The notes under the pieces: generated by a model
Told to the model about the DNA's origin: nothing
Seen by the model: only the letters and a program-made list of their open reading frames with translations
The model's database searches: none
Part shown: in pieces, positions 1 through 64,000 of the stretch
Position numbering within the stretch: position 1 is the stretch's first letter
Layout: every line of letters begins with the position of its first letter
Origin: Acanthochlamys bracteata
Taxonomy: Eukaryota > Streptophyta > Magnoliopsida > Pandanales > Velloziaceae
Assembly (NCBI GenBank): GCA_019914995.1
Contig: CM034145.1
Location: 3,038,001 to 3,102,000, forward strand
DNA length: 64,000 bases
Reading direction: 5' to 3'
Program-made: the position numbers and the translations under genes

Positions 1-412
1 CCATTTTTTGTACTATTCAAAATAGCTTATTATTTTTCATAGTTTTCTTTTACTATTATTTTTTTTCATTTATTTTTTTCACTAACCATAATAGTTCACT
101 ATTTCTTCCACAGTTTTTTTACTAATATATTTTTTTTGTAATTTTTTTTTCGCTGTTACATTTTACTATTTAAACGAGTTCACTATATTTTCACAGCTAC
201 TTTCTTATAGTGTTTTCGCTGTAACTTTTTTCACTGTTAATTTTTTTTTTTTTTTTTTCACTATTATTGTTTTAGTTATTTCTTCAACTGTTATTTTTGC
301 ACAATTATATTTTTCACTGCACAAAAGAGTTTATAGTATTTTTTTCATTGCTTATCCAAAAAGTGACAGAATAATAATAATACCCAGTTCATAATACATA
401 CAAATATAACTA
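1..412 (-). repeat. Degenerate T-rich/TTTTTCACT-type tract downstream of the MULE-A transposase
   Basis: About 360 bases are built from variants of 'tttttcactgtta' and 'tttttcactatta'. In the sense of the element this reads as repeated GTGAAAAA-type units. It begins just after the stop codon of the MULE-A transposase. The corresponding place in MULE-B (39,050-39,760) carries the same kind of tract in the same sense, so I take it as part of the element and not random low complexity. No open frame of note is present. Confidence 0.75.
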
Positions 413-2950
413 CTATTCTAAATTAATAGCTAACTCTTCATCATCATTGTCTTCGTCTTCACTTGTATGCAGATATTCTCTCTCATATCTATTTTTGTCT
501 TCACCATCAGTTGTATCACCCACTATCAAAATAAAAAGTCACACAAATGTCAATTTCAATTGAATTGCAATAACAAAGTCAACAATGCATCAAACTTAAA
601 AAATGATTACACTTACTTGCTTTCTTCTTTCTATCTGAATTTTTAGGACAATTTCGTCTGTCATGTTTAACACCGGACTTATTACAGTAAGCACATCTTC
701 TACCTGTCTTAGCTTTGGCTCTTATAATAGCTTTCTCTAAACCTCCTCTTATTCTAGTACTACCCTTACAAACCCGTATTTCTCTTTTTCGTCTCTTTCT
801 TTATGAAATGTTGGGATTCAAAAGCAAAACTTCAGAAACATCAATTGGAGCTTGTAAGTTGTTATTGGTAGTACATAAGTCATCAACTGAAATCCTCTTT
901 ACTTCCAGAAGCCGTCGTGATAATTCATGTAATGTTTGTAACATCATCTGGTATCCTTCATCAGTTTCGGCGGCTTCATAAATCAATTTATTAGAAAGCA
1001 TTTGCAGTTGGGTAGTTCTCAATAATTCAGAATTTTCATGACCACTTATTGGTGCACCATCATACATAGCTCTATATTTGTTAGCGCCCTTCATCCATCT
1101 CTTAAGAATAAACTGATATGGTATTTCTATGTCACGGCTTTGAAAAACCTTTATAAGATGTCCACAAGGAATTCTCATAAACTCAAAAAATTTACAGACA
1201 CAGTTACCTTCCTTTGAAGTTGGATTGAACCTCACCTTCCATTCTCGGCGATCGCCTTCCAAACGAGACTTATAAATATATGTTGTAAAACCATCACCAC
1301 CCTTTTCATCATCATAAAGGACATATTCAGTTTGAGCTTTCTCAAATTTTTTTTTGAATCTGTTGTAAACATTTCTCGTATAAACTTTTGCTGCACTTTT
1401 CAAAAGAAATGCCCCACCATCGACAATGCGACACAAGTGTTCACTAGCATAATCTTCTTTTTTTTCTTTTTCAAAAAGTTTAGTCAAACACTTGTCGTTC
1501 TTCAATACAAACTCTCGAAGGGTAGTTGTTGGTTGAAAAAAATTCTTATAAATAGCATTCATACCTTCTGCACGTCCAGTAGTATTCATTCCCGCATAAA
1601 AAGTATCCCAATGATAAGCTGGTGCCCATTTCTCTCGAATCTCAAATATTCCCCGAAGCCATTCATTGTCTTTTAAATTGTATGTAGATATCAATTCCTC
1701 CCACATTGTTTCAAATGTGCTTGGAATATAATTTTCTCGAATACATGTCTTGATCTCTTTTATGAATTTTGAACTCTTAAAATAAAGATGTGGAAGCTTC
1801 TCAGTAAATTTCTTCATGATATGCCATAAACAAAATCTGTGGCGTGTACTTGGGAATACCTTTGCAATAGCTGTTGTCATAGCTCTGTCTTGATCTGTCA
1901 TGATTGTAGATGGTGCATGTCCGCCCATAGCCGCAAGCCAAGTCTCAAAAAGCCACTGAAAAAATTCCTCTGTCTCATCCAGAAGTAGAGCACAACCAAA
2001 CTAGATTGACTGCATATGATGGTTAACTCCAGCGAATGGCGCGAATGGCATTTCATATACATTCTTACGATATGTGGTGTCAAAGAACATCACATCCCCA
2101 AAAGTCTGAAACTGCATACGCGATCGACCATCTATCCAGAAAAAATTAATTGCTCTAGACTCGCTGTCCATCTGTATTGCATAAAAAAAATTCGAGTCTT
2201 CTATACTCTTCTTCTTAAAAAAATTAAGCACTGCGGTCGCATCGCCACTGATAGGCTTCTTGTACTCTTTCGAGGGGCACAAATGGTTCCAACAATCTCT
2301 TTCATCAAAACTATTCTGTGGCCCGTCAAATATATCTGCAACCTTATGTATAGGTACGCCTTCGTCACGAAAAGAATTAATCAAAGCTTTAGTTGCAACA
2401 GGCATATTTTTACAAACAGACATGCACATTCTTTTTGCCGGACTAACTAGGTTATGATTGTACTCACCTTCATAACCCACAATTTTTCACAATCCATTAC
2501 TTTATTTTGTCAGTTCATTGTTGCACGACACCCGCATTTCGCCGTACTTGTGCTTCTCTTTTTCAATACATTTTCGGACTCATCTTTCTGTTTTTTATGG
2601 TCTCTATGGTATCCAAAACGGTCACAGGTCATTTGACAAGTTGTGATTTCATCTGACCGTGGAATCCTCTTTTGTGTTCTTGCCGTAACAACGCTAAATC
2701 CTTGTGCTTTTTCCATAATTTATATAGAATTGTTTAGCAACTTCAAGGCTTTCAAAAGTCATCCCTAAACACGGTGATTTGTCATTCTCATCTATCACAT
2801 TTGGACTTAGATGAGAAAAAGACCCGACCTCAAAACCTGACAATACCAAAAAAAATAAAGCAAAAAATTTTAGAACACATTTGGGAATAGAAGACAAATG
2901 TAGAGAGTTTAATGCCTTATCAAAAAAAAACCTGTACTGTCTTGAGCCAT
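413..2950 (-). pseudogene. FAR1/FHY3-type MULE transposase, near-complete but broken
   Basis: Three exons are visible. Exon 1 is 2,950-2,932 (M-A-Q-D-S-T), exon 2 is 2,836-617, and exon 3 is 522-413, an acidic tail ending in TAG. Both introns are short GT-AG introns in matching phase. In order the gene encodes an N-terminal FAR1-type DNA-binding domain (about 2,800-2,510, with the KCGCRATM motif), a MULE/DDE domain, a SWIM finger (CVCKFFEFMRIPCGH near 1,200-1,150) and a C-terminal CCHC knuckle (CAYCNKSGVKHDRRNC near 700-650). The catalytic acidic residues are all present, in FFDTTY, IMTDQD and GRAEGMN. Breaks visible: a frame change near 2,705, a TGA at 2,510, a frame change near 2,480, and a TAG near 2,000 where MULE-B still has CAG. 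About 780 codons would be normal for this family. Confidence 0.88.
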
Positions 2951-4399
2951 AAAATGAGTTTTTTAGGTGTCTTGCATGTAAGAGTGGTTGAGAACGGAGG
3001 AGAAATAAAACAGAGAGCTTGAACAGAGAAGAAGTAAAGAAAACGCTCCCGCCAGAACAGAGAGCTGGCTGCTTGTCCCGCCCAAAACATAATGTCATTC
3101 TAAATGATGTTACAAGATTGCCCTCAAGTTGACTTTGTTACTCTTTGTCTTTGTTGTATTATTTTCTATTAATACTTGTTCTTTTTTCTTTTTATAAGTT
3201 GCAGCATACTAATCAGAGTTTTAATACTACATTGAATTGAATATTTTTACATTACAGATTCAATATTCTGATAAATATATATTTCAATGAAATTTTTATC
3301 AAAAACAAAGAACAAAACTTAAACTTCAAAACCTGAACATTCACATTCCCATTGATTCTAAAATGATTACAACATTTGCTATTTCAACTGAACATTCTCG
3401 CATTGTATACTCAATCTTCTTACAATGTACATACAAAATGAAAGTTTACATTCCAGTGAACGTTACATCAGAGAAAAACCATTCTGCACAGCTAATGGTT
3501 TTCACAACAACACAAAATAACAACAATTTACAAACACACAATTTTTACCAGTCATGCATAGCTTCAACACAACTCGACACAACACAAAAGCCCCCCAGAG
3601 CTTCAAAACTAGGTTGATCAGCCTTGGAGCTGTTGGAAACTAACACATCAAGCCCAATCAGAGCTTCAACACAATATCATTTGCAATGTATCCCTGGCAG
3701 CATCTTGCAAATACCAGAACATGAGAATAAAAGAAATCACCTAATCCCCTGGTCTCTTTAGAACACCTCAATCTAACAGCACCTGCAAAACAAAATCCTC
3801 AACCAAAAATATGTAAACCTTTGAATGCATTTGCATAGTTAAATGTGATAAAAACATACCTGCAAAATGGAGCTGTAATTCATGATCTTCCTCCCAATGA
3901 GTCCAAAGAAGACTGACAACCCGCTGATCTAATAAAATTGAGCTGCAACTCACCTCACCATCTTAATCCAGCCGAATTTCTGCAGCAGTGACAGCCTGCA
4001 AAACAAAATCACAAGCTTGCTCAAAATTTTTTGTTCGGTTTATCAACACAAACAAAAAAAAAAAAATCCAGAAAATTTCAAAAAAATAAATCGAAACGTA
4101 ATCTTTATGCTAGCGATTCGTTTGTGTTCAACAAGAACCAAGTTCTCTCAAACACAGCCACAAATTATCACTTGGGCAAACCCACCGGTTTACCGAAAAG
4201 ATAAACCAAAAAAGTAAAAAATATGAAAAATTGATCTTGGACCAACAGATTGAACTAGAATTCAGAGAAAACAGTTTTTTCAAAGGAAAACCGATCACAG
4301 GAGGAAGATTGGTTTTCTTTTGAAAAAAGATTCGAATTTCAAAAAAATCGAAAAAAATTAAAAATCGAAATAAAAATAGAAATCGATCGCAGTATGAAC

Positions 4400-4784
4400 T
4401 AGTTAGAATATCTGCGATCGAAAAGAACGAAACAAAACCGATCGGCGGGGAAGAGGATCACCCGATTCAACGGAAGTAGATTCGGAAGGCGAGGGAGAAA
4501 TTGAGGAGAGCGGTGCGAATCTCGTCATTGTCACGCTGCCGATGCGATGGATTTCGCCGCTTCGAGCGAAAAGAGAACGGGAGAGATAGAACGATAGAGA
4601 AGAGAAAAAAAGAAAAAAAAAAAAACTATACAACACAAATCAGAAAAAAAGGTGACTCCGTGAGCGAGTAGTTAGGAGAAACGCGGCGTGAATACATCAT
4701 GACCGCTAGATCAAGAGATCCGACGGTCATGATTTGGCGTGCCCGGGTGCCCCTAATGCAACGAGGTGCCCATAACGCGATCCT
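4400..4784 (-). repeat. 5' terminal region of MULE-A with a 38-bp palindrome at 4,696-4,733
   Basis: This is the outer end of MULE-A, CpG-richer than its surroundings. It contains perfect 10-bp arms atcatgaccg (4,696-4,705) and cggtcatgat (4,724-4,733) separated by 18 bases. The layout matches the right end of MULE-B, where a like-placed palindrome sits at 41,424-41,461. The TA tract follows directly. Role as a terminal inverted repeat is inferred, since the partner end is outside the window. Confidence 0.6.
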
Positions 4785-4803
4785 ATATATATATATATAT
4801 ATA
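4784..4803. repeat. (TA)10 microsatellite at the outer border of MULE-A
   Basis: A pure TA run of about 20 bases lies exactly where the MULE-A end stops matching MULE-B. Comparable TA runs border MULE-B and MULE-C. Confidence 0.9.
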
Positions 4804-6659
4804 GATTCTGAGTTTTTTTTTTGTTTACATAATTCGCATGCTAATGAATGTGAAGAAGTAATTCTAGGGTTTAAAACGTAGTTGAAAATCAAGTTAACTA
4901 TTATTGGAAAGATACTCAAGCTTTTTTTCATGTTAGCACTGAAATATGTTATTTGTTTCATACATATTGCAAACTTATTTGCTTTCTCTTATTCTTCACT
5001 ACTTTCTGTCATCTTTTTACCCATGTTTTGGAAAACGGGATAATTTTTAAAATTTTATTAATGTAGGACAAATGGAGCAGCTAAACAACGGCCCAAATTT
5101 TTTGGATGCTTGCTTTGCCAATATAAAGGAGCAGAGGAAGGTGATCTCGTAGTAAACAATAGCACATTAACTACTATTTTTCAAAATGGCCAAAGGCATG
5201 GCAATCAAAGACAACAGTAGTAGGGAAGAGGTATGGATGATGCGTCTAGGGGTGGTGGTCGTCTGTTCTCCAACTTCACCAGATGAACATAGTTGTAGCA
5301 TTTAGGATTTGTAGTGAGGGTGCTTCCTGAAAGATGAATCTTGGCACTAGCACACTTTATGTGCGTCAGTTGATTGGTTCAGCAGATATCACTACTCAAC
5401 CTACGATCATATCTATTCTTTTTCACCATATGACTCTTATTTTTCATTATTCAGTTGTGATGTGCTCTATAAAGAGATTTTTTGTGACAGTATCAAGATG
5501 ATGCCTTTAGCTGCACATTCTTTGTTTTGTAGAAAGTTGTAAATTTATATTGTGCTAGTAGCCTACTTTGGTCGAAAAAAATGTTCATTATAAGGATATT
5601 ATTTGTTGTGCTAGGTAGCTTTTGAAGTGTGGTTTATTGAAAGACCTTATTTAATGAACTTCGATTGACTGCAATTTATGTGCAAGTATGCAACTTGTTA
5701 AGCAGTGGTATTGGAATATATGATCCTGGAACATGTAACTTGTTAATTAGTGGCATGAATTTTCAGTAGATCCGCCAGCTTTTTGATACAAAGACAACTC
5801 CACTCGTTCTTCTCTATTGGAACATGTATGCAACTTGTCAAGCAGCGGCATTGGAACATGTGATCATGAAAGATGCATCTCATTTTTATGGACTTCTTGA
5901 CGGTATCAATCACACTAGTATAAAGATTTCTTTGTGAACCTAGAGATATGCATACAGTTTATTCATAATATTAGACTGCTTCCAATATGTACATAGAGAT
6001 ATGTAGTATCAATCAAGCATATGAACCTTTTGTAAAAAAATTATATGAAACCAAACAATCCAATATTCAACTGCACTATAGCAGATATCTATAGATATAT
6101 AGTACACAATTATATAAAGCATAACTCTAAAAAACTATAGATAGAGTACACATTATATTGAAAGAAAACTCTTGTTCATTAACATATAGATGAAGTACAT
6201 AATTATAGAGTACAGATTTAGAGTACAACTCCACTTAACTATAGATAGAGTACACATTATATTTAAAGCAAACTCTTGTTCATTCACATAAAATAGCTAT
6301 TTGCAAAAGAAAGCATATCAATCAAATATCCATCGCAATAATGTAGCAAACTACATTCTCATAAATTACTTAACTGCATACTAGTTGGAAACAATCCATA
6401 ACATTACAACTACACAACTAACTGGAACAATTTTAGTAACTATAAAATAATGTTAAATACATCAGTAGACTTTAGATATATTAATATATACATCATAATC
6501 AGACTATAGTTTACTATAATTTAGGCTAACATAGGCGCTAATATTTGCCTAATCTCCAAAAAATAAAATGCATAGAGCGGGCTACCCAGTCTACAGAAAA
6601 AAAAAAGACTCGTATTGGCTGCCTAATTTGCAAAAGAAGTAGAAAGAATTAGGTAGAAT
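4804..6659. other. No gene seen; AT-rich with short direct repeats
   Basis: No coding signal that I can support. Near 5,690-5,860 a phrase of the type 'atgcaacttgt(t/c)aagcag(t/c)ggcattggaacatg' recurs, which looks like an old local duplication. Whether this stretch is host intergenic DNA or the far end of the Harbinger element to its right is not clear. Confidence 0.5.
6133..6285. repeat. Tandem repeat, 104-bp period, about 1.5 copies
   Basis: The phrase 'aactatagatagagtacac' starts at 6,133 and again at 6,237, with the following 45 bases also matching closely. Shorter 'tagagtaca' echoes lie between them. Confidence 0.8.
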
Positions 6660-7110
6660 AGAAAAAATCAAAACAAAGGTATTAGATATTGGATATTATG
6701 CAGAACAAAAAGCATAAAGAAAGAAGACAAAAAACATAAAGCATTAGCATTAGCATTAACAGAGCAATCCAAAAAACAAAAAAAAAACGCATTAGGCAGA
6801 ACAGAAAGCATAATACAGAAAAAAAAATAGAAAGCATAGCAGAGAGTATTAGACAGAGAGCATGACAGAGAAAAAAAAACATGAAGCATATCAATCAAAC
6901 AGAAGTCAAAGAGCATAACAGAAAAAAAAAACAGGAAGCATAGCAGAGAGCGTTTGGCAAAGAGCATAATAGAGAAAAGAAATAGAAAGCGTAGCAGAGA
7001 GCATAACAGAGGAAAAAAAATATGAAGCATAACAATCAAGTATTAGACAAAGAGCATAATAGAGAAAAAAAACAGAAAGCATAACAAAGAAAAAATAACA
7101 GAAAGAAGAC
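6660..7110 (-). repeat. Degenerate 'GCATAACAGAGAG' repeat downstream of Harbinger ORF1
   Basis: About 450 bases are made of variants of 'agcataacagagagaaaa'. In the sense of the adjacent minus-strand ORF1 this is a pyrimidine-rich run of TGCTCTCTGTT-like units. It starts about 130 bases after the ORF1 stop. A very similar-sounding tract follows the MULE-C transposase at 45,840-46,480. The long open frames across this tract are artefacts of its composition. Confidence 0.75.
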
Positions 7111-7236
7111 ATATAATTACTACTAGTGGTCAGTTAAGTTCCAATACAAACATAGAAAAAAGTAACAGAAAGAAGAAAATAAAGCAACTTAAATTTTAGA
7201 ACAAGTGCAAACACATACCTTGAGTAGAACCTCTCA

Positions 7237-8210
7237 TCATCTTTGTTGTTGTGGATATACAAGTAACACTTTTAACTTTTTAGGATTGTCCGTAAGATAA
7301 ATAGTTGCATCTTCATGGACATCATCACCTAGTCCAAGTTCATCTAAAAAACTAATAATATTATATTTTGGAATATCATGATTGTTATCCTTACCTCTGT
7401 TGGCTATTTCGTATGCAGAATTCATTATAGCTGTAGACATATTGTCCATGGCCTGTTTAATAAGTACAAGACCATCACTTTCTTTTGCCTTCTCCTTTCT
7501 CTTGGAATGATGCTCTAAATTTTGTGATTGTCCATCAATAGGGGGACTTGGAGTTGTTAGAGTTTTTGGAGTTGCTGGATTTGAAGTTCCATCATAAAAT
7601 TGATCAAATTCATCATCCATATGAAAATCTTCCAATCCAACACGATTTTCTGAAATCAATTCATCTAGTTTTTCAACTTTGTTATGATTTGTATCTTTCT
7701 TCCGAGTCTCCTTCATGTCAACTATAGTCCAAGCTCTACCACCTGTGCCTCTATCACTTGCATAGAGTACACATAGCTTGTCGTAAGGGAGAGCAAATAC
7801 TTTGTCTCCATGCAGCAATCTCTGGATTTTGCTAAATTAACATATCATAAATTAAATAGGGTTAGGTGCTATTTATGAGAAAATCTTAATATCTAAGTAA
7901 AGCTTTAAAATAAAATTAGCAAAGAACACATATACCTTGAAAATTGTTCCAGACTTCATCATTGGCATCAAATTTACATGTTTTATGATTCCAAGCAAAT
8001 AAGTCCCAAACAGGAGCAAATTTTTTCTTAATATATTTAACACGATTGATAACCCAAAGTTTATTTAGTGGTTTATTAGGAAATATTTCTTTCATCTCTT
8101 TAACTACATTCTCATAAGCATGTGTTGTGAAAGTTTCATCAACTCAATTTTCTAAAGTGTGTTGATGTAATAAAACATCAATAACGGCATCCTCATTGAA
8201 TAATTCCATT
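7237..8210 (-). pseudogene. Harbinger ORF1, Myb/SANT-like DNA-binding protein
   Basis: The 3' exon (7,818-7,237) is open. It carries the family signature ALPYDKLCVLYASDRGTGG and a C-terminus ending near NPKKLKVLLVYPQQQR. Upstream, at about 8,195-7,935, minus-strand sequence encodes the Myb/SANT-like half, with NKLWVINRVKYIKKKFAP and FAWNHKTCKFDANDEVW, followed by a plausible GT-AG intron to the 3' exon. In PIF/Harbinger elements this protein helps the transposase bind the ends and enter the nucleus. One in-frame stop is seen near 8,143, so it is scored as a pseudogene. The start codon was not settled. Confidence 0.75.
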
Positions 8211-8575
8211 GAAGTTGCTCAATCCTTATACTTGTACTTGCATTTGGTAACTTTCTCTTAAGCACCATATTGAAGTCTTACAATTCTAAAAAAAAAAATA
8301 TTCATAAGCTAAGTAAATAACTAGGCAAGTCAAGCAACTTCTTAAGTAAAGCAATTTGTATTTAGATTAAAGTATGCAAGTAAAGAAACTAGGCAAGGTA
8401 AAGCAAACTTGTAATAGAAAAGTATGCATAGGTTAAATAAAGCAAATTGTCAATTTAAATCAACAATAATTCAATTACATAAAATTGTCAATTAAAATAA
8501 AAAACTAGTACAAAGTTATGCATTGTAGTTCCTCCACATAGCTTATACAATTGCATTCCTAATTGACTCTCCTAT

Positions 8576-9836
8576 TTATGTATCCTCATCATTAGCATCA
8601 TCGTTACCATCGATATCTATGTCAATAGGTTGATTTGCAAGTTCATCATCTACTTTTCTGACAAGGTCCTCATCTAGGTCTTGACTCATTAGAAAGTTAT
8701 ACATAATGGAACATGCTACTATAAATTTTGTTTGTGTATCATCATGAAAGTAAGGTTCATCCGAACTTGATATGATAGGAAATATTTTCTTAAGTACACC
8801 AAATACTTTTCAATTGAATTATGTAATGATGCCTGTCGATGGTTGAATAGTTCTTGACAATTTCTTGGTGGATTGGACGAGTACTCTTTTAAATGGTAAC
8901 GGACCCTTCTATAAAGTGTTATTAGTCACTAATTGCCATGAAATCTACAAGGTAGAATTTTTCTAACAAAAATAGAATATGTTATACAAGGTTCATGCTT
9001 AACTTAAAAATTCATTGCAGCTCATTATTTATTGTGGTATTTTTAAAAGATGTCGTCTTATTAATGCACTCTTTATAATTCTAGAGTCCTACACTAATCC
9101 TTCCCAACCAGCTAACACATAGATAAACTTGAGATCAAAAGTACAAACAACCAGCACATTTTGTGTGGGATATTCCTTCCTACCACGATACCTAAAAGCA
9201 ACGGAATGAGAAACGTTAACTCGAATATGTGTTCCATCAATTGCTTCAATATAATCATTACATTATAAGTTATTAATTAATAAGTTATGTAAAATCAACA
9301 TCTATTTAAATGTTAGGAGATTTCTTTTACCTTGAAGAATGGATAATATCTAAAGTTATTGTATATTTTTTATAAAACTAGTGATCTATCTGGTTGTTGT
9401 AAGAATTTATCTTCTAATTCTATAACAGTCTGTAATATATTATCAAATTGACGATTTATAGTTTCTCCGGATCGTTGGAAACTACCTTGTGCTAAACGAT
9501 TCCTTAGCTTTTGTCCGATAAGACATAAAAATAATGACTTGTTCTTCTACGCTAGCCGGTCGTGTAGGTTTAAGACCGTCATATGCCACTAATAAGTCAC
9601 ACCATTTTACAAATACCGACGGACCCATACAGCAAATGCTACGACATTTAGCCTCATAGCAATTGAACTAAGTACTTGACGTCGAACCTTTTCTCTTTCT
9701 TCCATAATGTCGGGACAAATTGAACTTACCTTTCTTTTATGTTGGTTTTGTAATACTATATAATAAACAATAGCACAATTGAAAATGCCATAACTAAACG
9801 ACACAAATGTAAATATTTAATCAGCTTATCATCCAT
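8576..9836 (-). pseudogene. PIF/Harbinger transposase (DDE_Tnp_4 family)
   Basis: Read on the minus strand from the ATG at 9,836 (M-D-D-K-L-I-K-Y-L) to the TAA at 8,576. N-terminal helix-turn-helix-like phrase SGETINRQFDN lies near 9,470. A likely short intron (about 9,330-9,260) precedes the first catalytic motif AIDGTHIRV. The second aspartate lies in the AGWEG...DSRI block near 9,090. The glutamate block (SLHNSIEKYL in place of the usual SLRNVIERxFG) is near 8,820. The tail is acidic (DIDIDGNDDANDEDT). Several frame changes and stops interrupt it, so it is not functional as it stands, though all three catalytic residues can still be found. Confidence 0.8.
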
Positions 9837-11286
9837 ATTGAATATGATGCACAATCTACAAAAAAAATAAAAAGAAAATGCAATATAATACAAGCCACCG
9901 AAAGTCTTATTTCATTGAATAAGGAATAAGAATGTATTATAAAAGTATGCAACTCAAGTTTGTAGACCTACGATTATAAACCAACAAAAAAAGAAAATAA
10001 AAATTATTTTGCAAAGATTCCTCGCAATAATTATTTATTGCTGCAATAGTAAACAAGTATGCATATATATGTATATCTAGCTTTTGTTATAAGCAAAAAA
10101 TAAAAAGTAAGGAGTTCAAATAACAAATCAATATACAACATTACAAGCAGCCACTAGCAATAATAACAATAAATGCACCACTTAAATCACAAGCCGTAAA
10201 ATGATAAGAATAAAACCAAATCAATTGATTCCACATTAGCTTGAAGGAATATAGATAACACAATAGCTTGTGTAGTGAAAAAACAACCACAAGCTCAATT
10301 CAGAAAGCATTTTAAATGAAATCCCAATTGGAAACTTCATATAGCTACTTTTGTTCTTAAATTGGCACTGAGAAATTGCTGCTTCAATCTAAGAAGGACC
10401 TATCATTTCATGAGAATGTTATATGTAATAATTCACTTGCTAGCTAACTATTTGTCAGATATCTTATTAAATTTTCTCACATCATCAAGCTCTTTCAGCA
10501 TTAAGTAATGCATGTTCCCCTTTGTCCTATGATATATAATTGAGAGAAAAAATTATATGAAAATTATTGGTTGAATGGCTCCTAAGATTTGTTATTCAGG
10601 TATGAAGGTATCATACTTCAAAAGATTATTAGTTCACAAAATCAATGGACAGAAATTCAATCTCCGAAAAGCCAAGACATTGAAGTTGGTTCATGAATTT
10701 TTTCATAATCTTCTAGGTAACCATAAAACAAAAGGGTCAGGGAACTACAGATATTCACAAAAAAAATTGAGATACAAAGAACAAAAGGGTCAGGAGAACT
10801 ACAGATTCATGGACTAAGAAAAGCAATAAAAAATCACAATATAATTGCGAAATAGATGACGCACAATAAAAAAAATGCAACAAACAACACATGAAAGCAA
10901 TCATCAGTACAAACCAATCTATGAAACTTCACTTGGTAACACTTTATCTATGATGCAGAGCAAGCCACAGAGCTACAACCACAAACAACACCAACAAGAG
11001 AAGAAAACAACCTCATATATATTTCTTTACCAAAAAAATATAATTCGGCGAAACCAAAAAAATTGAATTAGTACCAAAAATTTTTCGATAAACAAATTGA
11101 ATCAGTATGAAATCGAATAATTTGGATAATAAATCACCTCTAATTGTAATCAATACAAACAATAATTAAAAGTTCGATGAAATAAAAAAACTCACAGAAA
11201 TTAAATTCAACGAAATCAAAACAAAATCGAAGAAGAAGCTTTTGGGTGCGGCAAAATTGAAATCGAAATGAAGTTCAGGGACTTAC
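9837..11286. other. No gene seen; AT-rich, probably upstream part of the Harbinger element
   Basis: I see no conserved protein motif. The short open frames at 10,575-10,817 and 10,875-11,066 are lysine/asparagine-rich and look like by-products of A-rich sequence. Confidence 0.5.
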
Positions 11287-11400
11287 CTCGATCAACGGCG
11301 ACGAGGTGGCGAGCGACGCGGCGAGATCAGGGGAAACAGAAATGAGACGATGAGACGATCGAAACATAAATGAGGAGTGAGCTGTTGCATCCAGTAAAAT
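11287..11400 (-). promoter_or_regulatory. Possible 5' leader exon of the Harbinger element
   Basis: A GC-rich island in otherwise AT-rich DNA reads on the minus strand as a leader that ends in a strong donor, CGAG|GTAAGT, at 11,287/11,286. It is the nearest upstream candidate for a transcribed first exon serving the transposase or ORF1. No RNA evidence is available, so this is inference. Confidence 0.35.
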
Positions 11401-12623
11401 TTAGATTTATGTATAAATATCATCAAACAACATGAGTAATATAGTAACTTTCATACAGTTACTAAAAATTCTCTTCATTTGGTTACACCTCATATTAAAG
11501 TTTAACTAATTACTCTCCAATGGAAATTAATGGGGAGATATTTTACTCCCCATTTAATTTTATAAAGTTATTGTCAAATAAAAGCAACGAAAAGTAATTA
11601 ATTCACTTACTTTCAATTACTATTTTATTACTCTCAATCCAGAGTATAAATACTTTTTGTTGTTTACTTTTATTTTTATTTACTTTTATATAGTACTCTA
11701 TATGCAAACAGACTTGTAAGAGTAAATAATAGTCTTAAACATTATAAACTTCCTAGATTACCCTGGCGTCGTGTCTTCCTTGTAGCTCTTATGGCACGAT
11801 CGGCGAGTATCTTCTACAGCTTGCAGCGGCTCTGACATGGTGTCTTGTAGTGTACTGGAGTTTTTCTTGAAGAGAACCCATTAGATCGTCGTGTGCTCGT
11901 AGTGTTACTACTTTGCCGTTGAATCATTTCACTCTTGCTTCTTCAACACTCCTTTCTCTCATGGTTTGATCTCGTTCGTGTTGCTGATGATTTTCTCTGA
12001 TGGTTGTTTGATGTAGGATTTGGTGGATTATTGGACCTAGTAGCTGTGCTCGATTTTGTGGATAGCAAGCATGACTTGATCTCGTCAGCAACTTCCTCTG
12101 CGTCTGATCCAAATAATTGCCACTTAATGGGTAAAAATTATTTTTGAACTAGCTGTTTATTGAGATCTTGTGAGGATCAGGATAACTTTTGTTAAAAGGA
12201 TGCCATGTTCTTGTTTGTTTTTTTCCTAATATAATTGTCTCATGTATTGGTAAAGAAATGCTTCTCCTTTGTGAATAAGGACAAATTGTACTGCGAGTAG
12301 TTTTCCTTAATAGTAGTATGTTGCATGCAATTTTGTGAAAATATTGAGTTACTGCTGCCTCCATTCCTTGTCAAAGTCGTGATAACTTGCTAGTATAAGT
12401 TTGGTAGAGAGCTACATGTAACGCAAAATTTGGATGTAGTAATTGCGCAAGTTTCTGAGCGTTAATAATACAGCATGCTATTTAGACCAATTTGTCTTTC
12501 ACATAAATAGTGTCATAATATACTGACACAATATATGTGCCAATATATGTTTATGATTTCCTATGTGCATTTATTTCTTATGAAATTATTACATGGTTAC
12601 TTGACCTACTAGATTGGATATTT
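11401..12623. other. No gene seen
   Basis: AT-rich to 11,750, then mixed-composition sequence with no recognisable protein. The minus-strand frames at 11,924-12,112 and 12,149-12,364 show no family resemblance. Confidence 0.5.
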
Positions 12624-13073
12624 AGGTTATGCATCAGAACTTGAGAACTATGCTGAGTACAGTTGTGCTCCCAATGAAGATGAGGTCTTGCAGTATGCCT
12701 AAGCTGTTGTAGATGTAAAATCTTGCTTGTTCATTCTCTCTTCTGACCAATTTGCTGTCTTTGATGTGGTGATTCTTTCGACTTTTTTTGTAGTGTGCTA
12801 CCGCAAATGCTGATGGCCAGAAGAGAGCTCTCTTCTTATAGGGGCTTAGCAAATATGGGGATACTTGGCGTTCCTCTGGAGATGCATAATTCCATCATTG
12901 CTTCTTTATGTAGATTCTTATGGTTTTTCTTTTATTTGCAGAATCACATATATATTTATTGTTTATCTTTCTAAGCATCACTATTTGTGAGGGATTTGCA
13001 TGTTTATGGACCTAAGGCAACAATGACAGGAATTTGCAAACAAGCAATTGACAGCATCATGTCCAAAGCATAG
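12624..13073 (+). pseudogene. ACLA: ATP-citrate lyase subunit A (ACLA) 3'-end pseudogene fragment
   Basis: Three blocks match the C-terminal region of plant ACLA, the cytosolic subunit that with ACLB makes acetyl-CoA from citrate. Block 1 (12,624-12,714) encodes GYASELENYAEYSCAPNEDE and ends at VVD. Block 2 (from 12,794) encodes CATANADGQKRALFL. Block 3 (12,999-13,070) encodes [20 protein letters not shown] and ends in SKA plus a TAG at the natural C-terminus. A clean 79-bp GT-AG intron (12,715-12,793) separates blocks 1 and 2 at the right codon. An in-frame TAA at 12,700 and a stop after ALFL break it, and roughly 60 residues before block 3 are missing. The retained intron means it was copied as DNA, not from mRNA. 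Confidence 0.85.
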
Positions 13074-13736
13074 ATGCGAGTTAAATCTCATTATTATTTT
13101 CCTTCCCTTTCTTCCCTAATGAGAAAGGAGTATGGCTACAGATGTAAGATAGGCACGATTAGTAAGGATAGGTACTTGTTTTTGCTAGCTGGCAATATCA
13201 TTACTTGATTTTGTAATGTTATTGTTTGTTCATCTGTAAATGTTCATTTTTAATTTAGTTTTGGACGATGCAGAAGTCTTTGTACATACTTCTTTTAAGT
13301 GACTAATAAGACAATGCATTCTTTTGATAATCATGTTACGTTTAGTGTTATGATAGTGTTGTTGAGGAACTTGTTTCTGAATTAGTCTTATATACAAGCA
13401 CAATGTCGAGAATCTTCAAACCTTGGTTCTTGAATCGCTTCAGTTGCTATATGCCTTAATACTCAAATTTTATATGCCTGAGAATCGCCAAACCTTGGTT
13501 TCCTGAAACTAGCGTTGGTCTTGAGCATGTTGCTAGTGGTCTTTGCAATGTAACCAAGGATAGGTGAATGTTTTTTATACAAAGCATGTGATAAGCAACT
13601 TCTTATAAGCTTTTTACAAATATTTATTTTATGTACTGCACAATTTATTTTATTTTTGAATCAATAAGGATAATATTGGTATTACGAAAGGAAATTGATC
13701 ATGGCTTTATTTATAAGCCTAGAATTAATTCTTCTT
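13074..13736. other. No gene seen
   Basis: Non-coding sequence between the ACLA fragment and the tRNA. The phrase 'aaaccttggtt' occurs twice (near 13,420 and 13,490), a small local repeat. Confidence 0.5.
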
Positions 13737-13820
13737 GGGTCGATGCCTGAGCGGTTAATGGGGATGGACTGTAAATTCGTTGGTAATATGTCAACGCTGG
13801 TTCAAATCCAGCTCGGCCCA
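13737..13820 (+). tRNA. trnY-GUA: Plastid-type tRNA-Tyr (GUA), probably a nuclear insertion of plastid DNA
   Basis: An 84-base tRNA with a long variable arm and a GTA anticodon inside 'actgtaaattcg'. It starts gggtcgatgc and ends gctcggccca, so the acceptor stem closes as GGGTCGA with TCGGCCC (one G-T pair). It follows the plastid trnY-GUA as I remember it, with about four differences, three of them C to T. It lacks the layout of a nuclear or native mitochondrial tRNA-Tyr. The flanks may include a little more plastid DNA, which I cannot confirm. It is likely a dead nuclear copy (NUPT). Confidence 0.85.
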
Positions 13821-14527
13821 AAAATTCACCGCTCTCTAGGAATGGTCAAAGCCATATCCAATCGAAAAGGATGTTATCCAAATGCATCTCAAATAGTTAT
13901 AGTAAAATCTGACCTATTAATTTTTTGACTTTTTCGATAATATGTACATATCTAAATAATTGTCACTCTTTCAGACCATAATAAAAATACAATTTTTGTT
14001 TCTTCTAGACGAATATGATATTGAGATCATTCCCAAATCGCAATTGGTTTTTAAGATCACTTTCAAATCTAGATTTATTTTACTTTTTATTATTTTATTG
14101 ATATATTCAAACAAAATAAAAATAAATAATTACCCAGCATTAATTTTATTATTTTTATTTTATTTATTACTCATTTTATTTGATAGAATGTATTTTTTTC
14201 ATTCTTACAATTCATATTTTTTACTAAAAAATTACTTTTAATTCACGCTACCACAAGAATATAAAAAATATTTTTAATTTATTGTTTATAAATTAATATC
14301 AAAATTTAACTCACTGCCATTAACATTATTTATAATAACTAATTAGGAACACACCGTTACTTCAAAATGTCGAGTTGTTTTGGGTTTGGGGGGAGTCGAC
14401 AAGATTGAAAAGTTGGATTCGGCTTCCAGCAGCAACGAATAATTTGCGCCGTATTCAAGAATTTCCGGTCATCGTCGGCGGGGGCTCGCTGTCGACCGAA
14501 TTCTCTTCTTCTTTGAGTTAAAGTGTA
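13821..14527 (+). promoter_or_regulatory. Intergenic region, promoter and 5' UTR of the BIM2-like gene
   Basis: AT-rich to about 14,350, then GC-rich to the start codon at 14,528, as expected for a plant promoter running into a 5' UTR. Candidate TATA-like strings are 'tataaaaaat' near 14,259 and 'tttataataa' near 14,329. The transcription start is not fixed by the sequence. Confidence 0.4.
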
Positions 14528-17500
14528 ATGGAGGATGCCTCGAGATTCGTTCGCCGAGGGTTCGACGACGACGATGATGACGAAGACCTCGGCCATCAGC
14601 CCGACGGAGCATCCTATTCACGCAAATTAGGTCATTTTCCTTTTTTTTTTTTCTTTCTTGCTCTTATTTTTCTTTCTTGTAGTTAGAGAAATTTTCTTTG
14701 AATTAGTTTTGTTTCATTTTGTTCGAAGTACTATATATTAATCTTGGTGAAGGAAGATGGTATCACTTCATAAAGAACAGATTTGATCCGAAGGTCTGTG
14801 GCTGTGCTTTAGGATAAGTAGTTCTTCTGACTTTTTAGTTTGTTCTCAGTTGGTTTGTGATTTAAGAATTACTATCTGGTGTTTGGTTAATGGAATAGTT
14901 ACAAACTACTGATTAAGTGGTTTGGGGTCGAGGTCTTTTCAATTTGGGCTTTGAGTTGGTTTTGGTATGTAAGACTTTCTATGCAGGTGTTTGATAAGAG
15001 AACAGGGATGACCAACAAGTCAAATCTAGATGGATCTCCAGGCCTGTAATGAACTTGACTTACTGGTGTAAGAATATCTTCAATGTTAGTTTTTACTTTC
15101 TGCTAAATAGCCTCTCCTCTTGGTGTTGTGGGATTGTGTTTGGGCTTGCTTTTTCTAGTGTTGGAAAGTATACCAAAAATTTGGTTGCGGTTGATGATTG
15201 GTGGAGAAGAAATACTGGTAGCAATGCTAGGGAGGCGTGGAGAGACAGCTGAGAGGTTTGCTTAGAAGCAGCTCCCTTGGAAAAGTACGTATAGCTCATT
15301 GATCGAAAGCTCTTGCAAAGATGCATAGGACTAAATGATCTGCTGAAGCGGTGTGATGCAAAAATGCATAGGTAGGAGAGATCCTGCCTTAAGGGAATCG
15401 CCTGCTTAAGAAGGTGTGGACGAAGCAGAAGCGAGAGTGTCGGCTGGAGTAACACACATCAAGATTGTTCCTTTGGTTTCAATCTAGTAGGATCAAGTTT
15501 GGGGTTTTGGAAAGTGAGATCAATTTTTCTTTAATTTTCAGTTTCTTGGGTGTGAGTGGGTATAAGCTCATTAGTATCATAGATTCGCTTCTGTTTTGGG
15601 TGTTTTAAGCAAACATGGACTTCTGTGTTTTAAAATAGCTTGAGCTTTCTTTTGCTGTTACCAGGGTGATTAACAATGCAAATGTTTCATAGGAAACCAT
15701 GAATATCTGTATCTTATGATAGCTTATTTTTTATGTTGTTGGCACATCGGCAATTCGAACCCCAAGTAAAGGAGGTGAGGTTGGGTTTAAGACTGGCAGG
15801 CACTTCGTAAAAAACATCCTCCAAATCTCGATGATGTGGATTCTCCTCGTGATTTAACTCACCGAGCCATCTTAGTGGGATAAGCCTTAGTTGCTTTTGT
15901 CATTGTTTTTATATATGTTGGCCCAGGAATGATGCTATGTGATGATGTGGGAGATTCACCCAACTCCTGTGATATGTTAAACGTATTGAGAATTTAGCTT
16001 ACTTGTTTCATAGAATGGAAGAAAGTACATACTAAAATTTGAATTTAATTCTGAAAATTCGTAGTCTTGAGTCTCAATGTACATTTTAAGCAACTGACAA
16101 TGCGTTAGTAGAGTGTTATTTGTAGAAGATGGCTATGCTTAGAACTATTTTCTTGTGAAGGCTCAATTATTTGAAAGAAAACTTTAAGTACTGAAGCCAC
16201 TAGCAAGAAGGCGTATGACAAACATTGGAATAGACCTACTCTTGCAAGAAGTGATAATATAAGGACCCTTAGATCTTTTTTGCTTGGTATGGAGCGAATG
16301 TTTTGAGTCTGTTGTAGTATTTTGTTCTCCAATTGGTTGCAATATTCCTGTCTTTGGTTTCTCTAAAATTGATAAAGCATTAGGGTTTATTTGTTAGTAA
16401 ATTCCATTTTAAGTTTGGTGCTAGCTATTCCTACAGGGGATTATGGTGGAAAGAACATTTCCGACCAGCGCCCCAATACACCAAGATCAAAGCACTCTGC
16501 AACGGAGCAACGACGAAGAAGTAAGATTAATGACAGGCAAGTCAAGCCATGTCTTTACCTATTTGATTTAATCTTTTTGGTTCACCTATGGAATCTAAAC
16601 CTTGCCAATAATAACCACTATTGCTGTTCTCCTCATCTGGAAGGGTCATGAATTGCTTGTTCAGCTACTTTATTTCTACCCATGTTTGTAGAGATACAAA
16701 AATTTTACTGCCCATCATATTTTTAACGAGCTAGCTTAAATTCATCCGACGCATCGGCATTTGGAATATGTATTGCTAATGGTTTGTCAATTAGCATACA
16801 TGTTAGATATATAAGTGGAAGTATCATGTTTTCGTTTCTTGCTTACACACATTGCCTCATCACAAAAATATAAGCATTGACAAACAAATAATACAATTAA
16901 AAACATATTGTAACACATTTATTTTCACTAGTTTTTGAGAATGTAGCATTTTGAAGAGACTAATTTTGTAGGCGATGCTTCTTTTCTTGATGACGAACTT
17001 ATAAACAACCAATATTCGTTTAACATGAGAAGCGTTTATCCATAAGAGACAGTAAATAGTCTAGTGAAAGCACTAGTACTATTGAGCGTAAATTTTCACT
17101 AGTATTATCTCAAAATGAATTTTTACCAGCCATTTTCTGCTTTGACATTAGCATTCTGATCTTTTGCGGTTTCTTCTTTTAACTGCCAATATGATTGGCA
17201 TAATGAAAAACCGTATATTGTGCATGTTTTCATCTCAAGATCATAATTTCTGACCTAAAAGTAAAGCCTACAGATGAGAGCATCTACATGATTTAGAGTT
17301 TCTTTCGTTCTTTTGTTTTGTTAAATAAAAATAATCATCAAGATCAAAGAAACTTGCAAAAACATCTCAATTAAGGAGTGGACATAAGAAAACACTATTC
17401 TTTTGTGTTGTATCTCCTGTTTTGCTATTAGGAAATTTTTATTTTTTTTTCGTTTCTTTTAGTTTTTGTTTCTCTGTTACTTGATCTTTTTACTTTTCTA

Positions 17501-20500
17501 ACTGACCTTTCTATAATTCAGTCTCCGTCTTGCTACTTTTTAGTTTTTGTATTTTGTTCCTTCAATAGTTTATCTGGTCCATGCTCTTTATTTTTGCTTT
17601 TTCTCTTATTTCTTCAACTTGTTTTTTGTAGAAGATTTCTATTATGAAGACAAGGTGTTTGGTTTAATTATTTGAAACTATTTAACTTAAACTCAAGTTC
17701 TCTTAAATCTTTTGAAATTATAGGTTGCTTTTCTAACAAGCACAAAATACAAGCAGAAGTTAATATAAGCATGATTAACCTTATATATTCTTAATAGGTA
17801 TTTTATTTCAGTCATGATGCATGTTAATTTCATGCCTATTCTATAGCACAATTTTGCATTTTGTGCAGTTTATTGTTTGTGTAATATACTTTATTTTAAA
17901 ATTATTCTATAACTATTTGATCAATTTGTTTTCAACTACGCTGTTATTTTTGTTTCTAGGGTCTTATTTGTTTTTATATATGCTGCAATTCTATTTTTCA
18001 TTGTTTCTTATCATAGTTTTGAGTAATTCCTTGTTACTTGTTTGAATCTGACTCGTTTCTCTACACCTGCTGCTTTCTTACTTTCCTTCAACTTTCATTT
18101 TGTAAACTTTATCCTTTCTTTGTTTTTTAGTTGATTTCATATTTTGTATTTTACATATGTTAGACTTTGTCTTATTCCCTTGTATTTGACATATCCTTGT
18201 TTGTACTTTAATTGTTTAATCAACATATCTTCATTTTTTTTGTTTTCTTTTGAAGTTTTGAATTTTAATTGTTATTAGATAATTTCTTGTTGTTTATATC
18301 CATATATATTTTGATTTTGTCATGGCTTCTTCTTATTGATATTTTCTTAATGTCCAATTCACTACTGTGGTTTCTTCGTTTTTTGTTATTCTTACACTTC
18401 ATTAATACTGTTTTGCTTATTTCATGATGTAAGAATTTGTATGCACACACTCTGTGTTTAGAATAAAATTTTTACTTCATTTTTTGTATGTCATTGTGTT
18501 TTACTTTATTCCATCTGTGTCGTCTTATGCTCTTACAGTACTTTGATTTGTTCTTTGTGTTTCTATATTTATTAGGTTTTGTGGTATCTTCACGTTGGGT
18601 ATTAAACTAGATGGTAGTCCGTGCTACACATGAGATTGTCTTTTCTATTTGATTTTATAGTTTAGAAGATGGTCTTATGCATTTATGGTTGTTAGTATCT
18701 GACTACATAATTTACAAAGAAATGCAGGTGGAAGAAGTTGTAGATCATGCATAATATTTTTAACTTAGGAATTATACGGTAAAACATTTTCTGTTTATTA
18801 ATATATTATCATTTATATTTACTAAAGTATACAACAAAAAAGATGCGTGATTGAACAAAGGCCAAAGAAGCAAAGGAAAACTAATGTACAAACTTATATA
18901 GATTAGAAATATTAAAGTCTACAGTTTAAACAAAAACAAATGAATTTTCTTTTTCTTGTAAAATTGTTAATGATTTAATTAGGAAACAGCTACCCCCGCC
19001 GCCTGCCAAAATAAATAATAAATTTAGTTTGTATGCTTACCTCGTTAATGATTTTACTCTCAATGGTATGAATGGAAACCCTGATTTCACAATTCAACAG
19101 CCAGCATAAGATCAACATCTAGCATGATTCATATAAAGCAAAACAAATTTTGTTGAGCACTGAACTATCTTGAATGGAACTCCATGAATCCATATATAGT
19201 GCTCAATTAATCTGCAATCATCCTAGTTTATCATCTTTAGATACTCAGCTTGGTTAAAATACTGTTCCAATATAAGAGGAGCTGTTAGAGAATAAGGATT
19301 TCCAAATTCTTAATCTGGTGGACTGCAACAGATGAGATCTATTTTCAAATCCAATCCATATTTCCATATATCTAGATGTACAATTTCATCATTCCATTTA
19401 GTTCTACCAATAAAGTAAGATTAGTGAAGTTAAAATGTTAATACCCACAATTTGAATTTTGTAATAGCACCAAAGAGTTGTCTACTGTTACTAAATTCTT
19501 TTTGTACTATAATCTCATGATGTATATTTTCCAAATTTGGCTTATTTTGAAATTGAACATAACTTTTTTTAAGAAGAGACATTGATTATAATTACAAAAA
19601 CATAAAAAGCAAAAACAAACTTAAAATGATATAGAATTTAAACAGTACAAGCAATTAGAAAGAGAATGAATATATGACTTAGAATTTAAACATTACGTAC
19701 AAAGCAAAATTAGAACTATGTAAAATTCGTAAACTAACAAAGTTAGAAAGGAAAAATAAAAATATACTCTATGCTTACCATAAGTTATACATAATGGTCT
19801 TGAAGTTTTATTTCTACCAAATCCTAAGAAATGTAATGAAGAGGATGTGAAGAGAGATTCCTATAATATAAGTTGGTGCCCAACCTCTGAGAAGAGAATG
19901 TTAGGATATGAAACAATCTTTTGGAATTTCATAAAATTGTTTCTAACTTAATGTTTCTTACAAAAAATTGCTTAGAAGAATAGGCATACGGCATTCAGAA
20001 GCGTATCTGGATTCTGGTTTATATATGTATATATATAATGTTCTATTTGTACCTTATCTCTTACATTTGTCAAAAAAAATTATAATTGTATGGGAGAGTT
20101 CAAGGCTCTCTTTCACATAAAAAATAATTACCTAAAAGGAATACCAAGAATTTATTATACTATCCTCTTTTACACTCTTTGTCATGGAAATATCTAAACT
20201 ATAAAGTGCACATTTTGGGATAGTAAACTCAAGGGTTGCCATGTTTAAATTTGACAATGCAGCAATTTGCATATATCTTAACACATACAAATTTTGCTAT
20301 AATTTCTGGAAGCGATAACAGAACATCTCATAGGGCAAACTCTTATAAGCTATCTTATCTTACGAGAAATGTGTGTAAGTATTTTTTTTTTTCCTAATTT
20401 TGCTAATTAGATAATCTTTATGTGAGGGTTGACATTTAGATGGAGTTCTTACCATTAATAATTTGCAGGTTGGCTTCGATATTCATACTTTTCTTTGTGT

Positions 20501-23500
20501 AGGTTATGAATTTATTACTTGTGCTTACGGTTTAAGCTTACGGTTTATATAAGAAAAATAATTTTCCACAAAGTTTGCGACCTAGATCCTAACATATGGC
20601 GGAATGGGGAAGTCAGGCAATGTTTTGATTTAATTTAGTTCAACATCACCGTTTTATAGCCGTGGAAATTAGTGGAGATATATGCACATGAAAAGTACTT
20701 ACCCCCTTTGGTGGAACTTAAGAGCCGAATAAGCTGTAAATTATAACTCTAAATACCTGACTAAATATCCAACAAGGCCAAGCATCATAGAACAAATAAA
20801 TCAATTAGCATGCAAATAATTTGCCTTGTCTTCCATGTTTAGAAACTTGACCAAATAGTGACAGGTTTTCTGTTGTTATTTCTTTTTTAATATAGTTGCT
20901 GTATTTTTTACTTTAATGAAATAAATTGGACCTGCAGATTTCAGATACTTAGAGAGATAATACCAAATAGTGATCAAAAGAGAGATAAGGCATCATTTCT
21001 TTTGGAGGTAAATGCATCTCCACGCCATGTACGGAAGGCCCCTTACTCTTTTACAAACTAATGGTGATCTTGCATTTGTTTCGCTAGGTAATCGAGTATA
21101 TTCGGTGTTTACAAGAGAAAGTACAGAAGTACGAGTTGATATTTCCAGAGTTAAACCAAGATAATTCAAAACTAATGCCATGGGTAATAACAATTTGTGA
21201 GAAACTTTTCTTAGCAGCTGCTGTATGTGTCATCGGCCTTAATATCAGTCCAGTTTTTGTTTGATGTTAATTTCGATAATGACAAATTGCTTGGTTAGTG
21301 CTGTAATGTGCTTGAATTTATCTCCTTTGAGCATACGTAAAGTTTCATGTTTTCAAGTAGTATTCTTTAAAAATGATGAATGCAATTTCTCTGCAAATAT
21401 CTAGGCACAAAGGCCAATAAAGACTTTGGGTATCCTCTAGGCTACCAATGTTGTTATGCAGAAGGCATGTAGAAGTTAATTTGTTTTGAGTGGTTTTGAT
21501 AGTAGGATCTACTACCATCAGTACTTGTTCAATGTCAATGGTGCCAATGCTGCCAGTGTGGCCTTGATAATGAAATGTAGGGATGTGAAAGATAATTCAT
21601 ATTCTCATATGATACATCATATTGCAGATATGATTTGTTATAGAACAATGTTTGGCATATAGCTCGAAGGTGAAGCTAGTTACTGAACTTCTGTCAAATG
21701 CCCATTGATGCGAATGTTGAATGTGCACTAGTTAATGAATTGTCTTACATTAAGGTTTTTGGCATAGCCTTGTTTAACCTGATGTTGTTTAGGGTTATGT
21801 AAAATACTTGTTGAACAAATCAGCTGAATAAACTTTTAAAATTCTTGTAAAGAACTTAAGAAAACTGTTTTATGTACAGAGAGATTGGGAAAAGCTGGCT
21901 CGAGAGGAGCATGTGAAAAAAATTAATCTGTGGCTATTATGGCTAAGCAATTATTGAAATAATATTCTGGTTCCAAAGAGGTTGAACAAGTTGAAGGAAA
22001 ATGCTTTGTGAAAAGTATACCTTTGTAGACAAGATTGTACATGAGATTTAGAAAATTGCTTTTGGGGATAGGAAGCACATACAAAAGAAAACACTTATAG
22101 CGAATAACTTACTGGAATTCCATTGTTGCTTCTAGGACTAGATTTGAGGTGGCTTTTAGAGAAAGCCGCTTTAGAAAAGCTGTATGGTAAAATGCTTCTG
22201 AAAATGCATTTACAAAAGAAAAGCCTTAAAAAATTATTTTTTCTGAAGCTTTCTTTTGTAGACATGTTCTGGTCTAAAATTGATTTTATATAAAGAAAAT
22301 AATCTGAATGATACTTAGGTATCATTTGTTGATACTATTGATTAGGTTGAGATTTCCTTTAAAGTTACCTGGGGCATTTGAAAACACCTTTTGAAAGTTC
22401 ATCATAATTCCACCTGTATCTGAAGTACCATCTGTAATCTTGCTTTCTAACACAGGCTAACTTCTTCAAGTAAGCAAGTTCTTGCTCTGGCACACACATC
22501 TTATCTTCCACAGCATAATTGAGTTCGACGGGTATGCTGGCATCTATTAGACATTTAAACAGAGGCAGTCTAAGAACGCAGTGCTGACATGCATACCATC
22601 ATAATATACTGAATGCAATCTCATGTCAGTAGTTGACTCAATATACACTTAAAATGACTATCACATTTCCGCAGATCCTTCTTTTTTTTTTCTTTTTTTT
22701 TAATTTAATTATGCCTACTCAGATAAACAGCTCTGAGTTGTTTTTAGGAACTTGATAGACTAGTATACTGAAGTTCAAAGACCCAAGCTTAAATTCTAGT
22801 TATGGGAATTGTAGAACGTGAATAAGGTCTCATTTAATGGTCTTAGTTATAGAGGTGTTTTGCAAAAAAACTATAATTTTCAGGAGAAACATTTTGGTTT
22901 TTAAGAATTTGTTGTATTTTACGAATTTACTGTTTATTTATTTTTAATGTGTGGTTGTACCACACTGTGCTTAATTGTTATGCATATTCTGATCTATTAC
23001 ATTCTGCTTGTCAATGTAGGAAAAGGTTTTCTACCGATCAATTTGGAAAAATGCTCAGGTATTTCTCAAAAAGGTCAAAATGATTTGTACTATAAGGATA
23101 TTGACCTAGATGTTAATTTTTGTGATAGATTCTTTGCATATCCCTGTACAAATAATGAAAGGTTTTTCCTCTCTTTTAGCAAAGTAATGGTCAGGGCGCA
23201 GGAGATGGCATAGGCGATCCACATGCCATTAGAAATGATGCAACCACTCTTGGGCTTATGTTTTCAGGAAGACATGAAGAGAACAATAGCCTTCCTGTTG
23301 CACCTTTGCATGTGACCAGACAAAATACAGCTGAATCAGACCACATTATCTCTGGTATGGAGAATGCTCCTGCTTTTGTATGTAAGATGCCAGGTTCTTG
23401 AGAGTCATTTTCTTTTTGTAAGGAGATATTGAGTGCAGGCATAAGACGCTCTTTAACTTCTACTACAGATAACATGCAATCACAGTCCCAGCCTCCGTAT

Positions 23501-26500
23501 GAAAGATCATCTTGTCTAGAGGACTGCACTGTTAGCAATGAAATAATGAATGATCAAGAAATAGCAATTGATAAAGGAGAAATTAGTATGTCAGCCATCT
23601 ACTCTCAAGGGTATGTCTGTTTAAATTACTCTTTGTAAGCTGCATTTTGTCTACTATGAAGTTTGTTTTCTATTTTCAGGTTATAATTTCTGTCAGGACA
23701 TTGATATGATATAACAAATAAGCTAGCAACAATCAAATATCATACTGAGATGTTATTTCCTGAAGTTATTATCATATTATTCTTTTGTATTACTATTACC
23801 GGCTTAGTGTCTTTAACAACCCTTAGCTTAAAAGTAGAGTTGTTTTAATAGTTAGCCAAACAGTGTTGTTCTTTATTTCTGTGTCAGATATTTGCATATT
23901 TTCCAAATCTGTTGTATTTTTCTTTATAAATTTCTTATTGCAGATGTTGGTGTTCTTTCTAGTATATTCTAGCTATTCCTTGAATCTAATTTGAGCAGCT
24001 CTTTTAATATTTAGAACTTCGTAAGATATTTCTCCTGTATACATATTAGTTGAACGTCGTATCTGTCATTTCCTTGTTCAAATAAGCTTGGGGTTTTGCA
24101 TCATTTCACTTTGTAATATGTTACCTGAATCAGGCTATTGGACACTCTGACTCAGGCGCTGCGTACTTCTGGAGTAGATCTATCCCATGCTAACATATCC
24201 GTGCAGATCAATCTGGGCAGACGTGCCAAAAGCAAGTTATCAACTGTATCAACTGAAAAGGCAAGTTACCTGTACATGATCCTGTGTCATCCTTGGCTAC
24301 TTTTTCTTTGAGTTCCATTTATACACCTCAAACCAAGGCTTTGGAACTTTTTGTGCTTGAAATATATAATAGTAAGCTTACTATTTGCAACATCTTTCAC
24401 CTACTTCCACTAGTTTTAGAAAAATGGGAACCATAGAGTTGATTTAATTATTGATTTCAAACTACCAAACAGATGATAATAACTTCAAAAATAGATAGCA
24501 AGAGTTCAAACTCAAATTGAACTGCTACATAGTCTGATGTAGCCCTCACACTCAAAAATAATTCGAGTTAAGATATTTTATAAGCATCATCGATACATAA
24601 GTTTTTGGAAGACTACTTATATTTAACTAGGTGTGTCTCCAATCCACCCCTATCAAATAGGTCTAGTTTATGCCTTCCATTTTTGAGGTAATATAAAGTT
24701 TTCAGCTAAGCTCTAAATTATGTATTATTTCAATTTGTGGAGACCAACTTAAAAAGTACTTAAGTAGTAGATATAAAAAGAATCAATTATTATAGGTGCA
24801 CCAAACTGGTTACTCACTATACCCGTATTGTTTTCATGTCACTCTGCATGATGGATTATTTGGTACAACTTATTATAAGTATCCTTGAACATTGAATAGA
24901 AACAGATAATTTTGATGTACGTACCTTTCCTTTGACTCCAGTTTGCATGCTTTTATTAAATCCATATGGCTACAAAATCTCTTTACTAGAATCAAATAAA
25001 AAGCTTCGTAACAAGGAAAATGATAATAGGGACTTGCTCTAAATAGTTGGCTTTTCTTTTTCTTCGAGGCATAAGAGTTGATTCAAGTCTTTGATCACGA
25101 ATTTTTTATTTAACCACTTTTAAAATGTCAATTAGTGCTTTACAGTGATTTCTGAATAATGAGCGCACCAAGATCGTGGTTGAATCTCATATACCAATAT
25201 ATTTTTACTCCTTACAGTGGCAACAACTCAATTTTTAACTATTGTAGACAAGTAGGCCTCTTTTGGAAGAGCACTTCTGTTTTCCTATGGCTGCTTTTAT
25301 TAATATTTTCAAAATCAAAATGTCTTTGAACAAGAGTGAACTTTGGGCCCTGTTCATAAAATGGCCCATGATTAGTCAAGCTCAATTAATGGGCTTGAAT
25401 TTATTCCAAATATACTAATTTGGTTCACAGCTACCATAAGTACTGCCTAGATATATCATAATTAAAACAAATTTCATATTTGTGGTGATTTGGAATTAAA
25501 ACACTAACTTAAGGAAATGTATAAAGTATATCCAGACCATATTGCTAAATTGTCAAAGTTAACAACTTTGCCCGAACTAGATCTTATGTAGAAGCACATG
25601 CTCCGCTTATGCCTTTGTGGTTTCCACTTAATTCACAAACCTAATCGATTCTATTGAAATATTGGGGTAAAATCTATTAGTACAAACCAATATTTAGCTT
25701 ATGTAATACTTTCAAACGGAAAAGCCATGTTTAGGTAGCTTAAGCAAATAAGTATTAGCTTGATCTCTTAAGAAATCATAGACACTAAATTCAAACTATA
25801 TAAGAAATAAATTTCAAAAGAATATGAAAAAGTAATCTTGATTTAGGAGCTTCTGCAACCATTAAATGAGCTTTAACGGAGACCTTAGTAGTTTAAGGTT
25901 GATGCTTGCAGCGCACTATCCCAATTGATAACATTTGCCACCCCTAAGTACATGTGCAATTGACAGAGATACAACGACCACATGAATCCATAGTACGTAC
26001 TCAAAATCGTGTTGAGTACTGTCGCGTGTAGCCCACTTAACAAAAGGATAAAATTGTTAAACCAAGATGAACCATGTTAGTTCTTGGTTATTGAAAGTTC
26101 TAACGGAATGTGCGTCAAAGCTTTAGAATAGGGGCTATTTACGGAGTACCTTACTTGGAACCAAGTTCAAACTTGCACTCACGAAGGACCCAAATTGTGA
26201 CCAAACATGGGTCTAGAAGGTAAGTTGATAAACATTAGGTTAAATCTACCTGGTTGGTTGGTTCTTGTCTAAGTAGTAAGGATAACCGACCTAGGTTGGT
26301 TTGCTCCGTCGGGCCTTTATAGGTCAAGAGAGCCTATTTTCTGGGCCAACAACAGTTGTATGGGTCAAAGAGTCTGCAAGTTGCTTACTACAGTATGGGG
26401 CACATGCTGACCCATTGTCAACCTGCTTGCAGCAGTTGAACTCCTTTTTTCTTTCTCCATTATGGGACCCGCACATAAGGGTAAACATAAATTAGTTAAA

Positions 26501-27957
26501 ATTTATATTTCAAACAACCAATGTAATAAGAAGGATTAATAAAAGAAAGAACAGAAGAAATAAGGAAAGAGGCATGCCATAAGAGTAATTCACTATTAGA
26601 AATCAAGAGGATATTATGGTTTGTTAGATTGTAGATTTATTCCAATCGGGATCTAATCAGTATTGGAACACGTTAATTTCCAATCAACCTAATTTGGTAA
26701 TCTGTCTTTGTAGGAGAGGGCTTAACAGTCATTGATATTTTGTCTTGAGTAGTTTTTGCCTTCTCATTCACAAGGAGGTAGAAAAGTACGTGTGAACATT
26801 ACAATGCAATGACTAGAGACTAAGCAACTTGCCGTGCACGTTATTACTTATACGTTTTTATTAATTTTCTCTAAATAAAAATATATATTTAAAATAATAA
26901 AATTTTCATTAAAATTTTGAAATTATTTAGTATAGTTAAGTCAAGTTCTATATTTTTTACCTCTTAAAACGGATGTGATCCGATCCGACAGATTTTGCCC
27001 GATCCTTTGGATTTTGTTTCTAAATTCTATTTCTGATGTCAATATCGATCTGGTTCCCTGTATTTTGTTCAATATGTCATAATTTGCATTAGTCCTAGGT
27101 CTATTTATAATAATAATAGCTAGCAATTGAAATTTGCCAATGCATAGTTAATAGTAATGCAGAAACATATACAATCATAATAGAGAAAATTCCAATTCAC
27201 CTAAAAATCCAAATCTAGAACTTTAGTAGCAATTTTGGATATTAAAACAAAGTAGTGTTAATGTAGAATTTATTAAGAACAATTTGGCTATTCAAAATTT
27301 TCACCCAGTGATTGATAGCATGCTTTTAAGCAAATAGGATAGACATTTTATGTGATTATTATTACAATATGATTTGTATAAAAGTTTTTGTCAAAAGAAA
27401 CTTTTAATCATATGAGAAAGGTAGTTTGGGTACTTGTGGTTTACATATTATTAAGAGCAGGTTTCGAAGATTGAAGGAAGAGTACTATTGAATGTTGGAC
27501 TCATTATCGGAAATTTAGGTGATCCAAAATTTTCAAATAAGTGATGGATGGCACACTTTAAAGGATATATACACATACACACACACGCGCACACAGAGAG
27601 AGAGAGAGAGTATAGATGATTGCTATCTCAGAAAATTTTTGTTTTAAGGTTGTTGTCAATGATTATTTTTATTGTATTTTATTTCTTTCTTGTGAGGCAG
27701 GTATAGATAGCAATGGTATTGTCTGACTAGGGTTAAGCTCTTGATGTTATCATTTGGATTACGATTGATACATATGATAGTTTTTTCTTTCTTCTTTTGG
27801 GTAGACAGGAAAAGTTAATGTACAGATAATATTCATATGCTTGCAGGCTCAACCTGACCTTTCATCTGGTAATCAAGCAACAAAGCAGTTAAAATTGCTT
27901 AGGGAAAATGAGGAATCTGTCCAAGAACCAAAGAGGCTGAGATCAGGTAGCAGCTAG
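14528..27957 (+). CDS. BIM2: BIM2-like bHLH transcription factor, nine coding exons, 320 residues
   Basis: Exons: 14528-14630, 16437-16536, 20938-21007, 21088-21183, 23020-23058, 23180-23354, 23469-23610, 24134-24260, 27847-27957. All joins keep frame and end at TAG. The bHLH domain covers about residues 49-107. The basic region [15 protein letters not shown] has the His54-Glu58-Arg62 triad of G-box binders, and helix phrases [16 protein letters not shown] and FLLE|VIEYI follow. The C-terminal phrase [20 protein letters not shown] matches Arabidopsis BIM2 (311 residues), as do the [16 protein letters not shown] block and the basic end EPKRLRS. BIM proteins are nuclear partners of BES1 in brassinosteroid signalling; this function is taken from the family. 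The first exon is acidic. The 39-bp exon 5 ([13 protein letters not shown]) is the least certain. Introns 2 and 8 use GC donors. No disabling change is seen. Confidence 0.92.
16537..20937 (+). other. Intron 2 of the BIM2-like gene: 4.4 kb, GC-AG type
   Basis: The donor is AG|GCAAGT at 16,536/16,537 and the acceptor is ctgcag at 20,937. Only this GC donor gives the conserved KINDR-FQILRE junction. The interior is strongly T-rich on the plus strand from about 17,400 to 18,620. No gene or clear transposon was recognised inside. Confidence 0.85.
24261..27846 (+). other. Intron 8 of the BIM2-like gene: 3.6 kb, GC-AG type
   Basis: The donor is AG|GCAAGT at 24,260/24,261 and the acceptor is ttgcag at 27,846. 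Using the next GT downstream would put a stop into exon 9, so the GC donor is required for an open frame. The intron holds a CA/GA microsatellite at 27,568-27,610; I saw no gene in it. Confidence 0.85.
27568..27610. repeat. Compound (AC)n-(AG)n microsatellite in intron 8
   Basis: A run of ac/ca dinucleotides, interrupted by cgcgc, passes into a pure (ag)n run of about 18 bases. Confidence 0.9.
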
Positions 27958-29507
27958 TGGATTCGTTGAGTTTATTGTGTCGAAGCTGCTTGGGACGCAT
28001 TCTTTGTGCTTGCTATCAAGAAGACTTTTGAGAAGTTTTGCTGCTTGTAAATCTTGCAACTAATACGCGGGTTCTGTAACTACAGTTCGTGGGCAACTTT
28101 CCTTTTGGCTCGGAATGGATGACTTCCTTGCTATGAAGTTTACTCATGGAAGATTTTTTAATTGTTGTCTTCATCGCTAATAGTTCTTATCAGGATTGTG
28201 TTGTGTCAATGATTGTATTCGTTATTGTATAATCGTGGTCGTTATTAATAGACTCACCGTTGGTCTTAGGAGACTTACATTATCGGAGGTGTGTTATTTC
28301 ATACCAACTATGTGTACTCTTGTAGATTTTCAATGATTAAATCCCAAAATAATAGTGTCAGTTAAAGCTATATTTTCGTTGTGCATGCTGTAGTGAGTAT
28401 ACTAATATTTAACATATGAACATTTTATGGTGTACAAAGATAAATATGGTATTTAATTAAGTGCAATACCAAATTTTATACAAATTAAATTAGTAAGTTT
28501 ATTTGAAATAGTTTAGAACGGACAGGATTTGGGTATTCCGAGCGAGTTGTGTGTTTTCAGTGTTCGTTGGCGAGGTTTCGATGCTGTTAAGCTAGAAATC
28601 CGTTCTATTCTGTAGCACAAGATACAAAATTTTGCATTCTGACGTCGAGCTACCACTTCGGCTTTGTTCATCTCTCTAACTTGCAGCAGGGTGTGTTTAC
28701 GCTAAAATAAACTCACTTTTTTTAATATAAATTAAAAAAATTATTTTTAAAATTTAAAATATTTAATAAAAAAGTTTATAGTATTTTGTATTAAAAATAA
28801 ATTTTAAAAAAATAGAGTTTGTGTGGTAGGTACTTACATCCGTAGTATAATTGCTACTTCTCAGGTTTACGAGTATAACCCTTCTCGTTCCAATTTACGG
28901 TTGATAATTTGTTTTGTTTCTTTTTTAGTAGATTGGTTGTAGTTAAGAGTCTAAAAGTTCGAAGAACGATAATAAACTAGACAATCGAGGCAATTCAAGA
29001 ATGAAGCGGTGATTCCTGGTAATGGAGTGTATGGATTAAGGATAATAGAGGGGCTGCTTGGCTTAACTTTATGTGACTTATAATTCACAAAAAGTTGCAT
29101 ACAGTATCTTCATTGCGCTTGGGAAGACTTTGGGAAGACGACTTATAAATCATTTTAGCAATTTTTAAGTCAAAAAACTAAAAATTTACAAATCGTAATT
29201 TATCTGAAAAAGTTGTGTACAGACTGTTTGCATTAGATGCGTGAAATAACAAATGTAGTCTTATTAAGTCTATAAATTTCTGATTTATATATATCTCTTA
29301 TCTTATATTCTTACTCGAAAATTTCTTATTCACTCCCCCATTCACCCGATCCTTAAGGCATTATTTAGATTATAGTTATTGATGGTGAATGGTAGTGATG
29401 GTGAAACATTTCATCATATTATTTATGTATATTTTTGTTTCATTAATGAAAGAGGGAAGGGATGGTGGTGGTAAAATTATGATAAAATGATGGTGAAATG
29501 TGTAAAG
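27958..29507. other. 3' UTR of the BIM2-like gene, then intergenic DNA
   Basis: The first 300 to 400 bases read as a plant 3' UTR, T-rich and without a frame; the exact poly(A) site is not evident. Around 28,690-28,850 short AT-rich segments with roughly inverted ends (aaactca...gagtttgtgt) suggest a small MITE-like insertion, weakly supported. No other gene seen. Confidence 0.45.
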
Positions 29508-30077
29508 TGTTGGGAATACGGTAATATGCACGAACGAAAAATAGCACAGCGGAATATATAGCACACATTAGGATTTTGCAATCCAAGTTGAGATTGTTAA
29601 AGATGAATAAAGCAATCACACAACACCAAAATATAAGTGGGAAAAAATAAAAAAAATCCCACGGTGGTATGGTCGCACAAAAAAAAATATCACTATAAGA
29701 TGAGATTACAATGTATGCTTACAATTTTACTTTTTCGTTTGCATTCTCTCTTTGCATGCTTCTTTGTATGCTTCTTATATTTCTCCCAAATTCCACACAT
29801 TTGGGACATATATATAGGATGCAAAAAAATTCTTTAATAGCTAGTCCACTAAATAACTAACTCTACAAAGCCACTCTTTGGAATTAGTTCGTTAGCATAA
29901 CTTCCTTATGGTAGTTAGATGAATCTAGACATAACTTCTTCATGAATCTGGACATAACTTCTTCATGAATCTGGACATAACTACCATAAGAGCTTTGTTG
30001 GACTAAATGGTGGACTACCAACAGCTACTTGTGGATTGCTTGATTAGAAGCTCATCAAAGTGTCTTTATATCCAACA
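29508..30077 (-). mobile_element. Ty1/copia 3' LTR
   Basis: The segment starts tgttggga and ends tccaaca, the inverted TG...CA ends of an LTR. On its inner side (30,078 onward) the minus strand has a purine-rich tract just before the LTR, as expected of a polypurine tract. The partner LTR is not in the window, so age cannot be estimated from LTR divergence. Confidence 0.8.
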
Positions 30078-31435
30078 AATCTTCCACTTAAAGACACTTT
30101 GTCATGTCTTTCCAAGAAAGTAAGAAGTTGATACGAAAGTACCCGCATCGGAGGTACTGAAAATAGATAAAGGCAGAGCGGAGCAAGGGCTAGTGTACTT
30201 ACTAGCTGACTTCCGAAGTTCATCATGCCTTAGTCAATTTTCCCCCAACTCCATTGCTTTCTTGAGATGCTTTCTTAGGATACATGTGACCACTACCACT
30301 ACTGTCCCTGCTGTTGTCCATTGTGATTCATTACAAAGTTCTGTAAAATTCAAACTTGTCAAAAGAAACTGTCTTCGTTAAGGCATCCGCGGGATTCTCC
30401 TTGGTAGGAATCTTGAGTATGTTAATACTCCCACTGAAAACCATATCACGAACAAAGTGATATTGCACTTTAATGTGTTTTGTTCTGGAATGAAATACTA
30501 AATTTCTTGCAAGATGTAGGGCACTTTGGCTATCACAAAATAGAGGCAATGACTCTTGTTTGTACCCTAGTTCCTCCAGCAATCTCTTCATCCATATGTC
30601 TTTCTTGCATGCTTGTGTTGCTGCCATATACTCTGCTTCTGTTGTGGAAAGAGCTACAATAAATTGCAGTTTTGAACACCAACTAACAGCACCACCTGCA
30701 GGGTGAACACATAACCAGAAGTGAATTTCCTCCTATCAAGATCACCCGCATAATTCGAGTCCACAAAATCTTTGACAAGACATTCAGACCCTTTGTAACA
30801 TAATGCAGCATCTAGAGTACCGTTAATATATCGAAGTACTCTCTTGACAGCCATCCAGTGCTCATTGCCCTGATTTGACATGTATCTACTCACCGCTCCC
30901 ACTGCTTGAGCAATGTCTGGCTGAGTGCATACCATGGCATACATAAGGCTTCCCACTGCAGATGCATATGGTACCCGAGACATCTCTATCTTCTTCTTGT
31001 TTTGGCTAGGACATCTCAAAGAAGATAACCTGAAACTAATAGAGAAAGGAGTAAACACCGACTTACTTATTTGCATGCTAAATCGCTGCAACACCTTCCT
31101 CAGGTAGCCAGCCTGGACAGTCGGATTTCTCTATTGTCTCTGTCTCGCCATATCTGCATTCCAAGAATCTTGTTTGCCGGACCCAAGTCCTTTTGTATCA
31201 AATTCACTAGCCAATTGAGCTTTCAATTATTGGATGCATTTCATGCTTTGGCTCGCTACAAGCATATTATCCACATACAATAGCAAGATGACATACTCAA
31301 CTCTCTCAAACTGCTTGTGTAAGCACAAGAGTCCGAGACTAACTTGTTGTATCCCAGGCTCCCGATACAACCATCAAATTTCTTATACCAGCACCTTGGT
31401 GCCTATTTAAGCCCATAAAGAGATTTGACTAATCG
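29508..31435 (-). mobile_element. Ty1/copia retrotransposon fossil, 3' half only
   Basis: A minus-strand remnant with, in order, the end of the reverse transcriptase (about 31,435-30,900), an RNase H segment (about 30,900-30,331), a polypurine-like tract and the 3' LTR. Recognisable family phrases are PYASAVGSLMYAMVCTQPDI, the DSNYAGDLDRRK block and HIKVQYHFVRD. The 5' LTR, gag, protease and integrase are absent. It is broken, with several breaks besides the missing 5' half. Confidence 0.9.
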
Positions 31436-31439
31436 GCTA

Positions 31440-32600
31440 TTTGTGGGCTTGTGGGCTATTTTTTCATTCTATTTTTGCATATTAAATAGATGAATCGTAA
31501 CTATGTAGGATCTCCTCCCGATGTCGCAATTGGGCCCCCACATTGTCCAAAGAAGTGGTCCCTAGGAGAATGATATTATCTAATGGAGGGGGCTGGCATC
31601 CGTACACAGCTTAGAAAGGAGAGATCTTGGTAGAAGAATGCTTGTTAGTGTTGTAAGAAAATTCTGCCTAGTGTAGGTAGTTCAGTCACTTCTTAGGCCG
31701 ATCTCTAATGAAACAGCACAAGTAAGCCTCAAGCCCGCAATTTACAACCTCTATTTGCTCATCTGTTTGTGGATGGTGGGTAGAACAAGGGATCACGGTC
31801 TCAAATAATAGATGCTGGACTTCTATGGAGCTGAATGATCTCTTTAGCAAAGACTTCAACCTGTTGCTGCTGTATATGGATGGCGCAAAGGTAGGAAGTG
31901 AGCATATTTGGAGAGATGGCCAATCACCACTAAGATCACGTCTTTGCCATTTGAGAAGGGAAGGCCTTCAATTAAATTTAGCGAAATATCCATCCAAATT
32001 TTATCAGGAATTGGTAATTGCTGCAATAACCCCGTTGGCCTTAAGAAATCCGATTTGGCTTGAGCACACGTAGAGCATTGTGCGATGTAATGTGTCAACG
32101 GATAGGCCAGACTAGAAGAACTTGGCAACCAACCATTTATAAGTCCAGAAGTGTTTGCTATGTCCTCCTTGTGTTGAATTATGGGCTTAAAAAAAGTAGC
32201 TGCCGTCGGAGTGAGGGACTAGCTGGTATCGAGACACGAGTTTTCTGCAAAATAAGGCCTTGAGATTTAGTTAATTTTGGGAACGAGACGTCCTTAGCAG
32301 CTTATAAGAGTCCCGTGTAATCAGGTGCCTCTTACTGAGCTTTCTTCAGGTCATCCCAGAAGGATGGCGTTAAAGTAGTGGTTGTACCCTGGACATGAGT
32401 GCACTTAGTTGGAGGATGCCGAGTTCTTTGTGGTCTTCTCAAGTTCGTTTCCGTTTGAAGTGTATCACAGATACATCGATGAGGCCGTTGCGAATAGTGT
32501 GGAGGTTAAAAAGCTTGAGCTATTTGCTGTCAATGAGCATAACAACAAGGAAGTCTCTCAGTTTCGATTCCCTTAAGTTGTGTTTTAACTATTAAATTTT
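31440..32600 (-). mobile_element. Ty3/gypsy retrotransposon fossil, integrase-region fragment
   Basis: A minus-strand fragment. It runs from the RNase H to integrase linker (about 32,600-32,200) through the zinc-binding end (CSTCAQAKSD) and the integrase core (DISLNLIEGLP and LSKYAHFLPLRHPYTA, near 32,000-31,870) to the integrase C-terminal part near 31,450. No LTR, gag or reverse transcriptase is seen with it. It is broken. It ends where the copia fragment begins. Confidence 0.85.
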
Positions 32601-34930
32601 GAGTGTTATCGGGGTGGTTTGAGGTTCTACAATTTAATAGACTTTTTTGATTTTGTTTTGACTTTATAGAATGGATTAAGGGTTTCGTATTTCAGATAGA
32701 TCTAGGATCATTAATTGACTTGATTCATATTATTTTGCAAATACATACACTTCTTAATATGTTGTTTCTAATATTTGTATGGGTCAATTTCAGTTGTTTG
32801 TTTAGATTAAGAATACAGTTACTGTTGATTTATTATTATTATTTTTTGGATAAAAGATTTCTAATTATGTCATCTTGTTTTCTACTTTAGATGAGCTAAC
32901 ATATCGTATGGCCTCACAAATCGTATGTCATAGTCGTTTCGATATCTAGATGCTATGGTGCTATATTGTAGTTCTACATTTTTTCTTCATCCAATGCTGT
33001 ACTTTGTCCATAAAGTAAATATTGAGATAGTCCACTTAATATGCAACCTAGACCTAAATTAGATCAGGGGAATAGGGACTCCATCTACATCTTTGAGGTT
33101 ATGCCAAATATATCTATGATATTATCTTTAAAAACCAGTACCTTTTCATGATTTATGCATTGTCATTTCGAAATGTTTGGTATTTTCATTCTAGTTGTGT
33201 CTTATATTTGACCATTTGCAGGTTTTCTAGACAGTTTAGACCTTCAAGTATGCACTACTTATTCCTCTGTGAAGCGGAAGTTCTCACAACAGTTCTCTTG
33301 TTTGTTTTTTTAATTTGAATTATGTTCAGCTAGCAAGAATCTGATATCTTCACTCTACTTGTGCTAGTAAAACTTAAATTGTTTGGCGGTGGTTATGGAA
33401 TATGATACAAAGTTTGTCTGACTTAATATGTCATCTAGGTAAAGTTAGACTAATTGTCAATCAAATTAATGCAACATGTAAGTGGTTTTGATGTAGTGTT
33501 CCTAAATTATTAACATTATTGTGGAAGATTACTGCACAGTATCATCATAGCGTAAAATTATCCTCTTTCATTAATTTCAGCAACTTCTATGGTGGTGCCT
33601 CTCTAAGAAATTACAACCAAAAGTCTTGATAGATCCACAAGGACCTCTCTCATAAGTCTTATGTGAATTTTTTCTATTCTATTTGGACAAAGTTGAGAGT
33701 TTGATAGCTGGTAGAGTTGTGAAACTCTAGCGAGATATTGATAGATTTGAGAACTTTGTACTATTGCCAAACTATGTATATTGGTTTAATTTGGTTCTTG
33801 TCGTGTACTTAGAGAGATCATTTAAGGAGTTTAGTTCTGATCATATATGTTCATCTTTGTCGGTAACATTTAAGTTTCTAAAATTTTCAAATGGCCGATG
33901 AAGTTGCAAGGTTCAATATGCTTTGAAGGAGAAGAGAGGAACCAAAGATGAGAAGTATAAGATTGAAATGCACAAGAATATAGAAGGAAACTACCATTTG
34001 AACCATATCCAGCAGTGTTTTGATTGAAGTTTATCTGTTTAGGAATGGTGTTGTAATGCAAATTTTTGAGAGACTTCTGAGTTGAATTATGTTCTAGGAA
34101 GTATAAAGTCAGTGATGATATTATGAATTTGAATTGTGATTCTCTTTACACGTGTCTTCAATGCCTTGAGTAATGAACATCTAGTGTTTTGTTCCAAACA
34201 ATGATGCTATTAATTTTTATCCATTTAGCTTGTTAGTGAGATATTTGATTTATTTTTAATTGTGCTACTTGTTTGTCATTGTCCTTAGATCTATTTCTCA
34301 TTCTTGCAAGAATAAACAACGAGATCCTTTATCTACTACAAGTGTTATTAAATTTTTTGCACGCATTTGTAAGCAGCATCTACGGTGCTCATTATAGACC
34401 CCTACAATCAACAACACTTGCCAGAAAATAGATCAAGACTTAGGACATCATTGTCTTACTTTTGACTTGTGCTATCCAGGAGCTTCAAGAGCACATGGTT
34501 CATTAATATTATTAACAAAATATTCACACATTCATTATTAGTAGTACAAAAAAATCAAGTTTAAAAAATAAATAATATATAAATTATTTATAAAACAGGA
34601 CTTATAAATTTCACATATATATTAACTATTACATGATTAAGGGTATTTTAGTCTTTCTATATTTTCTTTTAATTTTTATTTTTTTTTTTGTCGAACATTC
34701 TCTTCAGCTTTTTTTTTTTTAAAAAAAGATTAATTTTATCCAAACATATAACTCTATTTTAGAAAAAATTTACAACTATGTTTCAGAAAAAGTCAAAAAA
34801 ATAACTTTTAAAAAATATTGAACCTTTTCAGCTCTGCCAAACGTCTCCACAAAAGTGAGAAGAGAAAGGTGAAGTATTCCCCATTATTATTTATATTTGA
34901 TAATAATTTTATAAAGATAATAGATAGGAG
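32601..34930. other. No gene seen
   Basis: AT-rich intergenic DNA with no recognisable coding or element structure. The open frame at 33,870-34,061 (minus) has no family features. Confidence 0.5.
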
Positions 34931-35125
34931 TAAGGATGACAAAATAGATTAACGAAGCGGGTTCAGAATGACCTATATAATAATCATGTTAAAATTATTC
35001 AATCCTAACCCTAATTTATATATTTATATGGGTCAAAAATATCAACCATAATCTAATCTATTTAATAATTGGATTAAATTCGAGTCAACTCATTTAATAG
35101 TTAAAATTATTAAAAATAAAATAAG
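34931..35125 (+). mobile_element. MITE-like element copy A, left half
   Basis: From 'taaggatgacaaaatag' to 'aaaataaaataag' this matches, base pattern by base pattern, the first 200 bases of MITE copy B at 48,757. Both carry 'aaaattattcaatcctaa' and 'aattaaaattattaaaa'. The other half of the same copy resumes at 48,373, after the MULE-B/C block. Confidence 0.75.
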
Positions 35126-35147
35126 TATATATATATATATATATATA
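35126..35147. repeat. (TA)n tract, left border of the MULE-B/C block
   Basis: Eleven TA units immediately before the MULE-B end. A much longer TA run closes the block at 48,323-48,372. Confidence 0.9.
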
Positions 35148-35610
35148 CGGCACGGTTTGACGATCGTCGGTCACCAATTTATATAATTTTTTCTCCTTTC
35201 TTTGATTCCTGGGCCAATTTCACCTTTTTACAACCGATTGCCACTCTTAGCTCTGAACATCGTTGTTGCTGGCCAACGATCGTCATTCGGAGCCCAAAAA
35301 TCACGTCGTTCTTTTTCTCACCTTCTTGTAGTCGTTCTGGATTGATTCATTTCATCAATTTCGGCATCGACATGTTGCCGAGATAGCGGGATCCGGTAAG
35401 CTCGAATCTTTTTTTCTAATCAATTTCATTCTAAGTTGATCAATTTCATCAAGATTCTATTAACACGTATGTTTTTTCTAATTTTTCTTTTGTTTTTTTC
35501 GCTAGCCCACGCTGATAGTGACGCGGAGAAGAAGAATTTTGTAGGTATTTCAATATCAATTGCATGTCTTTGATCTAGATTTCATTTCACTTTCTGTTTG
35601 ATTTGAAATT
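35148..35610 (+). repeat. MULE-B left terminal inverted repeat
   Basis: Pairs with 40,740-41,245. Differences between the two arms are largely C/T or G/A changes, best seen in the 30 bases starting at 35,149. A donor-like ccg|gtaagc sits near 35,395, so the TIR may carry a transcribed leader. Confidence 0.85.
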
Positions 35611-36354
35611 TCTTTTTCCAATGTTTGATTTTAATTTTTGTTTTGTCTAATTTTTTTATCTATCGTTCCTCTGTTTTATGCAGATGAATAGATATGCTTA
35701 TGAGGATGGAGACGCGATGTGAAAAGTCTACTGTCCAGTGAAGTTGTCTACTGAAAAATTTGTGAATGTTGTGTTGTGAATGACTAGAAACAGAAATCTA
35801 AGCAACAACTTTGTGTTTTGTTATTGTGAATGTTGTAAAGACCTGAATGTTGTGAAGATTCGTATGAATGAAAAATTGTTGTCAATGGAAGTGTTCTGGA
35901 CAATGAATTGATGAAAGCTTGTGAATGATGAATGAATCATGAAGTGTTGTGGATAATGAATTATGAAAGCTTCTATAGAGTTGTATTCTGTTATTTTTGA
36001 ATATTATATATGGCTTCAATGCAAGGAAGCAAAAGATTAATCTTCCAGCAAGCAAAAATAAAATTGTAAAGACAAACAATACAGAGTAAAACAGAGAGCA
36101 AAAACAAAACTGAAAAAATTAAAAAAAAAACTAAATTAAAACATAGAACAACTCACTTTATAAAGGATAAATTTATCATTGACTACTAAATAAAACTAAT
36201 CTATTGTCATTAGCTTTCACATAATCTTTTTTTTCTCACTTCTAACATCTCATTTCGTTTGCACCTCTCTGTTTGTGCTTCCTCTCTTTTGCCAACTTCG
36301 CAGTCCACCATTGTTTCTAAAATTTTTTTCATACTCATCTCTTCTTCTACCAAA

Positions 36355-38882
36355 ATGGCTCAGCTTGACACAAGTATTTTTTTGCCATTCAAGAAATGAT
36401 CATGACCTTTCTCTTTCTCTCATTATGGTTTGAACGTTATTGCTTACATTTTTTTCTATGTTTAATTTCAGATTGCCAGCTTGGTTCTTTTTCTCCAACT
36501 CCAAATGAACGCAACGAGAGTGATAAGTCACCGTGCTTAGGAATGACATTTTAAACCCTTGATGTTTCGAAACAATTCTATATAAATTATGAGAAGCCGT
36601 GAGATTTAGTGTCGTTACCCGATCTACAAAAAAGATACGAGCTAATTCTGATAAAGTCACTCTTTGTCAAATGACCCATGTCGTTATAGAAATCACAGAA
36701 GTCGGGGTTTGCAAAAAACAAATAACGGATTCGAGAAAGAAACAAAAAAAAAGAGAAGCACAAGTACGGCGAAGTATGGATGCTCTGCAATAATGAGAGT
36801 GAAAAAGTAACTAAAAAGAATGTGGGAAGTTGTGGATTATGAATGTTAGCACAATCACGGCTTAGTTAGCCCTGCAAAATGAATGCGTATGCCTATTTGC
36901 AGAAATTTGCCTATTACAGTTAAGATATTAATTGACTCATTCCGATATGAAGGTATAGCCGTCACTAATGTTACAGATATACTTGACGGGCCACAGTATG
37001 GTTTTGATAATAGAGACAATTGCCATTGTGCCGGTCGAAGGAATACAAAAAACCTATAAGTAGCGATCCTACCGCATCCCTTAATTTCTTTAAAATGAGG
37101 AGTATAGAAAATCCGAGTGTTTTTTATACAATACAGATGGATGAAGAGTTAAGGGCAATAAATTTTCTTGGATAGACGGCAGATCACGCACACAATTTTA
37201 GTATTTTAGTGATGTCGTATTCTTTGACACCACCTACCGCACGAATGTGTTGGAGATGCCATTTGCACCATTTACTGGAACCATCACATGCAGTCAATCC
37301 AGTTTAGTTGTGCACTAACTTTAGATGAGGCAGAAGAATCCTTTCAGTGACTCTTTGAGACATGACTTGCAGCTACAGGCGGCGATGCTCTACGTTCAAA
37401 TATTACATATCAAGATAAAGCTATGACAGCATATGTTGTAAAGGTATTCTCAAATACACGATATAGATTTTATCTGTAGCATATTCTGAAAAAATTTGCA
37501 GAGAAACTTTCACATGTGTATTTCAAAAGTTCAAATTTCAAAAAAGACATTAAGAAGTGTATTACGGAAAGTTATAAACTTTTGAGACTCGATGGAAGAA
37601 ATTATTATGTACATATATATTGCAAGAGAATAAGTGGCTCCAAAATATATATAAGATTAGATAAAAATAGGCACATGTCTATCACTTGGATACTTTCTAT
37701 AACGGTATGAACAGTACCAAACGCTCTGAAGATATGAATGGTGTTTACAAAAAAGTTTTCAATCGAGAACAACACTTCGAGAATTTGTATTAATGAATGA
37801 AAAGTGTTTGAGTAAAATCATTGAGATAGAAAAGAAAGAAGATTATACGAGTGAACACTCGTGTCGTATTGTCAACGAAAACGTATTCGTCTTGCAAAGT
37901 GTAGCAAAACTATACACGAGAAATGTGTACGATAGATTCAAATAAGAATTTGAAACACTCAAGCTGAGTATGTGTTGCATGACGATTCAAAGGGTAGTGA
38001 CAGCTAAACGACTTATAAATACTTATATTTATAAGTTTTGAGTGTAAGGTGATCGGCGTGAGTGGAAGCTCAATCCAACAACAAGAAAAGGTAGCTGTGA
38101 GTGCAAACTTTTTGAGTTTATTAGGAATTCTTTGTCAACATTTTGTGAAGGTTTTTCTGAATTGGGATATAGAAATACCAAATCACTTTATTTTTTAGCG
38201 GTGGGAAAAGAAGGTAAACAAATATAGAGCTAATTATGATGGTGGATCTATAATTGGGCATGATAATACTAATTACTGAGAACTACACACCTACAGATGG
38301 TTTGGAACCAATTGGTTTATGAGATTGCTGATACCGACGAGGGCTATCAAATTTTAATAAAAGCACTAGAAGAAACAGCACTACACTTAGAGAAGTGATG
38401 AAGACTAATGGCCATGTTAGCATTCCAACACTAGAAAAAACAACCCCAGTTGATGCATCTCAAATCTTACTATTGAATCCTCATATCTTACAAACTAAGG
38501 AAAAAAAAAAAGAAAGAACTATTCATAAGAGTAATAGTAGAATAAAAGAAGGCTTGAAGAAAGCCACTACAAAAGCCAAAACAAAAACAGTTAGAAAATG
38601 CGCATAACGTAACAAATCTGGTGTTCAACACGACAAACGAGATTGTCCTGAAAATTTAATTAGAAAAAATAAGGCAAAAGTAAAATTATAGCTTAGCTTT
38701 GATTAGTAGAATACTTTCTTTTTGGATTCAAATTTTTCTCTTAACATTTATCATCACTATTAAAATTAATAGTTTTTTGAAGTGATGATGCTGGGGACAA
38801 AAGTAGAAATGATGGTGAATGCAATGATAATAGTGAAGAAGAAGACAATGATGATAAGGAGCTATCTATTCATTTAGAGTAA
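36355..38882 (+). pseudogene. FAR1-type MULE transposase of MULE-B, heavily broken
   Basis: Collinear with the MULE-A gene. It has a first exon starting M-A-Q and a short intron, and a FAR1-type domain at about 36,470-36,800 (SDKSPCLGMTF). The DDE-domain block VFFDTTYRTNVLEMPF is near 37,210, the SWIM region near 38,100, the CCHC knuckle (NKSGVQHDKRDCPEN) near 38,620, and an acidic last exon ends in TAA at 38,880. It is interrupted by many stops and frame changes, more than MULE-A. It retains the CAG codon (near 37,300) that has become TAG in MULE-A. Not able to encode an active transposase. Confidence 0.85.
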
Positions 38883-39049
38883 GATGATGAATTTTTTTGG
38901 CATTTTTGGATGTTGTATTCAATCTTTTTAAGTTGCATTGTATAGAAAGCAATTTATTATATGTGACTGTTATGTTTGTATTACTTTTTCCTGTTTGCAT
39001 TTCTAATATTTATCTCTATTTATCCAAAACAAATAATGACAAAAATAAT

Positions 39050-39760
39050 GAAATAAGCTGGAATAAAATAGTGAAAAAGAAAGTAAAAAAAACAGTGAAA
39101 AAAAAAGTGAAATAAAGAAAATGAATAAAAAACAGTAAAAAAGAAGGTGAAAAAACATAAATTAAAAAAAGTGAAATAAAGCAAAAAAATTGAAAAAAGA
39201 AGGTGAAAAATAATTTTAAAAAAAGTGAAATAAAAAAGTGAAAAAAGAAAATAAAAAACAAACAGTAAAAGAAAGGTGAAAAAAATAAATTAAAAAAGTG
39301 AAATAGAAAGGTGAGAAAAAAGGGTGAAAAAAGAAAGTAAAAAATAGTGGAAAAAAGAAAATAAAAAGAAACAGAAAAAAGTACAAAAAATAAATTTAAA
39401 AAGAAAGTGAAATAGAAAAAATGAAAAAAAAAAGTGAAATAAAGAAAAAGTGACATAAAAAAGAAAAATAATTCAAAAAGAACAGTGAAACAGAAAAAGT
39501 GAAAAAATAAAGTGATTTAAAGTGAAATAGTGAAAAAAGTGAAAAAAAATTTAAAAAAACAAAGTGAAATAGAAAAAGTGAAAAAAACTGAAAAAAAGGG
39601 TGAAAAAAGAAGTGAAATAAAGAAAAAGAAACAGAAAAAATGAAAAAATAATTCAAAAATATAGCGAAATAGAAATGTGGGAAAAAATTGTGAAAAAAAA
39701 TTAAAAAAAAGAGTGAAATAAAAGAAGTGGAAAAAAATAGAAAAAAATTATTTTATAAAG
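39050..39760 (+). repeat. Degenerate GTGAAAAA-type tract downstream of the MULE-B transposase
   Basis: Some 700 bases of purine-only variants of 'gtgaaaaaaagaaag', placed about 170 bases after the transposase stop. Same sense and same position relative to the gene as the tract at 1-360 in MULE-A. The long minus-strand open frames over it (39,016-39,656) are phenylalanine-rich composition artefacts. Confidence 0.85.
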
Positions 39761-39779
39761 ATAGAGAGTGTTCACACAT

Positions 39780-40150
39780 AAGCATTTACTTGAATATAAC
39801 TCATATTTTCATTCACTAGACATAGATCACTTGAATCACATTCACACTTAGAGCATTCACTAGCAAAACTCACACTTGCATTCACTTAAACATAGCTCCA
39901 CCTTGAGCATTACATTACAAATACATATATCACAATGAGCATTCACACTTACATTCACTTGCACAACTCACACTTACATTCACTTAAACATAGCTCCACC
40001 TTGATACATTCACAAATACATAGCTCGCAATGAGCATTCACACTTACATTCACTTGCATAGCTCACACTTGCATTCACTTAAATATAACTTCACTTGAGC
40101 ATTACATTTATAACTACATAACTTATAATGAGCATTCACCTAAACAAAAT
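39780..40150. repeat. Tandem repeat, 95-98 bp period, about 3.5 copies
   Basis: The phrase 'ttcacttaaacatagctcc' starts at 39,881, then 39,979, then (diverged) 40,074, each followed by 'gagcatt' and 'cacactt(g/a)cattcact'. It lies inside MULE-B between the purine tract and the right TIR. Confidence 0.85.
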
Positions 40151-40739
40151 ATTCACTGGTGCATTCAAATGTTTCTCTTTCAAAGATTCACTCAAACAGA
40201 AGTTTGAGCATTCAATATCCATTCACCTAGATAACATTTACATTTCATTCCATTTCAAACAATTTCATACATAATTCTAAACACCTGAGGAGAATATTTA
40301 CATTCCATTCTATTACAATGTACTATTTATATTCCATTTACTGCACCATTCAATTAACATCAACAACTTGTCAACTTCTACAAATCATACAGAATTTTCA
40401 CTAGATAGTTTCTAGTCATTAACATCATACAAAACATTCAATATATTCCCTATATTACAAAACTAACACATCACTACATTCAATTGATGCATATGATCGA
40501 TGAAAGAGCTCGATATCAATTAGCTCACTGATCAGTAAGCTTCAACAATATGCATTCATATAATATAAAATAAGCATCAAGAAGAAGAATCAGCATTCTT
40601 CAGTAGGCACTTCCTTCCTGTCTCCATCTTCACCAGTCTTCATTGGTATCCTCCATTCATCTGCAGAAAACAGAGGGAGAATAAAACCAAAAAACAAATT
40701 CTACTGGAACTGAAATCATGCAGAATATTAAATTGAAAT

Positions 40740-41512
40740 TTAAATAAAACTAGCTGCACTTGGAATTAAAATTACGTGAATTGAAATTAAAATCTAGATC
40801 AAATATGTAAAATTGACATTGAACTACCTGCAAAAATTTTCTTCTCCATATCACTGTCAGCACCAGGCTAGCAAAAAAGGAAAAGAAAGAAAATTAGAAA
40901 AAAAAATGTACGTGTTAGTAGAATTTTGATGAAATTGATCAATTGAGAACGAAATTGATTAGAAAAAAATATTGAACCTTACCGAATCCTGTCGTCTTAG
41001 CAACACGCTCGATGCCGGAATTGATAAAATAGATCAATCCAGAATGACTAGAAGAAGGTGAGGAAAAAAACGACGCGATTTTTAGGCTCTAAATGACGAT
41101 CGTCGGCCGGCAACGGCAATCTTTTGCTACGATGTTCAGAGCTAGGACTAGCGATCGGTTGCAGGAGAGGTGCAATTGGCCCAAGAATCAAAGAAAGGAG
41201 GAAAAAATTACGCAAATTGGTGGCTGGCGATTATTAAACTGCGCCAAGATCGATCATGAGGCGAACGCTCGGGCAACGAGAAGGAGAGCGAGCGAACGGG
41301 AGGGAGAAGGAAGGAGAGAAGATGAAAAAAAGAAAAAAATAAATTAACTTGGTCTGGCTGAATGGCATGCGAAATAACGAGTATGCCCTTCGACTAGCTC
41401 CTTACTGCACTTCCCTCCATGTGAATCACAACCATCAAAATTTGATCCGACGGTTGTGATTCGAAATACACAATGTGCACTAGTAGTGCATACTGTACAC
41501 ATAACTGACCCG
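40740..41512 (-). repeat. MULE-B right terminal inverted repeat and outer end
   Basis: The inner part (40,740-41,245) pairs with the left TIR. The outer part (41,246-41,512) is not matched on the left but resembles the end of MULE-A at 4,560-4,784, including the A-rich stretch and the palindrome at 41,424-41,461 with perfect 10-bp arms aatcacaacc and ggttgtgatt. Confidence 0.8.
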
Positions 41513-41523
41513 TATATATATAT
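41513..41523. repeat. Short TA tract separating MULE-B from MULE-C
   Basis: About five TA units are all that lie between the two elements, so they abut in one microsatellite. Confidence 0.85.
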
Positions 41524-42625
41524 GCACATCTCATTCCTACAGGCACATGATTTACTGTAGGCACATGGGGCTGAATTGACGGTTGTGATGCAGGCACTTA
41601 ATCCGCAGACGGCTGTGATGCGCTGGAGCGTTTTTAACCTAAATGTGCTACAACCAAAGGCTGTGATGCAGGTACTTAATCCGTAAACGGCTGTGATTCG
41701 CTCGAGCGATTTTAACCTAGATGTCCTGCAGCGGTGCTGCCTCACAATCATTCTCAATCTTTTTTTCCTCCACTCCATAACAGTGTCTTCTACTCCGCCT
41801 CCAACCTTACGAAATCTAGCCGAAAGCGCTCACTGCCGACTCAATTTCGCAATAGAGTCTCGATTTCAACTTCTGATCAAGATCGGAGGCTCGATTTCAC
41901 GATTCCGACCGAAATCGAACTCTCCACGGCTCGATTTCACGATTTCGGTCTCCAATTCAGCTATTGAAAATGAATCCGGCCCGATTTCGTCTTCGACGTC
42001 CTCTCCGGTTCGATTTTGCCATTCCAGCTGAAATTGAGTTCCCCGCGGCTCGATTTCCGGCTCGGTTTTGCAATTTCGATCCCTATTCGGCTGTTGATGA
42101 TGATTCCAGCCGGACCCGATTTCGTCTTCGGCTTCCACTCCGCCTCGATTCGTGTTTTCGTTTCCCGATTTATTTAAATTTTCGCCGATTTATTTTAATT
42201 TTTGGTGATTTGTTTTGATTTTCACTGATATGTTTTGATTTTATTCACGCTAATTTGTTTTATGATGTTTTGAATTTGTTTTGTGGTGTGTTAGACTCAT
42301 TTTATGATATATTGGATTTGTTTCACGGTGTATTGAATTTGTTTCATGTTGTATTGAATTTGTTTAACGGTGTATTAATTTACAATGTATTGATTTTTTA
42401 TTTATGTGTAGTGGATAGTTTGGGATATTGAATGTAAATTACTAAAACTGAAATGTTTGGATATATTGATGAGGCAATGATGAGGCTGGAAAAAATAATT
42501 TTCCTAAATCTACTCTGACCCTTTAAGATAGCAAGGCAGTAAGGATGGCAACTGGCAAAGTCAGGTGGCAACCACTGCAGTTGTGATTAGAGAAGGCAGT
42601 GCTCGGTTGGAGAGAACAACATCGA
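41524..42625 (+). repeat. MULE-C left terminal inverted repeat (about 1.1 kb)
   Basis: Contains a 78-bp tandem duplication near its outer end ('ggcacttaatccg' at 41,593 and 'ggtacttaatccg' at 41,671), each unit with the motif acgg(c/t)tgtgat. Further in are repeated 'ctcgatttc' and 'cgatttcg' phrases, CpG-rich compared with the AT-rich surroundings. The short open frames here are TIR sequence, not genes. Confidence 0.88.
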
Positions 42626-43466
42626 ACTGTTTTCGTATAGTCATAATATAGGTACTATCTTTGAATCTCAGTGCTTACAGTAAATCATGTACTTTGAGCC
42701 TCCCTCTACATTTTTATCTCTATTAGTCGGTTGCTGTTTTGGTGTTGATGAAAGAATGCTCGAAAGCTAGCACCTGTTATGATATGTAACTGGATACTGG
42801 ATGTGTAACCATTTTATTGTAAAATATAATTCGATGCTGGAAATGTAACTTCAATGTAGCAGATGCTGTAATTCTCATGCGTACTATGTAATCAATATAA
42901 TTTTTCTCTTGTTACTGTAATTCCTTCTACTCTGAAATAAAATTTTTTTAGATTAAAATTTACTTTCAAATACATTATAATCAGTAGTTATTGATGAAAA
43001 TTATTGAAAAAATTTTGCTTTTAATGTTACCAAATAATTCAAACGAATGATTATAAATATTAAAAATTCTTAACTTAATTGATTATAATTAAAACAAAAA
43101 AGAAAACACAACAACAAACTAAATTGATTGTATTTAAGATAGCGTTTGATTTCAACAGATAACATCTGCTATCTGTCTTTAATTTCTTCACACGACGGCA
43201 TACAGCTTTTAAATTCAAGTCATAACATCTGCCATTAAATGCTTGCTACAGTTATCACCAACTTCCTTTCTCCTGCGCTCATCCTATTCTTCTCCAGCGT
43301 TCTGTTCTGCGTCTCTCTTCCTGTGCCATTTTATTTCTGCTTCGTCTTCTTTCTTACACTACTTTAAATTTCAACAATACCAAAACTTTTTCTCTATTCT
43401 TTTTATTCTCCTGTTAGACAAAACAAATATTCAGCATTTGTGCTAAGCTATTCAGCATTCTTCTCT

Positions 43467-45816
43467 ATGGCTCAAGACACGGCAAATTTTGAACAAGGTG
43501 TCTTAACTGATACATTTATTGATAAAGTTTTTTTGTTGTAATATTGTGATACTGAATTTAAAACAAGCATAATAAGTGTCATAACAGAACCCAAAAAAAC
43601 TTTGCAGCTATTTTTAATTTTCTTCATGTTGAAAGTGAAATAGAGGATGAAAAATGATTAAGAACAAAATTGTTTTACAAAAATACTTCTTTATTATGCT
43701 ATACCTTTCAAAATTTTAATGCAATTCTTTTTTTAGATATAGTTCTTCCAAATACAGATAGCAGAGACCGAGTGCTCTGTTGTATCATTTCAGAACATGA
43801 TAGTAGAGAAGGAAAAGTCATCTTATATAGATATGATTTTTCCTAACTCTTAAAGTTGCAAAAAAACTTTATATATATTATGAAAGAGCAACTAGATTTA
43901 GTACGATTACTCGAAGTACCGATAAAAAAAGGTTACGATGAAGTCACCTCTTGTCTAATTACTTGCTAACGTTTTGGTGCACATAGAGACCATACCAAGA
44001 AACAAACAGATGAGAATTTTCATAATGAAGCTATTAACTAGAAGATAAGTACATCAACAGTGAAATGCGGATGTCCTATAAGGATAAAATGACAAAGCAA
44101 CCAACTGGATCGTGGAAGGTGATTCAGTATATTAGTGAGCATAATCATAATTTTTTCAGTCCAACGAAAAGGATACGCATGCCGTTTCTAAGCATATGCC
44201 CGCTGCAGCAAAGATGTTGATCGACTCATTTCATGATGAGGGCATACCCGTCAATAAGTTATAGATATTCTCGATGGAGCACAGATTGGTTTTGATGATA
44301 GAAATTGTTGGAATCATTTGGGATCATCGAAGGAGTACTAAAAACCTATCCAAGGGGATGCAACTGCAGCACTTAATTTTTTCAAGAAGAAGAGTATTAA
44401 AGATCCAATTTTTTTTTATGCAATATAGATGGATAGTAAAGCAAGAGTAATAAATTTTTTTGGGTGAATGGTCGGTCTCGTCTACAGTTTCAGTATTTTG
44501 GTGATGTATGTTCTTTGACACAACATACCGTACGAACACGTATGACATGTCATTTACCGCATTTACTGGAGTGAATTATCATATGCAGTCAATTTCATTT
44601 GGTTGTGCTTTTGAAATGAGATGGAATGAATTTATATGTAAGTACAATTTAGAAGAGAATGAATGGCTTCAAAGGATATACAACATTCGAAAAAAGTGAG
44701 CTCCAGTTTATCATTTGGATACATTTTATGCTGGCATGAATACTACAAGACGATCTGAATGTATGAACTCTGTTTACAATAATTTTTTTCATCCAACAAT
44801 AACTCTTTGCGAGTGTGTAGTGAAGAACGACAAATGTTTAGCCAAAATTGTTGAAAATAAAAAGAAAGAGGATTATATTAGCAAACATTTTGATCGCATT
44901 GTCGATGGTCATGCTTTTCTTTTGAAGAATGCAGCAAATGTGTATACTAGAAATGTATACGACAGATTCAGAAAGGAATTTGAGAAAGTTCAAGCAAAGT
45001 ATGTTTTATATCACGATGAAAAGGATAGTGATGGCTATACAACTTTCAGTTACAAGTCTCGAGTGCCTGGTGACGATCATTCGTGGAGAGTTAAATTCAA
45101 CCATACCACTAACGAATGCTACTATGAATGCAAACTTTTTGAGTTTGTTGGTATTCTTTGTGGACATCTTATGAAAGTTTTTCTATCCCGTGATATAGAA
45201 ATACTTGATAATCTCATTCTTAAGAGGTGGATGAAACGGGCTAACAAGTATAGAGCTGAGTATGATGGTGGAGTAGTACGAGGCCATGAGCATTCTGACC
45301 TATTGAGAACTACCCAATTTTTAAAGATTTTCACTCAATTGGCCTATTAAGCTGGTGAAGCAGAGAACACTTTCTAATTGATGTTGAAAACATTACAAAA
45401 GTTGTCGCTACAGATCAATGAAGTAAAGAAGATTAATAAGAGCTCCCGAATCCATTCATGCACTGCTACAGAGAGCACACAAGTTAATGCAACTCAAGTT
45501 CTACTTTTAAATCCAAATATTTTGCAGACTAAGAGAAAAAAAGGAGAAGGAAAAGTTCTACCGGTAATAGTAGAACAAAAGACGGTTTAGAGAAATCCGT
45601 TGCAAGAGCCAAAGCAAAGATATGAAGAAGATGTGCTTGCTATAATAAGATCGGAGTTAAACATGACAAATAAAACTGTTCTGAAAATCTAAATAGAAAG
45701 AAGAAGATAGCTATTAATAAAGATATGACACCAAAGATAGTGATGATACTGAATCCATAAACACAATAGATCTCAGCAACAGTTATGATGAACTATCAAT
45801 AGGTTATGGCTTTTAA
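43467..45816 (+). pseudogene. FAR1-type MULE transposase of MULE-C, internally deleted
   Basis: Starts ATGGCTCAAGACAC, almost identical to the MULE-A first exon, with the same early intron. A FAR1-type domain lies around 43,780-44,150 (KCGCPI near 44,060), the DDE block FFDTTYRTNTYDM near 44,515, and the third catalytic motif TTRRSECMNSVYNNFF near 44,760. A SWIM region CKLFEFVGILCGHLMKVF is near 45,150 and a CCHC knuckle near 45,640. Between SISFGCA and FEMRWNEF about 100 residues are missing compared with MULE-A, taking away the block with the second catalytic aspartate (TDQD). Other stops and frame changes occur. It could only be mobilised in trans. Confidence 0.88.
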
Positions 45817-45839
45817 GATGAAATTTGGTGAAATATATG

Positions 45840-46480
45840 ATTTTTGTATAACTGTAAATATGTATTTTATTCAAGTTTACTCTCTATTTTAGATGAAATT
45901 GTATTTTTGTTCAATCTTGCTCTCTGTTCAAGCTTGCTTTCTATGACTTTTGAGATGAAATTGCTCTCTGTATGCTCAAGCATTGCTCTCTCTTTATTGT
46001 ATATTGCTCTCTATTTTGGTCAAGCTTGCTCTCTGTTAGTTCTATTTTGCTCTCTGTTTGCTGTATCTTAGTCTCTATTTGTTGTATTTTGCTCTCTATT
46101 TTCGAAAAGCTTGCTCTTTGTTTGCCACTCAGTTGCTTCCTATTTTCTTGCTGTGTAATTGCTTTGCTCTCTGTTTTCGGAAAGCTTGCTCTCTGTTTGC
46201 TTTACACTGCTCTCTATTTGCTTGCAGTGTAATTGCTCTCTGTTTAATCAAGCTTGCGTGCTATTTTTCTATAATTGCTTACTATATAAATTTTTGTATG
46301 TTGTATAATTGCTTACTATATAATGACTTATACTGTATAATGCTCTCTATGTATGTTATAATAATTGTATACAACTTGCTATATTATTTATTACTGTATA
46401 CTAATTACTGTATTAGTGACTACTATAGTGCCGTATACTACTTGCTTTTTAATAATTGCTTACTACATTTCCAGCGACCA
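45840..46480 (+). repeat. Degenerate TTGCTCTCTGTTT repeat downstream of the MULE-C transposase
   Basis: About 640 bases of variants of 'ttgctctctgttt' and, further on, 'attgcttactatat'. It begins about 30 bases after the transposase stop. In MULE-A and MULE-B the same place carries GTGAAAAA-type repeats instead, while the Harbinger element at 6,660-7,110 has a unit much like this one. Confidence 0.85.
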
Positions 46481-46796
46481 AAAAAACCTAATACACTAAA
46501 TTTTGTCTCAAGCATCTCGTTACAAAGCTCAAACAGAGTCACTTTTACAGCATTTGGTTACATTTTATAAGAGAGTTACATTTTCAGAATATCCATACAA
46601 CAGATTTATATTGCCAGTAACTGATTACATGTCACAAAAGAGAAATACATTTTTTCGCATCTGGTTACAATTCACAATACAGAGTTACATAGCCAAACAT
46701 TTGGTTATCTCACTACAACAAAGAGAGGAAGAGAGGAGGGAGGTTCAAAGATAATGATTTTAATCAATCACTAAGATTCGAAGAAATGTTTGAATC

Positions 46797-48320
46797 AACC
46801 AATGCTCTCTACCTCTCTCAATACCTTCTGTAATCACGGCTGCAGTGGTTGCCACTGTTATTTGACAGTGGCCGTCCTTACTGCCTAGCCAGTGTACACA
46901 AAAGGTAGTGCGGATTGAGGAAGTACAGAAAATAAATTTGCAGCCTCATCATTGCCTCATCAGTATTTCCAGCAACTAATAATATTTCACAATAGAGAGT
47001 TAATATTTCTAACATTCTTTCAAAAATAAGAGCAATTTGCAAACAAACAAAGAGCAATTTTGAACCCTCATCATTGCCTCATTTATATTTTCAAACGGCT
47101 GTGATGCAAGAAACCAACATACCTTTCCAGTTAAGGCAACCATGAATTCAACAAATGATTCCGGCCAAACCATCAAAGATCTATAAAACCAATACACCGT
47201 AAATCAAAGTCAATACACCATAAATCAAAACCAATACCGATAAAATAAATTCAATACACCATAAAATAAATCAGCGAAATCCGAACAAATCGCAAAATCA
47301 AAATAAATCAGAGAAATTCAAACAAATCATCCAAAGCGAAAGTTTCAATAAATTCAAGAAAATTAAAACAAAGTCATGCCGGAATTGAAGCCAAAAACGA
47401 AGCCGAGCCGGAATCTTGATCACAAGCCGAAATAGAGTCTATACTTAGATCGAGCGCATCGGGGACGTATTTACTTTAAAAACGCTCTAGCGCATCATAA
47501 ACGTTCGCTGATTAAGTGTCTGCATCAAAGCCGCTGATTCAACACCTTGTGCTTACAGTAAATCATGTTCCTTCGAGGGACGAGATCGGACCGAATTCAT
47601 TCTCAACAAACGAATCTGGGAAAGGAATCGCGAATTGAGCCGGAGCGGAAGCAGGAGACGAAATCGGGTCCATCCGAAATCATCATCAGCAGTTGAATAA
47701 GACCAGAATCGCGAAACCGAGCCGAAAATCGAACTGCGGAGAACTCGATTTCAGTCGGAATGGCGAAATCGAGCCGGAGAGGACGCCGGAGACGAATCCG
47801 GTCCGATTCATTCTCAATAGCCGAATGGGAGATCCGAATCGCGAAATCGAGTCCAATCGGGATCATCATCAAAGGTCGAATAGGGATCGAAATTGAGCAG
47901 AAAATCGAACTAGGGAGAACTCGATTTCGACCGGAATCGCAAAATCGAGCCGCGAAGAGCTCGATCTCAGTCGGAATCGCGAGCTCGAGCCGGAGTTGAA
48001 GCCAGAGACAAAATCGAGCCTCCGATATTGACCAGAAGCCGAAATCGTGACTCTGTTGGAAAATCGAGCCAGCTGTGAGCGCTTCCGACTTGATTTCGCA
48101 CGGTTGGGGGCAGAGCGGAAGACGTCGCTGTGGAGTGGAGGAAAAAAAGATTGAGAACGGCTGTGAGGTAGCACACGCTGCAGGACATCTAGGTTAAAGA
48201 CGCTCCAGCGAATCACAGCCATCCTTAGATTAAGTGCCTGCATCACAACCGTCGATTCATCACCATGTGCCTATAGTAAATCATGTGCCTGTAGAGATGG
48301 GATGTGCCTACATCCCATTC

Positions 48321-48322
<2 letters not shown>
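46797..48322 (-). repeat. MULE-C right terminal inverted repeat, enlarged by an internal duplication
   Basis: Reverse complement of the left TIR but about 400 bases longer. The region 47,440-47,580 repeats, in the same orientation, sequence of the outer end near 48,160-48,290: both have 'gattaagtg(t/c)ctgcatca' and 'agtaaatcatgt'. The stretch 47,600-48,000 also repeats phrases such as 'gcgaaatcgagccgga'. Confidence 0.85.

Positions 48323-48372
<50 letters not shown>
48323..48372. repeat. (TA)n tract of about 50 bases, right border of the MULE-B/C block
   Basis: A pure TA run. Together with the run at 35,126-35,147 it marks the split point of MITE copy A. Confidence 0.95.
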
Positions 48373-48375
<3 letters not shown>

Positions 48376-48625
48376 GAAAAAATTTAATGTCATTTTTTTA
48401 AATAGTTTTTAATAACTAGACAATATATGCTTTGCAAATAATTATAAAGATTAAACGATCAATTTCAGATCAACCCAAACTGAATCTGGTTAAGTTTTAA
48501 TGTCAAACTTGGGTCGATCTAAATTGACCCAAATCTAGCTAAAGTCAAACTTAAACCTGACTTATTCGTATTGATTTCGGATTGATTTTACGGGTCGGGT
48601 TATATATAGCTATTTCTAAATAGGA
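48373..48625 (+). mobile_element. MITE-like element copy A, right half
   Basis: Matches the second half of copy B: 'aattataaagattaaacgatcaatttc' pairs with 'aattatatgggttaaacgggtcaattt', and both end with 'cgggtcgggt'. It continues the left half found at 34,931-35,125. Confidence 0.75.
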
Positions 48626-48756
48626 GAGGAGGATACTGGAACTGCTTCCCTTCCATCCCTTATACGCGCCAAACTTCTTAACCTGTCGGATAGGGTTAGC
48701 AATTTTCGATCCGACCCGAAAATTCGACCTAAAAAAGTCGAGTTTGGATCAAGCTA

Positions 48757-49267
48757 GGGGTGGCAATTCGGATTCCTGAATCAGTTCTGGATCGACTCAT
48801 ATAATAATCGGGTCAAAATTATTCAATCCTAATCCAACCCATTTATTTATATAGTTTAAAATTGTCCACCCTAAACCAACCTATTTATAACCGATTCAAC
48901 TCGGATCGACCCATTTCATAATTAAAATTATTAAAATAAAAATTATAAATATTAATTTTTAATTATAATATATAAAAATTATTTTATATGATATATTTAA
49001 AAAAATATTAACTTTGACAAAATTTATAAATTAAATAAATTAAATTTATATATATAGACAAATTAAATTCAATTTTTTTGTTATTATTTTCTAATTATTA
49101 AATAATATATATTATATAAATAATTATATGGGTTAAACGGGTCAATTTCTGATCAACTCGACCCGAACCTATTTAAAATTCTCGGATCATTTTCAGATCG
49201 ACCCAAAATCGACTAAGGCTTGACCTGAACCCTACCTTTTCGGGTCGGGTCGAAATTTGCCACTCCA
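48757..49267 (+). mobile_element. MITE-like element copy B (about 510 bp)
   Basis: Begins aggggtggcaatt and ends aaatttgccactcc, giving short inverted ends (GGGGTGGCAA-type). The interior is very AT-rich, flanked by 'gggtcgggt'/'gatcgaccc' phrases. No coding capacity. The end sequence recalls hAT-type MITEs, but an 8-bp target duplication was not found, so the superfamily is uncertain. Confidence 0.7.
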
Positions 49268-49752
49268 AATTAAGCCTTAATCGGATTCGGGTCAATTTCG
49301 GATCGACACCCGAAAATGACCCAACAAAGTTAAATAGATTCGGATCGGGTTCGAATTGATCCAAAATTGATCCATTTAATCCGTATAACTATTTATATAA
49401 TATATATTATTTAATAATTAAAAAATAATAGCAAAAAATTTGAATTTAATTTGTATATATATATTTCTTAACTTATCTTAATTTAACTAAATTTTACTTA
49501 ATTTATAAATTTTATCAAAATTAATAATTTTCTTTTTAGATATATTATAATTAATAATTTATATATATTATTATTAAAATTATTATTTATAATTTTTATT
49601 TTAATAATTTTAATTATTAAATAGATCAATTTAAATTTGATCTAATTATTACATAAATTAAATTAAAATTAATAATTTTAATTTATATAAATAAATAAAT
49701 TAAATTAGAATTAAATAATTTTGATTTAGATTAAAAATTCGAATTGCCACCG
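49268..49752 (-). mobile_element. MITE-like element copy C, inverted relative to copy B
   Basis: Reads as the reverse complement of copy B: it starts with 'tcggattcgggtcaatttcggatcg', has the same AT-rich core, and ends 'aattcgaattgccacc'. B and C touch end to end, and C lies directly upstream of the GC-rich leader at 49,760. Confidence 0.7.
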
Positions 49753-51815
49753 GTATCGGAAGTGGAATAGAAAAATCGCTTCTCGCCTAAAATCTTCTCT
49801 CCTTGCTCATCATTCCATTTTCGTTCTTCGTTTCTCTCCCGCGGGCTCGTCTCTCCCTCTCCCTCTCCGGCGCGCGAATTCTCCTCCCTGCGCGATTTCT
49901 CCTCATCCGCACCGAAGCTCCTTTCCTTCTCCTCCACCGCCGCTGCCTGCGCTAATCGCCCGCGAGCGATCGAAGCCGCCACTGCTGCTCCGTCCCCGAA
50001 CACACACACACTCTCTCTCGCGCGCGCGCAAAAAATTCTCGAGAAATCATTTGCTTCTGCTCGAAATCTGTTCCAGGTAAAAGAAATTTTCTAATAATAA
50101 GTTGGATTTAGTTTTCTGTTCTTAGTTTTGTTGGATTTTTATTTTTCTAGTGACAAGTTCGTTGAATTACTGATAATGTGTTTCTGATAGGGTTCGTTCT
50201 GCGTTGGATAACCAGGTATTGCACTAGAGGTTTTAGAAGTAAAGGTTGTGATTGATTGGGTTTTGAATTGTACTTCTAGTGTTGGGGCTAAGGTTGGATA
50301 GAGAACTAGAATGGTAATTAAAGCGACTGAATAATTACATTGTTCAATTTGATCACTGGAAAGTGTTTTTCAGATGGAAAGTTAAATTGCGATGATGCGA
50401 AATAGAGAAAATAGACATGCTACAGTAACAGTTCTAAGAGTTGAAACTATCATTATGCAGTTATTTTAGTACTAGATGAATCGATAAAGGATGCCCCTAA
50501 AAGGTGATTATGTGTAGATATTTCTAGCATATATATGTGATACTGGAACTTGCTAATTGATCATGTTGAAGATATACTATCTTATTATGGGCTAAACAAG
50601 GGAGGTCCTTGGTAATATGAATTGCCAAATCTCATTGTGCATAGCTTGGAAGTTCTAAGATTCAAGCTAAGAATGGGTTTTGCTGATGTTACGACCTTTA
50701 TGCGCTAAGAAGAAGCTTGCACATTAATTCTTTGACAACACTCACTACTTTGCCCATATGCCTCAAATAACTTTTGATACTGTGAGATTCTCCTTGTAAA
50801 TATTTATCATTTTGTTTTAAAAGATTCTAATCAGATTTTGTGCTTTACAATTGTCTTGTTTGTTTTTTTAGATTGCCATTCAAATCTGAACTTTTGACTT
50901 TTATGAGCCTCCTTTGATTTGAGTGATGGGCGTAAGTGTGATTCTTATGCCATCCGATGGAGAGCTAATCTTTTCGGGATAAAATAGAAGTTTTCAGATG
51001 TTGCATTCTTAATGTTTTTGAAAAGTTGTTTGATGTATCATGAATCATTACAAATAAAATATGATTAATATTAAGTCTTACTTTGTGTAAGATTTACATG
51101 TGCTTGGCCAATGTAGAATATATAATTCAAGTCCTATATTTGATATCGTTTTGGTAAGCTAGCTCGATGGAGTTGTGTGCTTAGCAGGTACTAATAGGAA
51201 GGTGGATGGTGCGTAGTGAAGGTCATACTGGTTGTTGATTTAGCATGTCATAGTGGCAAGTGATTGCAAGCTTTTTCTTCTGGGTCATAGTTGCTAGCTA
51301 CAGTTAATAGAACTGTGAATGAGATGCAAAACATTTAATAGGTTGGCTTCTCTTATGGTCCAAACAGAAAAAGTTGGTATGGAAAATTGTTTATTTTAGA
51401 AGTTATTAACATCTGTTTTTACTATTGCATACATTATTGTTCCTTATGCGTGTTTCTCTCCTGGTTTTAGGGATATGGCCAACAACAGTCTGAGTGGATC
51501 AATTCCTTTATCCATTAGTAAATTAGCCAAAATGACATCACTGTAGTAGCTTAACTTTTATCAAATGATTACCTAGATAAGAATCTTTTGTTTTAGAAAC
51601 CTCTTTTCAGTTCACAGCTGACTTGTTTCGTTTCTATTACTGTCAGTCAACTTTGTTAACTGCTGAGAGAATGTGTGAATTAGCCAATAGTGATGATAGT
51701 TGGGACTCATTTCTTGTTCAGGGAGAGCAACCTGACATTTTCTCTAGGAACTTCTCCTCCTCAACTTCTGGGTTGACTTGCTTAATGAAGTCTGCTAGAG
51801 GTTCCATTGACTAAG
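49753..51815 (+). CDS. Uncertain host gene: CpG-rich leader followed by poorly supported short exons
   Basis: From 49,753 to about 50,076 the DNA turns CpG- and CT-rich, like a plant 5' UTR, ending at a good donor (ttccag|gtaaaa). Two downstream pieces look protein-like. At 51,475-51,540 an LRR-like stretch, MANNSLSGSIPLSISKLAK, is followed by stops. After an acceptor-like ctgtcag near 51,647 comes an open stretch STLLTAERMCELANSDDSWD..., ending in TAA at 51,813. I do not recognise the second piece. I could not build one continuous model from them. It may be a real short gene, a promoter left from a deleted gene, or a pseudogene of an LRR protein. Confidence 0.3.
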
Positions 51816-53691
51816 AAGAAGAGTGGTCTATGGCTATCATTATTTTGTATACAATGAGTAGTTTTTATTTCTTAGCCATTCATGTAAAATATGTTTTCAA
51901 TTTTTAGAAACTGCTTGTGAAACTTGGATAAGAAATCATAGTTTTTGTTTAATTTAATGTATAGAAATATGTGATGTGCTCAAAATATATGTATAATTTC
52001 ACGTAATTCTGTATCATATATGCTTGATTTTATATAATAAAAATTGATTAAAATGAACCTTATCTTTTTGCTTTCTTTATTTTCAGTTTTCGTTGCGATT
52101 TGAGTGTTTTTTTTTTTAAAACATAACGTTTTAGTGGAATTTTGGAAAATGACTAGTTGGTTTGAAAGTCAAGATATTAAAGTTGGTTCATAATTTTTTT
52201 CAAAATGTTTTGCACGGCCAATTGGTACAGATTCATGAATGATGTTGACTAACAGTGCATACTTCAATCATGTGTACAGTTTCTAGAATTGAGTGCAGTT
52301 GAAGGTATTTTTATTTTTACATGACATGTGTGATATATGATTGGAACGATAAAACATAAACCTGGAATTCTCGTATGTTTTCAAATTTTTGGTAATAGAA
52401 GAGGAGGCTTATAAGAGTCAATTTCTACTGTTCTTGTTGTTGCTAGAACAGAGAGGAATACATAGAGGAGTAAGGAGCAAAGAAAAAAAATGGCAGTTTA
52501 CTTAACATCATTCTTTTTTCAGGGTTGTATTATTCTATCTTTTATATTTCTCTTTGTGTTGATAGATTGAAAATTATGAAATAAATTTCTTTTTGTTGGG
52601 ACTATAATGTAGCATAATTATGATAATTTATTTCTTAATTCTGTGCCATTCGGATTTTATAATTTCTTATTAAGTATTCATTACAGTGCTTAATTGTTAC
52701 AAGTATCTCACCAATATTTAATAAAACTGAAATTCATAATGAGATCAAGATGTGATGTATTGATTAATCTATATAGTGAATGCTATGAAATGCATGAGAG
52801 ACAGGAATGTATTTTCATGATTCGTGCAGTTAATGTATAATGCCACAAAATTTAATGAGATTTTATATATGATAATTCACATAGAGATATAGAAAATTAT
52901 TGAATGAAAATATTTATGGTATAGTTTGAGAAAATGTATTAAAGGAATTAAAGTTTTTCAACTTTCAGTAAAGACATAATCATGGTCTTACGAAATTAAA
53001 TTAGAATAGTTATGATAAAAGCAAATGCCCTAGCACTTGTCATTGAAATATCACAAGTTTTAGCTTTAGCTTTAACATTCACTCTACTTAAACAATTGTT
53101 CAAATAATTATATTATTAATTATTTTCGGTACTTAATAAGTTAACCAATTTTTTTGGGAACGATATTTCTCTTATCACTGTATTGCTTATGTGACTCATA
53201 CACTTGTGATAACGAAATATGTACTTGACATATCTACATGAGTGATTATTTTAGATAATATACTCATAGCAGCTGCTTCTTTTTAATTTTGAAAAGTTTA
53301 ATAATGCAAAAACTATATACTCTCATATATATAAAGTGTCAGTTATGTGTGTATACCTTGGTTACGGGTATAGTTTCTTTTTCCCTATGTATGCAACTTA
53401 ATGGCTATTTTCTTTTTCGCCTGGCCTAGATAATGGTTGCTTAAAGCAGAGTAGTAAGCCTTATTAGATACTTTATTGGGAAGCCTGACTATACGAGGCA
53501 TTATGTACTACTTTGATAACCGTATGATGTGTCAATAGATGATAGAGATTGAGTAAATATTTTTCATAATAAAAATTTCATATTGCACATGATTTATAGT
53601 ATTAGTCACGGCTTATGGACATAAAAAATACCAAATATCTCTTTTAGCCCCAAAAAAAAAACAATAAAAGAATTCGAACTGTCTAGCTCAA
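51816..53691. other. No gene seen
   Basis: AT-rich intergenic DNA with no coding motif or clear element structure. Confidence 0.5.
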
Positions 53692-54209
53692 TGTCATAGT
53701 ATATTTTATTAGGCATTCCTACTCACCCTTTTTGTTATAGTTATATGCATTATGTTGGTTATTTTAGAATTGTGTCACTCTAAAATAGCCTAGATACTTT
53801 TATGCTATAGATATTATGTAAGGCATATAATGTATTTAGATTTGTGTATTAAGATATTTTGGAAGTTAGAAATAATTTGTAAGTATATTTTTGGAGAACC
53901 CCCTGAAAAAGCATTCTCTATCATTCAATCAAAATCATCTCTACCGTTCATTGAGCAGGTGGAAAGGCCATATAAATAGGGAGAAGAACTCTCATTTGTA
54001 AACCATAAAAAAGCATTGTAATTATAACTTTTGTAAGTGTTATAAGGAGTTCTTTTCAAGATTCCTTTAACTGTTGTTCTCGCTTTCCGACTTTATCTCT
54101 AAGAACTATCAGTTTTTAGCTATTTTTAGTAGCTACATTAGAGAAAAGACATAGTTGCAAGAGGTGTAATTAAGTGTTGCATGCGAGCAAAAGTAAAAGT
54201 TTAGGCTCG
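53692..54209 (+). repeat. 5' LTR of the gag-type element
   Basis: Starts tgtcatag and ends just before the primer site. Contains a TATA-like 'tataaatagg' near 53,972. Pairs with 56,353-56,876. Confidence 0.7.
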
Positions 54210-56352
54210 TGATAATTGGTATCAATGCTAAGGTTTTCGCTAAGGAAAATGGCAACTAGCTAGGACGTCAAATCTATGAGGGAAGGAACACCGAAAGCAG
54301 AGCTCTCGAGGGTAGCAAGAGATGCAAGGAGAATTCAGGGGACTTAATCACGAACGTGATTACAAGGCTCACCTAAAGCTTGCGGTGCCAGATCAGATCA
54401 ACCAATTCAAGGAAATAGGCCAAAGCATCGAGAAGCTCAAGAGATGAGAAGAAGAGCTTCATGGAGATGCAATGCTCCTTTAGTACGGTGGCTAATGCAT
54501 TCTCTAACCAAGATAAAACGCCACTACGAACTATCTTTAGTGACATTAATGCTTTTAGGAGAAAGATTGTACCTTTAGAGAAGTGACCGAAGGATTGTCC
54601 TCTGAGTTAAGTGATGTCAAAGGAGGCTGGACCCATTGTAAGATGGCGGTCGCACATGCGGGAGTTGCAGGTATGCCGTCAACCTATCTTCTTCAAGGGT
54701 GGATGTTCCAAATATAAGGCATACAAATGGACGCGATATGTGAAGGAGATTGACAACTCCCTATGAAACTTAGAGCAATTCTTCAGAAGTAACGACATTA
54801 CGGAAGATGCTAATAAGACCGACCACGCCATTATTTATCTGTAGGATATTAGGATGATATGGTGGAGAAAGAGCCATAGCGAGATTGAGAGGAGCAATTG
54901 CACTATTATCAATTGAGATGAGTTCAAGAAGGAGCTCAATATATAATTCTATTCACAAAATACCAAGAAAGAAGTCAAAGCAAAGTTTCGGTGATTAAGC
55001 CAACGTGGCAGCATCAGCACTACGTGAATGAGTTTCCTAAGTTGATCTTGAAAATCCACGATTTAGCAAAAAAAGAGTCCCTCTTTTACCTTCATGGATG
55101 GATTGTCAATGTAGATTGGATTGGAGTTTTAATGAAATAGACCTCAAAACCTTAATTCTACTATTGTTATAATCGAATTTTTAATCAAGCTTAAGAAGCC
55201 CAAAAAGAAGAAGCCTCTACAGTACATCGAAGGCAAGTGGGGGATAGCCACCAATCAAATGTGGCAAAATATGACCTTGTAAAGTCCAAGTGATGATTTA
55301 ATAAATATCATTGAAGTAGTCAAGAAAAACGAAAAAATATAAGTTACTTTAAAATGCTTCATTTGCGATGAACCACATAGGGTAACATATTATCCAAAAT
55401 AGAGCAAGCACTCAGTTTTATCGAGATAATGGACAAACCATAATAATAGCACGAGGAAATAAGGGTGGGCTCATTACAACTCCTTAATGTCGTCAATGCC
55501 TAAAAGTAAATTTCGAACACGAGAAGAAGAGCTATTATACGAATGATCAAATTTGGCGAACAAGAGGTTTGTGCTTTGGTGGACAAGAGAGTTACCCACA
55601 ACTTGCTTGTGAAGAAGTAGGCTAAGAAACTTGACATCAAGTATGAAGGGGTAAGGGTAGATTAAGGTAGTTAACTTTGAGCCGATGTTAGTTGTGAGTG
55701 TTATTTGTGGGGCAAAATCTTTCATAATTACATGGTTCAGTCTTATAGACTTTTTCATTATGCTTATGGACGATTTTTTCTATAGTTCTTCAATTGAGTA
55801 CATCACTAAAAAGCCATGCGGCTATGCTTAACTGCTTTGCCAACACCATATGTGTCATAGATGAGGAGATACATGCATGATACATTTGTCACGAGAATCA
55901 AATCTCCAAACCAAGATTATTTTAGCTCACATAAAGACCATACATATCGCATTTGCCAATACTGTATTTATCATGAAGGAGTGAAATACGTGCATAATAT
56001 CTTTGTCGTGAGATTAAATCTCTAAGCGATACTATTCTAGCCATGAGATCCTTAAAGAGAGAAAAAGCCACTCGACAAGGGTCCACGTAGAGGGTGCATC
56101 CTTAAGAGCTCTCACTAGTATCACTATGTCACATCAAAACGAGTTGTGGAGGAGATTGGTGCACCAAGATATCCCAATATGTGGTACTAATCCTCATTAC
56201 TCGGAGTTCTTGGTAAATGAAAATGTCAGCATAATAGTGAGGCAAGTTGGGAGCATGATCTCTACTTGTAGCAATTTCATTAGAAGATCAAGGAGTTTCG
56301 CTACACCTCTACTCAACCATGATGAAAACATTGCAAAATAGGTGGGGGAGAA

Positions 56353-56876
56353 TGTTATGCTATACTTGATTTGGCATTCAACCCCGCCCTTATTTGTCTT
56401 TGTTATATACTTTATGCAGGTTATTTTAAAATTATATGAGATAATTTAAATATCCAAATATATACAAATGATATTTATATAATCTATTTAAAGTATCTAA
56501 ATTAACGTGTCAAGAATTTTGAAAGCTAGAGATATTTTATAAAGATATTTTCGTATAACTCTTTATCGAAACGTACTCCACCATCTAATAAAGCCATCTT
56601 CATCGTCCATTGAGAAAGCGAAAAGGCTATAAATAGAGGGCAAATAATGCTCACTTGTAAACCATCGAGAAGTATTAAAGTTAAAGCTTTAACAAGCCTG
56701 GTAAGATTTTTTTTATTCCAAGCTTTGTTTTAGTGTTCTTTTCACTTTACTTCTTTCCTTCCAAATCCAAAAGAAAAACCTTAGCTATCTTTGATGAATG
56801 CTTTGAAGAAACTACTAACTTAGCTGTAATAGGTGTAACTAAATGGCACATTAGTAAAGATAAAAGTTTAGACCCA
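56353..56876 (+). repeat. 3' LTR of the gag-type element
   Basis: Starts tgttatgc after the polypurine tract, contains 'tataaataga' near 56,629 and ends near gaccca. The open frame at 56,733-56,933 is LTR sequence. Confidence 0.7.
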
Positions 56877-58377
56877 TGGCATCTAGCTAAATACTCCTCT
56901 CTCTTAAGCCTTAACTTCTTGTATCCACTTTAGTTTAAGTTGTTTTCAATTGTTCAAAATAGGTAATAAAAGTATATGGACATGCTTCTTGTGTTTAGCA
57001 ACTAAGTTATGATATTTTTGCATATCTAACTTAATCGAATCAATAAATGAGAAAAGTCATTTTAAGTTTTTTTAAATCAAAATTCACTTTTTTATCCCAC
57101 TCACTTTATCCTTCCTCCTGCTCTTGTTATCCATATAGAGGCTAAATGGAAAAAGAAAAAGAAGTCTAAAAAGTTGATGTTGCTTCGGTTGTCGAAAATA
57201 ATTAAAAAATCACCCAATTTGCATAAGAATTGGCATTTTCATCTTGATTATATCAAAGATCATGTCAATTGCTTCTCAATCTAGATCAATCAAACTCGGG
57301 TGATATGGAGTGATCATATCCTATTCGCCCGAGTTGGATAAAGTCTAAGTGATCTTAAATTTTGAATTATTGAGGGAAAATTTTATTAAAAGAGGAGGGA
57401 CCAAACATAGCAGCAAAAAAATAGGGAGTAAGAGGAGAGAGAAACTGTAGCAACGAGCAAGGAAGAAGAAAAATTAGTCGGCGAAAAAGAAGAAAAACTC
57501 ATAACTCCCTATAGACATATTTATCTCATGACAGCTAATATTATTGATTTAACGAATAAAAAATAAACTTAACTAGCTAATTAGTTGGTTTGTGGTTTAT
57601 ATTTATTCACATTCTATGTGAAGTATTGCTACCATTATATTCTAAGTTTTCATATGCACGTACAAAATTTAAACTAATTCTAGTGCAAAACAAATATTTC
57701 TTTCTAACTTTCTCACATAATTTTTACTCTTTTTAAGATTTCAATTACATTCCCCCATATGACTCACCGATTTCAATCGTAATCCCGATGGATCGATGTC
57801 GATCCCATTTCTATTTTGATAAACTTTACTTATATTTTTAACGGTCTTATCCTTTTTTAACCAATCTGCTTTTTTAGCAAATACCATCAAAACCCTTGTG
57901 CATGTAGAAAGCTTCAACATTGATTCTGCATGGTAGCAAGATCAAATAATATATTTAACATATTCATTTTCTTTTGACGTAAAGGTAGTTTGTACTCACG
58001 GTTAGTTTTTGTCAACTTGTCTACTACCCCAACAAAATAAACGTCTAAAAAATCCTACTTAAAACTATCAGTTTTTGTACAGACCAACTAGTGTTATATT
58101 TTATGTATCAATTCAGTTCATTAGAAGAGGAAATATTTAAAATAGTTTGCCAATTAATTGGTAGATTAATGTTCGCAAAAGAGGTAGTTTCACTAAAAGT
58201 GGCTTTTAGAATTATTGATTGCTTTTGCAATTGCTCATTGTCGACGCTTCTGTAGCTTGCAATAATCTTTGAGTTTTGATTTAGTGGACGTTTGAGAGTG
58301 CTTATCAAAGAACTTTTCTAACATAAAAAGTATTTAAAAAATAATATTTTAAAAAATAAGCTCTATTTTTAATTTAA

Positions 58378-58416
<39 letters not shown>

Positions 58417-59182
58417 TAATATCATATAATATACAATATTTTTGTACTTTTTAATTTTAAAATAAATTATTTAATATTGTAGAAAATTTATTGAAAAATA
58501 TGATACGAAAGTAAGAATAAAAAGCTGTTAAAAAGATAAGCCAAAAGTCCCCTTAAACATGCACTACTAGTAGTGGAAAGTTATTATTGTTATTCTTAGG
58601 CAATACTAGTTTTGATTGATTTTGTTTAATCGGTCATTTAATTCGTACGGCATTTGTGTTTCTTAGACTTGGCTAATCAAAAAACGATTCTGTAGGTTGA
58701 ATTAGGGTACCATGCATACGCAAAATAAGTGTTGCTGTGTCGAGCAAGAATACAGATAGTCATTTGCCTAAAAATATTGCCACTATTTGTATGCTTTTTT
58801 GTCTTTTTAGTTTGATATTATATTTACAATCTAAATTTAGCATTTGAATAAAATGTCGAAAAAGGGGTGCCATCATAGTGGGCCCCACTTCTTCCAATTG
58901 GAGAAAGCTACAACTGAATTTAATAAGATTAAGTAAATAAACAATAACGATTATAAATTTAATATATAAGCAAATCAAAGAACAATTGTTGTAAATTTTT
59001 GAAGTGTTTGAAGAAGAGCTACTCAAGCATCGGTCAATCGTTACACTGCTGCATGAGCCTGGAGCGCCCCTACCAAATCTTAAATATTAAAACCTTTCTC
59101 TCTATAGAAACAGCTTTATGTTTTTCTTTACCAAAGTAACATTGGAAGCTCCTGTGATGATAGATTTGTTCCTGATCCGTTA
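56877..59182. other. No gene seen; contains a microsatellite and a possible small MITE
   Basis: Around 58,284-58,560 loosely inverted ends (gtggacgtttgagagtgctt against agccaaaagtcccc) enclose AT-rich DNA and the (AAT)n run, suggesting a small non-autonomous element; weak support. The remainder is plain AT-rich sequence. Confidence 0.45.
58378..58420. repeat. (AAT)n microsatellite
   Basis: Eleven or more aat units in a row, then a short imperfect continuation. Confidence 0.95.
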
Positions 59183-59398
59183 GTGTCGTTCCAACAACTG
59201 AACTTAGTAGTTAAATGTGGAGCTGAAGAGACATCTGAGGAGCCAGACTTCTACTACATTACTTATGCTATTGACTTATTTGTGCCTAGACAAACAACGC
59301 CAGAGAAACAAGCGAAGAGGATAGTTATGCATGAAACCTATATAAGATATACCGAGACATATGTGGTTTTGCGTTTTGATAAAATGACTTGCTCATGA
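59183..59398 (+). CDS. Unrecognised protein-like segment, possibly a gene relic
   Basis: An open stretch with balanced composition unlike the surrounding AT-rich DNA (for example KCGAEETSEEPDFYYITYAI). It ends in TGA and stays open upstream of the first ATG to about 59,150. I do not recognise a family. It could be one exon of a host gene, a relic, or chance. No neighbouring exon was found to join to it. Confidence 0.25.
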   Translation: MSFQQLNLVVKCGAEETSEEPDFYYITYAIDLFVPRQTTPEKQAKRIVMHETYIRYTETYVVLRFDKMTCS

Positions 59399-59819
59399 TA
59401 ATATTGACAGTGGCACATATTCAACTTAAAACGTGCAAGACTAAAAGAAGTCAAGAACGCAAACAGCATGTCATATTGCAAAACCAAGCAGGTTGACGCC
59501 ATCCCCTTTTATTGATTTTGCTTTCTAATGAAATACTAACAGCTCAGCATCAAAGTTCGTCCCCAACTATTATGTGTAAAGGGCAGACCACATGTATCCG
59601 GGCATGTAGGTTCAACATGAAGATCCCAAATACAAAAAAAACTCATATTGCACATCTACTGGTCAACATTTTGGTTTTTATGCAGTGCAATGCTCTCTTC
59701 ACCTGAATGAAGGCTCCAATCAACAATGCTCCAAATTATGAGTACAGCCAGGCGAAGGAAAATGATACAACTATCGCCTGAAAAAAGGATCCATATGTTT
59801 ATCTATAACTATTCTTTTG

Positions 59820-60240
59820 AGTTGTGGAATAAGCTTCATACCATGAATTTCATACACTGTTTACCATAAGACATACGCCAAAGGGAAGCAGATGGAATAT
59901 CACCTTCTTTTGGCTGCTTTTGCCATCACTAAGCAAGGCAGGAACCTCAGTCCAGTTAATGCTACCATTGGGCAACACTGCAATATTTTCACAATGAAGA
60001 ATGATGCGAGTACCTTGTGCCAAGTATTAATTCAATACTAACCAAGATAAGATTATAGGAATACCACTGTGTGTTAACTACATTTTTGAGAATACAGACA
60101 TCATCAAGCCAGTTATAATCGATATCTATATGCTTAAATACATTAGTAAACTTTGCATTTACTCTTAAATTAGGCACAATGCTGGTGATCCCTCCTTTCA
60201 CTATGTAAACTAGTCCTACACATGCAAGTGCATTGCAAAT
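59820..60240 (-). pseudogene. Unrecognised exon-like segments on the minus strand
   Basis: Two minus-strand pieces look like exons. One, near 60,201-60,085, encodes SIVPNLRVNAKFTNVFKHID and continues to CILKN. The other, near 59,995-59,860, encodes LHCENIAVLPNGSINWTEVP and ends at a donor-like ggc|gtatgt. Amino-acid use is natural and charged residues are evenly spread, unlike the AT-rich noise around. I cannot assign a family; a fragment of a host gene is the simplest reading. Confidence 0.3.
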
Positions 60241-62812
60241 AGCTTAGTTGTGTATCTTTTTTATTTTTATGAATTGCCTAAAATGATTTAATATCAATTA
60301 TGTTGTAGCTTTTTTCAATTTCAAGAAATCAGAAGTCTTTTCTTTGTAATTTGTTAATTTACAAACATAAATTAACTACTGTAAAGTAGATTAAATCCCT
60401 GTTAAAATTTTATGATTGTGACAACTTCATCTTGGAAAAGTCCTTTACATTAAGTTTATATCCTTATGCAGGAGACTCTGACCCGAAAAAATGAAGTACT
60501 CATCTTTAATTCAGCATTTTTTGTTAATTTACAACAAAATTCTTCTTTAATTTTTTTATTCTTAATGTAGGAGTCTCTTCTTACCAATATGATTATAAAA
60601 GTTCTAATTTGAACTTGAAATACTTTCAATTTTTTGAAAAAATTCCTTATGTGGTTTTTCCTTTCTATAATTTCAAATTATGAACTCATTTTTTCAAATA
60701 TTTGTTCCTTGAACTTTCATTTTAATATGAGAGTTTATCCTCACCCATGTGATCATAAAAGTCCAAACTTTGCAAAAACAAATCTCTCATATTTCTTTTA
60801 AAATTTCTACACTTAATCAATAGTTCCTATAAATATGAAATTCCTATCTCTTTAAAGCTTTTAATTCAATATAAAAGTTTAATTATACCAAAAAGATTAT
60901 AAGAGTCTTAGTTTGCGAAATGAAGGATTCTTACTCTTTCAAAATTGTTGTACTTATTAAAAGTTCTTTTAAATGAACTTTCAATTTTATTAAAAAGTTA
61001 ATATTTTAATTTTTCTACTTAATCAAGGGAAAAACATGCCCAAGTTAAAAGCGCAGAAATTTAATAGATAACGGACGTAATAGCTATTTGATGGTTAGAG
61101 CACCCCGTCTTTAGAGACGAAGAAGGGAATGAGCATTTTGTACATCGTATGCCTACCTTTTTTCAAACATTGCAGTAGTTTTGGTAGGTGGAAAAATATA
61201 TAAGAGGCAATGATCCTTTTACTATGACAAAATCAAATTACAGTGTTGAACGAAAAGGCATAGTTGTTGACTTCTAAATGACGAACTTAACGGAGTTTGA
61301 AACCTGCCTTTGAAAAATGAACTTTTTTTAATACCATACCAGCGCACAATCTTAATAGTAATTAGATTTTTAAAAGAATGCCTAGAGAATCTTATTTGCT
61401 TGCTACTGCACGTGTGCATTTTTAACTTATATGCCTTTGTCAATCATATTGCATTTGTTCTGAAGACATTTAGATAACAAACAATTCACCAATGATGGGG
61501 CTTTAAAATATAGTTACACCTTATTGAATGTGACAGAGGTCTTCACCTAACAAAAGAATAGCTCGTGAAACTTGTCGAATTCACAGCTCAAAGGTATGCT
61601 AACTTGCTGAAGCTCCTGTATGTTAATCCCAAAAACCTTCTTTTCAAGGATGACGGGACTCTACAAAATGATTTCTTAAGAAATCATCTTAATGAGCCCT
61701 TTTATAGTGGCTGTTGCAGTAGATGTATTCAATATTTTTAAAATGTTCAAAGGTTTTTATTTCTGTAATACAATGTCATGAATAATACAAGATGAAATAC
61801 TCCAAAACAATTTAGAATTTCTGTGCATTTGATAATCATTTTGTTTTCTCAATTTTGTGTTTTTAGGATGAGTTGGTCCTATTGTTGTGAATCGTTATGT
61901 GGTGTGCACTATATTTTTAAATCAGTTAACGTTCTATCTTTTTTTTTCTTCTGGTACTGACAAATAAGTTTCAGTGAAATAGAAGATGTTCCAGAAACAG
62001 AACCCTTATATATTAACCCCATGATTGGCGCTCACATACACTCATATTCATAGCAAAACTAAACAACGTTGTCTTGCTAAATATACTTTTTTTAAAATTC
62101 TTCACGTATTAATTATTCAAGTTGTAAAGCTTATAATTTTCTCATCCAAGTCTTTTGACGATCTTCTCTAGACTTCTGGTGCCAAATGGAAAGATCATAC
62201 CGTAAACATACTCACTGTAGTTCTTTTGCAGGAAAAAAAGCATTGACTCAAAAAGAACTAACAAACACTCCCAAAAAGTGGCAGTCTAAATGATGTTTCC
62301 TTCATTTCTTGTTGCTAGCATGATTGTGAAGGTTCCAATAGACCTCTCTTAATGCAAATTCAACATATGGTGATGGTATCAATGATAAGATATATCTTAC
62401 GGAGTAGTGGCCACACGCATTCTATGTTATTTTGGCTTTCCAATGAGAGAGTTCGTGTTATCAACTATCTTAATTTGATCAATGTTGAAAGCTCTCAAAA
62501 CCCTTCAAAATATGGGCCAACAAAATTTGGTATATGTTCGGTATCCCATCTATCTTCCAAAGCAAGAGTTGTCATTACTTGAGGAGTTCTAGAGCTTAAC
62601 ATGAAGAAACAATCGGATGGACTCTTATGAGACATCCAACAACACACCGACCTTATTCTGGAAGCTAGTTTGCCAAACATTCCTTGCTATATGATGAATG
62701 TAGATGGTTTTTAAAAGACTAGTCATGTCTATGAAAGTATAAGTCCTTGCACAATTTCAATATTACTAGTACCCAAGAAAGATTACTTGTGAAACATGTT
62801 CGTGGATACTAC
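60241..62812. other. No gene seen
   Basis: Mostly AT-rich. A run of loosely repeated phrases of the type 'atgagagtttatcctcac..atgtgatcataaaagtc' between 60,440 and 60,990 hints at old local duplications. The short frames near 62,350-62,680 have no recognisable motif. Confidence 0.45.
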
Positions 62813-64000
62813 GTGTAATGCCCTAACTTTTTCATTAAGAGCAACTTAGGCATTTAAAAAATATCTTATTGGGCCTAGCTTCACCGTCGACATTCCTCTA
62901 AAACTTCGAACACGTCTAACCGTCCTAGTCCCTCCTCTCTAGCCTGAACATATTGTGCTGCTCGTCGCTATATTCTTTCTCCTTCCCTACACGATCACAT
63001 TTTCATTGAAACCGCCATTGCTCAAGCGAGCATGTGATCGCCACCTCAAGTTGTCCATGTTGTTATTCCTTGCTATTGCCTACTCGCCACAGCTTAAATT
63101 TCCTTTTTCAGTCGAACGGATGTCCTGCCACATCCGAATTCACTAGAATCGAGCGACAGGTGGGTCCCATCTTTCAAGTGTATCCTCAATTAGCAATTGA
63201 AAGTTTGTCATCGCAGTACGAAGCCAATTCAAAACTTCGAGCATCCCTTGAGTTGGTAAGTCTTTTAAACTTGCTAGTCCTAAGATTAGTCAAGTACTTA
63301 TGCAATGTTGAAGGATTGTTGAGGATTGCGTAATAAATGAATTACTCAATGGAACTCTGAATTCATATGTGCCTTTGTTTAGAAGTATGGATTTGATTAT
63401 GTGTTAAGATTGTGGTTTCGTTCATGTTTATTGCAAATGGGTAATAATTCTAACCGTGCATTTATTAGTATAGAAGGTTGGGCTAAGTAATGCGGCTTGG
63501 GGTTAGCCTATGGATCTAAAAATTGTATGGACTTCAGATGAGGGTTACATTACCTTTTTTTTTTAAGTTCACCTTTAGGCAATGTTATCAAAATTTCGAT
63601 TTTAAATTTTAAAATGTTATATACGATTTTTCACACCAAAACGATCTTATTTCAAATAAAATTATTTTTTAAGTACAATCACCCCGGAATCGCGATTTTA
63701 ATAGCAAAATCTGTAAAATTGCAATTTGGTTTACAATTTTATACAATTCTACTTTTGAGAGGCTTTTTGTAATTAACTAAACTTTGAGGAGGTTTTTGTA
63801 AAATTTAGGAGTTTCTACAAAATTTAAGAGAGTTTAAAAGTATAAATTTGAAAAAATTTTCTGTAAAATACAAGGGGACTTAGTATAAAATTATTTTAAA
63901 AAATTAAAATTTATAAATGTATTAAAAAGATTTTCTAAAAGTATTAAAAAAGATTATAAAAAATTTTGTAGTGGTATCAAAAAAGTTTTATATAAAATTT
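62813..64000. other. No gene seen
   Basis: Mixed-composition sequence to about 63,350, then AT-rich. The frames at 62,955-63,333 show no family features. The last 400 bases repeat phrases such as 'aaaatttaggag' and 'aaaaagatt'. Confidence 0.45.

Follow-up and report, generated by a model that had tools for sequence, protein, structure and literature searches.

The window (the whole stretch of DNA analysed, 64,000 bases with 33.2% G+C) contains remains of three families of Mutator-like elements (MULEs), which have mostly unlike ends, share one transposase lineage and all end at TA repeats. Two of them, MULE-B and MULE-C, lie between the halves of a split MITE, and the order on the site is half-MITE, (TA)11, MULE-B, (TA)5, MULE-C, (TA)25, half-MITE (Table 1). 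MULE-B and MULE-C form a non-nested array with a microsatellite joint, neither element interrupting the other, and the predicted gap of about five TA units between them was found as a (TA)5 spacer. MULE-A is represented by a transposase region and one visible end. The transposons suggest plant nuclear DNA, and the sequence evidence presented here was drawn entirely from the window.

Table 1. Positions in the window of the array, its TA tracts, and the related MULE and MITE sequences
Feature	Position	Strand	Basis
MULE-A transposase region (MULE, SWIM, weak FAR1 similarity; stop within MULE domain)	414-2866	-	Pfam and alignment
(TA)10 tract at visible MULE-A end	4784-4803	.	tract scan
Left 8-bp target site duplication of MITE copy A, GATAGGAG	34923-34930	.	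7/8 against right octamer
MITE copy A, left part, tip TAAGGATGACAA	34931-35125	+	141/189 identical to copy B
(TA)11 tract, left junction	35126-35147	.	tract scan
MULE-B, 6,365 bp	35148-41512	+	TIR homology and span
MULE-B, degenerate MULE-type transposase region	36437-38881	+	71% DNA identity to MULE-A region; several stops
MULE-B, outer right end without left partner, with hairpin 41,423-41,462	41246-41512	+	hairpin ends 50 bp from tract
(TA)5 spacer between MULE-B and MULE-C, 10 bp	41513-41522	.	tract scan
MULE-C, 6,800 bp, TIR about 650 bp in blocks	41523-48322	+	TIR homology and span
MULE-C, degenerate transposase region	43798-45705	+	273-bp catalytic stretch absent at 44,609/44,610
(TA)25 tract, right junction	48323-48372	.	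tract scan
MITE copy A, right part	48373-48618	+	149/210 identical to copy B (over 48,373-48,617)
Right 8-bp target site duplication of MITE copy A, AATAGGAG	48619-48626	.	7/8 against left octamer
MITE copy B, sister site without MULE	48755-49267	+	alignments
(TA)5 run in MITE copy B, homologous to right junction of array	49047-49056	.	tract scan and alignment
(TA)5 run in third, inverted MITE copy, homologous position	49454-49463	.	tract scan and alignment

Element ends and transposase remains

Both members of the array have long TIRs. In MULE-B (35,149-35,592 and 40,779-41,245) the TIRs are identical at 370 of 443 positions over about 444 bp, and in MULE-C the blocks within 41,518-42,170 and 47,613-48,313 share 80-86% identity. 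The left end of MULE-B is 267 bp shorter than the right end, where the right side runs on alone to the tract. The hairpin in this outer stretch has a z of -5.2, and 0 of 200 shuffles fold as well; a hairpin in the visible end of MULE-A also ends 50 bp from its tract (z -2.1; 9 of 200 shuffles fold as well). It is well but not conclusively supported that the right end of MULE-B is the true end and the left end is truncated. The two tips of MULE-C differ by 14 bp in length, the right one being the longer; with its hairpin, this right tip could be a snap-back addition or the result of loss from the left end. The hairpin at this tip (48,297-48,322) is small, with a 9-bp stem. The outer stretch of MULE-B was also considered as a separate small element and rejected, there being no TA tract at 41,246; the longest exact inverted repeat within it, of 10 bp, forms the stem of the internal hairpin. 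An exact scan of bacterial and archaeal contigs with the MULE-C TIR pattern gave 0 matches, as expected for eukaryotic DNA.

The MULE transposase domain was recognized by Pfam in MULE-A (PF10551, E 1.6e-20, with SWIM at E 5.7e-05) and in a fragment of MULE-C (PF10551, E 1.3e-07, profile positions 2-39 of 99 only). The 273 bp missing from MULE-C are the counterpart of MULE-A positions 1,716-1,988, so the MULE domain of MULE-C is cut. Pfam found no family in the four ORF pieces of MULE-B, which is assigned as a MULE by homology to MULE-A only, and none in the 216-aa ORF of MULE-C. Similarity to FAR1 was seen in MULE-A (23.6 bits, E 8.5e-05) and MULE-B (15.4 bits, E 0.031), both under the Pfam cut-off of 28.1 bits, and none was found by Pfam in the MULE-C piece. 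Successive Pfam scans gave families in two of seven ORFs, one of eight, and two of three pieces (FAR1, sub-threshold), and 0 of 10 ORFs elsewhere in the window had a family.

The transposase regions are related at the DNA level, with 71% identity between MULE-A and MULE-B, 71-73% between MULE-A and MULE-C, and 67.5-72.5% between MULE-B and MULE-C, in line with the original prediction that both array members carry the same transposase family. The prediction had also described two complete-looking units. Two elements with long TIRs are present, but MULE-B lacks 267 bp of its left end, and completeness does not hold for the coding regions: those of MULE-A, MULE-B and MULE-C are all broken, with stops in most tblastn pieces of MULE-B and 273 catalytic bp absent from MULE-C. 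Judged from these sequences, none of the three would yield a working transposase as it stands.

Other repeats were observed in the window. Downstream of the transposase region of MULE-B is an A-rich degenerate short-period repeat (39,039-39,750) with a spacing that is often about 12. A direct repeat at 6,695-7,102 is offset by about 96 bp and has 70% identity, and there is another of about 405 bp with 67% identity, its copies (53,690-54,094 and 56,351-56,756) lying 2.7 kb apart.

The split MITE and its sister copies

The two halves of MITE copy A are a single insertion with an 8-bp target site duplication. As predicted, they align as one copy with copy B, and the duplication provides independent evidence: the flanking octamers GATAGGAG and AATAGGAG have seven of eight letters the same (a chance of 7.8e-4 from base composition, for one register). 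By this 8-bp duplication (7/8) copy A is a hAT-like MITE, and its tip TAGGGGTGGCAA presumably has a hAT-like appearance as well. The pairwise and three-way MITE alignments were made without a shuffled control, and BLAST E-values serve instead: 1.3e-24 for the left half (34,961-35,134) and 3.2e-13 for the right half (48,332-48,493), the latter for a match that takes in 41 bp of the TA tract.

With its halves joined, copy A is identical in the three-way alignment to copy B at 299 of 425 positions and to the third copy at 290 of 410, and copy B matches the third copy at 383 of 481. The third copy is inverted, and copy B sits inside it, near its end. The flanks of copy B (GATCAAGC and AATTAAGC) are alike at six of eight letters (chance 7.5e-3, one register). 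Copy B and the inverted third copy make up a palindrome of about 0.9 kb (48,691-49,751).

The right half of copy A restarts directly after the tract, at the place where both sister copies have a five-unit TA run. The presence of a TA run at the homologous place in two sister copies supports the view that such a run was already there when the MULEs inserted. The left part of copy A has no counterpart to about 100 bp of the core (48,947-49,046 in copy B). The MITE was predicted to be cut at a (TA)n tract, and its halves do lie around such tracts, but the cut is not clean. MAFFT pairs the left tract of copy A with a different, more upstream TA-rich stretch of the sister copies, so the position of the left junction is not fixed and could also lie there. 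The missing core was either lost during or after insertion or absent from copy A beforehand.

TA tracts and the origin of the array

Seven perfect TA tracts of at least five units were found by a scan of the window. MULE ends adjoin four of these seven, including all three with at least 10 units. The remaining three (at 20,028, 49,047 and 49,454) adjoin no MULE, and those at 49,047 and 49,454 are inside MITE copies. Counted by elements, all five visible MULE ends adjoin a TA tract (4/4 ends of MULE-B and MULE-C and 1/1 of MULE-A), and three of the five are fixed independently by TIR homology. MULE-A had been predicted to end at a TA run, which holds for the one end within the window, an end placed at its (TA)10 tract; no inverted match to it, marking a second end, is present within the 64 kb.

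In a window with 67% A+T, MULE ends might lie near TA tracts by chance. The three TIR-defined ends are 2, 0 and 10 bp from a tract, and only 0.39% of random positions (frequency 0.0039) lie within 10 bp of a tract of at least five units, which makes chance proximity extremely improbable, even though the three ends are not fully independent because MULE-B and MULE-C share the site. The right ends of MULE-A and MULE-B, which have no TIR partner and were placed at the tract, were kept out of this test. A first-order expectation for ten-unit tracts (9e-7) ignores slippage and was given no weight.

The two MULEs were predicted to have different end sequences, and gapped local alignment agrees that the ends are mostly unlike: seven of eight cross-element end pairs do not score above the best of 200 shuffles, and the eighth, between the right ends of MULE-B and MULE-C, scores one point above. 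Four of the eight pairs exceed the 95th percentile of shuffles, so the ends may have a faint ancestry in common. An end-anchored ungapped comparison of the right ends of MULE-A and MULE-B gave 39 matches over 92 positions, reached by 2 of 2000 letter shuffles; this was the best of six end pairs tried, and the other five were reached by 122 to 1978 of 2000 shuffles. The gapped local score of the same pair (26, against a maximum of 28 in 200 shuffles) is not significant, so kinship of these two ends depends on hairpin position and the end-anchored match.

The best reading of the site is that two Mutator-like elements of the microsatellite-targeted SaTar/MuTAnT kind inserted into TA runs and formed a short array without nesting (probability about 0.82). 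A hAT-like MITE, classed by its 8-bp duplication, would have inserted first, with a short run of TA units within its AT-rich core. Into this run a transposase of FAR1/MULE type would then have delivered a first MULE, after which another MULE, whose ends differ, would have entered TA sequence at the edge of the first. Later, the TA tracts would have changed in length, the left side would have lost both MITE and MULE sequence, and both elements would have decayed. We infer that the transposase chose the TA run and that the loss on the left came later. At 10 bp the spacer matches a MULE target duplication in length and probably is one; a 9-10 bp duplication is not recognisable within pure TA, where any TA stretch flanking MULE-B or MULE-C would match as a duplication of 8-11 bp. 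Insertion targeted to TA, with a second element landing beside the first, was the original prediction, and it is the best reading of a site that has tracts at every junction and TA runs in the sister MITEs. Of the predicted order of events, the greater age of the MITE stands, but the order of MULE-B and MULE-C is unreadable.

Other histories would account for parts of the same evidence. The TA tracts could be mainly a consequence of insertion, the MULEs having entered AT-rich DNA with little or no TA repeat, whose flanks were later turned into long TA tracts by slippage or repair synthesis. The runs in the sister MITEs are just five units long, whereas those at the edges of the array have 11 and 25, and short TA empty sites in maize are reported to grow after insertion (PMC5907723); against this, the run at the homologous place in the sister copies makes it probable that some TA repeat was there earlier, and we consider this account doubtful. 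The left tract is bordered by losses on either side, of about 100 bp from the MITE core and of 267 bp from MULE-B, and such two-sided losses are not given by plain cut and paste. They may be later deletions, like those in SaTar arrays and in about a quarter of MuTAnTs, or they may reflect another insertion pathway, for example one with circular intermediates. In the circular model proposed for SaTar, microsatellite filler sits at the joined ends of the intermediates, and their homologous recombination would take the place of choice by the transposase. The losses and the lack of a readable duplication, both of which fit cut and paste poorly, speak for it, but the middle spacer has the length of a MULE duplication and no circular form is known at this site. 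Its authors call the model speculative (PMC5907723), and we regard it as improbable here. It is much less probable still that MULE-B and MULE-C moved as one composite unit or arose by local duplication. They adjoin in the same orientation and have related transposase regions, but the two have separate TIR pairs and mostly dissimilar ends, and their transposase identity is no higher than that of either to MULE-A.

Targeted insertion remains the preferred reading. A more speculative step, which we consider possible but unlikely, starts from the three families of one lineage that have mostly unlike ends and yet all stop at TA: targeting might be inherited with the transposase lineage independently of TIR sequence, and coding elements of different families might then build arrays on their own, with no ancillary pathway of the host. 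The way in which microsatellite-targeted MULEs locate TA repeats is described as an open question (PMC8227079; PMC5907723).

Comparison with published TA-associated MULEs

Arrays or clusters of this type have been reported in guayule, rice, sorghum, citrus and pineapple (PMC5907723, PMC8449440, PMC8227079 and PMC4486113 as a group), and TA-flanked MULEs or MULE-derived MITEs in Medicago and carrot (PMC4486113, PMC8227079, PMC5907723 and PMC8449440 as a group). Micron in rice and TAFT in maize also target TA microsatellites, as proposed here (per PMC5907723 and PMC4486113). The original prediction considered coding MULEs in TA, twice at one site, to be more unusual. This is not supported, given the precedents of MuTAnT, SaTar and pineapple: coding MULEs that target TA and non-nested arrays joined by TA are both published, and the claim of novelty therefore fails. 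The site is an ordinary, readable example of a pattern already described in several plants. Among the titles and abstracts surveyed, none reported a pair of adjacent MULEs with transposase regions at a single TA site; coding elements are listed in the supplements of the SaTar paper.

In Medicago truncatula, AutoMuTAnT is a 4.9-kb coding MULE between long TA stretches (PMC4486113). It resembles the elements here as a coding MULE with TA flanks, and the partial lack of a TIR, seen in MULE-B, also affects about a quarter of MuTAnT copies. The AutoMuTAnT transposase is Jittery-like with a complete ORF, whereas the regions here have MULE/SWIM and weak FAR1 similarity and are broken, and here two elements occupy one site, unlike AutoMuTAnT (PMC4486113). 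In pineapple, 4,024 clusters of short elements (Ac-mMITE) were described (PMC8449440), which are alike in adjacent, non-nested insertion with joints of almost pure TA. Ac-mMITEs differ in being short MITEs for which the authors found no coding partner (PMC8449440).

The closest description is that of SaTar, AgS-MULE and ArS-MULE in guayule and rice, non-nested MULE arrays with TA microsatellite joints and defective coding MULEs among them (PMC5907723). As here, these are microsatellite MULEs, often at (TA)n, that lie end to end without nesting (PMC5907723). SaTar arrays also resemble this site in that element ends are sometimes deleted and defective coding MULEs occur within or beside the arrays (PMC5907723). 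Compared by description, SaTar families are short and non-coding, whereas both members here are 6-7 kb long with transposase remains (PMC5907723). By itself the site is one more example of these known arrays; the combination of an old, split MITE with empty sites in two sister copies and with a pair of MULEs that share a transposase lineage but have unlike ends makes it a useful test case for targeting by the transposase itself.
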